64,000 nt of DNA, taken from positions 63,909 through 127,908 of the forward strand of contig PNAH01000026.1 in the NCBI GenBank assembly GCA_003170315.1, given 5' to 3'. The notes beneath the pieces were generated by a model that worked only from the letters and a program-made list of their open reading frames with translations, made no database searches and was not told the origin of the DNA. This stretch comes from Acidimicrobiaceae bacterium. Its GTDB lineage: Bacteria > Actinomycetota > Acidimicrobiia > Acidimicrobiales > RAAP-2. How positions within the stretch are numbered: position 1 is the stretch's first letter; each line of letters starts with the position of its first letter. Shown here piece by piece: positions 1 through 64,000 of the stretch. The translations under genes and the position numbers were made by a program.

Positions 1-164
1 CGGTCCCTTCCTTATTCACGCTGTAAAACTAGGTTACGCCACCGAGATGACGCCGGATTGCTCCGAGAGTGTCGCCATTGCGAGAGGTACGATGACGTAA
101 CTCGGATCCTCGTTTCGTCACGAGACGCGAGTCCCTTAGGGTAAGTATGAGCAGGAGAAGACTC

Positions 165-1037
165 ATGGTGAATGACGAGACACTTCAGTTTGGCTCGTTG
201 AACGTACGGCGCCTCGGTTTCGGAACGATGCAACTCACGGGTCCGGGTGTGTGGGGACCACCGAGCGATCACGAACGGGCTATAGAGGTCTTGCGTCACA
301 GCGTCGAACTCGGTGTCAATCTGATTGACACCGCCGACTCCTATGGACCAAATGTCGCGGAGGAACTCGTTCGCGAGGCTCTTCATCCATACCCAGAAAC
401 GTTGACCATCGCCACCAAGGCCGGATTCACCAGGGCTGGTCCGAACCAGTGGGAGGAGTGTGGGCAACCCGACTACTTGCGTCAGCAGTGCGAGGGCAGC
501 CTCCGGCGGCTCGGCGTCGAGCAGATCGATCTCTTCCAACTTCACCGAGTTGACCCGAACGTCGACGCCGACGAACAGTTTGGCCTCTTGAAAGCGCTGC
601 GCGATGAGGGCAAGGTCCGTGAAGTGGGGCTGTCCGCGGTCAACGTGGCTCAGGTGGAGGCGGCGAGACGGATCGTCCCGATCGCGAGCGTGCAGAACCT
701 CTACAACATTGCCCAACGCGAGGGCGACGACGTCGTTGACTACTGCCAACAACACCAGATCGGATTCATTCCGTGGTTTCCGTTGGGTAGCGGCAAACTA
801 TCCGTAGACGGTGGACCGCTCGAAGGGCTATCGTTGGAACTCGGTGCCACGGTGCCCCAGATCTGTCTCGCGTGGCTACTTCGTCGTTCGTCGGTCATGC
901 TTCCCATACCCGGAACGTCATCGCTCGAGCATCTCAAAGAGAACTGCGAGGCTTCGAACGTCGCTCTCTCTGACGCCGCGTACGACAACTTGACTGATTC
1001 GCGCAGAGCGATACGCCGTTGGGCGATGAGTGGCTGA
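165..1037 (+). CDS. Aldo/keto reductase family oxidoreductase
   Basis: A 290-residue NADPH-type aldo/keto reductase, expected to be a cytosolic TIM barrel reducing aldehydes or ketones; the substrate cannot be read from sequence. The family catalytic tetrad is visible: D55 and Y60 in the NLIDTADSYG stretch, K85 in ATKAG and H127 in FQLHRVD. The ATG at 165 is preferred over the in-frame ATG at 147 because AGGAGAAG (153-160) lies just upstream of it. The next gene starts 17 bases after the stop on the same strand, so an operon with the amidohydrolase and adenylation genes is likely. Family assignment is firm; the physiological role is unknown. Confidence 0.93.
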   Translation: MVNDETLQFGSLNVRRLGFGTMQLTGPGVWGPPSDHERAIEVLRHSVELGVNLIDTADSYGPNVAEELVREALHPYPETLTIATKAGFTRAGPNQWEECGQPDYLRQQCEGSLRRLGVEQIDLFQLHRVDPNVDADEQFGLLKALRDEGKVREVGLSAVNVAQVEAARRIVPIASVQNLYNIAQREGDDVVDYCQQHQIGFIPWFPLGSGKLSVDGGPLEGLSLELGATVPQICLAWLLRRSSVMLPIPGTSSLEHLKENCEASNVALSDAAYDNLTDSRRAIRRWAMSG

Positions 1038-1054
1038 ATGAACGAACCGCTTCG

Positions 1055-2803
1055 ATGAGTTCAGATTTGGTAATACGAAACGGTCTAGTCATCGACGGAT
1101 CCGGGAACTCGGCGCGACGATGCGACGTCGCGATAGAGGGTCAACGGATCATCGACGTCGGCGATGACATCGGACGAGGTCACCGCGAAATCGACGCCGA
1201 CGGACTCGTCGTGACACCAGGATTCATTGACCCTCATACGCACTACGACGGACAGGCGACGTGGGACCCGTGGCTGGCGCCCTCGTCGCAACATGGCGTG
1301 ACGACCGTGGCGATGGGCAACTGCGGGGTCGGCTTCGCCCCCGTGGCACCGAGCTTTCACAACCAACTCATCGAAATGATGGAGGGTGTCGAGGACATTC
1401 CCGGCACCGCGTTGCACGAAGGACTTCGTTGGGACTGGGAGTCGTTCCCCGAGTACTTCGACGCACTTGATCGTCAAGAGCGCACGATCGACGTGGCCAC
1501 CCACGTCCCACACGCGGCACTGCGCGCGTACGTCATGGGCGAACGCGGTGGTGATTCCCTCGAACAACCCGAAGAACATGAACTCGAAAAGATGGCGCAC
1601 CTTTTGGGCGAGGGACTCGAGGCTGGCGCGCTCGGCATCTCCACGTCGCGCACGGAACGGCACCGAACCAGCCGCGGCGAGAACCTCGGAACTCTTCGTG
1701 CTGGAGAACCAGAGCTACAGGCTCTGGCGTCGGTGTTGAAAATGAAAGGACGTGGGGTCTTTCAGCTCGTCTCCGACAGCTACCGAACTGCAGACGACGA
1801 CTTCGCTCGCTCGGAGTTTTCGTTGATCTCAGAGATTGCCCGCACGAGTGGACGTCCGGTGAGTTTCACCGTTCAGCAGGACTTCGAAGCCCCCGAGAGG
1901 TGGCGCGACCTAATGGCGTTAGCGCAGTCGCTTCAACTCGAAGGACTCGATGTCAAGGCGCAAGTCGCTCCTCGACCCATCGGTGTGCTCCTCGGCCTCC
2001 AGGCGTCAGCCAATGTCTTCACGCCAGTTCGGGCGTACGCGCGCATCGCCCAACTGCCGCTCGCCGAACGGGTCATCGCGCTACACAACTCTGAACTTCG
2101 CCAGCAGATACTCAAGAGTCACGCGGCCCTAACCTCGGGCGATGACGCCTTCGAGGGTCATGCTTTCTTTGGCCGCTTCGACGAGATGTTCGTCCTCGCT
2201 GAGCCGGTCAACTACGACCTCGACCCCAGTCAATCTCTCGGCGCAACGGCTCGTCGACTAGGGGTCGACCCCCGAGAATATGCCTATGACTTGCAGTTGC
2301 AACGAGAGGGTCGTCAGCTCATCTACACGCCTTTTTTCAACTTTGTCCGCGGCAACCTCGACGCGGTTCGCGAGATGATCACGTCGCCCGTCGCGATGTT
2401 TGGACTCTCCGACGGGGGTGCGCACTGCGGTGCAATCTGTGACGCCAGTATGACCACGAGCTTCATGACACTGTGGGCACGCGGTCGAACCGATGAGACG
2501 AGAATCCCTCTTGAGTCCGTCGTGCACCAGTTGACTCAGCGACCGGCGGCGCACTTTGGATGGATCGATCGAGGTCTCATCGCTCCAGGACTTCTTGCCG
2601 ATCTCAACATCATTGACTTCGAGGGACTCGCCTGCGCATCGCCGCGCATCGTCACGGACTTGCCTGCGGGAGGACGTCGTCTCCTGCAGTCGGCTAGCGG
2701 GTACCGCTACACCATGAAGCGCGGGTCTGTAACGTTCGAGGACGGAGTCGAGACCGGAAAGCTTCCCGGCAGATTGCTCCGTGGGTCCCAGAGCGGCAAC
2801 TGA
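1055..2803 (+). CDS. N-acyl-D-amino-acid deacylase (D-aminoacylase) family amidohydrolase
   Basis: A 582-residue metal-dependent amidohydrolase of the D-aminoacylase group, whose members hydrolyse N-acyl-D-amino acids. The first metal motif is PHTHYDG (H61, H63). The family's conserved cysteine lies in the segment around NCGVGFAPV (C90), and a C-terminal SDGGAHC segment carries the late active-site aspartate region. The N-terminal 55 and C-terminal 100 residues form the composite beta sandwich usual for the superfamily. The ATG at 1055 is chosen over a TTG at 1019 because it places the conserved LVIRNGLVIDGSG start at residue 5 and avoids overlap with the upstream gene. It lies between the aldo/keto reductase and an adenylation gene. 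Exact substrate unknown; annotated relatives are often only 'amidohydrolase'. Confidence 0.9.
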   Translation: MSSDLVIRNGLVIDGSGNSARRCDVAIEGQRIIDVGDDIGRGHREIDADGLVVTPGFIDPHTHYDGQATWDPWLAPSSQHGVTTVAMGNCGVGFAPVAPSFHNQLIEMMEGVEDIPGTALHEGLRWDWESFPEYFDALDRQERTIDVATHVPHAALRAYVMGERGGDSLEQPEEHELEKMAHLLGEGLEAGALGISTSRTERHRTSRGENLGTLRAGEPELQALASVLKMKGRGVFQLVSDSYRTADDDFARSEFSLISEIARTSGRPVSFTVQQDFEAPERWRDLMALAQSLQLEGLDVKAQVAPRPIGVLLGLQASANVFTPVRAYARIAQLPLAERVIALHNSELRQQILKSHAALTSGDDAFEGHAFFGRFDEMFVLAEPVNYDLDPSQSLGATARRLGVDPREYAYDLQLQREGRQLIYTPFFNFVRGNLDAVREMITSPVAMFGLSDGGAHCGAICDASMTTSFMTLWARGRTDETRIPLESVVHQLTQRPAAHFGWIDRGLIAPGLLADLNIIDFEGLACASPRIVTDLPAGGRRLLQSASGYRYTMKRGSVTFEDGVETGKLPGRLLRGSQSGN

Positions 2804-2814
2804 GCGAAAGAACG

Positions 2815-4365
2815 ATGTTGACGAGCCACAGCGTGCTGCACGAGATCATCGATCGAGCGCTTGCCGATCCGAGCCACCCGGCGGCGACCGATCTCGATCG
2901 TGAGTTGAGTTACGCGGAACTTATTGATGAAGCAGCTCGTCTTGCCACCGGTCTTAACGATCATGGAGTAAGCGAGGGCGATCGCGTCGCTCTGCTCATC
3001 CCCAATTCAGTTGACTTCGTCGTCGCGGCGCTGGCCAGTTTGTGGGTCGGAGCCATCTTCGTTCCTTTGGCAATCACTGACCCGCCGTCGCGCTTGCAGA
3101 TGATCGTCGCCGATTGTGCGCCGGCACTCGTCATCACGTCTACACGAGAGGGCCACGAACCTCCCGCCTCACTAGGAGGCGTACAACCGGTGCCACTACA
3201 AGAACTTCGTGTAGAGGGCCGGGCACCGGCACCAGAGTCGAACGTCTCTTCGAGCGTGGCGTACATGATCTACACCTCGGGCACAACGGGGAGCCCGAAG
3301 GGAGTCCAAATCGGCAACGCAGCGTTCTCCGCTGCGGTGAGATCAATAGCTGATTCACTTGGAATCGTCCGAACGACCAGGACATTGTGCGTGTCGCCTT
3401 TTCACTTCGACGGTTCTTATGCCAATTTGTTCCCAACGTTGGTCGTAGGCGGAACCGTCATAATCCGCCCCCGAGAGGCGCTCTTATTTCCTCGAACGTT
3501 CTTCAACACGGTCGAGCAAGAGAAGATCACTTATTCGGGATTCACACCCAGCTATCTGCGATTGCTGCTCGCGAGCCCACAGGTGGGCAATCTCCGCAAC
3601 TCAACGCTCGAGATGATCGCTCTGGGCGGTGAGGTAATTTCAGTCACCGATCTTCGAGAGTTCTGGGCACGCTTGCCGTCGATTCGAGTGTTCAATCGCT
3701 ATGGGCCGACCGAGACGACGATTGCGGTCACGAACGTCGAACTTACGCCAGACATGATCGAAGGCGGCACCGTCACGATTGGCCGACCACACCCGGGTGT
3801 CTCCTTCGTTCTGGTGGACGACCATGAACGGGTCATCGAAGCGGCTTACCAGACCGGAGAGTTATACATTGGAGGCGATCAACTCATGGACGGATACTGG
3901 ACAAATCCTGAACTGACGAGTCACGTGATGCGCAGCGATCTCGTGCCAAACGTAAAGCTATACCGATCGGGAGATCTCGTCTACCACGACGAAGACGGGA
4001 ATTACGTATACGTGGACCGGACTGATCGGGTAATCAAACGAAGTGGCGTGCGCATTTCGCTCGTCGAACTGAGCGCGTCGATGAACAAAATCGACCACGT
4101 CGTGGCGGCAGCCTGCTTGACATTCGACCGTGACGGCGAACTCGGCATCGTCGCCTTCGTGATCTCCGAAGTAGAGCTCACCGCCATCGAAGCGCGCCGC
4201 GCGGCCAGCCAACTCATTCCCGAGAACATGCTGCCCGATCGAATTGAGTTTGTCGCTTCGATGCCGTTAAACACGTCAAATCAGCTGGACGAACCCCGAT
4301 TATTGGCGGCGGCCGGCCTTCGACCGTTTCAACCGATCACCGCACAACCCCCTGTCCCTACTTGA
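2815..4365 (+). CDS. Stand-alone amino-acid adenylation (AMP-binding) protein with altered A10 motif
   Basis: A 516-residue ANL-superfamily protein resembling NRPS adenylation domains or DltA rather than acyl-CoA ligases. Visible motifs: phosphate loop YTSGTTGSPKG (about 153-163), FDGS (198-201, the FDxS motif whose Asp binds the substrate amine in amino-acid-activating enzymes), NRYGPTE (294-300), YRSGDL (383-388) and the hinge DRTDRVIKRSGVR (about 401-413). The C-terminal A10 segment reads PLNTSNQLDEP, so the position of the catalytic lysine in the usual PxTxNGK is Gln490. No carrier-protein or condensation domain follows. It starts 11 bases after the amidohydrolase stop, suggesting co-transcription. 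It may activate an amino acid poorly, complete only the thioesterification half, or have a different role. Confidence 0.88.
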   Translation: MLTSHSVLHEIIDRALADPSHPAATDLDRELSYAELIDEAARLATGLNDHGVSEGDRVALLIPNSVDFVVAALASLWVGAIFVPLAITDPPSRLQMIVADCAPALVITSTREGHEPPASLGGVQPVPLQELRVEGRAPAPESNVSSSVAYMIYTSGTTGSPKGVQIGNAAFSAAVRSIADSLGIVRTTRTLCVSPFHFDGSYANLFPTLVVGGTVIIRPREALLFPRTFFNTVEQEKITYSGFTPSYLRLLLASPQVGNLRNSTLEMIALGGEVISVTDLREFWARLPSIRVFNRYGPTETTIAVTNVELTPDMIEGGTVTIGRPHPGVSFVLVDDHERVIEAAYQTGELYIGGDQLMDGYWTNPELTSHVMRSDLVPNVKLYRSGDLVYHDEDGNYVYVDRTDRVIKRSGVRISLVELSASMNKIDHVVAAACLTFDRDGELGIVAFVISEVELTAIEARRAASQLIPENMLPDRIEFVASMPLNTSNQLDEPRLLAAAGLRPFQPITAQPPVPT

Positions 4366-4461
4366 TTGCGAAGTGACGGTCGCTGTTGGTGCGAGACGAT
4401 AACGGAAGTGCGTGTCGCGTAGTCCCGCGAGACTCGTCACCGCTTAAGGAAAAACCATTCC

Positions 4462-5361
4462 CTACTTCGACGACGGAGAGTACGGCTCAGTTCGCTTCAA
4501 TAAGGAACGAGCGCTGCGCCGATACGCGTAGTAGTCCGTCTGCACGGAGGGGAGATCGTACAGCCAGTCCAGCGGCTCTCTGACGTCATCGACGTAACCG
4601 AGCGCCACCGTACCGCGCTGGTATCCCATCAGTCGCAGTAAGCCTTCGGGGAGCGTACGGGCGATCTCCGGGGGGCAGGCCAAGTACTGGTTCTCTTCCT
4701 GACGAAGCCACCCGAGCGAGTAACCAATATTGATACCAATGCGGTGGACGTTGGACCTATTCGCGCCGCCCCCGTGGTAGAGCGATCCGCCGTAGAGCAG
4801 AACCGAGCCCTTGCTCATTACGGCACCGCTGGTCAATTCGGAGTCCAACTCTGAGAGATTGTCTTCCCATAGATTGCTCCCCACGATTACGCGAGTGGCC
4901 CCCATCTCTTCCGTGAAATCAGTCAATGCCCACATCGTGGCGATCTCCGCCTCGAAGCCAGCTTGGAAGGGGTAGTGATCAAACGCCCATTGGTCACGAT
5001 GGATCATCTGTCCGGGTTCTCCGGGGCCAATGTCGATGAGTTGAGTTAGATCGACTTGGAACGTGCTGCCGTGGTCGCCGAGAGCGATGTCGAGTGTATT
5101 CAAAATCGTCGGGTCGGTGACCAGGGAGCGCACGCTCGGCGAGCGTGCGATAAGGGCACCGATACGTCGAGTCGCATGGCCCAAGAAGTCAGTGTCACCA
5201 CCACGGGTGGCAGCGATGTGCGGTTCGAGTTCGGAAAATATCTGATCCATCAATTCTGGAGCAGCGAGGTTCGAAATGATCACGCATCCGTCTTCGCGCA
5301 GGACCCGCGCGATGTCACTCGCTGTGGCGTCTCGACTTAAGGTCGTCGCGTTCTTTGGCAC
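4462..5361 (-). CDS. Phytanoyl-CoA dioxygenase (PhyH) family protein
   Basis: A 299-residue predicted Fe(II)/2-oxoglutarate-dependent oxygenase of the PhyH family. The iron facial triad is visible as HRD (H121, D123) and a distal H196 in SLYHGGGANRS, with R207 (VHR) placed to bind 2-oxoglutarate. The GTG at 5361 is preferred: the frame stays open to 5466, but that stretch is low complexity and would run almost into the divergent gene at 5472. This leaves a 110-base divergent promoter region. It converges on the adenylation gene, with 96 bases between the stops. PhyH enzymes often hydroxylate amino acids or lipids in secondary metabolism, so a link to the adenylation/deacylase operon is possible but unproven. 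Confidence 0.85.
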   Translation of the reverse strand: MPKNATTLSRDATASDIARVLREDGCVIISNLAAPELMDQIFSELEPHIAATRGGDTDFLGHATRRIGALIARSPSVRSLVTDPTILNTLDIALGDHGSTFQVDLTQLIDIGPGEPGQMIHRDQWAFDHYPFQAGFEAEIATMWALTDFTEEMGATRVIVGSNLWEDNLSELDSELTSGAVMSKGSVLLYGGSLYHGGGANRSNVHRIGINIGYSLGWLRQEENQYLACPPEIARTLPEGLLRLMGYQRGTVALGYVDDVREPLDWLYDLPSVQTDYYAYRRSARSLLKRTEPYSPSSK

Positions 5362-5471
5362 GGCGCCTATTGTACCTGGGGGGTGACGGTTTGCCGGGGT
5401 AGGAGTTTTGTTCTGCGTCTGCTGGTTCGCGTCCCGGATCCCATTAACGCACCCAGGAGGCTCCACAAAAC

Positions 5472-6386
5472 ATGCACCCGTTTCGATTCGCCCTGCAGAC
5501 CTCAGTCGCCCCGACCATGTCCGCCTGGAGGGACCGTGCCCGGATGGCGGAAGGATTGGGTTACTCGTCGCTGTACGTGACGGATCACCTCGATGCCCAA
5601 TTCGGCCCCCTGGTCGCGGCGACGGTGGCCGCCGAGGCGACTCGAACCCTCCATGTGGGGACGCTCGTTTTGAACAACGATCTGCGCAACCCGGTGCTTC
5701 TCGCCAAGGAGATCGCCTCCTTGGGACTGGCAGCAGAGGGCCGAATCGAATTGGGTCTCGGCGCCGGGTGGCTCCGCAACGACTACGAAGAATCGGGAAT
5801 CGAGTACGACAATGCGAGTCAACGGGTAGAGAGGTTGGCGGAGAGCCTCACCATCATGAGACAGCTGTGGAGCGAGGACGAAGTGACGTTTGAGGGCAAC
5901 TACTACAGTGTGCGCGGCGCCCGATGCGTTCCTCGACCGGTTTCGCCACCCAGAGTCATCGTCGGGGGAGGGAGCAAACGAGTACTCACAGTGGCGGCCG
6001 AGCAGGCGGACATTGTTAACGCGAGCCTTCCCTCTGGTGAAAAGAGCGGCGACGCGGCGAGCAAAGCCACCGTTGATCACTTCGATCGCTGCGTGAATTG
6101 GGTACGTGCGGCGGCGGGCGACCGTTTCAGCTCGCTCGAACTTCAGATCGCGGTCGTGGCCGTCATGGTGGTTGCGAGCCGGCGAGCCGCTGTTCGTAGC
6201 GCGACGATGCTCGGATTCGCCGGTGAAGAAGCTCTCGATCTCCCGGTCCTTCTTATCGGAAGCGAGGACGAACTCTGTGAGCGCTTGATCGAGCGTCGCG
6301 AAAGGTGGGGCTTCAGTAGCGTCGTGATACCGGGCGAGTCAATGGAGGTCTTCACTCCTATCGTGTCCCGGTTGGCCGGTTCGTAG
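5472..6386 (+). CDS. LLM class F420-dependent oxidoreductase
   Basis: A 304-residue luciferase-like monooxygenase-fold protein of the F420-dependent branch common in actinobacteria (resembles the TIGR03621 group). It has the N-terminal FALQTSV strand, the GYSSLYVTDH segment, the RTLHVGTLVLNNDLRNPVLLAKE block and GRIELGLGAGW, all typical of the cofactor-binding half of the barrel. AGGAGG at 5455-5460 lies 11 bases before the ATG and supports the start. F420H2 use is inferred from the family; substrate unknown. It is transcribed divergently from the PhyH gene and converges with the first glycosyltransferase of the glycan region. Confidence 0.9.
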   Translation: MHPFRFALQTSVAPTMSAWRDRARMAEGLGYSSLYVTDHLDAQFGPLVAATVAAEATRTLHVGTLVLNNDLRNPVLLAKEIASLGLAAEGRIELGLGAGWLRNDYEESGIEYDNASQRVERLAESLTIMRQLWSEDEVTFEGNYYSVRGARCVPRPVSPPRVIVGGGSKRVLTVAAEQADIVNASLPSGEKSGDAASKATVDHFDRCVNWVRAAAGDRFSSLELQIAVVAVMVVASRRAAVRSATMLGFAGEEALDLPVLLIGSEDELCERLIERRERWGFSSVVIPGESMEVFTPIVSRLAGS

Positions 6387-6423
6387 CGCCCGTACGGGAA
6401 TACGAAGGGACCTCTCGGCATTG

Positions 6424-6454
6424 AAGACGTTGCGTCAACACGCCTCAACGTCTT
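6424..6454. terminator. Inverted repeat between convergent genes, candidate bidirectional terminator
   Basis: AAGACGTTG at 6424-6432 and CAACGTCTT at 6446-6454 form a perfect 9-base-pair stem with a 13-base loop, in the 92-base gap between two converging genes. Neither side carries a long T run, so intrinsic termination is plausible but not certain. Confidence 0.35.
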
Positions 6455-6478
6455 GGGCGCCGCCTTTGTTCCTCGCAA

Positions 6479-7570
6479 TTAGCGGCGACTTGCTTCTTTG
6501 TAAGTTTCGATAGTCTCGCGAGCGACATTCGTCCAATCGAATCTTGTCGCCCAGGCAAGTCCAGCAGCTCCCATATCTTGATAATCCGCCTCCGAAAGCA
6601 TCTCAGCTTGCTGAAGGGCTTCGACGAGCGGTCCCACTCCGGGGTCGAATCGGATCGCGGCGTTATTGGGAATGTCGGTAAGAGCTGGCAATTTTGGAAT
6701 CACGATGGGTTTGCCGAAAGATTGAGCAAGCAGAAGAGAAGCGCTGTTGGTAATTGCGCGAAACGGAAATACAGCGACATCAGTGGCTTGAAAGTAGCGA
6801 GCAAGATCTTCGTCCGGCACCCACTCGAGCCTCGACACGGTTCTTCCTTGTGTCCCACTTATGAGTCGATTCACTTTCTCGCGGTAGTCCTGATCCGGAC
6901 AAAAGCCAGCGATAAGCAACTTGATCCTCGACGACTCCGGGAGTTGCGCGATGGCCAGTAAGAGCAGATCTGCTCCCTTGTATTCTTCAATTCTCCCGAT
7001 TAGAGCCACCACCACATCGTCACCACTGAATCCAAAGCTCGCGCGCGCTTCTTTCCGCGTGAGCGTCACCGGATAGCGATCGGCATACGGTCCAATCGGA
7101 ATAACCCGCACCAAGCGGGCACCCAATGCACGAAGCTCGGTCGCGGTTGCCTCCGAGAGTGCTATCACAACTTTTGCCTTGGACAGGAGGAGCTCTCGTG
7201 CCCGAACATCATCGGCAAATACTTGCTCGTGCGGCAACAGATCATGAGCCGTCCAAACGATGGCGTAACCCACTGATTGAGCCGTTCGAAGATACAAGCC
7301 GAACCACCACTCCATGATCTGCCTGGCCCACTGTTGTCGTGGCGCCCACGGAAGTGAGAACTGATAGATCCAGTGGATGTGCAGAATGCGAGAGCCGCGT
7401 GCCCGGTGCCAGATCAAAAGGGCTGGTGCCAGGAGGATGTTGAGGGTTTGAGAAGGAGTGGGGCCGCGGGTGTAGCGAACTTGTATTCCCGAAGCCTCAA
7501 TATCTTGATAAAGGAGATCTTGATAGTGCCGAACACGTGGCGTGACCAACACCGACAGCCTCGAAGTCAC
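6479..7570 (-). CDS. Glycosyltransferase, GT-B fold (family 4-like) with degenerate donor motif
   Basis: A 363-residue GT-B-type glycosyltransferase. The C-terminal donor half shows the usual ALIGRIEEYKGADLLLLAIAQL strand-helix and a late PIVIPKLPALTDIP block. The acidic EX7E pair of GT4 enzymes is not seen; the region reads ITNSASLLLAQSFGKP. The N-terminal half contains ILHIHWIYQF and IVWTAHDLLPHEQ, typical of acceptor-side domains. The ATG at 7570 overlaps the stop of the upstream GT2 gene by four bases (ATGA), so the two are translationally coupled and it is last in a four-gene minus-strand run (10849 to 6479). Sugar and acceptor unknown; probably cytosolic face of the membrane. Confidence 0.85.
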   Translation of the reverse strand: MTSRLSVLVTPRVRHYQDLLYQDIEASGIQVRYTRGPTPSQTLNILLAPALLIWHRARGSRILHIHWIYQFSLPWAPRQQWARQIMEWWFGLYLRTAQSVGYAIVWTAHDLLPHEQVFADDVRARELLLSKAKVVIALSEATATELRALGARLVRVIPIGPYADRYPVTLTRKEARASFGFSGDDVVVALIGRIEEYKGADLLLLAIAQLPESSRIKLLIAGFCPDQDYREKVNRLISGTQGRTVSRLEWVPDEDLARYFQATDVAVFPFRAITNSASLLLAQSFGKPIVIPKLPALTDIPNNAAIRFDPGVGPLVEALQQAEMLSEADYQDMGAAGLAWATRFDWTNVARETIETYKEASRR

Positions 7571-8544
7571 TTACCTGGTCTCACTAATTCGTGGAGTACT
7601 CCAGCTCCCATTGCCAGATGGTCGAGAAGCACAAGGCCCCGAAGTTCCTCGTTTCGATGACGCCACATAGGCCACAACAGCAGCAATGGATACCACCGCC
7701 ATTTTAACGTCAACGGAAGGCCAATCAAAAAGATTGCGTAGGCGATGGGTGCCGAGTTCAGTTGCGCAGCTTCGCCGATCCGATGCGGATGCTTCCGAAG
7801 AAGCCGGCACTCTCCTTTTCCATAGAAAAAAGCTCTGCGAAGTTGTCGCGTCGGGGTGCCATAATCATGCATGACGACTGCGTCCGGCACCCACCGCAGG
7901 CGATAGCCGCAATCAGTCAATCGCCAAGTGAAGTCGAGATCCTCCGCCGCCCCGAAGGACTCGTCGAATCCCCCCACGGCCTCGAAGGCCTCACGTCGAA
8001 AGGCCAAGTTGATCGTTGCCGCCATCGGTACGTAGTCAACGCGAGTGTCCGCGCCGGAAGACTGCACCCGCGAATAGACGCTCTTTCCAATCGCTCGTGC
8101 GGGGCCACAACAAACAATTTCGTTCTCGTCGAAAATTGGCGAGAGTAATCGCTCGAGCCAACCATCCTCCGGCAAGCAGCCGGAGTCGGTGAATACGATT
8201 ACGTCGCCCTTAGCGCGTCGCACACCAACGTTTCGCTGATGAGCGATCGTAATGCTTACGCCCACTGGTTGGTCGTAGTCAATCCACTGCGCCCATTCAT
8301 GAGATTCCCGAATGTCATCAAGTGCGCCGCCGGACGCGTCGACAACCAAAACCTCATCGACAATATTCCCGACGAAAGGCTTGATGGCATCGAGCGTGTC
8401 ACTCAAAAGTCGTTCGTTCTTGTTGACGATGACCAGGGATACCTCTACAAACCCGTTGTTAGTTTTCTTCAAGCGTGCACTCTCGTCAACCGCGCTATGA
8501 CTCTTAACGACCCGCGAAGAAGTCTCTTCTGAATTATGGACCAT
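7567..8544 (-). CDS. Family 2 glycosyltransferase with C-terminal membrane segments
   Basis: A 325-residue GT-A glycosyltransferase. It shows the nucleotide-binding start VSLVIVNKNE, the metal-binding acidic motif FTDSGC, and the GAAEDLDFTWRL segment with the catalytic ED pair. A hydrophobic stretch near the C-terminus (APIAYAIFLIGLPL and YPLLLLWPM) probably anchors it. The ATG at 8544 is chosen because AGGAG lies 8 bases upstream; the open frame to 8712 lacks family similarity. Downstream it overlaps the next glycosyltransferase by four bases. Upstream lies a candidate promoter with an overlapping dyad (8591-8633). Donor and acceptor unknown. Confidence 0.9.
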   Translation of the reverse strand: MVHNSEETSSRVVKSHSAVDESARLKKTNNGFVEVSLVIVNKNERLLSDTLDAIKPFVGNIVDEVLVVDASGGALDDIRESHEWAQWIDYDQPVGVSITIAHQRNVGVRRAKGDVIVFTDSGCLPEDGWLERLLSPIFDENEIVCCGPARAIGKSVYSRVQSSGADTRVDYVPMAATINLAFRREAFEAVGGFDESFGAAEDLDFTWRLTDCGYRLRWVPDAVVMHDYGTPTRQLRRAFFYGKGECRLLRKHPHRIGEAAQLNSAPIAYAIFLIGLPLTLKWRWYPLLLLWPMWRHRNEELRGLVLLDHLAMGAGVLHELVRPGK

Positions 8545-8590
8545 CGGGCAACTCCTGAAGCTGGAAGAAGCATCTCGACACTCATCTTGA

Positions 8591-8633
8591 TATGTACGTA
8601 ATAGTAATCTACCGGTCAATACGTGTACTGACC
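8591..8633 (-). promoter_or_regulatory. Candidate promoter with an overlapping dyad operator
   Basis: On the minus strand TTGACC (8619-8614) matches five of six bases of a -35 box. After 17 bases comes TACATA (8596-8591) as a weak -10 box, about 47 bases before the ATG at 8544. The -35 box lies in an imperfect palindrome (8614-8633, outer arms GGTCA/TGACC, inner TAC/GTA), which could be an operator. Prediction by eye only. Confidence 0.35.
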
Positions 8634-8825
8634 AACCGTTGTCGCTCTCGCCACGAACTTTCTCTACGAGACCGCGGGACAACAAATGTGAGTACCTTAT
8701 CCGGAGCGCCAATCCTCACGAGAGGTGTTGGCGATTGGAGAACTAGTGACGGAACAGTTGCCCAGAAAGGAAAGGGCCTCGTTTCGGCCTGAAGTATCTT
8801 TCGTGAATAAGGGACAGTTCCGTCG

Positions 8826-9980
8826 TTAAACCACGGCCCTAAGAATGCTTGCGTACGAAGCGGACACGGCGGCGGCCGTAAGTTCCGTGTGTTCGCTCAG
8901 AAACGCAGAGACGCGATCGGAGCGCCGCGAATCGTCGTTCAACCAATATTCGGCGGCGTCAGCGAGAGCTTGAGCATCGAACGCCGGAACGAGCGAGCCA
9001 GTGGCCGGGCCGACCAGATCCGAAGACTCATTATCAGAGTGGTGAGCGCACACTACGGGAGTACCGAGAGCCAGCGATTCAGCCACCACCAGCCCAAATC
9101 CCTCTCGGACCGATGGTGCCAGTAGCACTTGGCTGCCTCGTATCAACGACCAAAGATCCTGTTGAGACTCAATCGCTTGGTAAAAAGTGACGCGGGCGCT
9201 GAGGCCTGATTCCGCGACCTGAGTCCTCAGGCGAGATTCCTCCGGTCCAACGCCGACGACACCTAGATGAACATCGTGGCCTCGTGCCGCGAGAATCTCC
9301 GTAGCTTCAATCGCCAATTTGGCTTGCTTGTGTTCAACGAGACGCCCAACGAAGAGAAGTTCAGGTGCTGATGCATCAGCGACGACGGCGTGGAGTTGTT
9401 CCAGGTCAAGGGCGTTGGGGACTACGTCGACGTGATCGCGCTTTGCGCCCAGCGCCACCAATTTGTCGGCAGTGCCAGCAGAGACCGCCACGATTCTGTC
9501 AGGCAATCGGATACAAACTCGCTCGAGGAGGGCCGCGGCGACGCCAATGCGCCCAATGTATTGACGCCAGGCGTCTTCGCCCCAGACTTCGTGCCACGTG
9601 ATCACGAGCGGAACGCGCTTTATCCAGGCGACGACGCGCAGGGGCAGCAGTTGGAGGTAGGGCATGTGATCCGCTTCGATCACGTCGAACTTGCGTGTCA
9701 GTAGACGTAGGGTAGAAACGGCAAAGAGTAAAGCCTGTGCAATGGACCGTTTTGCTCCTCGGTACATCGGCACGCGTGGACAGATGGCGCGGTACGTCAA
9801 TGACCCAAATGGAGACACGAGGACTTCAGGCGTTTCATCCCACCACTTCATCGAGTAGGCGACGACGTCCATCTCCTGTTCGGGTAGACCATTGAGAAGG
9901 TGGAGATATCGGATCTCCTTACCTCCCTTATGCCACGGATAAAGCGCGTCGCTCACAACTGCGACCCTCAAACGTTTCAC
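8826..9980 (-). CDS. Family 4 glycosyltransferase
   Basis: A 384-residue GT-B glycosyltransferase. The N-terminal domain has the glycine loop YPWHKGGKEIRY of GT4 enzymes, followed by FDVIEADHMPYLQLLPLR and the VITWHEVWGE segment. The C-terminal donor domain has LLFVGRLVEHKQAKLAIEA and an intact EX7E motif in REGFGLVVAESLALGTPVV. It starts 74 bases after the dolichol-phosphate-mannose-synthase-like GT2 gene on the same strand. A decayed partial copy of this gene lies at 32974-33201, next to a copy of the same GT2, so the pair was duplicated together. Donor sugar cannot be assigned; a retaining transfer mechanism follows from the family. Confidence 0.92.
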   Translation of the reverse strand: MKRLRVAVVSDALYPWHKGGKEIRYLHLLNGLPEQEMDVVAYSMKWWDETPEVLVSPFGSLTYRAICPRVPMYRGAKRSIAQALLFAVSTLRLLTRKFDVIEADHMPYLQLLPLRVVAWIKRVPLVITWHEVWGEDAWRQYIGRIGVAAALLERVCIRLPDRIVAVSAGTADKLVALGAKRDHVDVVPNALDLEQLHAVVADASAPELLFVGRLVEHKQAKLAIEATEILAARGHDVHLGVVGVGPEESRLRTQVAESGLSARVTFYQAIESQQDLWSLIRGSQVLLAPSVREGFGLVVAESLALGTPVVCAHHSDNESSDLVGPATGSLVPAFDAQALADAAEYWLNDDSRRSDRVSAFLSEHTELTAAAVSASYASILRAVV

Positions 9981-10054
9981 CGACTCAGGTTACTGGCAAC
10001 CCATGTTTCGGCAGGTTGCAGTCGTGCAATGTCTCGTTCGTGCTGTCGACGATC

Positions 10055-10849
10055 TCAACCTGGAGATATCGAAACCTGGGGTGCGAGATTCTTGTCTCGT
10101 TTTCCATACGAGGTAACGGGGCGAGCGCGGACTTTGGCGAGCACGTAGACGCATCGGAGCGCGTCGGTCAAACGTATCTTCTTTCCCTCTTCCTTGCTTC
10201 GCCCGACGTAACTGATGGGAACCTGGAACGGGCGAAATCCCGCGCGGAGTACTTCGGCGCTAATTTCGCTGTCCAAGCCGAATCCGCGCTCGCTGAGGTC
10301 AAAACTCTTCAGCAGTGGCATCGGCACAAGCTTTAGACACGTGTGCAGATCCGAAATCGCTGAACCAAAGAGAAGGTTGGCAAGGAGCGTCATTGCCTTG
10401 TTGCCGATGGCATGCCAGAGGGACGGGTGCACGGTTCCGAACCCGGACATCCTGTTTCCGTAGACGACTTCGGCACGTCCCGTCAGGATCGGCGTTACGA
10501 GGCGGGGAATATCGGCCGTGTCGTACTCATGGTCAGCGTCAAAGATGAGTACGTGAGAGCCTTTGGCCGTTGCGATGCCGGTACGCACGGCTGCACCTTT
10601 ACCGAGATTCGCGGCGTTGTGAATGAGGACGAGCCGAGAATCGTCAAAAGCATCGAGGAGCGCCTTGGTACCATCAGTTGACCCATCGTTGATCACGATT
10701 ATTTCGAGCTCTTTGCCGGGTACATCCAATGAAAGTAGGGCGTCAAGCACATTTAGTATTGAGGATCGCTCGTTGTAGGACGGGACGATAATAGAGAGTC
10801 GAAACGGCGCTAACTCGTCCGATGAGGCGGAATACATACCGTCTCTCAT
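10055..10849 (-). CDS. Dolichol-phosphate mannosyltransferase-like family 2 glycosyltransferase (copy A)
   Basis: A 264-residue GT2 protein of the polyprenyl-phosphate sugar synthase group. It has FRLSIIVPSYNERSSI, the NDGSTDGT nucleotide-binding loop, the metal motif FDADHEYD and the conserved YGNRMSGFG segment; no C-terminal membrane helices are evident. Such enzymes transfer a sugar from a nucleotide donor to polyprenyl phosphate on the cytosolic face. The frame is open to 11302, but homology begins only at 10849. A paralogue of identical length (31920-32714) aligns without gaps over the whole chain, about four-fifths identical by eye. Both copies have an in-frame ATG four codons in (10837 here), an equally possible start. 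First gene of the minus-strand run ending at 6479. Confidence 0.92.
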   Translation of the reverse strand: MRDGMYSASSDELAPFRLSIIVPSYNERSSILNVLDALLSLDVPGKELEIIVINDGSTDGTKALLDAFDDSRLVLIHNAANLGKGAAVRTGIATAKGSHVLIFDADHEYDTADIPRLVTPILTGRAEVVYGNRMSGFGTVHPSLWHAIGNKAMTLLANLLFGSAISDLHTCLKLVPMPLLKSFDLSERGFGLDSEISAEVLRAGFRPFQVPISYVGRSKEEGKKIRLTDALRCVYVLAKVRARPVTSYGKRDKNLAPQVSISPG

Positions 10850-11133
10850 ATCGAGACCCCAAGGGAAGTTTTCAAAGCCGCATCCTCCGAACTCGCCCTT
10901 GCGCCTGAGACTATTCCAGAATCTTGCAGATTTGTCAAGTGGTTGTGATTTCCTTGGGATTTCATTGACGTTTGCGTATTGGTGGCGGGAGGGCTTCTTG
11001 GGAGTCTGTTGTAAATATCTCGGTACAGCACGTTCGCCGTCAGAGCGTGTTGGCGGTAACTGCACGGGAAGACCTGGTCGGTAGGGTAAATTCACGACAA
11101 GTTCACGATCCATGAAGAGTAAATGAGGCATGT

Positions 11134-12207
11134 GTGACCACAGAATCCTTGAACTCTGGAACAGCGGAGCTACAGTCCAGAACTGGCAAAGGTGTCCTTC
11201 ACGTCGTGGTAGGTCACGGTCTTCGAACTTATTTCTTGAATGCGGTGCGTTCCGTTCGATCGGTTGCACCGGACGACCAGATTTTGGTCGTCGACAACGC
11301 AAGTCCAGATCGCCAACTACGTGTGGAACTGTCTAATGTCGCTGCGGACGATCCCAAGATGAGGCTGCTGCTTAGGGATTCGAACGATCTTGCCAATGGC
11401 AAAGTTGGCGGATTGTACGATGCCTATAGCGACGCGTTTGAACTTGCCCTGCGAGAACAATTTGACTATGTGCACATCGTTCAAGGAGATATGCAAGTTC
11501 TCTGGTGGGATGACGAAGTCCTTTCGCGGGCCACAGAACTCTTCGCAGCAAATCCTCGCTGTGTGAATATCTTTATGTGCCTACTTTCGATGGATCGGGC
11601 GGTCGACGAGGAATTCCGCGAGCCTAGGACGGACCAGCCACCGAAGCTTCGCAACTTCGGTCTGACCGACACGGGTCTCTACGACCTTCATCGATGGGAG
11701 CAGTACGATATCTCTTTCGACGATGACGAGCTAGTGCACGCTAAGAGATACCTGTCCGAAGGCTTTAGTGTAATTTGCCATCCCTGGCCAACCGACGCCC
11801 AGATTCCTTGGCCAGCGGTCGTTCGTAGCGGTGTTCAGTTGGGGCGGGAGGTGAACTTGGTGAAGCCATTCTTGCTGAAGCCAATGTCTTCGGCCGAGAT
11901 CGTACAGTTGAAGGCGCGTAACTGGACGTGGCTCGAAGACGTCTGCGTCCCTTGGGGCTGGTCGTGTATGACGCCAATGTGGACGACGCACTTAAATCCT
12001 GACTATCTTGCAAACCGACGCCACGAAGCCTCGAGACGCGGATTTATAAAGAGCCTTCCGAAATGGGAGCGGCGCGGCTTGGAAGACAATTCGTGGCGTT
12101 CGGCACTACGCAGTCAACACCGGCCATCCTTGTGGAAATTGCTCGTGGTAGTACCGGTGCGCGAAATGTCGTCGAGGCTAAGAAGAAGATTGCGAAGAGC
12201 GATCTGA
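11134..12207 (+). CDS. Glycosyltransferase-like protein, family 2-type N-terminus
   Basis: A 357-residue protein whose first 140 residues look like a GT-A domain: LHVVVGHGLRTYFLNAVRS, then DQILVVDNASPD, and an acidic VQGDMQVLWWDD segment in the place of the DXD motif. The rest, rich in Trp and with many acidic/aromatic clusters (for example WTWLEDVCVPWGW), is not a family I recognise. No membrane segments or signal peptide. The GTG at 11134 has GAGG five bases upstream. It is divergent from the GT2 at 10849 and lies 75 bases before the GT14-like gene on the same strand. A glycosyltransferase role is likely but less sure than for neighbours. Confidence 0.7.
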   Translation: MTTESLNSGTAELQSRTGKGVLHVVVGHGLRTYFLNAVRSVRSVAPDDQILVVDNASPDRQLRVELSNVAADDPKMRLLLRDSNDLANGKVGGLYDAYSDAFELALREQFDYVHIVQGDMQVLWWDDEVLSRATELFAANPRCVNIFMCLLSMDRAVDEEFREPRTDQPPKLRNFGLTDTGLYDLHRWEQYDISFDDDELVHAKRYLSEGFSVICHPWPTDAQIPWPAVVRSGVQLGREVNLVKPFLLKPMSSAEIVQLKARNWTWLEDVCVPWGWSCMTPMWTTHLNPDYLANRRHEASRRGFIKSLPKWERRGLEDNSWRSALRSQHRPSLWKLLVVVPVREMSSRLRRRLRRAI

Positions 12208-12282
12208 ATGCACGCAATAGCATGCTTGACTAACGGCGCCACGGGCAATTGCACATCCCGACTTGAAGGCTAGGAGGCGAAG

Positions 12283-13137
12283 GTGAATGATGGGAATCAC
12301 TCGTTTCTGATCCTCGCGCACGAGGACGCAGCAATGCTCCATCGACTTGTGAGGCGAATTGCACCTCTGGGTCCCGTTTACGTTCATGTTGATGCAAAGA
12401 CCGACATAACTGAGTGGCAACGTGAAGACCTTCCCTGCGTCTTTCTTTCGCGTCGAGTTCCCGTGTATTGGGGAGACTGGTCAATGGTCGAGGCCACAAC
12501 GTGCTTGCTTGAGAGTGCGCTCGCTGATAGCTCCAATGGTCGTTTCACTCTTCTCTCTGGTGCTCACTACCCGATACTTTCGAATCAGGAGATTGCGCAG
12601 AAGGCGGGCGAACTCGGAATCCTTATCGGATCAAGAAGTGCACCAAATATGCCAGACGGCACCCGACCTGAATCTGAATATCTTCGCCGGTTCTATAGGA
12701 CGAGAAAGCCAAACGGCCAATGGTCCTGGTTGAAGAATGGATTGATGAACCGGATTATCTACTTTCGCCGGCCACTCGACTGGAGATCGGTCGCTCCCGC
12801 TGCGGGAATGCGTGCTGGCGAGCAATACTGGTCTTTTGATCGCGAATTCGCAGAGTATTGCGTCTCGCAAATCCGAACGTCACCACCCCTAATCGATTAC
12901 TTCAAGCAAATCGTCTGCAGCGACGAGAAAGTCTTTGCGACCCTCTACGGAGAGTATGGGCGAGAGATCTCACTCGAAGGTACGACATATTCGAAGTGGG
13001 CCGCCGGGATTAACCCAAACCCAATTGCGATTTCTCGCGATGACATAAAAATGGCCTTAGCCAAGAATCAGTTTTGGTTCGCAAGGAAGTTCAGATCGAG
13101 CGACTCGACGATTCTCGACTGGCTCGACCAGCTCTGA
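12283..13137 (+). CDS. Family 14-like glycosyltransferase (core-2/I-branching type)
   Basis: A 284-residue protein matching the bacterial branch of the 'Branch' (PF02485, GT14) family. Family hallmarks are FLILAHEDA at the start, VYVHVDAKTD, PVYWGDWSMVEATTCLLESAL and RFTLLSGAHYPILSNQEI. GT14 enzymes typically add N-acetylglucosamine or xylose as a branch, inverting, metal-independent. The GTG at 12283 is supported by AGGAGG at 12272-12277. It follows the GT-like gene by 75 bases, probably in one transcript. The donor in this organism is unknown. Its presence suggests that the glycan made here is branched. Confidence 0.88.
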   Translation: MNDGNHSFLILAHEDAAMLHRLVRRIAPLGPVYVHVDAKTDITEWQREDLPCVFLSRRVPVYWGDWSMVEATTCLLESALADSSNGRFTLLSGAHYPILSNQEIAQKAGELGILIGSRSAPNMPDGTRPESEYLRRFYRTRKPNGQWSWLKNGLMNRIIYFRRPLDWRSVAPAAGMRAGEQYWSFDREFAEYCVSQIRTSPPLIDYFKQIVCSDEKVFATLYGEYGREISLEGTTYSKWAAGINPNPIAISRDDIKMALAKNQFWFARKFRSSDSTILDWLDQL

Positions 13138-13275
13138 TCGAAGTCGAGCTCGTAGGGTATTTGGTCACGTGGGTGGAGAGGCGTGGCGCAGCGCCTGTCG
13201 TGCGCGGTGCGCGCTGTGTCCAATGACCCGGGCGTAGAGCCAGCCGTCGAGGGTTGTCACGGGAAGTACTTCAGG

Positions 13276-14292
13276 TCAGAGATCCTTGACCGGACGCGTT
13301 CGTGGTGCGAAAAGTTTTCCGAGACCCCACGTGCGACCGGCGAGATATGAAGCGACAAGGGGAAGACTCGCGATGGCGCTTGCTGCCCACCGTAGAGGAT
13401 TTGGGCGAATGCGAAATCTTGAAAGTGTGTAGCCGAGGCTCATCAGGATCGTTACTCCTAACACGCTTAGAGTGCCAAGAGGCCACGACCACCATCCGAC
13501 GATGCTGGCGATCAGTGACAGCAGACACCAAAGAAACCAGATACCCCATGACATATCCGGAATTCGAATTATGCGAAATTCGAAGGGGTGCGCAGCAGCG
13601 TCGACGCCTGTTTCCCACATGTACTTGATTGTCGCTCCGTACTTCTTCGTCTCTCGGTGTTCAACACTGAGATCGTCCAACACTTTTAATTTGTAGCCGC
13701 TTCGCATCAATCGCTGTGACAGGCGAAAATCTTCCCCCAACGTGAACTGAGCTTCAAATGGCTCAAGGCGGAGCACATCCGCATCGAAAATGACGTTGTT
13801 GCCGGTGATACCTGAGAAGCCGACTCGGAAACGAATGGCGGCGCCAAAGATGCGCCAAATGACCGCCGCGTCGCCGTCGGGAAGAGCTACTGCTGAGACC
13901 GCGCTGTGCTCGTTGAGAGCCTCTGTACATCGCTGCAGCCAATCCCGTGGGACGATGATGTCGGCATCAACGAAGGCGATGTGAGATGCCGTGGTTGAGT
14001 CCTGACCAGTTCGTCTCGCCGCTCCACGGCCGAGATTGACATCGTGACGAATGAGGCTCAGCCGGGGGTCAGACGCTCGAATCTTGTCAACAACTCCCGA
14101 TGTATTGTCCGTGGAACCGTCGTCGATGACCACGACTCCGTACTTCTGATTCGTAACCTGATTGAGAAGGGCGTACACGCAGTCGCCGATTCTTTCGGTT
14201 TCGTTGAATGCGACAACCACGATGACGACGTCCAGCGAGTTGTCGCTCGGTTTTGTCAATGCTACTTGCCCCCTTACTCGAATATTCACCAC
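13276..14292 (-). CDS. Family 2 glycosyltransferase with C-terminal transmembrane helices
   Basis: A 338-residue GT2 enzyme. The N-terminal catalytic domain has LDVVIVVVAFNE, VVVIDDGSTDNTSG, the metal-binding FVDADIIVP and the catalytic LGEDFRLSQRLM segment. Two to three hydrophobic helices follow (from about residue 245, WFLWCLLSLIASIVGWW onward), so it sits on the inner face of the membrane. Starts with two consecutive valine-type GTG codons, either of which may initiate. It converges with the GT14-like gene and is divergent from the GT2 at 14838 across a 545-base gap. Acceptor unknown. Confidence 0.9.
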   Translation of the reverse strand: MVNIRVRGQVALTKPSDNSLDVVIVVVAFNETERIGDCVYALLNQVTNQKYGVVVIDDGSTDNTSGVVDKIRASDPRLSLIRHDVNLGRGAARRTGQDSTTASHIAFVDADIIVPRDWLQRCTEALNEHSAVSAVALPDGDAAVIWRIFGAAIRFRVGFSGITGNNVIFDADVLRLEPFEAQFTLGEDFRLSQRLMRSGYKLKVLDDLSVEHRETKKYGATIKYMWETGVDAAAHPFEFRIIRIPDMSWGIWFLWCLLSLIASIVGWWSWPLGTLSVLGVTILMSLGYTLSRFRIRPNPLRWAASAIASLPLVASYLAGRTWGLGKLFAPRTRPVKDL

Positions 14293-14837
14293 GATTCACT
14301 CACTATTTATCCGCGACGGACTGGCATTACAATCTATTGGCATTCCAAAACTGACGCGACCCGATCATAATGACGTATCCTTTCGCGCCGGCGCGAATTC
14401 CGTGGTGATCCAATGGAGTTTTCATGAGACGCCACGATGTCGATCCGTGGAGAAGTGGCACCGTCGCGGAATCTGAACCTCTCAACTTGAATGAGAGACC
14501 ACCACAACGTTCGTTGTCTGCGGCGTCACCCGACCTGGTGCGTCGAACAACACCAGGGGTCTGCTGACGGTTTAGGTCTCATTGGCCTTTGGTCGCACCT
14601 CGCTCGCAGTAATTGGGCGTGTCGAGCATTTGCATAAGGCAACGTAAGAACCTGGGATTTACCATTCGGGGCCACTTCTTCAATCGAGCAACGACATACA
14701 TGTGTCTGATTGTGTCGACAGATGTCACTATCGTGTTGAGAAATGTCCATCAGAGTTCCTCCATCGAGACTCGAAGCGAGGTCCGAAGTCTGTGCTAGCA
14801 GCGTGAAGAAGACTCATGGTGTGGCGAGGGAGTCCTG
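14293..14837. other. 545-base gap between divergent glycosyltransferases, one small open frame
   Basis: No recognised gene. One 47-codon frame at 14424-14567 (+) starts with ATG five bases after GGAG and begins MRRHDVDPW; it matches no family I know and may be the head of a lost gene or chance. Promoters for the two divergent flanking genes must lie here, but I cannot place them with confidence. Confidence 0.5.
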
Positions 14838-15920
14838 GTGAGGTCGTCAGAGGACATCGCTGACCTTGGCGGAGTCATGTTCACTGTGGTGATTGGTACC
14901 TATAACGGCGCGCGAACCTTGGGTAGGGCGCTGGACGCGCTGGAAGCGCAAATCACCGAGTTTTCGTATGAAATTCTCGTTATCAACGACGCGTCAACAG
15001 ATTCGACGGCGGAGATTGCAAGCCGTCTGAGTATTCGACTGATCAATCTTGAACTGAACCAGGGACACGGTCATACGTTGAATGTAGGACTGGCGGAGGC
15101 GCGCGGGCAATATATGGCGATGATGGACGACGATTGCGTTCCTCATCAGCGATGGATTCAGCAACTTGGAATCGCGTGGAACAGCGTCGGACCGGACGTA
15201 ACAATGATCGGGGGTTTGGTGGAGCCCTTCGAGACGGACACGTTTAATCGGCGCTACGTAGCGTTTCGTCGCCCACTGAGACATCAAGAGGCACGGGTCA
15301 GCGAAGTTGCGGGATTCTGGACGCGATTGCGCTACCAATTTTCTCCACCCGATATACGGTCGGAACCACGTCCGGTCTACTTTACGGTTGGGGCCAACAT
15401 GTCCGTGCGTGTGCAGTCCGCGCGGGAGGTCGGAGGGTTTTCCGAAATTCCTGGATCTGGCGAGGAAGAGTCATTGGCCCGACCGTTGCGATCGAGATTC
15501 GGACCTCTCACGGTACAACTCTTTCCCAGTATCGTGATGCATCATAATTTTCATCCCTTACTTCGAGATACGTTTCGACGATCGCGCAGTTACGGTCGCG
15601 CAAGCGGGAGAGAGTGGGTGAGGGATCGAGACCTCCCATCACTGGCCCCACTGCTTCCCTGTGCGACGTTCGTCGCTGCCCTCGTAGCTGTTGTGAGTCC
15701 GGTGTCGTCGCTGGCAGTACTCATTCTTTCACCGTATATTCTTTATCGTCGCTGGTTCACGTGGTTCAGGGCGAGCGGATCCAGTGAAGCAATTGTCTAT
15801 CCATACGTTCAGGCGGTTGAAGACCTTGCCAATAATGTGGGATTCGCTCAGGGTGCGTGGCGCGAGCTTCGAATGCGGCGCCGTCTAAGCAACCGGTCGT
15901 CGCGCGGCTCTCTGAGCTGA
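14838..15920 (+). CDS. Family 2 glycosyltransferase
   Basis: A 360-residue GT2 enzyme with FTVVIGTYNGARTLGRALD, LVINDASTDST, the acidic metal motif MMDDDCVP and a catalytic-site GSGEEESLAR segment. A hydrophobic hairpin lies near residue 270 (ATFVAALVAVVSPVSSLAVLILSPYIL), giving a membrane anchor. The GTG at 14838 has GGGAG upstream; an ATG at 14877, immediately before the family homology, is an alternative. The architecture matches enzymes that extend lipid-linked glycans at the inner membrane face. It converges with the GH26-like gene 146 bases later. Confidence 0.88.
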   Translation: MRSSEDIADLGGVMFTVVIGTYNGARTLGRALDALEAQITEFSYEILVINDASTDSTAEIASRLSIRLINLELNQGHGHTLNVGLAEARGQYMAMMDDDCVPHQRWIQQLGIAWNSVGPDVTMIGGLVEPFETDTFNRRYVAFRRPLRHQEARVSEVAGFWTRLRYQFSPPDIRSEPRPVYFTVGANMSVRVQSAREVGGFSEIPGSGEEESLARPLRSRFGPLTVQLFPSIVMHHNFHPLLRDTFRRSRSYGRASGREWVRDRDLPSLAPLLPCATFVAALVAVVSPVSSLAVLILSPYILYRRWFTWFRASGSSEAIVYPYVQAVEDLANNVGFAQGAWRELRMRRRLSNRSSRGSLS

Positions 15921-16066
15921 CCTAACAATGCCGCACGACGTAGATGCGGACGATGAACAGCGCAAGGGCTTGCTCACCCCATTGGCTCGGGTCAGTGGTG
16001 ATCGCCGCCAGATTGTCTTACCGACGAACGTTCCGGACAGGGCTCGCGAGATCCTTCAATACGATG

Positions 16067-17233
16067 TCACTGTTTCGTTCCGAACCACTCTCGAAATGCA
16101 GCGTCGGAAAGTGGAGTACCAGGTCCGAGTGCCATCGCCTTAGAGTTTGGCCCTCCCGCCCCATCGAAATAACTTTCGAAGGCGAAGTCTTTGTTAGTAA
16201 AAGTCGAGCCAATGCCGTTGATATACGCCGGATCGTCACTCGCCGGGATTGTCGATAGTCCCCACTCGGGGAGACTCATCGGTTTACCCCTTGCCGCTGC
16301 GAACGCCTCAAAGCGATTCAGTCCGGCTGGCTCACTCGCGAGCTGCGCGAACGTAAGTCGTGTGGTCGGAGTTTCGCAGCCGACGTCGTACAAATCGAGC
16401 CCGATAATATCGACAAACTGATTCCCGGGGTAGAAGTTCTGATAGGGATAATTTCCGGTACACGCATTGACGTTCCAATCAAAGAGAAAGTGCTCACCCG
16501 CGACGTGACGAAACGAAGTAACTTCCTTAGCAAAGCACTTCGCCCACAACTTCTGCTCTGTTTTCTTCGGCCCAATGAAATCAGACTCCCATACCCCGTT
16601 CATCTCTGGTCCAAGGCGAATCACCGTATTCTCTAAACCGGCTGAGACCAGATTTGCACCTAGTTGCCTCGCGTAGGAGTTGTATGCCCCGGTCGCGCAC
16701 GACTTCTCCCATTTCATAGGATTTTTTACATTCTCAAGTTTATTTGGAATTAGGTTCACCGCTACGACCAGTTGGCGAGATTGAGGTTGCTGAGCAACCC
16801 ACGAGGCAAAACCAACCTCCGTAGAGTCAACCCAGGGGTGTATCCATCCCGACCAAGTCTGTGCAACTGTATATACAGAAAGACAGGGCACGGTACTTCC
16901 CGTTACCGAATCGAAACTCGAAACCAAGGATTGTACGTAGGCGAGGCCGGATTTAGTTGAGTCCGGATTCAGCGTGACACATTGACTCCGAGATGGGCCT
17001 GCCGTAATCAATCCGTCCACCGGCGGTGAAGTTGTCGTAGTCGTTGAAGTCGTTGAAGACGACGCATTGGCACGGGCCGCAGAACTATCGGCGCGCGCGA
17101 CCAGATGTTGATTCGTCGTTGCCCCTCCGGAAGGAACAGAGACCATAAATGAAAGAACCGCCATTGCGGCGACGGCAGCCGAGATAATCGCAGAATGCGC
17201 ACCTCGCGTCTTAGCGGCGTTTTCTCTCTTCAT
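16067..17233 (-). CDS. Secreted GH26-like glycoside hydrolase (copy 1)
   Basis: A 388-residue predicted extracytoplasmic protein: basic start MKRENAAK, hydrophobic stretch AIISAAVAAMAVLSFMVSV (signal peptide or anchor), a Ser/Thr-rich linker (about 50-75), then a clan GH-A-type catalytic domain. The GH26-style acid/base is E210 in RLGPEMNG and the nucleophile is E323 in LPEWGL. Several paired cysteines suit an exported domain. The ATG at 17233 precedes the charged signal-peptide start; the frame is open to 17302. It is clearly paralogous to the protein at 27732-29063. Family members cleave beta-mannan or related beta-glycans; here it may trim the glycan made by the neighbouring transferases. 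Substrate inferred, not shown. Confidence 0.85.
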   Translation of the reverse strand: MKRENAAKTRGAHSAIISAAVAAMAVLSFMVSVPSGGATTNQHLVARADSSAARANASSSTTSTTTTTSPPVDGLITAGPSRSQCVTLNPDSTKSGLAYVQSLVSSFDSVTGSTVPCLSVYTVAQTWSGWIHPWVDSTEVGFASWVAQQPQSRQLVVAVNLIPNKLENVKNPMKWEKSCATGAYNSYARQLGANLVSAGLENTVIRLGPEMNGVWESDFIGPKKTEQKLWAKCFAKEVTSFRHVAGEHFLFDWNVNACTGNYPYQNFYPGNQFVDIIGLDLYDVGCETPTTRLTFAQLASEPAGLNRFEAFAAARGKPMSLPEWGLSTIPASDDPAYINGIGSTFTNKDFAFESYFDGAGGPNSKAMALGPGTPLSDAAFREWFGTKQ

Positions 17234-17471
17234 TCGGGGGTATCCCTTTACTCGTCTCATTCTCAACATTTCGGAGTCGGGCGTCGACGACCTCACGACC
17301 ATAACTTTCAGTCAATCAGCAATAACCGCAAGAAAAAGTAAGCCTACCAGTCAAATCTGGATCGGCACTCCGCAGCGGTTCAGCTTCACATCAAATTCCA
17401 TGAATACGCTGATCCCACGTCGAGGAATTCGCCATTGAATGAATCCGGCACCGCTCTAACTGCCACGCTCT

Positions 17472-19286
17472 TTATGGCGCCACATCCTCGGCTGCCGTGT
17501 TAGCGACCTTTTGAAAGGCGGCGCGAGCCAAGACTTCCTTTCGGGGCCCAAAATCCGCTACTCGACCATTCTCGAGCACTAGGAGAAGGTCGCAATCCTC
17601 GACGAGGGCGAGTCGATGCGAAATTATAATGCTCGTCATTTTTCCGCGAAGTTCGGTGATTGTCTGTCGAATCAAACTCTCTGAGAGACTATCGACGGCG
17701 CTAGTCGGCTCATCCATGACGAGCAGTCGAGGTGCACCGACAAGAGCTCGCGCAATCGCCAGCCGCTGGAGCTGACCTCCCGATAGGGCGGTGCCACCCT
17801 CGCCGACTTTGGTTTCGTACAGATCAGGCATCATCATTACGTCTTCATGAAGATGAGCTGCTCGCGATGCGGCTACAATCTCCTCGGGTTCAATATCTCT
17901 AAAGAGAGAGATATTGAACGCAATAGACCCTTCCAGTAGGACGAGGTCCTGAGCAACCAGCGCCACCGGACTCGACCTGCTTCCCTTTGCAATGCCGGTC
18001 GCCGGCACGCCCCCGACTAGGACGATGCCGCTTTCTGGCTCGAGCATTCCGAGGAGAATCTGACTCAGCGTGGTCTTTCCGCTGCCAGACCGCCCGACTA
18101 TTCCCAGGATTTGACCGTCCGGGACGTGAAATGTTACTTGCTTCAGAACTCGTCCTCTGACGTCATAGGCGAACGACATACTGTTCACATCGAGATCGAA
18201 TTTCGTCGGGAGTTCTCCGGAATCCACTTCGTATGGACTTTGGGAAAGACGGTCCAACTCCTGCGCCGTTGTATCCAGAAAGCCACCACTGGAACGTACC
18301 GCTTGAACACTGCTCTGCGTCCCAGACGCGTAAGACAGTGACCGCAGTATGAGGAGAAGCACGGCCGCTTTTTCACCAAGATTGTGCGTCGCATGGCCAT
18401 TTATGACCGCGAATGCGCAAATGAGGAAGAGCAGCGCCAGGGTTTGATAGACCACGGGGACCAGTAGTGACAAGAGCACTACTTGTCGCTGGGTGCGTGC
18501 GGCTGTTTCGTTACTCTCGACGAGTCCTGTTGTTGCTTCTTTTTCAACACCAAAGAGTCGAAACTCCCGAGCAAGTCTTATGTACTCGGTAACAAGTGTC
18601 GCCATACCGAGGCTGTTGTCCGATAAGCGAGCGGAGGCTTTGCGGCCCCATGTGTTGAATGGATGCAAGACGAACGATAGCAATAGTCCAAAAACGAGGA
18701 CGATCATTGCAGCAATTGGGTTTACCAAGAATGCGACGAGAAGAAGTGCAATCAGCGTGAGCAGCGATTGGAGCCCCGACGCCATCGCTAATGTAATCGC
18801 GGCCGCCCTTTCACAGTCGAAGGTGAGTAACTGTTGGAGATGACCGATACGCTCCTGCGACTGCAGTCGCCAGGTCGTACGAAAGAAGGCATTGATCATC
18901 TTGGTTCGGATCGATGCCAAAGCCTTGGTAAATGTGGAACTGGTGCTGATACTGGCCGCAACACCGGTACCTAAATACACAATTAGGAGAACTATGCACA
19001 GGGCGATGGCGTCACGAGTTGAGAATGAATGGCCGTATAGTACGAAGTGATTTTTTCCTTGGGCGCTATTTACGGCAAACTCGCTTACTATCACCAAGAT
19101 GCCGGCCTGCGCGAGGCCCGAGAAGAATGAACAGGTCGCAATCCAACTCAATTGCCGACCAAGTGAGGAACAGCCCATCGCTTTCAGCGTGGTCAGGATT
19201 CCAGCGATACTGCCTGTCGCGTTCTGCTCACGGGACTCGGAATCGTCTCCGTCTCGATGGAATCCCAATCTAAATCGTTTCGCCAC
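17472..19286 (-). CDS. ABC exporter half-transporter (permease fused to ATPase)
   Basis: A 604-residue ABC half-transporter expected to work as a dimer in the plasma membrane. About six transmembrane helices lie within residues 40-320, followed by an ATPase domain with Walker A GRSGSGKTT, Q-loop VAQDL, signature LSGGQLQRLAIARAL, Walker B LLVMDEPTSAVD and H-loop ISHRL. All ATPase motifs are intact. MsbA/PglK-like exporters in glycan clusters flip lipid-linked sugars, and no other flippase was seen here, so this is the best candidate exporter of the cluster product. It lies downstream of no obvious operon partner and is divergent from the membrane bicistron at 19634. Confidence 0.92.
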   Translation of the reverse strand: MAKRFRLGFHRDGDDSESREQNATGSIAGILTTLKAMGCSSLGRQLSWIATCSFFSGLAQAGILVIVSEFAVNSAQGKNHFVLYGHSFSTRDAIALCIVLLIVYLGTGVAASISTSSTFTKALASIRTKMINAFFRTTWRLQSQERIGHLQQLLTFDCERAAAITLAMASGLQSLLTLIALLLVAFLVNPIAAMIVLVFGLLLSFVLHPFNTWGRKASARLSDNSLGMATLVTEYIRLAREFRLFGVEKEATTGLVESNETAARTQRQVVLLSLLVPVVYQTLALLFLICAFAVINGHATHNLGEKAAVLLLILRSLSYASGTQSSVQAVRSSGGFLDTTAQELDRLSQSPYEVDSGELPTKFDLDVNSMSFAYDVRGRVLKQVTFHVPDGQILGIVGRSGSGKTTLSQILLGMLEPESGIVLVGGVPATGIAKGSRSSPVALVAQDLVLLEGSIAFNISLFRDIEPEEIVAASRAAHLHEDVMMMPDLYETKVGEGGTALSGGQLQRLAIARALVGAPRLLVMDEPTSAVDSLSESLIRQTITELRGKMTSIIISHRLALVEDCDLLLVLENGRVADFGPRKEVLARAAFQKVANTAAEDVAP

Positions 19287-19633
19287 GTGATCCCTTGCTC
19301 GTTTTCTGGTTCAACTGCTCGTTATCTCTAGACTCACATTACGAGAAGATGGCGTTTGAACCGCCTCTAAGTCGGCAACGCTCACGAAACTGGGAGTAGG
19401 CGTAGCCGTCGGGGTGCAGTTCGCCGTATTTGAATCAAAACAACAATGCTCGATCTTTTCGACGACCAGGGCGCCAACGTTCCGGGTGCGTTTCGGGCAA
19501 CAACTACACCGAGCTCCGGAGAGCTCGAGACGCCTATCGATGAATCCTGCTTCGCGAAACAAGGGACCAATTGCCGAGCGCCATCCCGTCAGCCGACAAG
19601 TCCTGGTCCGTCGTCGGCAACTAGTCTGAGTCA
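19287..19633. other. Gap between ABC exporter and membrane bicistron, nothing recognised
   Basis: A 347-base divergent intergenic region. A minus-strand open frame (19311-19634) translates to a cysteine-rich chain without family features or ribosome site and is judged chance. Promoters for both flanking units are expected here. Confidence 0.5.
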
Positions 19634-20044
19634 ATGCCTAGGATGGTTGCTTCTAATTCTAGTAGGCCCCTTTTAGCTCTTCTAATTGTCATCCTTTTGT
19701 TTGGGTTCACGCCGATCTCCCGAGTTCTGTTGCGGTCCGTAGACGGTAGTTTCGCTCCAAATCCATACAGCTCATTGGCGTTGGGTACTCCGTCACGTGC
19801 CGCCGTGGGATTTTTGGCGGGTGAGCCTGTGCCGGTACAGTTGACCAACCGAACGGGACACACCCAGACGTACCACTGGAGTGCCACACAGAATGGCGCT
19901 CTGATCAGCCTCGGTGAAGACACATTGGACAGTGGACGGGCATCGACAGTATTCGTTCCATCCCGTGGTGCCGTCGCCGGCAAGTTGCGGATCGCACTTA
20001 CTGGCACCGACATATTTGTCACCGTGCCCATTCGGAGCCCGTGA
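19634..20044 (+). CDS. Small membrane-anchored protein resembling a DUF1616 C-terminal domain
   Basis: A 136-residue protein with one N-terminal hydrophobic helix (LLALLIVILLFGFTP) and an extracytoplasmic beta-rich domain. The order FAPNPYSSLALGTPS, then AGEPVPVQLTNRTGHTQTYHW resembles the C-terminal part of DUF1616 membrane proteins. Its stop overlaps the next start (GTGA, 20041-20044), indicating tight coupling to the large membrane protein. Such proteins recur beside glycosyltransferase genes in actinobacteria and archaea, but no function is established. The ATG at 19634 and another four codons in are both possible starts. Confidence 0.7.
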   Translation: MPRMVASNSSRPLLALLIVILLFGFTPISRVLLRSVDGSFAPNPYSSLALGTPSRAAVGFLAGEPVPVQLTNRTGHTQTYHWSATQNGALISLGEDTLDSGRASTVFVPSRGAVAGKLRIALTGTDIFVTVPIRSP

Positions 20045-22410
20045 GTACGAAATCTCCCGAGGCTAGGGAGAGCATTGAGATTGCGCCGAAGCTAACGTCG
20101 CGCCGGCTTTCAATCGGGGAGCTCTGGCCAAACGTTTCACCAACGGGGTTCTGGCTCGCCGCCGCTTTGCTGTTGTCTGTTGGTCTGGCTCTCTGTCACT
20201 CGCCACTGGTGCCGCTGCCGGGGGTCGTCACGCTCCTTCTTGTCCCGGGCGCAGCGGTGATGTCGGCCCTACGGGCGCGTCCAGCCAACATCGCTGGACG
20301 GCTGGTGCTGGCCGTATGCCTGAGCATGACGGTAATCATGATCGTGGGTGGTGTGGCCAGTCTGCTTGGCCCTCGGGTTGGTCTGGCACACCCGCTGAAC
20401 GCACTACCTGAGAGTGTGATCTGGGCCGTTCTCGCAATACTCATGCTGGCGGTTTGTGCAGTCAAGTACAGCGATCCAGTGACATGGATCTTTGAAGGTC
20501 TTCGGACTACGCACGCCGTTGGCGCGCTGGCGAGTGGCCTACTGGTTGTGCTTTCGATTCTTGGCGCCGCCCAACTGAACCACAGCGGCAACAATCACCT
20601 TGCGGTCTTCGCCACCACTCTCGACGTCGTCGTGCTGCTTGCTGGAATCGTGGGCGGATGGAGACGGACGAGCCGATGGCCCCTGAACTCCTTGCTCTAC
20701 TTCGCCTCGTTGGCGCTCCTTGTGTCAACCAGTTTGCGTGGCGCACACCTCTACGGCTGGGATGTGCAACATGAGTTTGGCGTCGCTTCGGCTACGCTCC
20801 GCGCCGGAGTGTGGGTCGTACCCGCTAACCATGATGCCTACGCTTCGATGCTCTCGCTCACAGTTCTTCCGGCGATTCTTCACTCCTTAGTGAAGTTACG
20901 TCTCCTCGCTTTCTTTCAATTGGTTGTCCCCGCGATTTTTGCTCTACTACCCCTAGCGGTGTTCTCCACCGTTCGAGGCGTACCACGCTGGATCACCCAC
21001 GGACGGACCACACCTCGTCCCGGACTCGCGTTCGCAGTGGTAGTAGCCCTCATCGTTTCTAGTGTGGCATTCGCTTCCCAATTAATAAGCATTACTCGTC
21101 AAGCTATGGCTCTGACCATGATGGCCGCACTAGTGATGGTGCTCTTCGATCGCACTATGTTGAAGCGCCCTGCCCAAATTGTGATTGGTCTGCTACTTGT
21201 TGCCATTTCCATCACTCACTACTCGACTTCGTACCTTACGGCAGCCATATTGCTTTGCGCTTGGCCCGTGAGCTTGATGTGGTCCAGAGGACTGCTCGGA
21301 ACACCGAAAGAGAAGATTGATAGGCACCGTCGCGATACGCGATCGCGGAGCATCATAAACGGTACCCTCGTGGGCGTTGCTCTCATCGCCGCTTTCGGAT
21401 GGAGTCTCGGGATCACTCGAAATAACGCCCTCACTAATCCCATAAGTGCCGTCATCGCCAAAGGATTTGGCTTTACGTCATCGACTCTGACAAGGAGTAT
21501 TTCGCCTAGCCATTTTGAACAACTCTTTGTCCGTGAGTTAAGGAAAACTGATCGTTGGATAGTGCCAGTACCAAGTTCAAGCTCGGTTCATCTCGTGGCA
21601 GCCCCATACCTGAAGTCACCGGGGGTGGTCCCGATCCTCAACGCGTGGTGGCATGAGCTGAGCTATCTCACGATAGAAAGTCTGTGGCTCTTGCTCGGAG
21701 TGGCGCTGCTCTACGGGCTCTTTCGCCTCGGGCGTCGTCGCTCGTACGAGTACAGTTCCGATCTAGTGGGACTAGCTGCGGCCGGTCTAGTTCTTGGCGG
21801 AGTATTACGCTTCTCTGGGACTTTCGCTGCCTACTTCGATCCCGACCGGGCGGCGATCGTTACGGCGATTCTGCTGGCCGCACCTCTCACCCTATTCCTC
21901 GATGACATCGTGTCATTCCTTTACGGAGTGGGCAATTTTCGCCGTGATCGGGTGAGGCGAGCGTTGTTGGGCGCCGGAACCCTCGTGGTTGCGGTCCTTC
22001 TTATCGGCGCCACCGGACTGGGCTACCTGTTCTTCGGTGGTAACGCGCCGGGATCGGTGACGGCGCGAGACGTAGGGGCCAAGGAGTTGACGGTTTCCAC
22101 CCCTGAACTGGCGACAGCGGTGTGGCTACGGAACAATGTCAATTCTCCAAATATTGTCCAGAGCGATTTCCTCGGGCAAGTGATCTTGCTTTCCGAACCG
22201 GGGCGCTATGGGTTACTGCCTGAGATTGTGCCACCAGAGGTGGACCATGGGGCATACATTTACTTGTCAACACTTAACCTGGCCGGCGATCTTACTCAAG
22301 CTCAGGCGCCTGACGCCCCGTATCAGCTCGCGTACCGATCAACTATTGGATTCTTCAATCGAAACTTTTACATCGTTTATTCAACTGGTGCGACACGTGT
22401 TTATCATTGA
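20041..22410 (+). CDS. Large polytopic membrane protein, DUF2206-like
   Basis: A 789-residue protein with many hydrophobic helices (about 15 or more), a short cytosolic start, and a soluble C-terminal domain of about 120 residues. The segment HLYGWDVQHEFGVASATL followed by YASMLSLTVLPAILHSL, and the final NFYIVYSTGATRVYH, fit the pattern of DUF2206 proteins, which look like GT-C-type polyprenyl-sugar-dependent transferases. The first 130 residues resemble the membrane half of DUF1616. The GTG at 20041 overlaps the previous stop. A role in transferring or polymerising sugars outside the membrane is inferred only from fold and location. Confidence 0.75.
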   Translation: MSTKSPEARESIEIAPKLTSRRLSIGELWPNVSPTGFWLAAALLLSVGLALCHSPLVPLPGVVTLLLVPGAAVMSALRARPANIAGRLVLAVCLSMTVIMIVGGVASLLGPRVGLAHPLNALPESVIWAVLAILMLAVCAVKYSDPVTWIFEGLRTTHAVGALASGLLVVLSILGAAQLNHSGNNHLAVFATTLDVVVLLAGIVGGWRRTSRWPLNSLLYFASLALLVSTSLRGAHLYGWDVQHEFGVASATLRAGVWVVPANHDAYASMLSLTVLPAILHSLVKLRLLAFFQLVVPAIFALLPLAVFSTVRGVPRWITHGRTTPRPGLAFAVVVALIVSSVAFASQLISITRQAMALTMMAALVMVLFDRTMLKRPAQIVIGLLLVAISITHYSTSYLTAAILLCAWPVSLMWSRGLLGTPKEKIDRHRRDTRSRSIINGTLVGVALIAAFGWSLGITRNNALTNPISAVIAKGFGFTSSTLTRSISPSHFEQLFVRELRKTDRWIVPVPSSSSVHLVAAPYLKSPGVVPILNAWWHELSYLTIESLWLLLGVALLYGLFRLGRRRSYEYSSDLVGLAAAGLVLGGVLRFSGTFAAYFDPDRAAIVTAILLAAPLTLFLDDIVSFLYGVGNFRRDRVRRALLGAGTLVVAVLLIGATGLGYLFFGGNAPGSVTARDVGAKELTVSTPELATAVWLRNNVNSPNIVQSDFLGQVILLSEPGRYGLLPEIVPPEVDHGAYIYLSTLNLAGDLTQAQAPDAPYQLAYRSTIGFFNRNFYIVYSTGATRVYH

Positions 22411-22445
22411 GACGACGTCTTCATAGCACTTCGCGCTGTCGAACC

Positions 22446-23333
22446 TTAACGTTCTTGTCGCGCTGATCGAAACTCGTTGCGGATGGCTTGTTCGTCCATT
22501 GTTTCGAAGTTCTTGGTGGAGTGAATAATCGATTTGCCGAGTTCCAGTAACTCCTGCGGGGCCGCTGGGAGAGTCCTCCAGTCGACGCCCATGGGGAGGT
22601 CGTCGTATCTATTACCAAACTCACCGAGTTGATAGCCGATGGAATAAAGACACAGGCCAAAGATGTAGTCCTCCTGCAGTCCAGTCCTGAAAAGCTCGGC
22701 TCGCCCGAGAAGGCCGTTCTCATCCAGAGCCGCCACTGCCTCATAGCGGTAAATTGCCGCACCACCTTGGATTGAGTCACCGAGCATGTAACCGTGCTTA
22801 CGGGCTCGTAGGAGGAGACCGACGAACTTATGCGCCGCCCGAGGATTGGTCCACGCGCGGACCGCCAGATAGAGAAGAATTCGCCGCTTGGCCCAGCCCG
22901 CGTTACGGACTCCAATACGGTCGTAGCCAACGCGAAATGAGCCAAGCGATCCTAGATGCGGGTCAGAGTCGAAGAGTTCTATTGCCTTGACCTCAAAATC
23001 AGAACCCGCTATGAGCGCGTCAGTGTCGAGCCGGACGAGAATTCGGAAAGGCCGAGTGAGGGCTTCTTTAAACCCATCGGAGAGGTTCAGATAAAGTCCC
23101 CCAAATACACCGCGCGCACGAGCCTCCACGACAGTGAGTTGGTAGCGTTCTCCTAACTTGATCCCGAGACCACGCCGAGAATCGTCAACCAGGATGATCC
23201 GAGCCGTTGGTGCGAAGTAGCGAATGCTATCGATCGTGTCGGTGACGAAGTCTGGCCGACATTTCGGGCCAACAGGAATTACGAAGACCGAATCGGCGCC
23301 CACGTTGCGCCGTTTCTCGGGATCTATGGACAT
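22446..23333 (-). CDS. Glycosyltransferase, GT-A type
   Basis: A 295-residue GT-A-like protein starting with DSVFVIPVGPKCRPDFVTDTI and TARIILVDDSRRG, which resemble the GT2 nucleotide-binding strands, and carrying a DXD-type RLDTDAL motif near residue 100. The later segment QEDYIFGLCLYSIGYQLGEF is in the position of the catalytic acidic residues. No membrane helix. It converges tightly with the DUF2206-like gene (35 bases between stops) and is followed at some distance by a GT4 gene upstream on the same strand. Sugar unknown. Confidence 0.8.
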   Translation of the reverse strand: MSIDPEKRRNVGADSVFVIPVGPKCRPDFVTDTIDSIRYFAPTARIILVDDSRRGLGIKLGERYQLTVVEARARGVFGGLYLNLSDGFKEALTRPFRILVRLDTDALIAGSDFEVKAIELFDSDPHLGSLGSFRVGYDRIGVRNAGWAKRRILLYLAVRAWTNPRAAHKFVGLLLRARKHGYMLGDSIQGGAAIYRYEAVAALDENGLLGRAELFRTGLQEDYIFGLCLYSIGYQLGEFGNRYDDLPMGVDWRTLPAAPQELLELGKSIIHSTKNFETMDEQAIRNEFRSARQER

Positions 23334-23442
23334 GGGCGGCGAGGCGTGATTGCAACGAGTTCCCTTGTCGGGAAGGAGGAGTCGTAATGGCCGCCATCAA
23401 TGAATTGTGATTTCTCAGGGTGGCTGATCATGACTCCCAAAA

Positions 23443-24576
23443 TCACGATACCCCGAGCATCTCGTCATAGAGCGATTCGTAGCCCTCGATCATCTTCGCG
23501 AGGCTGAAGCGCTCAAGGGCAACCGCCCGGGCTCTGGTACCGAAACGGCGACGAAGCTGAGGCTGGTCAATCAACTGTCTCAAAGCCGATGTCAAATCGA
23601 TGACGTCGTCACTTTTCACAACGAAGCCCGTCTCGCCATCCTGAACGGCCTCACGGACACTGCCAACGTCAGTTGCGACGACGGGGAGGCCCATCAACAT
23701 CGCTTCGAGGATCGAGAGGGGGAAGCCCTCTGCACGCGACGGCAAGACAAAGACGTCAAAGGTCTTCATGAGCTCGGCAGGCGACTCGACCCAGTCGAGA
23801 ATCTTTACCCGAGGCGCGACCCCGAGCGTTTCGGCCAGCTCCTCGAGTGCGGCACGCTCCTTGCCACGGCCAGCAACGACGAAGGTGGCACCTGGAAGAT
23901 CGACAAGAGATTCAAGAACAAGGTCGAGCCCCTTCAAATAGTCGAGCCTTGCCAAGCACCCGATGACCGTCGAACCCAAGGAATAGCGGTGCTCCTCGGC
24001 AGAGCCGTGATCGACAACACCGTTATAGATTGTCCGCACTGAGTTTCTGGGCAACATGGCGCGCAATTCGATGCTGCGCGCCGCAGCCACTCCAACAGCC
24101 ACGTGTGCGTCAAGGCGCCGCGAGGTGAAGCACGTCATGATCCGGCTACGAGTTCCCGAGTTATCGATGGGCAGGTGTTCGACGGCGAGCAGCCGAAGTC
24201 CGAGGATGGTAGAGGCGGCCACGATCGCCTCTCTGCATGCCGGCAACCAGGTCAAGTTTGCCTGGAATATGTCGAGCTTCATAGCAGCGACTTCTCGACG
24301 ATGTCGTGCAATGTTCCGGAAGTCGCGGATGCCTTTCGGAGCGGGAAGGACAACGGCTCGAGAGCCAGGTCGGTAAGCTGAGAGGTGCTCTACAGTTGTT
24401 TCGTCGACACCGATGATCGTCGCCCGGACGTGCTCATGGAGTCCTGCCAATAGCGTGCCGAGAGCAATTTCGGCACCGGCCCACTCGACCGAGTCGGAGT
24501 AAAAGCCCACGTTTATCGACGATCGAGAAGTAGTGATCTCCGTCTGCCCCTCTGATCGCGGGCGGCACAGGGCCAT
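23443..24576 (-). CDS. Family 4 glycosyltransferase
   Basis: A 377-residue GT4 enzyme. The N-terminal domain has VGFYSDSVEWAGAEIALGTLL with the nucleotide-site glycine replaced by an AGAE loop. The C-terminal domain has VIGCLARLDYLKGLDLVLESL and the intact EX7E motif in EGFPLSILEAMLMGLPVVATDVGS. The ATG at 24576 is preferred to the GTG at 24600 because AAGGGG lies five bases upstream of it. Upstream is an 800-base gene-poor stretch. A retaining transfer mechanism is expected from the family; donor and acceptor unknown. Confidence 0.9.
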   Translation of the reverse strand: MALCRPRSEGQTEITTSRSSINVGFYSDSVEWAGAEIALGTLLAGLHEHVRATIIGVDETTVEHLSAYRPGSRAVVLPAPKGIRDFRNIARHRREVAAMKLDIFQANLTWLPACREAIVAASTILGLRLLAVEHLPIDNSGTRSRIMTCFTSRRLDAHVAVGVAAARSIELRAMLPRNSVRTIYNGVVDHGSAEEHRYSLGSTVIGCLARLDYLKGLDLVLESLVDLPGATFVVAGRGKERAALEELAETLGVAPRVKILDWVESPAELMKTFDVFVLPSRAEGFPLSILEAMLMGLPVVATDVGSVREAVQDGETGFVVKSDDVIDLTSALRQLIDQPQLRRRFGTRARAVALERFSLAKMIEGYESLYDEMLGVS

Positions 24577-25376
24577 GTTCCCCTTGACTCCAATATCCAC
24601 TTGTCAGCTGCCGCGCCGTGCGCCCTATCCAGGCTCGGGCTCGTCACCCGAGTCTCTCCATTCTCCGCGAATCCCAAGGCCGCCCGGAGGCGATCCTCTT
24701 TGACTCCACGTTCCTTGACGAACGATCCGGCTCGAACCGAGTGTGCTATCTGTGATACGACGGTCGGGGGCCCAGCCGCAACTATTCGGACAACCGATGA
24801 ACGAAAGTGAGAACGGTGACGATCCGGTTGCCATGTGGCAACTCGGGGAGTGGGCGACTGCGGCGCGAAACGGCGGTCGGTGATGGTCACAAGGCCTCCA
24901 CGGATCATTTGTCGAAGATAGCGGTTGGCGGCATTGCATCTGCGTCAGGCTCGTAGCTCAATCTTGGCTTGGCTACCCTCAAGCTTCACCTGATCGTATC
25001 GCACCCCGCGTGACTGACGTTTGTCTCGATATTTTAACTTTATGATGGCGGTGTCTCGGACGAAACTCGACATTTTTTGATCGTGAATTAGGTACAACAT
25101 GCGGACGATTGACAGAAGCGACGTGCGATAGCAAGCCTGGGCGCGTCCACATGTCCTAATCCTCGCCCCACTTCAAAAAAGTTTACGAATCCGCCGGCTT
25201 CATCCAGCGTCGACGCGCTCGCTCGATCGCAAGGCCGCGAAGGTCCGCATACGCCGTTCTCCCCAAAGCACGGACTGCTTCGCTCCCCATACAATGTAGC
25301 CCAGGCGACTTCCAGGGCTCATGGAGCGAGGCCGAGACGTCACAACAGAACACTCCGAGTGTTGAAGGGAACTGAC
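24577..25376. other. 800-base gene-poor stretch, nothing recognised
   Basis: Several open frames on both strands (for example minus 24513-24908 and minus 25183-25410) have neither ribosome sites nor family features. A T-rich run lies near 25073. The stretch separates two divergent glycosyltransferases and may be decayed DNA. I see no RNA gene or intact element. Confidence 0.45.
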
Positions 25377-26534
25377 GTGTCCACCAGCCAGTCAGTGAGG
25401 CTGTTGTCACTCAACCAGAATCTGGCGGGATCCGGAATGCTTGGTCACGAGACTGCCGAACGTCGGATGCGCCAAATTGGCGCATCCGACGTTCGGCTGC
25501 AATCGCTCGTCACAAAGCTCCCCCCGCTGGGGCTGGCCGGCCGGGTTGCGGGGCGACCGCTCCCGTGGCTTTGGTACCTTGACCTTGATTGGCATCCGAC
25601 CCGCTGGCAAATCGTCGAGAGCCTTCGCGGCCGCCACACCTTGAAGAAACTGTTGAGTACGTTCGACGCCAACGTGGTGCACGTGAGCACGCACACAGCT
25701 GCGCTGTTATGCGTCCGGTTAATGCGGCAGCGTCCCTTCATGATTTCTGTCGATGTGCCGATTTGGCCTTGGCATGAAATGGGTATATGGCGACCGGTTC
25801 GGTCCTATAGCCGAGCATCGCTGTGGCTTTCCGAACAACTTGAGCGACGAGCTTTTGGCAACGCAGCGTTAGTGCTTGCATACTCAGAGTGGGCGGCCCA
25901 CCTGGTCCAGCAAGAGTGCCCGTCCGCTCGAGTTCGGATCTGGCATCCCGGTGTGGACGCAAACCGGTTTAGCCCCGCGTCCCAGCGGCCAGCAGGAGGC
26001 GGCCACATTCCCTATCGCCTGCTCTTTGTAGGCGCGCGCTTTGCAGCCAAGGGTGGCGAGGACCTCCTTGAGGCGGTCGGCCATCGATTGGGTCGCGATA
26101 TTGAATTAGACATCGTGACGCCCGACCCGGTGGCAAGTAGGCCCGGGCTGCGGGTCCACCACCTGGAGCCCGGGGCGCCACAATTGGTAGATCTCTACCG
26201 TTCAGCAGACCTGTTGTGCCTACCGACGAGGGGTGATTCCTTCGGTTGGGTAGTGCTTGAGGCAATGAGTTGTGGTGTGCCTGTTATAGCCTCGAGAATG
26301 GGTGCTATACCCGAGTTGCTCCGACCAGGCACTGCCGAGGCAGCTGGAATTGTGGTGGATGCGCGCGATCCCGCAGCATTGGCACAGGCACTGGACGAGT
26401 TGCTAGCTGACCCAGAGCGGCGCAGAAGCTTGGGCGCAGCTGGTCGCAGAGCGGTCCTCGCACGCCACTCGAGTGAGGTTCAGATGAAGCGCTTCCTAGA
26501 ACTTGTCGGCGAAGTATTGGAGTCCGCGAGCTGA
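25377..26534 (+). CDS. Family 4 glycosyltransferase containing a 43-bp palindrome in its coding sequence
   Basis: A 385-residue GT4 enzyme. The donor domain shows LLFVGARFAAKGGEDLLEAVG, the motif DSFGWVVLEAMSCGVPVIASRMG (an EX7E variant with Asp in place of the first Glu), and a typical PELLRPG end. The N-terminal acceptor domain contains LSLNQNLAGSGMLGHETAERRMR. The GTG at 25377 is favoured over a TTG at 25359 because GAAGGGA lies about six bases upstream. Codons for residues 27-40 form a perfect inverted repeat (25455-25497). The gene is followed by a 344-base gap. Donor sugar unknown. Confidence 0.88.
   Translation: MSTSQSVRLLSLNQNLAGSGMLGHETAERRMRQIGASDVRLQSLVTKLPPLGLAGRVAGRPLPWLWYLDLDWHPTRWQIVESLRGRHTLKKLLSTFDANVVHVSTHTAALLCVRLMRQRPFMISVDVPIWPWHEMGIWRPVRSYSRASLWLSEQLERRAFGNAALVLAYSEWAAHLVQQECPSARVRIWHPGVDANRFSPASQRPAGGGHIPYRLLFVGARFAAKGGEDLLEAVGHRLGRDIELDIVTPDPVASRPGLRVHHLEPGAPQLVDLYRSADLLCLPTRGDSFGWVVLEAMSCGVPVIASRMGAIPELLRPGTAEAAGIVVDARDPAALAQALDELLADPERRRSLGAAGRRAVLARHSSEVQMKRFLELVGEVLESAS
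25455..25497. repeat. Perfect 43-bp inverted repeat (21-bp arms, one-base centre) inside a gene
   Basis: The left arm runs 25455-25475, the centre is A25476 and the right arm runs 25477-25497. All 21 arm positions pair, so the mRNA would form an almost loopless hairpin beginning about 26 codons after the start. The arms start GCCGAACGTC and end GACGTTCGGC. The palindrome is fully in frame within the glycosyltransferase. Confidence 0.97.
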
Positions 26535-26878
26535 TTAGACCCTTGCGACATCGGAGCGGAAAACGGCGCTAAGCGTACAGAGGGGCTGTCTGCGAGGGTC
26601 GACCCCGTGGACGGGGGCCTGGACTGGCCCCACGGCGTGGCTGTGCCCATCAAATGTTCCGCTCGGACGAGGATGCGGCCCTGTTCGGCCCCCGTGAAGT
26701 CAGCGGCGGTCATGCCCACATCGTGGCTGAACTTGAGGGAACTAAAAGGGTCGCGCTGAGAACTTCGAGACGTTAATGTAAGGCAGTCCGGCGCCAACTT
26801 GGCGGGCGCCGGGGATCGAGGAGCGCTGGGTCTAGATGCGGTACAAGTGATCGCATCTGCTGAGGAGTAGAAAAAGAG
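26535..26878. other. 344-base gap, nothing recognised
   Basis: No family-like open frame on either strand. A GC-rich inverted repeat is present around 26800-26815 (GGCGCC...GGCGCC type). The sequence just before 26879 carries GAGGAG, which may serve the next gene. Confidence 0.4.
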
Positions 26879-27685
26879 ATGAGCGTTGCCGATTTCATTC
26901 GGTGGGAGATACGAAATGCCCCAAGACGCGCCACACAAGCTCGGCGAGTTGCGATTGATGAATTCGACCGCGCGCCGCATCGGCTCCACAAGGCTGCAAA
27001 ACGCTGGCCTCTGCCCTCGACTCAGTTGGTATGCGTCTATCGGTACAGCAATCATGCCCACGTCGAGGCGATACTTGACAATTATGAAGTCCGAGCGGCG
27101 CTGTGGGCCCTTGACAAGACGCATCCGGCACTTGCTTCCCAGACGTGTGGTAGTGGGCCCGGTGGTCGATTTGCTCTCCTCAACAGACTCATCGGCGAGC
27201 TACCTGAGGACGGCAGCCACTTGGTCATCACGGACGATGATGTCACTTTCGCTCCAGGCAGTCTCGCAACGCTGGTGAAGACTTCGGCCCATTTCGGTAT
27301 AGACCTGGCTCAGCCGGCTCACGGTCCGCTCAGTCACTGCTCGTTCGACTACAACCGATTTCAGCGGGGCGTCATTGGGCGTCGCACCATGTGGGTCGAA
27401 ATTGGACCGACAGTATTATTCGGCCCAAAAGCTCGCGACGAACTCTTGCCGCTTCCGGAGAATTCGACAATGGGGTGGGGCCAGGAGGCAGTGTGGCACC
27501 AAGCAGCGAAGAATGGCCTGGCACTCGGTATCATCGATGGCGTCCGAATGCGCCACCGAGGCTATGTCGCCGCTTCCTATGACCTGGAGACAGCGGCAGC
27601 GGAGGACGCTAGAGCGCTCGCGAAATACGGGTTGACATCGCAAAGCGAAATGCAGATAACCATCTCCGCCTTAGCCATCGACTAG
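26879..27685 (+). CDS. Putative glycosyltransferase, GT-A-like, family unclear
   Basis: A 268-residue protein with TQLVCVYRYSNHAHVEAIL as the first strand, ALWALDKTHPAL, then GSHLVITDDDVTFAPGSLATLV: the DDD triplet with surrounding hydrophobics resembles the metal motif of GT-A enzymes (DUF707-like or GT2-like). Later blocks are TVLFGPKARDELLPLPE and GWGQEAVWHQAA. No membrane segment. GAGGAG is 12 bases upstream of the ATG. It lies in the glycan region and converges with the second GH26-like gene. Assignment to glycosyl transfer is likely but the family is not certain. Confidence 0.65.
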   Translation: MSVADFIRWEIRNAPRRATQARRVAIDEFDRAPHRLHKAAKRWPLPSTQLVCVYRYSNHAHVEAILDNYEVRAALWALDKTHPALASQTCGSGPGGRFALLNRLIGELPEDGSHLVITDDDVTFAPGSLATLVKTSAHFGIDLAQPAHGPLSHCSFDYNRFQRGVIGRRTMWVEIGPTVLFGPKARDELLPLPENSTMGWGQEAVWHQAAKNGLALGIIDGVRMRHRGYVAASYDLETAAAEDARALAKYGLTSQSEMQITISALAID

Positions 27686-27731
27686 TTGACTATCCAACGG
27701 GGTGAAGGGTCACTGTCGGGTAAGACCCCTA

Positions 27732-29063
27732 TTAGTTGCCGAACTCCTGTTGGTACGCCGCGTTGGACAGTGGTGTGCTGGAGCCCAGCACCATGGTGTT
27801 GCCCGCGACCTCGTCGAAGTACTGCTGGAAGGCGAAGTTTCCATTGTTGACCGCAGATCCAATCCCGTCAATGTAGGCGGGGTCGTCGCCCGATGGACTC
27901 GACACCAGACCCCACTCGGGAAAACTCATGGGCTTTCCTTGGGCGGCAGCGAACGCCTCAAAAGTGATCAGACCTGCAGGAACACGGGCCAACTGTGAGA
28001 AAGGCACTGCGGTATTGGGGTTCATGCACGACTGGTCATAGACGTCCAACCCCATAATGTCCACATACGCATTGCCGGGGTAGTAGTTCGCGTAAGGAGT
28101 TGACGCAGTGCAGGAGTTGGGATTCCAGTCGATGAGGAAGTGCTCGCCCGAAGCGGAACGCAGCGCGGTGACTTCGTTGTCGAAGCAGGTCGCCCACAGG
28201 CTCTGCTCTTGGGTGGTGGTGCCGATGAAATCGCCCTCCCACGACCCATTCATTTCCCAACCGAGACGAATCACTGAATTCTGTAGACCGGCGGCGACAA
28301 GATTCGTGCCGAGTTCTGAAGCGTACGTGTTGAAGTCTCCCGCCGCGCACGACTGCTCCCAACCCAGTGGGTTACTCGAGTCGGCGATACTCGCAGGGAT
28401 CAGACTTATTCCCAACACCATTTGACGGACCTGGGGATCTGCGGCGATCCATGAGGTGTATCCGGCACCTGATGGGCCAGTAAACCAAGGATCCGTCCAA
28501 TCGCTCCAGGCCAGGTCCGACCCATATGCTCCGAGGCACGTCACCGTAGAACTGGTCAGGGCATCATAGCTGGCGATTGTGGACTGAAGAGCGGAGAGAC
28601 TCCACCCGACGTTGCTGTTAGCGGTGAGGCATTCGCTTCGCGATGCACCTGCCGTGATGGGCCCACCCGAAGAGGAAGGAGTCGATGGTGCGGTCGTCGG
28701 CGCTGTCGGGTCGGTCGTGGTCGTCGTCGGAGGAGCCGTGGTCGTCGTTGTCACCGGAGGTGTGGTCGTCGTTGCCGCGCCGCCGCCGCCGCCGCCAGGC
28801 GCGACCGTCGCACCGGTCGACGTGGAGCTGATTGGAGACTGGCGGTCAAGCCCGAATCTGATCAGCTGGCTGATACCCGACTCCGACACGAAGACGTACG
28901 CGTGAGTCGCCGTTCCCGCAACCGCGGGGGTTGACCCGCTGGCCGAAGCATCGACGGTGATCATCGCCACGAGTGCAAAGGAGGTGACAGCAAGAGTCAC
29001 GCCCTTTAGAAAACGGTGCGTCGTCTCGCCCTTAACAAATTTTGTGATTGTGCCCTTATTCAT
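27732..29063 (-). CDS. Secreted GH26-like glycoside hydrolase (copy 2) with long Thr/Pro linker
   Basis: A 443-residue paralogue of the protein at 16067-17233. After MNKGTITK a hydrophobic signal or anchor helix (GVTLAVTSFALVAMITVDA) is followed by an extracytoplasmic segment, a glycine run, and a linker of repeated TTTT/TAPPTTTT type (about 95-130). The catalytic domain follows. The probable acid/base is E270 (RLGWEMNG) and the nucleophile E383 (FPEWGL). Conserved paired cysteines match copy 1. The ATG at 29063 is favoured because the charged signal start follows it; the open frame extends to 29096. Cell-surface location is inferred. Role as in copy 1: beta-glycan cleavage or trimming, substrate unknown. 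Confidence 0.85.
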   Translation of the reverse strand: MNKGTITKFVKGETTHRFLKGVTLAVTSFALVAMITVDASASGSTPAVAGTATHAYVFVSESGISQLIRFGLDRQSPISSTSTGATVAPGGGGGGAATTTTPPVTTTTTAPPTTTTTDPTAPTTAPSTPSSSGGPITAGASRSECLTANSNVGWSLSALQSTIASYDALTSSTVTCLGAYGSDLAWSDWTDPWFTGPSGAGYTSWIAADPQVRQMVLGISLIPASIADSSNPLGWEQSCAAGDFNTYASELGTNLVAAGLQNSVIRLGWEMNGSWEGDFIGTTTQEQSLWATCFDNEVTALRSASGEHFLIDWNPNSCTASTPYANYYPGNAYVDIMGLDVYDQSCMNPNTAVPFSQLARVPAGLITFEAFAAAQGKPMSFPEWGLVSSPSGDDPAYIDGIGSAVNNGNFAFQQYFDEVAGNTMVLGSSTPLSNAAYQQEFGN

Positions 29064-29204
29064 GTTGTATAAATTCACAGGCGCAAATCGCGGCAACGCC
29101 TACGGTCCCACAACATTCACCCAACTTGGTCAGACAACGCGGTTTACCAGGACTTTTGGGGAATCTTTTGTATTAAAAAGTTGCGTCTCATTGACGCCGC
29201 GTAA

Positions 29205-29516
29205 TCAATCAACGCCGCCGACATCGTTCACCGTCTTGAGCAACCCGCCAGCGAGCGCGGTGCGCCACATTGCGTGCGCACTGATAATGGCCCGGAGTTC
29301 GTCGCGAACGCGCCCAACGAGTGGTGTCGCATCATCGGATCCAGATCTCTCTTAATAGATCTGGACTCACCCTGACAGAACGCCTGAAACGAATCGTTCA
29401 ACGCTCGAATTCGTGACGAGTTCCCAAACGGCCGGCAGTTCGACAGTCTCTTCGAGGCAAAGGTCGTGCTCGAAGACTGGCAACATGAACACAATCACGA
29501 CTCGTGGACGGATTAA
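29205..29516 (+). pseudogene. Relic of an IS3-type transposase (rve/DDE core, C-terminal half)
   Basis: In one plus-strand frame the translation runs ADIVHRLE, ERGAPHCVRTDNGPEFVA, EWCRIIGSRSLL, then DLDSP-stop-QNA-stop-NESFNARIRDEF and FDSLFEAKVVLEDWQHEHN. RTDNGPEF and the DEF...FDSLFEAKVVLEDW order are characteristic of the C-terminal half of IS3-family OrfB transposases. Two TGA codons (at 29358-29360 and 29370-29372 by frame) interrupt it, and neither the N-terminal half nor clear terminal repeats were found. It is a dead remnant between the GH26-like and GT-C genes and indicates past transposition. Confidence 0.82.
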
Positions 29517-29623
29517 TCAGATCGTGGCGCACCGACGGCTGGAACTCCGAGTCGAAACGTAACGAAGGCCCGTCGGTTCGATAGTACGAGAGGTCGGTGC
29601 GCCAAAGATGTTGACGGATCGTT

Positions 29624-31108
29624 TCAGCGGCGATGAAAGTGAATCACGCCCACACCGCTAATCGATCCGCTTTTCACTCGAATGAATCCATGGCTTCTCA
29701 GGCTGGATATGAATCCCCCCGTCCCTTTCACACTCCCGTCGTTCACCACCCACACGTTGCTGGGTGCGACCACGAAGGCGCTCGCACTCTCACGTAAATC
29801 GAGACCCTCGATGAACGACTGATTCGACACTTGCGGCCAGCGGCGTAGCGGCGAGCCAGCGCGCTCCAAGTAATACTCGACTGCGGTCGTAATGGAATGG
29901 TCCGGCAGTGCGACCTCGCTCGTTGGGCTGGCGTTGCGCATGATGTACTGCGCGGCGCTCTGTAGATTTTCGAATTGGGATCTCGAGACGGTGACCGAGT
30001 TCGCAAAGAGAATGACCAGGATAGCGATCATCGCCCCGATGACGATTATTTGCCTTCGAACCGTTAACCGAGCCCGTAGCGCTCGCAGCGCGTACGTGAT
30101 GAGTAACGCTAACGCAATCGCCATCCCTGGCACCGACGCGGTCACGTAGCGGTCCACGTAGATGAGATGTACTGCGGTTATGAGAACGAGAATCGCCGTT
30201 GGCACGACTGCCCAACAGAGGCAGACGACCAACCGGTCGACTTCGAAACGAGACAGGGCCAAGTTGCGCCGGCGCCATCCGAATACGCATCCGGCAACCG
30301 TGAGGAGTCCGATTACCGCGACGATAACTGGATAGATCAGGTGCCCGAGCGCCGAGGATGCCGGCCCTTCAATGTCTTCCAGAAACGATTTCGGAGTTAG
30401 AGCGCGGATCCACGCAACTTGGCCCTGTTGATGTGCCACGAACGCTAGGAATGTCACTACTGCCACGACCAGTATTCCGATCGGTGCCAGCAATCTGCGC
30501 CACTGACGACGAAACAACTGAGACTTCATCGCGGCGCTAGCTCCTAGCACGCTGAGTGGCGCCAAGACCATGAACAGTTGCAGCATGAGCGTCACTATCG
30601 CAAGAAAACTGAACAGCCATACCCAACGGACTTCTCCTCGATCGAACCACCTCATGAGGGCTGCGACGGACAGGACGGAAGTCAACGTTGCAAGGGCGTA
30701 GGGACGGGTGTTCAGCGCTTCGGTGATCATGAGCGGACTTGTGCACGTAATGACGACGGCGAGGAGTCCGCACCAGAAGCCAGCTACGCGGTTGGCGAGA
30801 ACTCCAACGAAATATACGGTAAGACCGTATGCGAGTAACGAGAGGGCTCTCGCCCATTGAATGCTGTACGACGGCTCGAGCCAAAAATGAAGGAGCGCGT
30901 AGTAGATCACGACCACACGGTCAACGACGAGAGACTGATGCCACAAGGCAGTCCAACCCAAATGTGCGGAGTAGAGCGAAGCCCCCTCATCCCGCGATAT
31001 CGACTTATTGAGAAAGGGCAGTAGCGCCGCCGAGGACAAAATCGAGACGATTGCAAATATGGCATTCGAAGCGCTTCCTGGTGTGCGCGCCGTCTTCGGA
31101 GAAACCAT
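29624..31108 (-). CDS. GT-C type membrane glycosyltransferase (ArnT/PMT-like)
   Basis: A 494-residue polytopic protein with about ten transmembrane helices. The first outer loop carries SRDEGASLYS, the acidic DE motif of GT39/GT83-type enzymes that use polyprenyl-phosphate sugars as donors. A short soluble C-terminal domain (about 420-494) follows the last helix. The ATG at 31108 is preferred because homology to the family begins soon after it; upstream codons to 31219 overlap a tRNA fragment's flank. It acts on the outer face of the membrane. Its donor could be the product of the dolichol-phosphate-mannose-synthase-like GT2 enzymes nearby (inference). Confidence 0.85.
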   Translation of the reverse strand: MVSPKTARTPGSASNAIFAIVSILSSAALLPFLNKSISRDEGASLYSAHLGWTALWHQSLVVDRVVVIYYALLHFWLEPSYSIQWARALSLLAYGLTVYFVGVLANRVAGFWCGLLAVVITCTSPLMITEALNTRPYALATLTSVLSVAALMRWFDRGEVRWVWLFSFLAIVTLMLQLFMVLAPLSVLGASAAMKSQLFRRQWRRLLAPIGILVVAVVTFLAFVAHQQGQVAWIRALTPKSFLEDIEGPASSALGHLIYPVIVAVIGLLTVAGCVFGWRRRNLALSRFEVDRLVVCLCWAVVPTAILVLITAVHLIYVDRYVTASVPGMAIALALLITYALRALRARLTVRRQIIVIGAMIAILVILFANSVTVSRSQFENLQSAAQYIMRNASPTSEVALPDHSITTAVEYYLERAGSPLRRWPQVSNQSFIEGLDLRESASAFVVAPSNVWVVNDGSVKGTGGFISSLRSHGFIRVKSGSISGVGVIHFHRR

Positions 31109-31223
31109 GATTTTCGCTTCACTTTCAAGAAAGAAAAACCGGCTGAAGGGTCGTGACGTCAGTGTTCTCGAAACCTTAATCAAATACCGGTGCGATTTCG
31201 TACGTTCGCAGCGACGCAAGTCT

Positions 31224-31275
31224 TGGAGCGGGCGACGGGAATCGAACCCGCGTTCTCAGCTTGGGAAACTGAGAT
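31224..31275 (-). tRNA. 3' fragment of tRNA-Gly(CCC), truncated; likely attachment-site remnant
   Basis: Read on the minus strand, the anticodon arm has loop TTCCCAA (anticodon CCC, positions 31265-31263), then the variable region, a T-arm with GGTTCGATTCC, the acceptor 3' half CGCCCGCT and an encoded CCA. The 5' acceptor strand (expected GCGGGCG) and the D-arm are absent from the following bases (31276-31320). Only about 52 bases of the gene remain, ending at the anticodon stem. Such 3' tRNA copies are what tRNA-targeting integrases leave at one end of an island. No intact copy is in this window. Confidence 0.9.
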
Positions 31276-31919
31276 TCAGAAATGAATGTGATTGCAGAAC
31301 TGTTGCGCATTAAGCACTTGAAAGGTCGCGAGTTCCAACAAATGCCGTTGGATTCGGCTGCGAGGCGGCAGTCATTGGAAGTTCTGGTAGGCGGGAGCTC
31401 CCGCAGTATGCGCTTGTAATCTCATTTAAAATCCGGGCGTCAGGCTTGGAGGTACTTTTGGCCAAGTGGACCAGTAATTTCCGAGCACGCGCCCGTGTCT
31501 CAAGGATTCCGAAGTTACAACACTAAGGAATCAATGATTTCGATCCTCCAATCGAGATCCTCAATTGCCATTGACGAATCGCGAAACCCACGTGCATCCC
31601 ACTCATAATCATCCCGATTTAGGCGTCAGGAGCAACCCTGGAGAATCGCCCAACGAAGAGGCTGAACGTCGAATTAGGCACTGAATTGATAGTCGGGGAA
31701 GCGATTATTTAATTTCCTAATCGTGACTATCTTTGCAATTTGTGTTCTGACGGTCCTGGTCCGAGCCACTAAATAAATCTTCGAAGCTCGCGGTGGCGCT
31801 CTTAGGGAATCACAACGGATTCACACCCACTTGACAACGCACTCAAAAACTGGGATGGTGTTTTTCGCAAGGGCATATTCGAAGGATACGGCTTTGAAAA
31901 ATAGCTCTGCGATCTTGGT
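31276..31919. other. 644-base gene-free stretch beside the tRNA fragment
   Basis: The sequence is visibly more AT-rich than flanking genes and has no long open frame, ribosome site or family match on either strand. It may be eroded island DNA. The promoter for the GT2 copy at 31920 should lie in its last 100 bases, but I cannot define it. Confidence 0.5.
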
Positions 31920-32714
31920 TTGAGATCCGGAATGTTCACCGACTCAACAAGTGAGTTCACGCCATTCCGGCTTTCGATAATCGTCCCCTCCTACAACGAG
32001 CATTTGACCATTCTCAGGGTGCTAGATGCACTTTTGTCTCTTGACATACCTGGGAAAGAACTTGAAATCATTGTGGTCAACGATGGTTCCACTGACGGCA
32101 CGGCAGAATTGCTCGAGTCATTTGATGACTCCAGATGCGTCAAAGTCAGTCACGCGGTGAACCTTGGCAAAGGTGCTGCAGTGCGAACGGGAATCGCTTC
32201 CGCCCAGGGCTCGCACGCACTCATTTTCGACGCCGACCAAGAGTACGACGTCGCCGATATTCCGCGATTGGTTACACCGATCCTGTCGGGCAGAGCCGAA
32301 GTGGTGTACGGGAATCGGATGTCCGGCTTCGGGACCGTGCACCCGTCCCTCTGGCACTCCGTCGGTAACAAGGCGATGACATTTGTTGCAAACATCATGT
32401 TTGGCTCTGCAATTTCTGACTTGCACACTTGCCTCAAACTCATCCCCATGCCACTTCTTCGTAGTTTTAAGCTCGACGAAAATGGTTTCGGATTGGATAC
32501 CGAAGTAAGCGCTGAAATGCTTCGCGCCGGATTTCGTCCTTTCGAAGTCCCAATTAGCTATGTGGGTCGTAGCAAAGAAGAAGGAAAGAAGATTCGACTC
32601 AATGACGCACTTCGATGTGTCTTCGTGCTCGTCAAAGTTCGTCTCCGGCCCGTCACTCCGTACGGGCGGCGAAATCGCGCTCTGACGCCTCGGGTACACA
32701 CTTCTACGGACTGA
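31920..32714 (+). CDS. Dolichol-phosphate mannosyltransferase-like family 2 glycosyltransferase (copy B)
   Basis: A 264-residue paralogue of the enzyme at 10055-10849, same length, gap-free alignment, about four-fifths identical by eye. All family elements are kept: FRLSIIVPSYNE, NDGSTDGT, FDADQEYD, YGNRMSGFG, SYVGRSKEEGKKIR. TTG at 31920 corresponds to the ATG of copy A; the ATG at 31932 (conserved in both copies) is an equally good start. It is probably functional and would make polyprenyl-phosphate sugar. Downstream lies a broken copy of the GT4 gene that also accompanies copy A, so the pair moved as a unit. Confidence 0.9.
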   Translation: MRSGMFTDSTSEFTPFRLSIIVPSYNEHLTILRVLDALLSLDIPGKELEIIVVNDGSTDGTAELLESFDDSRCVKVSHAVNLGKGAAVRTGIASAQGSHALIFDADQEYDVADIPRLVTPILSGRAEVVYGNRMSGFGTVHPSLWHSVGNKAMTFVANIMFGSAISDLHTCLKLIPMPLLRSFKLDENGFGLDTEVSAEMLRAGFRPFEVPISYVGRSKEEGKKIRLNDALRCVFVLVKVRLRPVTPYGRRNRALTPRVHTSTD

Positions 32715-32973
32715 ACACGGTCAGAACGGCCGACTCGTCATGTTCACTCGCGTAGTCGAAGTTCGCGTTCGGTCCCTGCGTGGCTGGGATCGTGGAATTC
32801 AAAAGTGGTCCCATAACCCTGGACATCATCACGACTTGGAAGTCCGGCGACCCGGCTTACCAATTTTATGGGCGCACACTAGGGTCTTACAATGATCGAC
32901 CGGCACCGAAGTTGAGATTCGCCTTTCTCTTGTTCTCAAAGTCACTCTTTTCGAGGTACTGCCGGATGACCCC

Positions 32974-33201
32974 GTGAGTCGTCTTCGGGTAGCCCACGTG
33001 ACCGACGGGGACCGAGCGGTCTTTTCTCCAACCGATTCTCTTCGCCCTTTCGACGTTTCACCTGTCTTAATTCGCAAGTTTGACTTCATGGAGGCGGCTT
33101 ACATGCCTCGTCTACAGCTCCTTCCGCTTCGCCTGGGCACATGGATCCGACGAGTGCCGCTCGGTATCACTTGGAACGAAGTGAGGAATCGAGAAGGATG
33201 A
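32974..33201 (+). pseudogene. Internally deleted remnant of the family 4 glycosyltransferase at 8826-9980
   Basis: A 75-codon frame starting SRLRVAHVTDGDRAVFS matches the first strand of the intact GT4 (MKRLRVAVVSDA), and its second part, IRKFDFMEAAYMPRLQLLPLRLGTWIRRVPLGITWNEV, matches residues around 98-135 of that protein. The glycine loop region between them and everything after the WNEV/WHEV position are missing. It ends at a TGA overlapping the galE start (ATGA). Neighbourhood order (GT2, then GT4) is the same as at 8826-10849. It is a decay product of a duplicated pair. Confidence 0.8.
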
Positions 33202-34154
33202 GAGTTCTTGTGACTGGCGCCGCTGGATTTATCGGCTCGACGACCGCCGAACTATTGCTGTCAAATGGTGACGAAGTTGTCGCTTTCGACAGTTTGGTCA
33301 CCGGTCGATTCGAGAACGTGCCGCCAGGAGCGACGTTTGTAGAAGGCGACTGTGGTGACGTTGAATTGGTGAGGTCGCTAGGTCACTTCGATGCATGCGT
33401 GCATTTCGCGGCCCGAATTGAGCCGAGCGAATCGATGAAGAATCCTGAGGACTTCTTCTCCAATAACGTTGCGTCGAGCTTTCGCCTCCTCGACGCGCTC
33501 ATTAAGTCGGGCGTTGAACGGTTCATTTTTTCATCGTCGTGCGCGGTCTACGGCGACCAGATCGAGATGCCGATTGACGAGACTCGTACGACCCAGCCTC
33601 AGAGTCCGTACGGTCAGTCCAAACTTATGGTGGAAGATGGTCTGAGATGGCTGGTATCTGCGGGCCGGTTACGCGCGGCATCAATGCGCTACTTCAATGC
33701 GGCGGGGGGTACTCTGGCGCACCCGGAACGCCACATTCCGGAAGGTCATCTCATACCCATTGCACTGGATGCCGCCGATGGTCATCGAGAGTATCTCGAG
33801 ATCTTCGGTAATGACTATCCGACACCCGATGGCACGTGCATTCGAGACTACATCCACGTTAAGGATCTCGCCGAGGCCCACGTGCTCGCCATCACTGCGC
33901 TGGAGAATCATCGTGAACTGGTGTTAAATCTCGGTTCCGGTGTGGGATATTCCAATCGCCAAGTTGTCGAGACGGTAAAGAAGGTAACGCAGCGCGACTT
34001 TGAAATCCGCTACTCAGGGCGCCGATCTGGCGACCCCGCGGTGGCAGTTGCCAGCAATGAGCGAGCACGCGTGATGTTGGACTGGCAACCTGAGCAATCG
34101 GACATTGAAGTCATTGTCGCCGACGCGTGGGCGGCCCGTCAGGCTTTAGGTTGA
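33198..34154 (+). CDS. galE: UDP-glucose 4-epimerase family NAD-dependent epimerase
   Basis: A 318-residue extended short-chain dehydrogenase. The NAD-binding glycine motif GAAGFIG is at residues 7-13, the catalytic serine region is FSSSCAVYG (about 111-119), and the active site YGQSK gives Y138 and K142. The DYIHVKDLAEAHV block is typical of GalE. The enzyme interconverts UDP-glucose and UDP-galactose in the cytosol and would supply donor sugar to the glycan region. The ATG at 33198 (AGAAGG just before) overlaps the stop of the broken GT4. Assignment to GalE rather than another UDP-sugar epimerase is probable, not certain. Confidence 0.85.
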   Translation: MRVLVTGAAGFIGSTTAELLLSNGDEVVAFDSLVTGRFENVPPGATFVEGDCGDVELVRSLGHFDACVHFAARIEPSESMKNPEDFFSNNVASSFRLLDALIKSGVERFIFSSSCAVYGDQIEMPIDETRTTQPQSPYGQSKLMVEDGLRWLVSAGRLRAASMRYFNAAGGTLAHPERHIPEGHLIPIALDAADGHREYLEIFGNDYPTPDGTCIRDYIHVKDLAEAHVLAITALENHRELVLNLGSGVGYSNRQVVETVKKVTQRDFEIRYSGRRSGDPAVAVASNERARVMLDWQPEQSDIEVIVADAWAARQALG

Positions 34155-34306
34155 TCTGCGAATTGTGAACTTCGCCCTCGACGATGTTCACGACGGCTGG
34201 ACTCGATGAGGTTCGGATTCGTGCGCGCACGGTGATTTGCGGTGGCGTGTGAGACGCGATGAAAAATGTGCTTGACCGCAGGTCACCATCGATTGATAAT
34301 GGCGGT

Positions 34307-34660
34307 ATGTCCAGCGAAGAGGTCACGGTGTACCTCAATGCGCTCGAGGAGCCCAAGCGCACCGCGCTGCAGAAGCTTCGCGAAACGATCCTTGAGGTGA
34401 TCCCGGAGGCTGAGCAGGGAATCTCGTATCAGGTCCCGGCGTTCCGTGTCGGCGGGAAGGTCATTGCCGGCTTTGCGGCTTTCACGAATCATCTCAGTTA
34501 TCTGCCGCACAGTGGCGCCGTTTTTCCAGAACTCAAGGAGGAGTTAGTTGCCTACAGCAAATCGATCGGTGCTCTGCGCTTCCCAATCGACCAACCCCTT
34601 CCGAAGGAGATCGTCGAGAAGCTGATCGAGGTGCGCATGAAGCAGGCATTCGCCACGTAG
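34307..34660 (+). CDS. DUF1801 (YdhG-like) domain protein
   Basis: A 117-residue small alpha/beta protein. The order EEVTVYLNALEEPKRTALQKLRETI, IPEAEQGISYQVPAFRVGGKVIAGFAAF, HLSYLPHSGAVF and the final PLPKEIVEKLIEVRMKQ is that of DUF1801. Members are cytosolic and have been linked to iron handling in Bacillus, without firm function here. The ATG at 34307 precedes the domain directly; an upstream in-frame ATG at 34259 has no ribosome site. It stands alone. Confidence 0.85.
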   Translation: MSSEEVTVYLNALEEPKRTALQKLRETILEVIPEAEQGISYQVPAFRVGGKVIAGFAAFTNHLSYLPHSGAVFPELKEELVAYSKSIGALRFPIDQPLPKEIVEKLIEVRMKQAFAT

Positions 34661-34770
34661 GAGCTCGGTTCTGATCGATTGCGTCGGGTACGTCGCCCGT
34701 GTCCGGCGTGACGAGCCTGAGATTTAAACCGTGCTCGGTTCCGCCCCGACCTTGTTCTTAGGCTGGCGTG

Positions 34771-35544
34771 ATGGATGACCGACTCGAGCCAATGGTGGAT
34801 CTCAGCGCCGAAAAGCGACTCGCCCTTTTCTTCGCCGAGGAATGGGGGGTCGAGTTGGAGTCGCCCTTCAAGTTTTCCAATGTCTCCTACGTCGCTCCGA
34901 CGACCGAGGGTGCGGTCATCAAAGTGGCGTGGGGTGGCGACGACGAGGCGCTTCACGAAGCCGACGCGCTGGAACTGTGGAACGGCGACGGTGCGGTGCG
35001 GCTGTGGCGTCGATCTGGCCGGGCATTACTCGAGGAAAGGGCCGTGCCGGGCGACGATCTGTCCGGACTCGCCGACGACAGGGCCACGGAGATTGCCGTC
35101 GACCTTGCGCGCAAGCTGTGGCGTCCCGCGACGACGCCATTTCGGCCGGTCTCGTCCGAGGTGTCGCGATGGCTCGAACGAGCCGAGCGGGAGCACAGCG
35201 AGCTCGTGCCGCTGGCCCGCGAGTTGTTCACGCAAGTCGGAGGCGGAGCCGACTGGCTGGTGCACGGTGACTTTCATCATCACAACATCCTGAGATCAGG
35301 AGAGCGATACGTGGCGATTGATCCTAAGCCCTACCTCTCAGACCGCGAGTACGACGTCCCGGCGTTTCTCTGGAATCCCATGGACAATCACTTAGAGGAT
35401 GTCGCGCAGACGGAACGCCGGATTCAAGCGTTCGTAGCGGTTGGGCTTGACGAGTTTCGGATCCGCGCCTGGACGGTGATTCGTGGTGCCTACCTACGCA
35501 CTGGCCCCGAGTACGTTGAACCACTCAAGTCGTTGGTCGCCTGA
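34771..35544 (+). CDS. Streptomycin 6-kinase-like aminoglycoside phosphotransferase (APH(6) family)
   Basis: A 257-residue kinase of the APH(6)/hydroxyurea kinase group. Residues 40-55 (SYVAPTTEGAVIKVAW) form the nucleotide-binding strands with the conserved lysine K51. The catalytic loop is HGDFHHHN (165-172) and the metal aspartate is D184 in VAIDPKPY, with the DREYD segment following. Family enzymes phosphorylate streptomycin or related amino-sugars with ATP in the cytosol. Its real substrate in this organism is unknown; chromosomal copies often serve no proven resistance role. ATG at 34771 and GTG at 34768 are alternative starts. Confidence 0.87.
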   Translation: MDDRLEPMVDLSAEKRLALFFAEEWGVELESPFKFSNVSYVAPTTEGAVIKVAWGGDDEALHEADALELWNGDGAVRLWRRSGRALLEERAVPGDDLSGLADDRATEIAVDLARKLWRPATTPFRPVSSEVSRWLERAEREHSELVPLARELFTQVGGGADWLVHGDFHHHNILRSGERYVAIDPKPYLSDREYDVPAFLWNPMDNHLEDVAQTERRIQAFVAVGLDEFRIRAWTVIRGAYLRTGPEYVEPLKSLVA

Positions 35545-35735
35545 GTTGTCAGATCGAGAGACTATCCAAATGGCATGCAACGAATCTGCGAATTGGATCA
35601 CCCGCAATGACGAGTAGACCGAGGTGATCGGCGATCAACCGTCATTCGGTCGTCTCGTGGCCCTGCGGGCCGCACGTACCATTGTGTCATGATCGAGAAT
35701 CCCGGCTGCGTGTTCTCGTGTCTTCGCTCAAACTT

Positions 35736-36164
35736 ATGACGACGGGTGGTCCCTTGGCGTACGAAGTTGATGACAGTCCCACGCGCATCGACATCGACGT
35801 CACCTGGGCGTTCCTCTCGACGGAGGCGTATTGGAATCGCTGGCGCACTCGCGAAGACGTCGAACGTCAGTGGCGCGGAGCCTGGCGCGTGGTGGGCGCC
35901 TACGACCTTTCCGACGGCGCCATGGTTGGGGCTGCGCGCGCCGTCTCTGACGGTGTAAGCGACGCCTATCTGGCTGACATGTTCGTACTGTCCGATCATC
36001 GGAGAAGGGGTCTTTCCACACAACTATTGGGCGCGATGATCGACAACGGGCCGGGGAGGGACTTTCGCTGGATGCTGGTGACGAGTGACGCTCACGGCCT
36101 GTACGCCAAGTTTGGATTTGGCGCGCCCGACGGGCGAGTCATGGTTCGTCCTCCCAGCAAATGA
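35736..36164 (+). CDS. GNAT family N-acetyltransferase
   Basis: A 142-residue acyl-CoA acyltransferase fold. Motif A is visible as DMFVLSDHRRRGLSTQLLGAMI, with the RRxGLS acetyl-CoA loop, and motif B follows as HGLYAKFGFGAP. The ATG at 35736 is chosen over 35682 because the region before it lacks the fold. No neighbour on the same strand is close enough to suggest an operon. Substrate unknown. Confidence 0.85.
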   Translation: MTTGGPLAYEVDDSPTRIDIDVTWAFLSTEAYWNRWRTREDVERQWRGAWRVVGAYDLSDGAMVGAARAVSDGVSDAYLADMFVLSDHRRRGLSTQLLGAMIDNGPGRDFRWMLVTSDAHGLYAKFGFGAPDGRVMVRPPSK

Positions 36165-36235
36165 ATGCCATGACCGTCGAGGTCAAGTGCTTCGAACGTC
36201 GTTGTTTGCATCGGAACGTCCGCTCGAATGGAGCG

Positions 36236-36862
36236 CTATTTGGTCCGGATCACCACGGTGTGAGCGAACTTGTCGTGCAGTGTCTGGTTGTTCTTGTCCC
36301 AGGCGACCCACAAGAGGTCGATGAAGTGGGGGAGAGAAAGTGCGAAGAGAATCAGGAATTGGTGAGCTTCGTGGTGCAGTTGGAGCGTCGTGGGATTGGT
36401 GTAGGTCTGAAAATGGTAGACGCTCCCAATGACGACCAGCGCGCCGTAGGCCACGGCGCGCTTCACCGCTCGTTGGTAGCTGATCTCCGAGATGCCGTCC
36501 TCGTCGACGCAGCGCACGGAGACCGCTCGCATGCCGAGCGTCTGGCCGTGGTTGAAGCCAATGAAGAGTGAGCCGTAGAAAAAGGTGGTGACGGTCACGA
36601 TGACGACGTTGGTGGCGAAGCCGGAGTGCTCGGCGCGCAGGGGCAACTGTACGACGACGTAAAGTAGCAAGCCGTCAATGAAGAAGCCGAGGAACCGTAT
36701 CCAAAAGCCGGCCAGGGTACGCCCGATTGGTGGCGGCGCCTCGGCGGGGAAGGAGGGCAGGGGAGCCGCATTGGCGTACACGTTCGACGTGGGAGAGCCA
36801 CAGGAAGAGCAGAACTGTTGACCCGATACCTCCTCCGCACCGCAGGTCGGGCAGCTCGCCAT
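36236..36862 (-). CDS. RDD family membrane protein with N-terminal zinc ribbon
   Basis: A 208-residue protein starting with a zinc ribbon (CPTCG...CSSCG, residues 4-22), a proline-rich linker, and an RDD domain with three to four transmembrane helices. The conserved RFLGFFIDGLLLYV start and the GQTLGMRAVSVRCVDEDG segment are RDD hallmarks. AGGAG eight bases before the ATG at 36862 sets the start. RDD proteins are linked to membrane transport or stress, without a single agreed role. Confidence 0.88.
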   Translation of the reverse strand: MASCPTCGAEEVSGQQFCSSCGSPTSNVYANAAPLPSFPAEAPPPIGRTLAGFWIRFLGFFIDGLLLYVVVQLPLRAEHSGFATNVVIVTVTTFFYGSLFIGFNHGQTLGMRAVSVRCVDEDGISEISYQRAVKRAVAYGALVVIGSVYHFQTYTNPTTLQLHHEAHQFLILFALSLPHFIDLLWVAWDKNNQTLHDKFAHTVVIRTK

Positions 36863-36969
36863 TTCAGTGTCTCCTTCGTCGTTCACATGCGATGCGTGGT
36901 ACTACGCGAGTCACAAGGACTCTAGAGCCTGATGAATCTTGCGACGATTGAGACCGCTTCGGGTTCGAC

Positions 36970-37416
36970 TCAGGATCGCTTGGTCGCCACAAAGACCGGA
37001 ATGATGCGCTCGGTCTTCAGTTGGTACTGCGCATAAGGCGGGTAGGCCGCGACGGCGCGGTCCCACCACACGGCGCGTTCGTCTCCCTCAACTTCGTGTA
37101 CCGTCACCTCGAAGGGCTCGGGGCCGTCTTGGATCATGACCGACTCTGGTTCGGCGATCAGGTTGTAGTACCAGACGGGATGTTTCGGAGCACCGCCTTG
37201 GGAAGCGACGAGCGCGTACGTCCCGTCGTGCTCCACGCGCATGAGCGGCATTTTTCGAATCATGCCGCTCTTGTTGCCCCGCGTCGTCACAATCACGACG
37301 GGCAGTCCGGTATCTCGAAGGGTGTTGCCCTCGACGCCGCCGGTGCGCTCGTACAGCTCGACTTGGTCGCGCACCCAGTCAGATGGGCTTGGTTCGTATT
37401 GACCTTTCAATGACAT
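36970..37416 (-). CDS. Deazaflavin (F420)-dependent nitroreductase family protein
   Basis: A 148-residue split beta-barrel protein of the DDN family, whose members bind F420H2. Characteristic blocks are LPVVIVTTRGNKSGMIRKMPLMRVEHDGTYALVAS, HPVWYYNLIAEPE and AYPPYAQYQLKTERIIPVFV. The ATG at 37416 has GAGG nine bases upstream. A distant relative lies at 48131-48574. Substrate unknown; reduction of quinones or other small molecules is the usual family role. Confidence 0.9.
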   Translation of the reverse strand: MSLKGQYEPSPSDWVRDQVELYERTGGVEGNTLRDTGLPVVIVTTRGNKSGMIRKMPLMRVEHDGTYALVASQGGAPKHPVWYYNLIAEPESVMIQDGPEPFEVTVHEVEGDERAVWWDRAVAAYPPYAQYQLKTERIIPVFVATKRS

Positions 37417-37549
37417 TGTCGTGTCCTCGCATCGGTTAAGTAAGCAACGATTGGTCTTCATCGTAGAGGTCAATTCGCGAGAGGTGACGGCGGAACAAAC
37501 CGCGTGAGCACCTTCGTTGTACTGTGGGCAAAATTGGGTTGGAGGGAAC

Positions 37550-37996
37550 ATGGATATGAGGATTGCCCTCGCCACGACCGTGGCGGCGAGTCGCTCCAAG
37601 GTCTACGATGTCTTGCGATCGACGGAGGGACAGAAGGCCTTTTGGACGACCGATTGCGAGCTCGATGAACATCATGGTCGATTCAGTTTTGCCGTGGCTC
37701 CGGTCGATCTCATTGTGTCGATCTCGCTCGTCGCGGAGGAACTAGTGAGGATGAAGGTCGATTCCGGTTTTCCGAATTGGAACGGTTCTACCTGGGAGTG
37801 GGCGCTGAGTTCCGATCCCGGGTCGCCGAACGAGACGAGCGTACAGTTCCGCCACTACGACTTTGAGTCCGGTTACACCGAAGCGCAACTGGCTTACTCC
37901 GCTCAATCGTGGGCCATGATCCTCGATCGACTCGCGCGCTACGTGAGGAGCGGCGTTCCCGAACCCTTTTTCGCCAACGATGGCGCGTCGTACTGA
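37550..37996 (+). CDS. SRPBCC domain protein (AHSA1-like)
   Basis: A 148-residue START/SRPBCC-fold protein with the typical opening ALATTVAASRSKVYDVLRSTEGQKAFWTTDCE, a central PVDLIVSISL strand, and the closing helix AQSWAMILDRLARYV. Such proteins bind hydrophobic ligands; many have no known function. GGAGGGAAC lies directly before the ATG at 37550. It is divergent from the nitroreductase-like gene, sharing a 133-base promoter region. Confidence 0.82.
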   Translation: MDMRIALATTVAASRSKVYDVLRSTEGQKAFWTTDCELDEHHGRFSFAVAPVDLIVSISLVAEELVRMKVDSGFPNWNGSTWEWALSSDPGSPNETSVQFRHYDFESGYTEAQLAYSAQSWAMILDRLARYVRSGVPEPFFANDGASY

Positions 37997-38107
37997 CCGA
38001 CCGAGAATCAGTCGCACCCAATGAGACCGCGCCGTCGACGTGTGCCGGTGGCTTCGGAAAACTGGTGGGGCGACGCTAATGTCATGCGAGATAAGTAAAG
38101 GACGTCC

Positions 38108-39343
38108 ATGGCCATTGACTTCACTCTCGCACCCGAACACGAAGAGATCCGTCTGAGGGTTCGTGGGTTCGTGCAGGGGACCATCATGCCGGCGGTGGCG
38201 CGACCGGAGAATGAGGAACACGCGCTTTCTCGACGCGACTATCTCGCGACCATCAGTGGACTGCGCGAGCAGGCCAAGGCTCTCGGACTGTGGCTTCCGC
38301 ACATGCCCAAGGAGTGGGGAGGGATGGGGCTCGGGCACGTGGAGTTGGCGATGGTGCAAGCCGAAGCCGGGAAGACTCGCATCGGGCCGTGGGTTCTCAA
38401 CTGCATGGCGCCCGACGAGGGCAATATGCACACACTGTTGCATTGGGGCAACGACGAACAGAAGGAGCGCTACTTGCGCCCCCTCTGTGATGGAACAGTG
38501 ATGTCGTGTTTCGCCATGACCGAGCCCGAGGTCGCCGGATCCGATCCGACGCTCATTCGAACGCGCGCCGAAAAAGACGGTGACGAATGGATCATCAACG
38601 GCCACAAATGGTTCATCTCGAACGCCCGTCGTTCGCAGTTCGCGATTCTGATTGCTCGAACCGAACTCGACGTGCCGGAAGGCTCCTCGGGTGCGACCAC
38701 GGCGTTCATCGTGGACATCCCTTCGGAGGGTTGGAACGACGTTCGTGAGGTGGAGACGATGCATGGCTCGACCGGCCATAGCGAGATCGTCATCGAGGAC
38801 CTGCGTGTGAAGGAGGAACAGATTCTCGGGGGCCGAGGCAACGGCCATCGTCTGGGTCAGGCTCGACTCGGCCCGGCCCGCCTGGCGCATTGCATGCGAT
38901 GGATCGCCCAGGCCGAGACGGCCCTTGACATGATGGTCGATCGTTCGATCCATCGTTACTCGCACGGTTCGACCTTGGCGGAGAAGCAGGGTGTCCAATG
39001 GATGATCGCCGATTCGGCGATGGAGCTCTACCAGTGCAAGCTCATGGTGTTGCACACGGCCTACAAGATCGATAGGGGCGATGATTTTCGAACCGAGGTC
39101 TCGATGACTAAGCACTTCGTCGCCAACAGTCTCAATCGAATCATCGACCGGGCGATTCAGGTTCACGGCGCGCTCGGCTACTCGACGGACACGCCGCTTG
39201 CGTCCATGCTCCAGCACGCGCGCTGGGCGCGACTGGCCGACGGGGCCGACGAGATACACCAGATGAGGATCGCCGAACGGACCATTGCCGCCTATAAGGA
39301 CAGCGGTTCGACGTCCTCGGCGACCGGTGGTTTGCCGATTTGA
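38108..39343 (+). CDS. Acyl-CoA dehydrogenase
   Basis: A 411-residue FAD-dependent acyl-CoA dehydrogenase. Visible blocks: MTEPEVAGSDPTLIRTRAEKDGDEWIINGHKWFISNA (substrate and flavin side), RLGPARLAHCMRWIAQAETALD, and the C-terminal IQVHGALGYSTDTPLASMLQHARWARLADGADEIH flavin/base region. It catalyses alpha,beta-dehydrogenation of a fatty or branched acyl-CoA in the cytosol. Chain-length preference cannot be read. Length fits the family. Confidence 0.94.
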   Translation: MAIDFTLAPEHEEIRLRVRGFVQGTIMPAVARPENEEHALSRRDYLATISGLREQAKALGLWLPHMPKEWGGMGLGHVELAMVQAEAGKTRIGPWVLNCMAPDEGNMHTLLHWGNDEQKERYLRPLCDGTVMSCFAMTEPEVAGSDPTLIRTRAEKDGDEWIINGHKWFISNARRSQFAILIARTELDVPEGSSGATTAFIVDIPSEGWNDVREVETMHGSTGHSEIVIEDLRVKEEQILGGRGNGHRLGQARLGPARLAHCMRWIAQAETALDMMVDRSIHRYSHGSTLAEKQGVQWMIADSAMELYQCKLMVLHTAYKIDRGDDFRTEVSMTKHFVANSLNRIIDRAIQVHGALGYSTDTPLASMLQHARWARLADGADEIHQMRIAERTIAAYKDSGSTSSATGGLPI

Positions 39344-39417
39344 TCGAGTCAGTACATTCGTAGAGAAGCACTCCGACTCCGGGCGGTGGTGAACAGTAAA
39401 AGTGAGGAAGGTTCAAC

Positions 39418-39645
39418 GTGGTTGACGAAGATATCTATCAACGGATCAATACCTTGGTGGACGAGGAGAAGGTGCTGCGCGAACACGAAGGACCCGATGA
39501 CGTCAAACGGCTCGCGCACATCGAAGAGACGCTCGACCAGTGCTGGGACCTACTTCGTCAGCGACGCGCACTGCGGGAGTTCGGTCGGGACCCTGATGCG
39601 GCGCACGTCCGTGACGTCGACACCGTAGAGCGCTACGAGCAGTAG
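39418..39645 (+). CDS. DUF2630 family protein
   Basis: A 75-residue acidic, helical protein matching DUF2630: IYQRINTLVDEEKVLREHEG then RLAHIEETLDQCWDLLRQRRALREFG and a short tail. These are small cytosolic actinobacterial proteins of unknown function. GAGGAAGG upstream of the GTG at 39418 supports the start. Confidence 0.85.
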   Translation: MVDEDIYQRINTLVDEEKVLREHEGPDDVKRLAHIEETLDQCWDLLRQRRALREFGRDPDAAHVRDVDTVERYEQ

Positions 39646-39697
39646 CGGCTGAACGCCGGCTGACCTGGAATTTGAGCGTTCGCGGAAACCGCGACGC

Positions 39698-40087
39698 TTA
39701 ACCGACGAACTTCTTCAGGTCGGCGATGATCTTGTCTTCGACCTCGAGGCTCCACATCGAGTCGGCGACGTCAACGACCAAGAAGAGGTCAGAGAGAAGC
39801 AGCGTTTCAATAGCGGCGACACCGAGATTCTGAAGCCACTTGCCAATTCCGAAACGCACCGTGAAGTCACTAGAAGTGCCGGTAATGGTGATCGTAAAGG
39901 CTCGCTCGGCCGCAACGACTTCGCGGAGGAAGCCACTCTTCTTGGCTTGAATCACCGTTCCCTGGTCGCTCGGTGGCGAGGTCTGGACGGTGAAGCCGTC
40001 GGACTTCAAGTACTCCTCGAGGTGCGACTCCAGGGCACTTAAGTCGGTGCCCTTACCTTCAAAATGTTCTGACTTGTCTCCGAGCAT
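39698..40087 (-). CDS. Uncharacterised 129-residue protein
   Basis: Not recognised. The chain has an N-terminal amphipathic part (ALESHLEEYLKSDGFTVQ), a central region of alternating strands (AERAFTITITGTSSDFTVRFGIGKWLQ) and a hydrophobic segment with acidic flank (AAIETLLLSDLFLVVDVADSMW) that could be a short membrane-associated helix. GAGGAGGGCTTC immediately precedes the ATG at 40087, a strong ribosome site, so it is very likely translated. Confidence 0.7.
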   Translation of the reverse strand: MLGDKSEHFEGKGTDLSALESHLEEYLKSDGFTVQTSPPSDQGTVIQAKKSGFLREVVAAERAFTITITGTSSDFTVRFGIGKWLQNLGVAAIETLLLSDLFLVVDVADSMWSLEVEDKIIADLKKFVG

Positions 40088-40203
40088 GAAGCCCTCCTCA
40101 TATGGTGCGTTTCTTGACCATACCGGTGGCGTCGCGAAGTTCACGCCGATTATTCGAGGATTCTTACCTAGCGCGAGGCATGGACTTCAGTGGTGGAACG
40201 ATT

Positions 40204-41385
40204 TCAACGTCGCGTCGTGGTGAGAATCCGTTCGAAGAGTAGGCCGATCTCTTTGATCGAGAATTCCATCGTGGCGTCGCCGACATTGAATTCGAAACGT
40301 TGCAACTTCGGCCCTTCGGTGTCGTAAGGTCCACCGAACATCCAGATGCCTTCTTTGCGGGCTACGTCCAACATCCTGGCCTGGACGGCGTCGACCGTTC
40401 CGCTCACGCGCACGTGCATCATCGGGCTCTGGACCGGGAAGGGCAGGATCTCGATGCCGTCGATTCGCTGCAGGACGCGCGCAATCTTCTGGGCGCGTTC
40501 GTAGTAACCCGTGAAGCGATCGCCACGGAGTCGCAGCGAGCTGAGGGCCGACGCGGCGTAGGGCCAGAGTCCGAAGGCGCGCCCGCCGTGGCGGATCCGC
40601 CAAAGTTTCAACTCCTCGATGGTCTCGCGGTCGCCCGCGACGCAACAGCCGGCGATCGCGCCGAGTCCCTTGTAGAACGAGACGTACACCGTGTCGAACA
40701 AGTCCGCTATATCGACCAGCGATTTTGAAGCCGTGGCCTGGTAGTAGGGCGCGGCCTCCCAAAGACGCGCCCCGTCCATGTGCGCGGCCGCGCCGCCATC
40801 ACGAGCCCACTGGACTTGGGCGACCAACTCACTCCACTCGGGGAGGGTGCCTCCGAGGTCGCGTTGGGGCAGTTCGATCAGAACCGCCGCGACCGGTTCG
40901 CCAATGGTGGCCAGTTGCGCCGACGTCAGTGGCTGGTTCGCCGGACCACACGTGACGGCGACGAGTCCGTGAAGACGTTCGTAAGCGTGCTCTTCTCGAA
41001 CGTCGAGGTGACACTTCGGATGAAAGACCACGCCGGTTCGATTGCCCCGATCGGCGTGGATCCGTAGGACGGCCTGTTGGGCCATGGTGCCGGTGATGAA
41101 GAAGAGCGCGGACTCCTTGCCGAGCCGACGAGCCACTTCCTTCTCGAGTTCTTCCACTACGCCACCGTTGCCATAAACGTCAGTCTGCGTGTCAGGGGGA
41201 ATCGTCGCGAGCAATGTGGCGACGTCGCGACCACCACTACCGCTCACAAATCGAGTGCAGCCCTGATGGATCGCGCGCAGTTCCTCCGGCGTCGGTGATG
41301 GTTTCGGCGATCGCGAGGCGGGTCGGGCTGAGGGAGTGACCCCGGCTGATTTCTTAACTGGGGAAGTGGGCACAGGAGTGACCAT
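40204..41385 (-). CDS. Threonine-aldolase-like beta-eliminating lyase (PLP-dependent)
   Basis: A 393-residue PLP enzyme of fold type I. The segments YGNGGVVEELEKEVARRLGKESALFFITGTMAQQAVLR, AAHMDGARLWEAAPYY and VYVSFYKGLGAIAG (with the Schiff-base lysine in FYKG) are typical of low-specificity threonine aldolases. It would cleave beta-hydroxy amino acids to glycine plus an aldehyde in the cytosol. The ATG at 41385 gives a sensible length; the upstream frame overlaps the DinB gene antisense-like and is ignored. Exact substrate unknown. Confidence 0.88.
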   Translation of the reverse strand: MVTPVPTSPVKKSAGVTPSARPASRSPKPSPTPEELRAIHQGCTRFVSGSGGRDVATLLATIPPDTQTDVYGNGGVVEELEKEVARRLGKESALFFITGTMAQQAVLRIHADRGNRTGVVFHPKCHLDVREEHAYERLHGLVAVTCGPANQPLTSAQLATIGEPVAAVLIELPQRDLGGTLPEWSELVAQVQWARDGGAAAHMDGARLWEAAPYYQATASKSLVDIADLFDTVYVSFYKGLGAIAGCCVAGDRETIEELKLWRIRHGGRAFGLWPYAASALSSLRLRGDRFTGYYERAQKIARVLQRIDGIEILPFPVQSPMMHVRVSGTVDAVQARMLDVARKEGIWMFGGPYDTEGPKLQRFEFNVGDATMEFSIKEIGLLFERILTTTRR

Positions 41386-41461
41386 ACTGACAGTTGTGAA
41401 CGCTGGACCGGAATCGATGTGGTGTCGAGGACGTGTTCGTGGCGTTCGAGTGAGCAACCAA

Positions 41462-41962
41462 CTACTCACCCAGTTGACCGTCGGCCAACTCGGAGTAGAC
41501 GTCGAGGTGGCCGAGGTGTCGGGCGTACTCCTGAAGGAGATGGAAGAGAATACTTTCGAGTGTGGCCGGCTCGGCGCCGCTCCAGCGCGGACCGGGCTGC
41601 CCAGTTCGTCGAGTTCGTGGCGCTGAACGATTTCCGTGGTCTGGACTCCGCACAAGTAACTGTTCCAAGAGTGATTCGCGGGTGTCGTCCGGGCTGATGC
41701 CCCAGCGATCGCCGACGTGATCACCCCATGGATCGGCAACCGTACGGCCCTCGAAACCCCACTCCAGCCAACGCATCTCGACGTACGTCAGATGTTTGAC
41801 TAATTCCAAAGCCGTCCAATCGGTGGGCACGACGCTCACGACCAGAGCGTCATGGGGGAGCGACGCCACCTTCTGGGTGACGCGCTCTCGGAAGTAGTCA
41901 AGGTACTGCAAGAAGACTTCGTCCCGGGGTCTCCCTGGTCCGGACGGCGACGGGAAGTCCAT
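41462..41962 (-). CDS. DinB/DUF664 family protein with possible compensating frameshifts
   Basis: A 166-residue DinB-type four-helix protein (DUF664), a family with metal-binding histidines used in actinobacterial thiol or unknown reactions. The start DEVFLQYLDYFRERVTQKV and LVKHLTYVEMRWLEWGFEG, and the end SILFHLLQEYARHLGHLDVYSELADG, are typical. Between them (about residues 101-120) the chain SPDHGNRSAPRTRR is unlike the family, while the neighbouring minus frame reads YLCGVQTTEIVQRHELDELG, which fits. This suggests two small indels, one near each end of 41615-41675, that restore the frame. It could be sequence error or real. Confidence 0.75.
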   Translation of the reverse strand: MDFPSPSGPGRPRDEVFLQYLDYFRERVTQKVASLPHDALVVSVVPTDWTALELVKHLTYVEMRWLEWGFEGRTVADPWGDHVGDRWGISPDDTRESLLEQLLVRSPDHGNRSAPRTRRTGQPGPRWSGAEPATLESILFHLLQEYARHLGHLDVYSELADGQLGE

Positions 41963-42203
41963 CGCCCAACCTTAAGCCCGAACCCCAGGAAATTTCGACG
42001 GTGCGGGCGACGGTCAATGTGACGCGGGCCGATCGCGCGAGACGTCACCGCCTCTCTGGGGTTCGTACAACGATCGCATAACGCCGACGTCGCCTTGACC
42101 GTCTTCGATGAAGTCGTGCATCACGCCGCGCAGATCTCTGAGCTCGGTAATCTCTGCCGAGCATGGCGTGACGGCCAACCGCTGACGTCGTAACGTCTCA
42201 GTG

Positions 42204-42458
42204 ATGGAAGGTTCAGGGAGGCGTCATCGGCGCCCGGCAGACCCGGAGGCGCCGAAGAGCGACCCGACGCCGCCGGTGATGTGGCCCGAACCCGGAAGCG
42301 GATTCGAGGCTGACCCTTTCAGTCCCGCCGGAATGTCACAGCAAATATGGCGTGCGACGACGGGAAGAAGACCGCGGAGTCGCACTGGTCTGTGGATCGT
42401 TCGAATCATTTGCCTAGTGGTGGCGTTGGCGTTCATCGCCGCTCAAATCGCGCACTGA
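42204..42458 (+). CDS. Small single-pass membrane protein
   Basis: An 84-residue protein: basic and proline-rich N-terminus (MEGSGRRHRRPADPEAPKSD), tryptophan-containing middle, and a C-terminal helix IVRIICLVVALAFIAAQIA. No family recognised. The GTG at 42201 is an alternative start. It lies alone before the PNPOx-like gene. Translation is plausible but not proven. Confidence 0.5.
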   Translation: MEGSGRRHRRPADPEAPKSDPTPPVMWPEPGSGFEADPFSPAGMSQQIWRATTGRRPRSRTGLWIVRIICLVVALAFIAAQIAH

Positions 42459-42549
42459 TGAATCTGTCGATCTCCGCGCACAGCGCAGCGCGTACCTTTC
42501 GTCACTAACTTGCACTTTGACGACGAACAGTTCAACGAGGAGTATTGCC

Positions 42550-43068
42550 ATGGGTGATCCGAAAACGACGGTGGACGAGCGTTTCAGTGACGAAGGGGCT
42601 CAACCCACTTCGTGGGACGACACTCGTTCCGCTATCGAATCGGCGGAGCTCTTTTGGATAACGACGGTGCGAGCCAACGGTCGACCCCACGTCACCCCAT
42701 TAGTCGCCGTGTGGCTCGACGACGCCCTCTATTTCTCGACTGGACCGGACGAGCAGAAGGCGGTGAACCTCCGTCTCCACGAGCACGTAATTCTCACTAC
42801 CGGTTGCAACGATTGGCATAAGGGCTTCGACGTCGTAATCGAGGGCGTGGCTTCCCGAGTCGAGTCGAAGGATACATTGACGCGCGTCGCCGAAGTCTGG
42901 ACGCACAAGTGGGACGGACGTTGGAACTATGCCGTCGGAACGGACTGCTTTCACCGTCGCGACGGGGAACGCGTGCTGGATGGTGACGTGTACGTTTTTC
43001 GAGTGACGCCGGAGAAGGTGTTTGCGTTCTCCAAGGGAGCGTTTAGTCACACGCGACATCAGTTCTGA
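42550..43068 (+). CDS. Pyridoxamine 5'-phosphate oxidase-like (PNPOx) family protein
   Basis: A 172-residue split beta-barrel protein. The core blocks FWITTVRANGRPHVTPLVAVWLDDALYFSTGPDEQKAVNLR and the final FRVTPEKVFAFSKGAFSHTRHQF match actinobacterial PNPOx-like proteins, many of which bind F420 or FMN rather than making pyridoxal phosphate. GAGGAG lies eight bases before the ATG at 42550. Cofactor and substrate unknown. Confidence 0.85.
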   Translation: MGDPKTTVDERFSDEGAQPTSWDDTRSAIESAELFWITTVRANGRPHVTPLVAVWLDDALYFSTGPDEQKAVNLRLHEHVILTTGCNDWHKGFDVVIEGVASRVESKDTLTRVAEVWTHKWDGRWNYAVGTDCFHRRDGERVLDGDVYVFRVTPEKVFAFSKGAFSHTRHQF

Positions 43069-43163
43069 CCTTCGAATTCGTGGCGGACGCCTCGACGCGT
43101 CATCGAACCGTCCATCATGGGCCGACGTCGTGTCACGTCAGGGTGCCTTGGTAGCGTCGGGCT

Positions 43164-43697
43164 ATGACCGTCACCTGGCCCAATAATCTCCCCGAGCGCG
43201 AATATCCCGGTCGGCTCTCGGAAGAAAGGCAAGCGTTGGATGAGTGGATAGATTTTCACCGGGCGACGCTGTTATTGAAATGCGAGGGCCTGACGGCCGA
43301 GCAGCTCAAGACGAGATCGGTCGAACCGTCGCTGTTGTCGTTGCTCGGTTTGATTCGCCACATGAGCGATGTGGAACGGGGATGGTTTCGGCTTCACGCC
43401 GCTCGCGAAGACGTTGCATTTGTGTATTCGACCGATGCGGAACCCGAAGCCGACTTTCTTAACGTTGAAACGGCCGACGCGTCAGCGGATCTCGCACATT
43501 TCGTGGCGGAGTGTCAACGTTGCCGCGAAGCCACGGCGCATCTGTCCCTCGATGATGTGGTCCCGAGTCGCGGACATCATCCCGAGCGGACGCGCAGTGT
43601 CCGATGGATCTACCTGCACATGATCGAGGAATACGCGCGACACAATGGTCACGCCGATCTTCTTCGCGAGCGAATCGATGGGGCCACCGGCGACTGA
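43164..43697 (+). CDS. DinB family protein (DUF664)
   Basis: A 177-residue helical protein of the DUF664 group. Metal-site histidines are likely in LIRHMSDVERGWFR and in the C-terminal IYLHMIEEYARHNGHADLLRERIDG. The family is frequent in actinobacteria and includes thiol-dependent enzymes, but this member is uncharacterised. ATG at 43164 directly precedes the domain. Related to the protein at 41462-41962. Confidence 0.86.
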   Translation: MTVTWPNNLPEREYPGRLSEERQALDEWIDFHRATLLLKCEGLTAEQLKTRSVEPSLLSLLGLIRHMSDVERGWFRLHAAREDVAFVYSTDAEPEADFLNVETADASADLAHFVAECQRCREATAHLSLDDVVPSRGHHPERTRSVRWIYLHMIEEYARHNGHADLLRERIDGATGD

Positions 43698-43757
43698 GGG
43701 GCTAACACGGCGGCCGGCGACGTCGTCGACCCCGCAGTACACCGGTACTCTGCGTGA

Positions 43758-44105
43758 ATGTTCCGGGTCTCCAATGAACGTTTCGAAGAGCTCGCGGCCG
43801 AAGCCGTGGCGTCACTTCCCGAATCGCTCTCGTCACGCATGGACAACGTGGCGATAATTGTCGAAGACGAGGCCAAAGGTCGTAATCTTTTCGGTCTCTA
43901 CGAGGGAATACCGTTGACTCGTCGCGGTTTCTCCAGCTACAACGCGGTGATGCCCGATCGAATCACGTTGTACCAGACGACCATCTGCCAGATCTGCGCT
44001 TCCGAGGACGACGTGAGGGCGCAAGTTCGAAAGACGGTGATTCACGAGATCGCCCACCACTTCGGCATCAGTGATCCCCGACTCGACGAACTCGGTTGGG
44101 CCTAG
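43758..44105 (+). CDS. Zincin-like metallopeptidase family protein
   Basis: A 115-residue small metalloprotease-like protein with a C-terminal HEIAH motif (H96, E97, H100) followed by HFGISDPRLDELG, as in the PF06262 zincin family. Strands NVAIIVEDEAKGRNLFGLYEGIPLTRRG precede it. Cytosolic; substrate unknown. It begins 60 bases after the DinB gene on the same strand and may be co-transcribed. Confidence 0.87.
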   Translation: MFRVSNERFEELAAEAVASLPESLSSRMDNVAIIVEDEAKGRNLFGLYEGIPLTRRGFSSYNAVMPDRITLYQTTICQICASEDDVRAQVRKTVIHEIAHHFGISDPRLDELGWA

Positions 44106-44273
44106 CGAACGAACCGAAGAGGGCCGGAGCCCAGATCATCGTCGCAACGACGGCGGCGGTCCCTACAAGGGAGCGCACGCCCTCCTCCTAATCTTCCGAA
44201 TGCCGAGGCCGCAAAACCTGCCGTTCGCGACGCCGGTTGACAACCACGGCCCCGGAACAAAGAATGGTCAGCA

Positions 44274-44690
44274 ATGGTGAGCTTGCACGACGTGGAGAAG
44301 ATCGCACTTACGATGCCCGGAGCCACCAAGGAACTTCGCGACGACGACCGCCCGGCTTTCTTAGTCGACCACAAGTTGTTCTGCTTTCATCGAACGAGAC
44401 GTCGAGACGCCCTCGACCCTAAGACCGGTGAACCGCTCGATGACGTTCTGATCTTTCGCGTCGCCGATGAGGAGATGAATTCCATGTGGCTGGCCCAGCG
44501 ACCTTCGGTCTACTTCACGACCGAGCACTTCAAGGGCTACCCCTACATTCTCCTACGTATCCCCGCGTTGGTCGAAATTGACCACGACGAGCTTTATGAA
44601 CTCGTGACCGACGCCTGGCTCACTCAGGCCCCGAAGCGCGTGGCGAAGAGTTGGCTGGCGGAACAAGGGTTGGCGGGTGAATCGGAGTAA
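44274..44690 (+). CDS. MmcQ/YjbR family protein
   Basis: A 138-residue small alpha/beta protein. The order LHDVEKIALTMPGATKEL, RPAFLVDHKLFCFH, FTTEHFKGYPYILLRIPAL and LVTDAWLTQAPKRVAKSWL is the MmcQ/YjbR (DUF419) pattern, thought to be a cyclin-fold-like DNA-binding-type domain without firm role. It lies 168 bases after the zincin gene and shortly before the hydrolase gene. Confidence 0.85.
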   Translation: MVSLHDVEKIALTMPGATKELRDDDRPAFLVDHKLFCFHRTRRRDALDPKTGEPLDDVLIFRVADEEMNSMWLAQRPSVYFTTEHFKGYPYILLRIPALVEIDHDELYELVTDAWLTQAPKRVAKSWLAEQGLAGESE

Positions 44691-44793
44691 GCAGTAGGTG
44701 GACAGTGTGTTGACGGGTTCGAACTCGCTCGGGCCAAGTAGGGAATTCGCTGACGTGCGTCCTTCGGATCGATCGGTAGAGCGGGAGGCATCG

Positions 44794-45543
44794 GTGGAAC
44801 ACTTCGCGTCGTTTGACGGCCTGGACCTCTCGTACCTCGACGTGGGCGAGGGCGCGCCGGTCATACTCCTGCACGGCTTGGCCGCCGATCACTTCTCGAA
44901 TTGGGTGGCCACGGGCGTGGTCGACGCGCTGGTTGACTCGCATCGGCGCGTGCTCGCTCCGGATGCGCGCGGTCACGGGGCCTCGGCCAAGCCGTACGAC
45001 CCTGATGCCTACGCCAACGACGCCATGGCCCGCGACGTGCAGACGCTCATGGATCACGTGTCCCTCGACTGGTGTGACGTGGTGGGCTACTCGATGGGAT
45101 CGATCGTGGCCGGACGTCTCGCCCTCCGTGACCCGCGGGTGCGCTCACTCGTGCTCGGCGGCGTGGGCGGTGAATGGGGCGGGGAGCAACGGCCCTTGGA
45201 TACCGTGCCCATGGTCGAAGCACTGGAGACCGAGAATCCCAACGACATCGACAGTCCGCTGGCGGCCGCCTTTCGCCGCTTCGCCGACAGTACGGGAGCC
45301 GACCGGTTCGCGCTGGCGGCCAACCAGCGATCGCGTCAAGGCGAAACGACCGACGTCGGAGCGATTTCGGTGCCTACGTTGGTACTCGTCGGGGACACCG
45401 ATCGGTTGGCCGGATCCTCTGAATCGCTGGCCCAGCGCATTCCCGGGGCCACCTTTCGAACGCTTCGAGGCAATCATTTGAGCGCAGTTCGCGATCCGCA
45501 GTTCAGCGAGTCAATCGTCGCCTTCGTGAATTCCATGTCGTAG
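44794..45543 (+). CDS. Alpha/beta hydrolase
   Basis: A 249-residue alpha/beta-hydrolase with the oxyanion HG motif in ILLHGLAAD, nucleophile S100 in GYSMGS, the acid in VLVGDTDRLAG and the histidine in RGNHLSAV. The GTG at 44794 (GGAGG five bases upstream) is preferred to the GTG at 44698, whose extra 32 residues do not belong to the fold. Substrate unknown. It converges with a gene 12 bases away. Confidence 0.9.
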   Translation: MEHFASFDGLDLSYLDVGEGAPVILLHGLAADHFSNWVATGVVDALVDSHRRVLAPDARGHGASAKPYDPDAYANDAMARDVQTLMDHVSLDWCDVVGYSMGSIVAGRLALRDPRVRSLVLGGVGGEWGGEQRPLDTVPMVEALETENPNDIDSPLAAAFRRFADSTGADRFALAANQRSRQGETTDVGAISVPTLVLVGDTDRLAGSSESLAQRIPGATFRTLRGNHLSAVRDPQFSESIVAFVNSMS

Positions 45544-45555
45544 TCGAAGCGGTCC

Positions 45556-46008
45556 TCAGGGAAGGAACTGACTCAAGGTCCAGGTGCCCGTGAAGTCATA
45601 GTCGCAGAGCGACTCGGTGAGCGTGCACATCACCGTCAAGACCTGTTCGGCCGAGGTGCTGGCGGGGACCTCGAGGAGCAGACCTCGGGTGTTGTGATCT
45701 TGTCGCACCGTGAACGGCGCGCCCGCCAACAAGGCGGCGATTCGCTCCGTCCCGAGTCGACTGCGCGTGTGTAGGACGCCGAGCGTCGACGGTGGCACCG
45801 TGCCGTGACGGGCCGGCGCGGTCACGAAGCTGGCGACCGTGACACCCTTGTTCAATCGCAACCCGAAGTAGTTCACCTTCATGTCGGGTATTTCCTCCTC
45901 GACGTTGGGTGAGACGTTGCACCAGCCCCGTCCGGCAGCCACGGCGTCGATGGCCGCGAGCGCGGCGTCTCGATCGTGCGAGAACGTGATGACCGTGGGA
46001 ACCGTCAT
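45556..46008 (-). CDS. Uncharacterised protein downstream of an ABC-2 exporter
   Basis: A 150-residue protein I do not recognise. It has strands VPTVITFSHDRDAALAAIDAVAAGRGWCNVSPNVEEE and a central KVNYFGLRLNKGVTVASFVTAP, with a run LLLEVPASTSAEQVLTVMC near the end; no membrane helix. The ATG at 46008 starts the clear coding block. It follows the permease gene by 29 bases on the same strand, so it is probably the third gene of the exporter operon. Confidence 0.7.
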   Translation of the reverse strand: MTVPTVITFSHDRDAALAAIDAVAAGRGWCNVSPNVEEEIPDMKVNYFGLRLNKGVTVASFVTAPARHGTVPPSTLGVLHTRSRLGTERIAALLAGAPFTVRQDHNTRGLLLEVPASTSAEQVLTVMCTLTESLCDYDFTGTWTLSQFLP

Positions 46009-46037
46009 CGAAACTCTTGTGACGAGATCATGGCGAT

Positions 46038-46766
46038 CTAGACCCTCTTGGTGTCGCGTTCGTACACGCGAACGGCTACGAAGGAAAGGACCAGCGTCCA
46101 CACCACGATGACGAGCCAGGCCTCGAGCGGCCAGGCGCCACCGCGCAACGAGGTCTTGCTCGCCTGGACCAGCCAGTACGAGGGAAGGAACTTCACGACG
46201 GACAACAGAAAGCCACTCCGGATCAGTGGGCCGTAGGAACCGCCCAGCAGGGCGAAGAGTGAGGTCACCCCGCCGATTGCCGGACCAAGCGAGTCGACCT
46301 TGAGCAGGTGACCGAACATGATGCCCATGACGGCGAAGGGGATCAGTCCGACGAGGAGCAGGCCAATCATGACGAACCACTGGACCGTGTCGAGTCGCAC
46401 GCCTTCGCTGGTGCCCGCGGCGAACAGCACCGCCATGCTCAAGAGCGCCATCATGTAGCCGCAGACGATTTTGGCGCTGAAGTACGACCACGTGGGCAAC
46501 GGAGTGATCCGCAACTGCCTCGTCCAGCCGGCGTTGCGTTCGGCCGCGATGCGCGCGCCACTCGAGATGACCGCCACCATGGTGCCCCAGGCGATCATTC
46601 CCGTCATGTAGTACAGGGGAAACGGCACGTGATCGAAGGTGACGTGCTTGTTCGGTCCAGCGATAGCCAAAAAAAGAATGAGGGGAAAGACCAAGGAGAA
46701 GATGAGAAATCGTCGGTTCCGCCACGTGCGCAGTACTTCGTAACGGAGATAAGTCAATTCGGTCAC
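46038..46766 (-). CDS. ABC-2 type exporter permease
   Basis: A 242-residue membrane protein with about six helices (LIFSLVFPLILFLAIAGPN, MIAWGTMVAVISSGARIA, and later ones) matching the ABC-2 permease family. It starts inside the stop of the ATPase gene (ATGA at 46763-46766). Together they form an exporter of the DrrAB type; substrate unknown. Confidence 0.9.
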   Translation of the reverse strand: MTELTYLRYEVLRTWRNRRFLIFSLVFPLILFLAIAGPNKHVTFDHVPFPLYYMTGMIAWGTMVAVISSGARIAAERNAGWTRQLRITPLPTWSYFSAKIVCGYMMALLSMAVLFAAGTSEGVRLDTVQWFVMIGLLLVGLIPFAVMGIMFGHLLKVDSLGPAIGGVTSLFALLGGSYGPLIRSGFLLSVVKFLPSYWLVQASKTSLRGGAWPLEAWLVIVVWTLVLSFVAVRVYERDTKRV

Positions 46767-47677
46767 GGCGCCTCGTCGTCCACCGTCAGCTCCAAAAAGG
46801 CCTCTTCCAGGCCCGCGCCGCGGACCTCGATGTCGCGGACCGTGGGATAGGTGCTCAAGAGTTCCCGTAGGGTCACGTCGGAGTTCGAGCAGTTAAGGGT
46901 GATCGCGTCGCCTTTGCGATCGACCATCGTGACGCCCGGCAGGGCGTGGAGTGCAAGAAGTTCAACGTCGGGCAGGGTCGCGCGAATGATCCGTCCGCCA
47001 ACGGTGGCCTTGATCTCGGTCGGTGCTCCGTCGGCCACTATTCGTCCGCGGGACATGAGGACGATTCGATCGGCGTAGGCGTCGGCCTCCTCGAGGTAGT
47101 GCGTGGCGAACACCACGGTCTTGCCCCGAGCGGTGAAGGCGCGCATGGCACTCCAAAAATCGCGACGACCTTCAACGTCCAGCGCCACCGTCGGCTCGTC
47201 GAGGACCAGGAGCTCGGCGTCCGCCACCAGCGCGATGGCGAAGCGAACGCGCTGGGTCTCGCCTCCGGAGAGCTTGCGAGTTTGGCGATCGGCGAATTCG
47301 TCGGCGCCCGAGATCCGAAGGGCCTCCTCGACGTCCAAGGGGGCCGGATAGATAGCGGCCATCATCGTCACCAGTTCATGAACCGTGAGGTAGTCGATGA
47401 GCTGTCCGGTCTGGGTCATCGCGCCGATCATTCCGGCCTTGACGGCCTCCGACGGGGTACGACCGAAGAGCGAGACCGTGCCGGCGTCAGGCTTCGTCAG
47501 TCCGATGAGCATGTCGATGGTCGTGGTCTTGCCGGCGCCATTGGGTCCGAGCAAGGCGACCGTCGAGCCGCGTTGGAGCGAAAGGTCGAGGCCGCGCACG
47601 GCGCGAACCGCGCCGAATGATTTCGTCAAATCGTGCGCCACGATGTTGTCGTGCAGTTCTTGCGAGGTACTACTCAC
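46763..47677 (-). CDS. ABC transporter ATPase, DrrA-like
   Basis: A 304-residue ATPase with Walker A GPNGAGKTTT, signature LSGGETQR, Walker B LLVLDEPTVALD and H-loop FATHYLEEAD, plus a C-terminal domain of the DrrA/CcmA type. It energises the ABC-2 permease encoded immediately downstream. Substrate unknown; drug or lipid export is typical for the group. It is divergent from the small membrane protein gene at 47803. Confidence 0.92.
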   Translation of the reverse strand: MSSTSQELHDNIVAHDLTKSFGAVRAVRGLDLSLQRGSTVALLGPNGAGKTTTIDMLIGLTKPDAGTVSLFGRTPSEAVKAGMIGAMTQTGQLIDYLTVHELVTMMAAIYPAPLDVEEALRISGADEFADRQTRKLSGGETQRVRFAIALVADAELLVLDEPTVALDVEGRRDFWSAMRAFTARGKTVVFATHYLEEADAYADRIVLMSRGRIVADGAPTEIKATVGGRIIRATLPDVELLALHALPGVTMVDRKGDAITLNCSNSDVTLRELLSTYPTVRDIEVRGAGLEEAFLELTVDDEAP

Positions 47678-47802
47678 GGTTTTCTCGGGAATTAATCGTT
47701 GCGATGAACCAAAAGTACTCCAAGAGACTTCGACGTCGATCGACGAGTACGCAACGCCGACTCACTCTGGAGGCTGACCCGGTCTCGGGGTATGTTGAGT
47801 TC

Positions 47803-48123
47803 ATGCTGAAGAGGCTCTTCGAGCTGCTGGGACTGGCCACCTTGGGAGTCGGTCTCTACTTAGTTTTCAGTGAGCAAAGTAAAAACAATGCGTGTAACGC
47901 CACCGAAGGGAAGTTCGTTGGGCTCGGCATGAGCGCGTCGTGTCAGCACGTGGTCTACGCCTACTTCGGCGGGTTCCTCTTATTGGCGGTCGGCACATTG
48001 GTGGTGGTGTACGGCCTGCTCGCCACGCGCAAGGCCGCGAAGAGGCGTCTAACGACCAAGCATTCGCTCGCGTCCCAATATCATTGGGACAATCCCGAGA
48101 CCGGGCGCACGCCGCCGTCGTAA
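47803..48123 (+). CDS. Small two-helix membrane protein
   Basis: A 106-residue protein with two transmembrane helices (LLGLATLGVGLYLVF and YAYFGGFLLLAVGTLVVVYGLL), a short extracytoplasmic loop with two cysteines (NACNATEG and SASCQHV) that could form a disulphide, and a basic C-terminus. No family recognised. An ATG at 47704 would add a basic 33-residue extension. It converges with the nitroreductase-like gene seven bases away. Confidence 0.65.
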   Translation: MLKRLFELLGLATLGVGLYLVFSEQSKNNACNATEGKFVGLGMSASCQHVVYAYFGGFLLLAVGTLVVVYGLLATRKAAKRRLTTKHSLASQYHWDNPETGRTPPS

Positions 48124-48130
48124 CGGCCGA

Positions 48131-48574
48131 TTAACTGGCGCGCACCAATTCGACGACGGGTATTTTGCGGCTCGTCTTCAACTCGTATTCGGCGAATCCC
48201 GGATACCGCTCGCTCTGAATCGGGTAGATCCGGTCTCGCTCCTCGAGCGAAACCGGCGTCGCGGTCGCTTCGAAAGTCTCGGTACCCAGTTCGACCGTCA
48301 CCTGGGGATGAGCCACGAGGTTGTGATACCAATCGGGATTGGTGGGGGCCCCGGCGTAGGACGCGAAGATGAATCGGCGGCCCTCGTAGTCGAGGTACAT
48401 CATCGGATTCACCCGCTCTTGTCCGCTCTTAGCTCCTTTGGTATGCAGCAGCAGTACAGGCGCCCCCTCGAATTGACCGCCGACCCGGCCCTCATGGGTT
48501 CGGAACTCCGTCATGACGTTCGTGTTCCAATCGTTGACCGCTTTGTTGGCGCTTCCTGTCTCGTCGTCGCTCAC
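48131..48574 (-). CDS. Deazaflavin (F420)-dependent nitroreductase family protein
   Basis: A 147-residue DDN-family protein: FEGAPVLLLHTKGAKSGQERVNPMMYLDYEGRRFIFAS, NPDWYHNLVAHPQVTVELG and YPGFAEYELKTSRKIPVVEL. It shares the fold and length of the protein at 36970-37416 with limited identity. Expected to bind F420H2 in the cytosol; substrate unknown. Start ATG at 48574 directly precedes the typical acidic N-terminus. Confidence 0.9.
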   Translation of the reverse strand: MSDDETGSANKAVNDWNTNVMTEFRTHEGRVGGQFEGAPVLLLHTKGAKSGQERVNPMMYLDYEGRRFIFASYAGAPTNPDWYHNLVAHPQVTVELGTETFEATATPVSLEERDRIYPIQSERYPGFAEYELKTSRKIPVVELVRAS

Positions 48575-48630
48575 GACTCTCTCCTTTTCGCATTTCGCGG
48601 CAGAACGTCACAGCTCTGCCACCGTGCACC

Positions 48631-48819
48631 TTAGGAGGCGAGGGCGCGAAGTAGACCCTCGGTCTCGACGGCGTCCAGAGGCATACCCCGGTGGTAGCCC
48701 TGGGCCAGTTGGCACTTGAGGTCAGACAGTGGCGTGACCTCGTCGGGCGACTCGACTCCCTCGACGATCTCGGGAAAGGAATTGAGTAATCGCGGCAGCC
48801 GGCGATCGCCGATGTTCAT
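48631..48819 (-). pseudogene. C-terminal remnant of an EAL phosphodiesterase domain
   Basis: A 62-codon frame beginning MNIGDRRLPRLLNSF, then VEGVESPDEVTPLSDLKCQLAQGYHRGMPLDAVETEGLLRAL. The E-GVES...GC/KCxLxQGY...P pattern is the end of an EAL domain, similar to the ends of the two complete paralogues at 49232 and 54078. The EAL catalytic residues and everything before them are missing. It is probably a leftover of a third copy, or a small expressed piece. Confidence 0.7.
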
Positions 48820-49231
48820 CGCGCCCCCAAGGCCACTACACGACGAAAGGAAACTCTCTCGCCACAGGTCATTTCAACTCGGTTCAAGAGTTTTTTCATT
48901 CATTGAACCGTTACGCAGCGTGCGCAAAGTTCGGCGCACCGTTAGCGCCCCCGGGGGGCTAACGAGCATGATCGTTCTCCTGTGCACAACGATGCCAACA
49001 TCCTGTGCGAAGCCTCGATAGAAAACACACCCCCGCCCAATCACCAACAGTTGAAGGACGTCCCACGCGAACGTCCTCTCGTGCACACGGCAAACTAATC
49101 AAGGATCTTCAACGTCGTTGGCCACCCGCTCTCGGGCCCGCAACTTCGCCGGTTCTTCGTGGGCGGAACTTTTGCTCGATTGTTGAGAACTTGTTGACAA
49201 TCAAAACGGGGGACCGACCTAGCGTTCTTTT
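48820..49231. other. 412-base region upstream of a PAS-GGDEF-EAL gene with inverted repeats and one tiny open frame
   Basis: An 8-bp perfect repeat pairs CGGTTCAA (48880-48887) with TTGAACCG (48903-48910). A near-perfect palindrome lies at 48941-48963 (GTTAGC...GCTAAC with C and G runs between). A 31-codon minus frame (48874-48969) starts with ATG after AGGAG. Function unknown; a leader or regulatory role for the downstream gene is possible. Confidence 0.45.
48874..48969 (-). CDS. Possible 31-residue small protein
   Basis: The minus-strand ATG at 48969 has AGGAG (mRNA sense) 7 bases upstream. The product begins MLVSPPGALTVRRTLRTL and is basic. No family recognised. The frame overlaps both inverted repeats. 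It may be spurious. Confidence 0.25.
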   Translation of the reverse strand: MLVSPPGALTVRRTLRTLRNGSMNEKTLEPS

Positions 49232-51406
49232 GTGACTGATCTCTCCGAACGTCCTCGTGCCACGAGCCGAAGCGGATCCAACCGAATGTCTCGCGCGTTG
49301 TCGGCCCTTCCCACGCGCGCTGACACGCCCGCGACGTTCCTTTCGGCTCACCCGCCATCGTGGAATGGTCTTCTCGAGGCCTTGCCCGAGCCGACCGCGC
49401 TCTTAGACGGTGACGGCATCGTGCACTACGTGAACGGCTTACTGACGGCCTTGACCGACTACACGCCCGGCGAACTTATTGGACAAGATGTCGTGATTCT
49501 GATGCCCGAGCGACTCCGTGAACGACTGCTGCGCACCCGACGAGAGCGGCCGCGACACGCCGTCGCGGCCATCTGGAACGACGAGGACCTGACGATTCAG
49601 CGTCGCGACGGCCAAGAGATCCCCGTCGAGGTCACGCGCTCGCCCCTCGCCCTCGAAGAGGGCTCCTGGGTGGTGGTCGCGATCCGTGACGTGAGCACGC
49701 AACGAGCAAACGAGCAGGCCCGTGCCGATACGGAACTCCGATTTCGAGTCGCCTTTGAGAACAACATGGCTCCCATGACCTTCGCCGACGCCAATGACCG
49801 CATCATCGCGGTCAACGACGCCATGTGTCAGATGGTGGGATTCTCCAGGGAAGAGCTGCTCGGCTGTGACTCGACGCCGTTCACGTACCCCGACGATGTG
49901 GGTATCACCGAGAGCACGCATCAGCGGCTCATCTCGGGCGAGGTGGAACAGGTGCGCTACGTCAAGCGGTACCTACGGAAAGACGGCGGCGTCATCGAGG
50001 TCGAGGTGTCACGTTCTCCAGCGCGTGACGCCGACGGCAAGATCCTGTACTTCGTGTTCTCCGAGCGCGACATCACCGAAGAGAGAGCCCTCGCGGCGCA
50101 ACTCAAACACCAAGCGCTTCACGATCCGCTCACCGGCCTCGCCAACCGTGCGTTCTTCGAGGAGCGACTGGCCCAGGCCCACGGTCGCGTCATTCGACAC
50201 GGCGGCATCGGCGCCGTGCTCTTGATCGACCTCGATGACTTCAAGGGCGTCAACGACTCCTTCGGTCACTTCCTGGGCGACCACCTATTGACGGCGATCG
50301 CTCACCGTCTCCAAATCGCAACCCGTTCGGCCGACACGTTGTGCCGCTTCGGGGGCGACGAATTCCTTTACCTCGCCGAGGGACTCGTCTCACCTAAGGA
50401 AGCCGAGGTTCTCGCCGAACGCCTGGTCAGCGTCATCGCCGAGCCCTACAACATCGCGGGATTTCAAATCGAGCAACACGCGAGCATCGGCATCGTTATT
50501 TGGGATGCCACGTGCACCAGTTTCTCCGAAACGATCCAGAACGTGGACGCCGCCCTTTACGAGGCGAAGCGAAACTTTCGGGGCCACCACGTGATCTTCA
50601 CTCCCACGATGCATCAGGCCGCCGTGAGCCGATTCTCATTGGCCCAAGAGCTGCGTCAAACCTTCAATGCCGGCGATCTCGCGATGCACTATCAGCCGAT
50701 CGCCAACCTCACCTCCAAAGAAGTGGTGGGGTTCGAAGCTCTGATGCGTTGGAATCACCCCGATCGCGGCTGGGTGTCCCCGGAGGACTTCATTCCCCTC
50801 GCGGAACAGAGTGACCTGATCCTGGAGTTGGGATCGTTCGCGTTGCGAGAGTCGATCCGTGAAGCGAGCAAGTGGGCATCGAGGACTCGGTTGCTCCGTC
50901 CGTACGTGACGGTCAATCTCTCGGCGCACCAGTTCCTCGACCCCGGCTTGGTGCCCATGATCAAGATGCTGTTGGGCGAGAGCGCCCTTCCACCGGAGTA
51001 CCTCATCCTGGAGATCACCGAAAGCGTCGCGCTGATCGACATCGACGAAACAATGAAGGTGCTCGACCAACTCGGAATTCTCGGCGTCGGCGTGGCGCTC
51101 GACGACTTTGGCACGGGATTCTCATCGCTCTCGTACCTCGCCAAACTCAGCCCGCGGATCATCAAGATCGATCAGTCGTTCGTGCGGCCGCTCGACAACT
51201 CCGATCGCAACGACACCCTGCTCGAGACGATCATCTCCTTGGGTCAGAGACTCGACATGACCATGCTCGCCGAAGGTATCGAGACCGAGGCTCAGTTCCG
51301 TCGCCTACGCCGATTGGGATGTGAACTCGGACAGGGCTATCTCTTCTCGCCCGCCGTTCCGAGCGACCAGGTCGAGGCCATGGTCACCCGGGGCTTCTCC
51401 ACCTGA
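49232..51406 (+). CDS. PAS-PAS-GGDEF-EAL cyclic-di-GMP signalling protein (copy 1)
   Basis: A 724-residue cytosolic sensor: PAS 1 about 45-155, PAS 2 about 165-290, GGDEF about 295-465, EAL about 470-720. GGDEF 374-378 is intact and preceded by RSAD (365-368), a good RxxD inhibitory site. The EAL motif is FEALMRW (EAL 502-504) and the metal DDFG is at 624-627, so both synthase and phosphodiesterase halves look active. No membrane helices. It converges with a paralogue across two other genes. The GTG at 49232 lacks a clear ribosome site; an ATG at residue 19 is an alternative. Substrate sensed by the PAS domains unknown. Confidence 0.92.
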   Translation: MTDLSERPRATSRSGSNRMSRALSALPTRADTPATFLSAHPPSWNGLLEALPEPTALLDGDGIVHYVNGLLTALTDYTPGELIGQDVVILMPERLRERLLRTRRERPRHAVAAIWNDEDLTIQRRDGQEIPVEVTRSPLALEEGSWVVVAIRDVSTQRANEQARADTELRFRVAFENNMAPMTFADANDRIIAVNDAMCQMVGFSREELLGCDSTPFTYPDDVGITESTHQRLISGEVEQVRYVKRYLRKDGGVIEVEVSRSPARDADGKILYFVFSERDITEERALAAQLKHQALHDPLTGLANRAFFEERLAQAHGRVIRHGGIGAVLLIDLDDFKGVNDSFGHFLGDHLLTAIAHRLQIATRSADTLCRFGGDEFLYLAEGLVSPKEAEVLAERLVSVIAEPYNIAGFQIEQHASIGIVIWDATCTSFSETIQNVDAALYEAKRNFRGHHVIFTPTMHQAAVSRFSLAQELRQTFNAGDLAMHYQPIANLTSKEVVGFEALMRWNHPDRGWVSPEDFIPLAEQSDLILELGSFALRESIREASKWASRTRLLRPYVTVNLSAHQFLDPGLVPMIKMLLGESALPPEYLILEITESVALIDIDETMKVLDQLGILGVGVALDDFGTGFSSLSYLAKLSPRIIKIDQSFVRPLDNSDRNDTLLETIISLGQRLDMTMLAEGIETEAQFRRLRRLGCELGQGYLFSPAVPSDQVEAMVTRGFST

Positions 51407-51461
51407 TTCGAAATCCAGTTCAGCCCTTAGTCGGCGCGAATCAGCGGTTTAGACTTCGCTC

Positions 51462-52469
51462 GTGTTGGTCGACGGCGGACTCTCTTTTCGAAACGATGAC
51501 GTTGGCTCCGAGGCACGCGAACTCGAACGCGCCGGCTATGACGGCGCCTGGTCCGCCGAAACTGGACACGACCCTCTGCTAATCGTCGCCGGTGCGGCGA
51601 CGGCCACCACCACGTTGGAACTCGGCACCGGCATCGTCGTGGCCTTCGCCCGCAGTCCGATGATCACCGCCGCCATGGCCAACGACGTGCAACTCCTCTC
51701 GCGCGGTCGACTTCTCCTAGGCCTCGGTTCGCAGATCAAACCCCACATCGAGAAGCGCTACTCGATGCCCTGGTCCCATCCGGCGCCGCGAATGCGCGAG
51801 TACGTCTTAGCCCTGCGGGCCATCTGGTCGTGTTGGAACGAGGGCACCGCGCTGAACTTTCGAGGCGAGTTCTACCGCCACACGTTGATGTCGCCGTTCT
51901 TCAACCCCGGCCCGAATCCGTACGGGGCGCCCAAGGTATACCTCGCCGCGGTCGGTGAACTGATGACCGAAGTGGCGGGCGAGGTCGCCGATGGTCTCTT
52001 GGTGCACCCCTTTTCGACCGAGCGCTACATGCGCGAGGTCACGCTGCCGGCCCTAGAGCGCGGGCTCGCCAAGTCCGGTCGCCACGCGAAGGACTTTCCC
52101 ATTTCGTTCTCGGGACTGGTCGCCACCGGCGACACCGACGAGGAACTCGCCGACGCGACCCGAAGGATCCGGGGCCAAATCGCGTTCTACGGTTCGACGC
52201 CGGCCTATCGCGGCGTGCTCGAATTGCACGGCTGGGGAGAGCTCCAGAGCGAATTGAACGCGCTGTCGAAGTCGGGGGAGTGGACGAAGATGGGTGAACT
52301 CATCGACGATGACGTGCTGAACGCCTTCAGCGTCGTCGCCGGGCCGAAGGACGTTGGCGCGGTCGTGCGGGAACGATTCGACGACGTCATCAGTCGCTTC
52401 AGCATCTACGCGCCCTACGCGCTCGGTGATGACGCTCGGCGGACGATCGTGAGCGGACTTCGTACCTAG
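51462..52469 (+). CDS. LLM class F420-dependent oxidoreductase
   Basis: A 335-residue luciferase-like barrel protein resembling the TIGR03617 group. Blocks: VDGGLSFRNDDVGSEARELERAGYDGAWSAET, LELGTGIVVAFARSPMITAAMANDVQ, GRLLLGLGSQIKPHIEKRY, and a late FSIYAPYALG. F420 use is inferred from the group; substrate unknown. It starts 55 bases after the first PAS-GGDEF-EAL gene, same strand. Confidence 0.9.
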   Translation: MLVDGGLSFRNDDVGSEARELERAGYDGAWSAETGHDPLLIVAGAATATTTLELGTGIVVAFARSPMITAAMANDVQLLSRGRLLLGLGSQIKPHIEKRYSMPWSHPAPRMREYVLALRAIWSCWNEGTALNFRGEFYRHTLMSPFFNPGPNPYGAPKVYLAAVGELMTEVAGEVADGLLVHPFSTERYMREVTLPALERGLAKSGRHAKDFPISFSGLVATGDTDEELADATRRIRGQIAFYGSTPAYRGVLELHGWGELQSELNALSKSGEWTKMGELIDDDVLNAFSVVAGPKDVGAVVRERFDDVISRFSIYAPYALGDDARRTIVSGLRT

Positions 52470-52558
52470 TCGCTCTCGATTTCGAAGAGACGACGCAGTG
52501 ACGACTCTTCGCCCCGGGTATCCTCAATTTTCATCGACAGCAAAATTAAGGTCGAGAG

Positions 52559-53773
52559 GTGAGCTGGAACGAGGAGCCGTGGTCCTGGGAACCGACCCAA
52601 GACATCCTTGATTTTCTGGGCTTCGCCGGAGTCGAAACCACGAGAGACCAATTGGCCCGGCTCCATCGTCGCCGATTGATCGGTGAGCCGTTTCACGACC
52701 AGGGTGGCGGACGCAGCTCCCTCACCCGGTACCCCGCCGGCACGGCGGAGCGGATGCTCCGAATTTCGCAGCTGCGCTCGAGCACGAAGCAACTCGACGA
52801 ACTGTCGTGGCGGCTCTGGTGGGAGGGTTTCGACGTGGAGCCCGATCTCATACGCACGTACCTCTTGAAGCGGGCCACTCGTTGGGATGAGCAACTTCGC
52901 GAACTCCGCGTGGTGGCCGAAGCGAACAACGATGAATCGGGGGGGCGCGACGTCCTCGACGAGGTCTTCTTCCAGCACTTGAAGGCCGGGCCGGCGATGG
53001 TCTCGGCTCGCAAACGCCTCGGTCGAGGTTCCGAACTCTACGCCGAGTTTTCGGCCCTGCTCATCGATTTGATGCACGGCGACCTCTCCTCGCTCGAACG
53101 AGTTGACGCTGGACTCTTTGATCGCGAAGCGACCGGGGGCAGAGCGGTCATTGACGACGAGTCGCGCCGGGCCGGCGACGTGGCCCTGCAAGCGATGCAG
53201 GCCAGTATGGACACCGCGTTCATCCAATTGGTGGCCTCGCTCGACGACAAGGAGATTGCCAGTGCCCGGCCGGTGGCGCTACTGCTCCTCGGGCTCATTT
53301 CTCAGGTCGGGGGCATCGTGCAAGAGGTCTTTGGCGGTTCGGGTGCCGGTCGAGACAACGTGGGCAAGAGCCTCATCACCATGGCCGAGAACTCCGACGA
53401 GCAGGTCTTGGCCCTCCTGTTGACCTCGTCGTTCTTGAAAGACGACGCCGTGCGCGGCGCCCTGCCCGGCATCGCACCGGCGACGGCTGCGCCCCCGGCC
53501 ATCTCCTTCTTGGATTTTCTGCGACTTCGGTTTCTGGCCGTCGAAGTGCCGGGCTTCGTGGCGCTGTTGGCGCCGGCGATCGTTCGTGACGCCTTCGCGA
53601 CGCCGGAGGGCGCGGCGCGCTGGCACGCCCGATTCGACGAATACTGGCTGAGCCACTTCTTCGATCTCCAAGAAGCGATGGCGCTGCGCCCCGATCTTTT
53701 CGCTGAAGCGCCGCTCATACCGGACGAAGAAACCGAATTTGAAGTCGAAGTAAAAAAAAAAAATCTAAAATGA
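52559..53773 (+). CDS. Uncharacterised protein with MerR-like N-terminal helix-turn-helix
   Basis: A 404-residue protein. Residues 10-80 (PTQDILDFLGFAGVETTRDQLARLHRRRLIGEP and LTRYPAGTAERMLRI) look like a winged helix of the MerR type, suggesting DNA binding. The rest is acidic and helical, with a segment DTAFIQLVASLDDKEIASARPVALLLLGLIS and no recognised domain. The last codons KKKNLK are written in a 12-base A run (53752-53763), a possible slippage site. The GTG at 52559 has AAGG about eight bases upstream. It lies between two signalling genes. Confidence 0.6.
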   Translation: MSWNEEPWSWEPTQDILDFLGFAGVETTRDQLARLHRRRLIGEPFHDQGGGRSSLTRYPAGTAERMLRISQLRSSTKQLDELSWRLWWEGFDVEPDLIRTYLLKRATRWDEQLRELRVVAEANNDESGGRDVLDEVFFQHLKAGPAMVSARKRLGRGSELYAEFSALLIDLMHGDLSSLERVDAGLFDREATGGRAVIDDESRRAGDVALQAMQASMDTAFIQLVASLDDKEIASARPVALLLLGLISQVGGIVQEVFGGSGAGRDNVGKSLITMAENSDEQVLALLLTSSFLKDDAVRGALPGIAPATAAPPAISFLDFLRLRFLAVEVPGFVALLAPAIVRDAFATPEGAARWHARFDEYWLSHFFDLQEAMALRPDLFAEAPLIPDEETEFEVEVKKKNLK

Positions 53774-53931
53774 AGTTCTGGAAGGGTGAGTGCAGTAGGG
53801 CATTCACCGATTGGCGCGGACTCCCCGACGGAGACGGGGACGAGTGGTTCATCGACGACGGCCGGATCGATCACCCGTCGGGCGTGTCGGTCTGGATCTG
53901 AGGGTCTGACGCCGACTTGTCGATTGAGGCG

Positions 53932-54078
53932 TTAGATGCGGCCCAGTACGCCGGTCGTGTTGTGCGCTCGTTGGTGACAGGCCGTGCACAGGTATTGGCA
54001 GTTGGCAAGCTCGTCATCAACACCGGCGCCGAGCACCTTCTTGTGGTGGAACTCCTTCGCCGCGAGGCGGCGGTGTCC
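53932..54078 (-). pseudogene. Fragment of an HNH endonuclease C-terminus
   Basis: A minus-strand frame ends with AAKEFHHKKVLGAGVDDELANCQYLCTACHQRAHN, then a stop. The H-H...LC..CH..H spacing is that of HNH nucleases. No plausible start lies within the frame; it fuses with the end of the neighbouring EAL gene in another frame and lacks the N-terminal part. Probably a decayed homing or toxin-type nuclease. Confidence 0.6.
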
Positions 54079-56195
54079 TAGAACGTGGTCCCCACCATCA
54101 TCGCCGCTTCGGCGAAGGGAACGGCCGGCGAGAAGAGAAAGCCTTGTCCGAGCGAACAGTGCAGACCGCGAAGTCGCTCGAGTTGCCCTTCGGTCTCGAT
54201 TCCTTCGGCGAGCATCGTCATGCCGAGGTTGTGTCCCAGTGACACGATCGTCTCGAGCACGCGATCGCTGTGAATGCTCTCAATCGCCGGTCGCACGAAG
54301 GACTGATCGATCTTGATGATCATCGGGTTCAACAGCGCGAGGTGCGACAGCGAGGAGAACCCCGTGCCGAAGTCATCCAGCGCCACGCCGATACCCAGGC
54401 CGGTCAGCTGTTCGATTAGTTTCAGCGTGTCGGCCACTTCCAGAAGGGCCACACTCTCGGTGATTTCGATGATGAGTCGATCGGCCGGCAACGTCGAGGC
54501 GTCCAACTCCTCTTTTATCATCGCCAACAAACCGGGATCGTGGAACTGGCGCGCAGAAAAGTTCACCGTCACGTAGGGCTCGGAGAGCGAATCCTTGGAC
54601 CGGCCCCATTCGCCGGCCGCCACGATGGATTCGCGGAGGGCGAAGGCGCCGAGTTCCAAGATGAGGTCGCTCTGTTCGGCCAGCGGAATGAAGACTCCCG
54701 GCGGTACCCATCCCCGCTGTTCGTGGTGCCAGCGCATCAAGGCTTCGAAGCCGACGACTTCGTTCGTGGAGAGCCGTAATATGGGCTGGTAGTGCATGGC
54801 CAGCTCTCCGGACGCGATGGCCTGACGCAACTCTTGAACCAGCGAGAATCGATTGATCACCTGGTGGTGCATGCCGGGGACGTAGACGAACTGGCGTCCC
54901 TTGCCGAGGCGCTTCGCTTCGTACAGCGCCACGTCGGCGTCGCGAACGACGTTCAACAGTTCGGCGGTGGTGGCGTCCCACACGACGACCCCGAGACTGG
55001 CCCGTTGCTCGAGGCTCAAGTTGCCGATCACGAACGGCTCGTCGAGGGAACGCAAAAACCGCTCGCCGATCATTTCGGCCTCGTCCGCCCCGGAGATCCC
55101 TTCGGCGAGGTAGAGGAATTCGTCGCCCCCGAAGCGACTCAAGGTGTCGGTCGCTCGCGTGACCCCTTCGAGTCGACGAGCGACGGCCTCCAAGAGCTGA
55201 TCGCCGACCAGGTGTCCGTAGGTGTCGTTCACCCCTTTGAAGTCATCGAGGTCCAGTAAGAGCAATGCGCCTTGTCCGCCTTGGCGCACGATGCGCGAAT
55301 GGGCCTGCTCGAGCCGGTCATCCAGGAGTGCTCGATTCGCGAGGCCGGTCAACGGATCGTGAAGGGCCTGATGTGACAGCTGGGCGGTGAGCATCCGCTC
55401 TTCGGTGATGTCACGCTCGGAAATGATGAAGTACAGCGTCTTTCCGGTCTTGTCGCGCGCGGGCGACTTGGAGACTTCGACCACGATCATTCGGCCGTCC
55501 TTGTGCAGGTAGCGCTTGATGTAGCGAACCTGGCGAATTTCGTCGTGCAAGAAACGTGCGTGCGACGCTTCGGTGATGCCGACGTCGTCGGGATAGGTGA
55601 AGGGCTTGGAGTCGAAGCCGATCAGTTCACTGCGGGTGCGTCCCATCATCGCGCAAAAGGCGTCATTGGCCGAGATAATGCGATCTTCCAGGTCGGTGAA
55701 GACCATGGGCGCCATGTTGTCCTCAAAGGCCAGGCGAAAGTGCTGTTCGGCTTCGATACGCGCCTGTTCGGCCGCGCGCTGAACGCTGTTGTCGCGGATC
55801 GAGCCAACGGTCCACCGGACGCCGTCGAGAACGAGCGGTGAGAGTGCGAAGTCGACCGGGCGCTCGGTGCCGTCTTTTTGCAACACCGTCAGGTTGCGAT
55901 CATTCCAGATGATTCGCGAGTCCGGGTGTCGCGCGTACTGACGCCGCGCCTCGCCCTGCATCGCTCGAAGGTCCGGGGGAATCAGTATCTGGACGTTCTG
56001 TCCCACGAGTTCGTCGTGGGTGTAGCCGGTGAGAGAAGTCAGTTCGGCGTTCACGTAGTGCATGACGCCGTGGCTGTCAATCAGCGCCGTGCCATCGGGC
56101 AGGGCCTCGAGGAGGTTCTGCCACGGGATAGAAAGCTGTTCCGGAGACGTCACGTCAGCCCAACGCTCATCCGCATTCCGTACAGTCAGTTGCAC
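54078..56195 (-). CDS. PAS-PAS-GGDEF-EAL cyclic-di-GMP signalling protein (copy 2)
   Basis: A 705-residue paralogue of the protein at 49232-51406, with two PAS domains, GGDEF (RFGGDEFLYL) preceded by an RATD inhibitory site, and EAL (GFEALMRW) with a DDFGTG metal loop. The order and motif positions match copy 1 across the whole length; by eye more than half of residues are identical. All catalytic motifs are intact, so it may both make and break cyclic-di-GMP. It faces copy 1 in opposite orientation and is upstream of no close operon partner. Signal sensed unknown. Confidence 0.92.
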   Translation of the reverse strand: MQLTVRNADERWADVTSPEQLSIPWQNLLEALPDGTALIDSHGVMHYVNAELTSLTGYTHDELVGQNVQILIPPDLRAMQGEARRQYARHPDSRIIWNDRNLTVLQKDGTERPVDFALSPLVLDGVRWTVGSIRDNSVQRAAEQARIEAEQHFRLAFEDNMAPMVFTDLEDRIISANDAFCAMMGRTRSELIGFDSKPFTYPDDVGITEASHARFLHDEIRQVRYIKRYLHKDGRMIVVEVSKSPARDKTGKTLYFIISERDITEERMLTAQLSHQALHDPLTGLANRALLDDRLEQAHSRIVRQGGQGALLLLDLDDFKGVNDTYGHLVGDQLLEAVARRLEGVTRATDTLSRFGGDEFLYLAEGISGADEAEMIGERFLRSLDEPFVIGNLSLEQRASLGVVVWDATTAELLNVVRDADVALYEAKRLGKGRQFVYVPGMHHQVINRFSLVQELRQAIASGELAMHYQPILRLSTNEVVGFEALMRWHHEQRGWVPPGVFIPLAEQSDLILELGAFALRESIVAAGEWGRSKDSLSEPYVTVNFSARQFHDPGLLAMIKEELDASTLPADRLIIEITESVALLEVADTLKLIEQLTGLGIGVALDDFGTGFSSLSHLALLNPMIIKIDQSFVRPAIESIHSDRVLETIVSLGHNLGMTMLAEGIETEGQLERLRGLHCSLGQGFLFSPAVPFAEAAMMVGTTF

Positions 56196-56293
56196 AACCC
56201 ATTAGATAAATGATGGCACAGCCAGTGAATTACCCGGTATTCCGCGCCACGTCCGCGACCCGATCGGCCCGGAAGCGAGGCGGACTTCGCTGG

Positions 56294-56644
56294 CTATGAC
56301 GGAGTATCCTCCGGATGTTCCGCCACCCACTCGCCGTCAGATTCCATTGCCGGATGTTCCTTCACCCACTCGGCGTGGTGGGGATTACTGGGGTCGAGAA
56401 GGTCGTCGGAGACGTCGGACACGTACTCGTCATGAGCGATCGACTCGGTCGCGACCTCCTCGGTCGGAATCGCCACCTGCGGCAAAACGCCCGGACCGGA
56501 AGGTGCGCCCGCACTGGAGAAGCGAATCGGTGGAGCGCTCAGGTCGGGCACGTAACTGACCCCGCGCTTGTCGGACTTGCGACGTATCAGTACGGCTCCA
56601 ATGATCAGAATGGCCAGCACAATCAGCACAACCGCTAAAACCAT
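56294..56644 (-). CDS. Small single-pass membrane protein with acidic tail
   Basis: A 116-residue protein that begins with a transmembrane helix (VLAVVLIVLAILIIGAVLIR), then a basic stretch and a long acidic cytosolic or extracytoplasmic tail containing two similar blocks, HAEWVKEHP and GEWVAEHP. GAGG eight bases before the ATG at 56644 supports the start; the longer frame to 56881 is not needed. No family recognised. It is divergent from nadK. Confidence 0.65.
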   Translation of the reverse strand: MVLAVVLIVLAILIIGAVLIRRKSDKRGVSYVPDLSAPPIRFSSAGAPSGPGVLPQVAIPTEEVATESIAHDEYVSDVSDDLLDPSNPHHAEWVKEHPAMESDGEWVAEHPEDTPS

Positions 56645-56803
56645 GTGATAAACCTCGTCTCTTTCGGCTTGGCATCGACGAGCAACTTCGCCGCGGGTTA
56701 TGCAATGAGCATACCGAGCGACGGAGCCTCGCAACCTCGTCACTTCCGTTGAACGCCGGGCCGCGCTCGCGACCTTTGTTACTACCATTGAGCCACGAGG
56801 TGA

Positions 56804-57616
56804 ATGGTGTCCCAACTGCTCTTTGCGGCTTTCAGTAATCGGTCCGACGCGGTGCAACTCGCCCGAGAGGCCGGGCGTCAACTAGAGGCCGACGGCATCA
56901 CCTCGAGCCTTCACCTGCTCGACGTCGACGCCACGCCCGTCGTTGACGCTTCGACGATCGTCGTCAGCCTCGGGGGCGACGGAACGTTTCTCAAATCCGC
57001 CCGACTGGCTCACGCGCTTGGCGCTCGCGTCCTCGCGGTCAACCTCGGCCGTCTCGGGTTCTTGCTCAACGTCCCGTCCAACGCGGTCGTGGCCGACGCG
57101 AAGTCCGCTCTTTCGGGAGACGACATCGTCGAACGATTGGCGCTGCTGATCTCAGTGTCAGGCACCCGTATCAAGGAGTTCGCGCTCAACGAGGTCGTGG
57201 TGGAGCGGGCGCACGCCGGACACATGGTGCGAGTGAAGACTTACGTCGATGAGGACGAGTACCTCACGTACTCGGCCGACGGCGTCATGGTCGCTACGCC
57301 TACGGGCAGCACCGGTTACAACTTCTCGGCCGGAGGACCGGTCGTCGAGGCGACGTTGCCGGTGATGATATTGACGCCAGTGGCTCCCCACTTCACGATC
57401 GACCGCTCCATCGTCGTCGCCGACGACAAAGTGATCCGTCTGGTCGCCGAGGACAAGCCCGCCATCATCGTGGCCGACGGACGAGACATCGGGTCGCTGC
57501 AAGCCGGTCAGTACGTCGAAGTGCGCAAGAGTCCCTCGCCGGTGCGGGTCGTCGCCACCCGCAGTTTCGATCTGGCGTCGCGGCTCCACGAAGGCCTTCG
57601 TGAGGGACATGCCTAA
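56804..57616 (+). CDS. nadK: NAD kinase
   Basis: A 270-residue NAD(+)/NADH kinase that makes NADP in the cytosol. The diagnostic GGDGTFLKSAR motif is near residue 52, followed by GRLGFLLN, NEVVVERAHAGHMV and the conserved TPTGSTGYNFSAGGP block. ATG at 56804 has GAGG four bases upstream. It overlaps the start of recN by eight bases. In actinobacteria nadK and recN are commonly adjacent. Confidence 0.95.
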   Translation: MVSQLLFAAFSNRSDAVQLAREAGRQLEADGITSSLHLLDVDATPVVDASTIVVSLGGDGTFLKSARLAHALGARVLAVNLGRLGFLLNVPSNAVVADAKSALSGDDIVERLALLISVSGTRIKEFALNEVVVERAHAGHMVRVKTYVDEDEYLTYSADGVMVATPTGSTGYNFSAGGPVVEATLPVMILTPVAPHFTIDRSIVVADDKVIRLVAEDKPAIIVADGRDIGSLQAGQYVEVRKSPSPVRVVATRSFDLASRLHEGLREGHA

Positions 57617-59195
57617 ATCCCAATTGTTGGAGTTGTACGCCCACGGATTGGGAGTGATCCAAGACGCTCGATTGGAGTTCGGACCGGGCTTCAACGTGCT
57701 GACGGGTGAAACGGGGGCCGGGAAGACCCTGCTCTTGGGTGCGCTCGATCTCTGTTTGGGGGGTGACGGTTCGGTGACGCGCGCCGCGATCGCCCCCGAT
57801 ATGCGCGCCGCCGCCGTGTTCAATCTGAACGGCGAGCGCGAAATCGTTCTCACGCGCGAATCGGGAACCACGGGACGCCTGCGCAGCGCCATCGACGGCG
57901 CGTCCAGCAGCGCCGAGGCGCTACGTTCACTCGCCGATCAATTGATCGTCATCCAGGGACAACACGATTCGCTATCCCTGCGCAACCGGGGCGAAGTACT
58001 ACGGCTCATCGACGCCCGCGGCGACGTGTCGGTCGAGGATCTCACACAGGCTCGTCGCGCCCTCCACGACGCGCAGCGCGAGCGCTCATCACTGGGCGGT
58101 GACGCCGAAGCCCGGGCCCGAGAACAGGACTTCGTTACCTTTCAGATCGCCGAACTGGAAGACGGCACCATACGCTCGGCCCACGAACTGGAAGAGACGC
58201 TGGTGGAGTTGACGCGACTGACCGAGTTGCGCGACGGCCAAGTTGCCCTCGGGTCGGCACTGGACGAGCTCGACGCCGACGACGACAGTGCCGTCCTCGC
58301 GACGTTCGCCCGAACGATCAATAATCTGCCTCCTGGTGAGGCCTACGACCGATCACGAGACAGTTTGCGCTCAGCGCTCGAGCAAGCGCGCGATGCGGTT
58401 CGGGAACTCGCCGCGCTGACGGACCCGGATTCCTTCGACGCGTCGGCGTTGAAAGAACTCGAGGACCGAGCCACCGTGCTGCAGTCCCTGGTGAGAAAAT
58501 ACGGTTCGCTGGCGGCGGCCTTGACGACCCTGGACGATTTGCGGGCTCGCCACATTGCTCTGGAAAAGGCGTCGTCGAGGACGCTCATCCTGGACGCGGA
58601 GGTTGACACCCTCAGTCAGCGCGTGGCCGCCATGGCCGAAACGACGCGGCGCGAGCGAGTGGCGGCGGCGAATTCTTTGAACGGCGCCGTCGCCCGTCAG
58701 TTGCCCCGGGTCGCCTTGGCGCACGCTGAGCTGCGCTTCGTGGTCGCCGGCGAGGACGGCTCGGACGCTCAGATCCTCTTCACGCCCAACCCGGGACAAC
58801 CCGAGGGGCCACTGCAGGCGCTCGCGAGCGGGGGAGAGTTGAGTCGAGTGCTCTTGGCGCTCGCGCTCGAGTCGGCGCACGAGGACGTCATCGCGGTCTT
58901 TGACGAAGTGGACGCCGGCGTCGGCGGTCAAGTGGCCCAACAGATCGGCGAGTGCCTGCGAGAGCTCGGGGAACACCAACAGGTTCTCGCCGTCACGCAC
59001 CTGGCGACGGTCGCGGCGAAAGCCGATCATCACTTCGTCATCGAGAAGCGCTTCGAGAGTGACGACGTCTTCACGTCGGTTCGAGCCCTCAGCGGCGAAG
59101 CGCGAGTAGACGAGATAGCGCGAATGCTCGTCGGCGACGAGGTCACCGATGAATCGAGGGCACTGGCCCAGCAAATGCTCGAAACATCGTGTTAA
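57609..59195 (+). CDS. recN: DNA repair protein RecN
   Basis: A 528-residue SMC-like protein. Walker A is GETGAGKTLLL (about 32-42), Q-like LIVIQGQHDSL, a long central coiled-coil region rich in Glu/Arg, then the signature LASGGELSRVLLALAL, Walker B VIAVFDEVDAGVGG and AVTHLATVAAKADHHF. It acts with RecA in double-strand break repair. The ATG at 57609 (MPKSQLLELYAHG) is preferred to the GTG at 57600. It overlaps nadK. Confidence 0.94.
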   Translation: MPKSQLLELYAHGLGVIQDARLEFGPGFNVLTGETGAGKTLLLGALDLCLGGDGSVTRAAIAPDMRAAAVFNLNGEREIVLTRESGTTGRLRSAIDGASSSAEALRSLADQLIVIQGQHDSLSLRNRGEVLRLIDARGDVSVEDLTQARRALHDAQRERSSLGGDAEARAREQDFVTFQIAELEDGTIRSAHELEETLVELTRLTELRDGQVALGSALDELDADDDSAVLATFARTINNLPPGEAYDRSRDSLRSALEQARDAVRELAALTDPDSFDASALKELEDRATVLQSLVRKYGSLAAALTTLDDLRARHIALEKASSRTLILDAEVDTLSQRVAAMAETTRRERVAAANSLNGAVARQLPRVALAHAELRFVVAGEDGSDAQILFTPNPGQPEGPLQALASGGELSRVLLALALESAHEDVIAVFDEVDAGVGGQVAQQIGECLRELGEHQQVLAVTHLATVAAKADHHFVIEKRFESDDVFTSVRALSGEARVDEIARMLVGDEVTDESRALAQQMLETSC

Positions 59196-59198
59196 TAG

Positions 59199-59228
59199 TT
59201 CTGTAAAGTCACAGGGCTTCGCTATGCT
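59199..59228 (+). promoter_or_regulatory. Weak candidate promoter upstream of pyrG
   Basis: TTCTGT (59199) and TATGCT (59223-59228) are separated by about 18 bases and sit 30 bases before the pyrG start, in the 61-base gap after recN. The match is modest. Confidence 0.25.
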
Positions 59229-59253
59229 GGTGTTCCGTGGAAGCGGCGGTTGA

Positions 59254-61440
<2,187 letters not shown>

Positions 61441-61454
<14 letters not shown>

Positions 61455-62346
61455 TCGATACCTCACGGAGTACCTGCAGTGGCTGACCATTGAGAAGGGG
61501 CGAAGTCGCGCCACGACCGAGGCCTATCGACGAGACCTGTCGAGACTGTTGACGTGGATGCAAGGCTCTGAGCTCGAGCTCGACACACTTCGCGAACAAG
61601 ATCTGGAGGGCTACTGCAATCAGCTTCGCCGAGCGAAGCGAGCCGAAACGTCCATCGCGCGGTCCGTCGCCTCGATTCGCGGGTGGTTCGCGTACCTGGT
61701 CGTCGAGGGACACCTGACCAGTGACCCCAGCGTGCGTCTGCGCGGTGGCCGACGGGGACGCTCACTGCCCAAGCCGCTGGGCGAAGACGAGGTGGCGGCG
61801 CTGCTCGATTCCATTCCCGGCGTCACGCCGATTGACTTACGCGACCGTGCGTTACTCGAACTCCTCTACGGCACCGGCGCTCGAGTGTCCGAAGTGGTCG
61901 GCATCGGCCTGGGGGACCTCGACTTTGACGAAGGACTGATCCTCGTCACCGGCAAAGGTTCCAAACAGCGCCTCGTACCTATGGGTTCCACGTTGACATC
62001 GGTATTGCGCGACTATCTCGGTGCGCGAGGTCGCGGCTCTTTCCCCGAAGCTCGAAAGGACTCGCGTCTTTTCCTGAACGCCCGTGGCGGCGCGCTGAGC
62101 CGTCAGGGCGTGGATCTCATCATCGACAAGCGGGCGCTACCGGTTGGCATCGAGCGTTCGCGCATCAGCGCTCACGTGTTTCGCCACAGTTGTGCCACCC
62201 ACATGTTGGCCCACGGCGCCGACATTCGTGTCGTGCAAGAGCTGCTCGGGCACGTGTCCATCTCCACGACGCAGATATACACCGCGGTGGCGGTAACGTC
62301 GCTGAAACGCGAATACCACAACGCGCACCCTCGGGCGCACGACTAA
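61441..62346 (+). CDS. xerD: Tyrosine recombinase XerD
   Basis: A 301-residue site-specific tyrosine recombinase that resolves chromosome dimers. Active residues are all visible: R148 (GTGARVSE), K172 (GKGSKQR), H245 and R248 (ISAHVFRHS), H271 (LLGHVSISTTQ) and Y280. The TTG at 61441 gives the usual XerD length; a GTG at 61381 would extend it by 20 residues inside the Nudix gene. The neighbourhood with pyrG and a Nudix gene is the conserved actinobacterial one, which supports XerD over XerC. Confidence 0.9.
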
Positions 62347-62359
62347 TTCGAAAGACGCA

Positions 62360-62998
62360 ATGTTCCACACGTACTACCTCTACATAGCGCTGCTGCCGTC
62401 GGTCATCTCGCACGAGGTCAGCCACGGTTGGGTAGCCAACTTTTTCGGTGATCCCACTGCGAAAGACGCGAAACGACTCTCGCTCAATCCCATGCGACAC
62501 ATTGACCCCTTCGGCACGATCCTCTTGCCGGCTCTGCTGATCGCGTTTCATTTCCCGCCGTTCGGCTACGCCCGCCCGGTGCCGGTGAACGTCTCTCGCC
62601 TTCGCAAGCCGCGTCAGCAGTCGCTCTACGTGTCGCTCGCTGGTCCCGTGGTCAATATTGTTCTTTCGGCGATTGGGCTCTTTGTGTGCGATCTCGCGGT
62701 GGTCAATCGGTCCGGCACCGTTTTGATTCACAACTCGGCACTCTTCAATGCCGGACTCGCTTTGGGCATCGCGAACCTTCTGCTCGCGGCCTTCAACTTG
62801 CTGCCGATTCCTCCGCTCGATGGATCGGCCGTGATCGAACGTTTCGTACCGAGCAAGCACCTCGGCGCGTACTACCACTGGAGGGCGCGCGCCCTGCCCC
62901 TCGTGCTGCTCTTCGTCATCCTCAGTGAGTACGTATTCCACTTCGGTTCGAACGCGTTGGGTGATTTAGAGAACTGGTGGATCGGCCTTATCAAATGA
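62360..62998 (+). CDS. Site-2 protease family protein (M50)
   Basis: A 212-residue membrane protein of the M50 family. The zinc motif HEVSH is at H18-E19-H22 and the second metal ligand is D154 in LPIPPLDG. Four to five transmembrane helices are present. It is small compared with RseP, resembling the minimal M50 group often found between xerD/scpAB and trpS in actinobacteria. Substrate unknown. Its stop overlaps the end of the converging trpS by eight bases. Confidence 0.88.
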   Translation: MFHTYYLYIALLPSVISHEVSHGWVANFFGDPTAKDAKRLSLNPMRHIDPFGTILLPALLIAFHFPPFGYARPVPVNVSRLRKPRQQSLYVSLAGPVVNIVLSAIGLFVCDLAVVNRSGTVLIHNSALFNAGLALGIANLLLAAFNLLPIPPLDGSAVIERFVPSKHLGAYYHWRARALPLVLLFVILSEYVFHFGSNALGDLENWWIGLIK

Positions 62999-63959
62999 GG
63001 CCCACCGCGTGGGCCGCACGCCGGTAGACCGAACCGGCCACCTCGCTCGCCTTCACGGCGCCGTTGGTGACCACGGCGCGCAACTCGGCGGGATCGGCCA
63101 TCAGTTCGTGGTGGCGCGTACGCAGCGGCGCGAGCGACTCGATGACCAGGGCGGAGAGGTCACTCTTCAAATCGCCGTAACGCGTGTAGCGCTCGGCGAC
63201 CACCTGCGGCGCTTCGTTGCTGAAGCTGGAGTAGATATCGAGCAGATTCGAGATGCCCGGCTTGTGCTCCCAGTCGTAGCGCACTTCGTTGTCGGTGTCG
63301 GTGACCGCCTTCTTGATCTTCTTGTCGATCGCGCTGGCCGAGTCCGTGACGTAGATCGAACCGAGGGGACTGGAAAGCGACTTGGACATCTTGCGGGTCG
63401 GCTCTTGGAGGTCCATGACGCGCGCGGCGACCTTGGGCTGGACGCCAACGGGAACGACGAAGGTCGAACCGTAGCGATTGTTAAAGCGTTCGGCGAGCAC
63501 GCGCGTCAATTCGAGGTGTTGGCGCTGGTCGTCGCCGACCGGGACTTCGGTCGTTTCGTAGAGCAAGATATCCCCGGCCATCAGGACCGGGTACGTGAGC
63601 AGTCCGACGCGATAGCCCGTCTTGCGAGAGGACTTCTCCTTGAACTGGGTCATGCGACTGAGTTCGCCGTACGTGGCGACGCACTCGAGGAGCCAATTCA
63701 TCTGCGCGTGGTACGGCACTTCGCTCTGCAGGAAAATCGTGCAGACGTCGGGGTCCAGTCCGGCCGCCAGGAACGTCGCGATGAGATCGAACGATTGGCT
63801 TCGCAACGTCTCGGGTTCGATCTCGAGGGTCAGGGCGTGGAGGTCGACGACGCAGTAGAACGCGTCGACGCTCTGTGCCTCTACCCACTGTTTGAGGGCC
63901 CCCAGGTAGTTGCCAATGTGCAACGTGCCCGACGGCTGCATGCCCGACAGAACTCTCAT
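62991..63959 (-). CDS. trpS: Tryptophanyl-tRNA synthetase
   Basis: A 322-residue class Ic synthetase that charges tRNA-Trp. The HIGH-like motif is HIGN in GTLHIGNYLGALK (residues about 12-24) and the KMSKS motif is KMSKSLSS. The intervening QMNWLLECVATYGELSRMTQFKEKS and GDDQRQHLELTR blocks are diagnostic. Length fits bacterial TrpS. It converges with the M50 gene. The remaining bases to the window end hold its promoter region. Confidence 0.96.
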   Translation of the reverse strand: MRVLSGMQPSGTLHIGNYLGALKQWVEAQSVDAFYCVVDLHALTLEIEPETLRSQSFDLIATFLAAGLDPDVCTIFLQSEVPYHAQMNWLLECVATYGELSRMTQFKEKSSRKTGYRVGLLTYPVLMAGDILLYETTEVPVGDDQRQHLELTRVLAERFNNRYGSTFVVPVGVQPKVAARVMDLQEPTRKMSKSLSSPLGSIYVTDSASAIDKKIKKAVTDTDNEVRYDWEHKPGISNLLDIYSSFSNEAPQVVAERYTRYGDLKSDLSALVIESLAPLRTRHHELMADPAELRAVVTNGAVKASEVAGSVYRRAAHAVGLI

Positions 63960-64000
63960 CGAGCAATTCTACGTGAAGCCAACGCACTTCCACGAAGTAG

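Follow-up and report, generated by a model that had tools for sequence, protein, structure and literature searches.

Palindromic elements of the REP, MITE and Rickettsia types are known, and some of them lie inside genes. The Rickettsia palindromic elements and REP consist of palindromic DNA, at times in frame within genes, and are multi-copy inserts. Inverted repeats can also be perfected where they stand, and such quasipalindrome correction is itself a known mutational process. That imperfect inverted repeats become perfect through template switching during replication is established in Escherichia coli, as outlined in PMC7202029. In yeast coding genes template switching has changed residues, with arms of 7–16 bp according to the account given in PMC8604942. 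The ORFs of E. coli contain fewer small inverted repeats than randomised ORFs (Ladoukakis and Eyre-Walker 2008, as cited in PMC6060812).

Here we describe a perfect palindrome of 43 bases in a bacterial glycosyltransferase gene, located in a window (the whole stretch of DNA that was analysed) of 64,000 bases. Positions 25455–25497 form an inverted repeat of 21+1+21 bases, in which the arms are 100% complementary around a single A at 25476, exactly as given in the preliminary description. The left arm (25455–25475, + strand) covers codons 27–33 (Ala-Glu-Arg-Arg-Met-Arg-Gln), the central unpaired A (25476, + strand) opens codon 34 (Ile), and the right arm (25477–25497, + strand) takes in the rest of codon 34, codons 35–40 and the first base of codon 41. 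The left arm starts 26 codons after the GTG at 25377, and the reading frame (25377–26534) is open across the whole palindrome, so the element does stand in frame without a stop, as had been claimed. All 21 pairs are of the Watson-Crick type, with no G-U pairs; seven of them join first to first codon positions and 14 join a second to a wobble position.

The palindrome is ordinary in kind, and its length is unusual for coding DNA. The second-best separate arm in the window (perfect arms, loop of up to 10) is 13 bp long, and the best arms in ten Markov-1 simulated windows measured 9–13 bp. Perfect arms of 21 bp (loop of up to 10) are expected 3e-7 times per window and 1.1e-5 times per 2.35-Mb genome. 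The source genome is a 36-contig assembly, 94.5% complete. When 1,034,037 of its 2,351,085 bases (the window and 55 stretches) were searched with a loop of up to 8, 17 perfect repeats with arms of at least 12 bp were found, of which the present one is the longest and two of 18 bp are the runners-up. These figures bear out the earlier remark that such a repeat is rare in coding sequence. Furthermore, the 161 bases around the palindrome have no match in their own genome other than the site and its reverse complement, and the sequence is single copy.

The host gene (25377–26534, + strand, GTG start, with an alternative GTG at 25359) encodes a family-4 glycosyltransferase, as recognized from the ORF, Pfam and an AlphaFold2 model. 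Both Pfam matches of the product, Glyco_trans_1_4 (E 3.8e-24) and Glyco_transf_4 (E 2.9e-10), lie over the cut-offs, and a relative, P0122, starts at the same residue as the product of the GTG at 25377. The model has a mean pLDDT of 84.9 and a pTM of 0.86, with a local pLDDT of 66–71 at residues 21–40, the palindrome region. This region comprises the second half of a predicted helix (residues 22–37), of which the left arm encodes a part, and the turn into a strand (41–47); the right arm encodes the end of the helix and the turn. Because the affected stretch is a helix end and a turn in the model, the protein is probably still functional. The GC3 of the gene is 0.64, compared with 0.77 for 403 ORFs of at least 900 bases in the same genome, in keeping with horizontal acquisition. 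The codon index is 0.41 (rarer codons) in the right arm, 0.65 in the left arm and 0.49 in the whole gene, and codon usage does not reveal which arm was copied, because the usage of the gene is itself unlike that of its genome.

The surroundings of the gene, between about 7567 and 33000 of the window, are dense in glycosyltransferases and also contain an ABC transporter and two secreted glycosidase-like proteins (products judged by eye); the latter, at 16067–17302 and 27732–29096, have Ser/Thr- or Thr/Pro-rich linkers. The nearest siblings match the flanking genes, with G029 at 83% over 18000–19347 and 86% over 33204–34000. Among the best 40 of 62, 37 of 37 and 40 of 49 candidate matches of three siblings to 18000–34000, none covers the glycosyltransferase, and the region is matched in pieces only. 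At 31222–31275 (− strand) inspection by eye suggests the 3' half of a tRNA gene, likely tRNA-Gly, and ARAGORN found no complete tRNA in the window. Stretches that resemble it occur elsewhere in the same genome and in three siblings. This stretch is possibly the remnant of an integration site beside the glycan locus.

Searches by DNA gave no close counterpart of the gene. In the 98 other genomes of the genus there is none, merely two stray matches of 25–30 bases, and in the 171 other genomes of the family there is no match to the gene at E ≤ 1e-6. Close-relative DNA was found neither in viral contigs nor in genome contigs, the latter yielding two distant loci with 27% and 35% identity. By protein, some family-4 glycosyltransferase is matched in 99 of 99 genomes of the genus, and the best match outside the source genome is 39% identical over about half of the protein. 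Samples of the order (397 genomes, own included) and the class (395 genomes, own included) each contain one other genome with a relative at E ≤ 1e-60, with 43% and 40% identity, respectively. At the homologous site of these two distant relatives (L038 and L054), the DNA pairs at 5–8 of 21 positions (three registers each), where about 5 are expected by chance.

Close relatives were recovered as proteins, from sequences that derive from public genomes and metagenomes. A search of a database of 5.8 billion proteins, with scoring limited to the 7,995 candidates that had most words in common, yielded 337 relatives, and the best 120 of these were used; a second search with N-terminal fragments added one more, P0122, and a third with shorter N-terminal fragments gave no further relatives. 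The closest over the full length is P0002 (95% identity). P0002 to P0006 and P0122 are 95, 92, 88, 84, 68 and 93% identical to the product, respectively, and none of the six has a gap across the palindrome. P0007 does not extend to the site. A broader alignment (21 rows) includes 17 relatives that span the site, among which P0020 alone differs in length there, by one residue. P0122 (131 amino acids) ends after residue 131, and P0007 (251 amino acids, 11 contigs) starts at residue 135 of the glycosyltransferase; alleles broken near codon 132 may circulate among the relatives, P0122 and P0007 perhaps being the two parts of one such allele.

For each relative we counted how many of the 21 pairs would be possible with the best synonymous codons, a pairing potential that is calculated from residues alone and is thus an upper bound. 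The potential is 21 in P0001, P0122 and P0002, 20 in P0003, P0004 and P0005, and 13 in the outgroup P0006, and it ranges from 12 to 17 in 12 more distant relatives that cover the site. The residues of P0003, P0004 and P0005 each force at least one broken pair. When all odd centres were scanned, with P0122 left out, the site outranked every other centre in P0001, P0002, P0004 and P0005 and shared the top rank with one other in P0003. The distribution suggests that palindrome-compatible residues arose between the split from P0006 and the split from P0005. Because the residues of five of the six relatives allow 20–21 of the 21 pairs, the palindrome or an imperfect precursor of it probably predates this lineage.

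The height of this potential is unusual; its retention is not. Random conservative substitutions placed at the same positions preserved an equally high potential with a P of 0.17 for P0122, 0.047 for P0002, 0.14 for P0003, 0.11 for P0004 and 0.0003 for P0005, and random substitutions at random positions of the site did so with a P of 0.20, 0.048, 0.28, 0.30 and 0.015, respectively, in a test that carries a starting-point bias, since the window sequence is perfect. P0005 alone stands out, and P0002 does so marginally. Among control sites of the same protein with a potential of 17–19, those with one to four substitutions lost 0.3–2.0 pairs on average, apart from one group of two, in which 0.5 pairs were gained. 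Of the control sites with five substitutions, five showed a mean loss of 0.8 pairs and another gained 2. The palindrome site lost 0, 1 and 1 pairs at two substitutions and 1 at five. By this control the palindrome retains its pairs no better than other sites do, and retention there is not clearly above chance.

Two codons within the arms vary in a particular manner. Codon 29 (CGT, Arg; 25461–25463, + strand), which pairs with 25489–25491, encodes Asp in P0002 to P0005, Glu in P0006 and Arg in P0122. Codon 39 (GTT, Val; 25491–25493, + strand), joined to codon 29 by a pair between their first bases, encodes Leu in P0002 and P0005, Val in P0003, P0004 and P0122, and Ser in P0006. The six clade members, including the window, thus show three states: Arg-Val (the window and P0122), Asp-Leu (P0002 and P0005) and Asp-Val (P0003 and P0004). 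The paired first bases are C-G in the Arg-Val state of the window and can be G-C in Asp-Leu, and they form a forced G-G mismatch in Asp-Val. The Asp codons (GAY) are two or three bases away from the CGT of the window, so that going from Asp to Arg takes a multi-base change within one codon. That the new bases of codon 29 complement the other arm follows from the perfection of the arms and provides no extra evidence. The simplest order of events would be Leu39 to Val39, which would break the pair, followed by Asp29 to Arg29, which would re-form it with the opposite arm as the source. The five nearest alleles are not ordered by the tree (no branch at 95/80), and the order rests on parsimony; P0002 keeps Leu39. 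Judging from the predicted secondary structure, residues 29 and 39 would not be in contact in the protein.

We consider it rather probable that the palindrome was completed in place by template switching during replication, that is, by quasipalindrome correction. An older imperfect inverted repeat would already have been present in the glycosyltransferase gene, and the relatives would carry near-palindromic DNA at this site. During replication the imperfect repeat would fold on the nascent strand, and one arm would then be rewritten as the complement of the other, which would remove the mismatches. The change from Asp29 to Arg would represent one such templated event, subsequent to that from Leu39 to Val, and the hairpin in the mRNA would be a by-product. 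Such a process accounts for the constant length, the presence of a single copy, the multi-base change within a codon and the all-Watson-Crick pairing. The depletion of small inverted repeats in E. coli ORFs is counted against it, and so is the retention of pairing potential, which does not clearly exceed chance.

The main rival is selection on the mRNA. The preliminary description had predicted a very stable hairpin about 26 codons from the start, and this prediction holds: the palindrome folds as RNA into a 20-bp stem with −46.6 kcal/mol for 73 nt (z −8.7), and of the 60-nt windows taken along the gene in 6-nt steps none folds more strongly (−45.6 compared with a median of −18.4 kcal/mol). 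Such a stem, 78 nt after the start codon, could slow translation, be a target of RNase III or protect the transcript, and compensatory changes would then keep the pairing. The Asp-Leu and Arg-Val states do resemble compensatory ones, and in five relatives the residues permit 20–21 pairs. However, the Asp-Val alleles P0003 and P0004 carry the forced G-G mismatch, and the DNA of the distant relatives L038 and L054 pairs near chance. The absence of G-U pairs is more easily reconciled with DNA copying than with selection at the RNA level. Moreover, no intrinsic terminator (stem followed by a T run) was found on either strand in 24900–26000, and in the same interval Rfam gave no match at the gathering score, the sole match at E ≤ 1 scoring 18.3 bits where 73 are needed. 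A selected hairpin is thus possible, and in our judgement unlikely.

An extension of the template-switching reading is that the palindrome heals itself. Repeated re-copying of one arm from the other would keep the repeat in this gene family and tie together residues ten codons apart (as in Asp-Leu and Arg-Val) for which contact in the protein has no evident cause, such that the mechanics of DNA, rather than the structure of the protein, would drive the covariation. We offer this extension tentatively and regard it as doubtful.

It is improbable that the repeat arose in vitro, with a fold-back or strand switch in amplification or assembly rewriting one arm, as the preliminary description had suggested for a fold-back. 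The condition of the assembly (36 contigs, incomplete) gives this idea some room, but a fold-back chimera would invert the flanks, and here both flanks continue the conserved gene in the normal manner; furthermore, the combination Arg29-Val39 also occurs in the protein sequence of P0122, a distinct allele with 93% identity. More improbable again is completion of the repeat by ordinary independent substitutions. Fourteen of the 21 pairs have a wobble base on one side, and synonymous drift can supply many pairs, but only about 1e-5 repeats of this kind are expected per genome. Least credible of all is the in-frame insertion of a palindromic element (REP, MITE or Rickettsia-type), the scar of which the preliminary description had proposed: although such elements do occur inside genes, the site has no extra length compared with the six relatives, no second copy in the genome and no match in the genus, and we have rejected this candidate.

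Smaller repeats within genes of the same genome lend weak support to template switching. Two of them were each compared with the 29 best-matching sibling loci (matches occurred in 52 and 83 of 99 genomes). The first, a 14+1+14 repeat in a glycosidase-like ORF (L061:9430–9458), has no broken pairs here, two in the nearest sibling and 4–9 in 26 other ungapped siblings; it is imperfect in all 27 ungapped siblings, and two more loci are gapped. The two broken pairs of the nearest sibling look derived in that sibling. The second, a 13+0+13 repeat in a coaBC-like gene (both genes were named by eye), shows no broken pair either here or in the nearest sibling, compared with 3–10 in 24 other ungapped loci, with four gapped. 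Both repeats likewise formed without insertion, and the same process may have acted elsewhere in the genome; the support is weak because their length is close to that expected by chance and they were selected as palindromes. Of the 17 perfect repeats in the searched bases, five were looked at more closely. As to the two 18-bp repeats, one (18+1+18, L079:18850–18886) separates two convergent reading frames and resembles a terminator, and the other (18+5+18, L048:7850–7890) is partly common to sibling genomes.

If template switching is right, the locus would be a natural bacterial case with arms longer than those compiled for yeast coding genes, in which a replication error, not selection, sets several bases and an amino acid. 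Template-switch events can mimic positive selection and the coevolution of residues, and this glycosyltransferase family would allow them to be measured in a compact setting. No natural bacterial coding palindrome of this length traced to template switching was found among the titles and abstract openings listed in the literature searches. Among known palindromic DNA, the Rickettsia palindromic elements and REP resemble 25455–25497 in their symmetry, but the present sequence is single copy and not an insert. Inverted repeats that are perfect, lie within genes and encode conserved residues in both arms are also described from the mitochondria of Nematomorpha (PMC6649704); according to that description they are numerous and up to 284 bp long, whereas here there is one of 43 bp. 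Template switching that creates and keeps RNA hairpins, outlined in PMC8794818, likewise produces compensatory changes of pairs through the copying of arms, in RNA genes there and in a protein gene here. The homogenisation of arms in Saccharomyces cerevisiae, as summarized in PMC8604942, shares the position of the repeat inside a gene and would share a multinucleotide change in one arm, usually with the replacement of one amino acid; its arms are 7–16 bp and the parental DNA is known, in contrast to the 21-bp arms of this bacterial gene, the close relatives of which are known as proteins only. The lacZ quasipalindrome reporters of E. coli, as presented in PMC7202029, would be a parallel in that an imperfect repeat becomes perfect, or more perfect, at a similar size (an 18-bp quasipalindrome). 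There the frameshift was engineered and the event observed; here the gene is natural, the changes are substitutions only, and the event is inferred.
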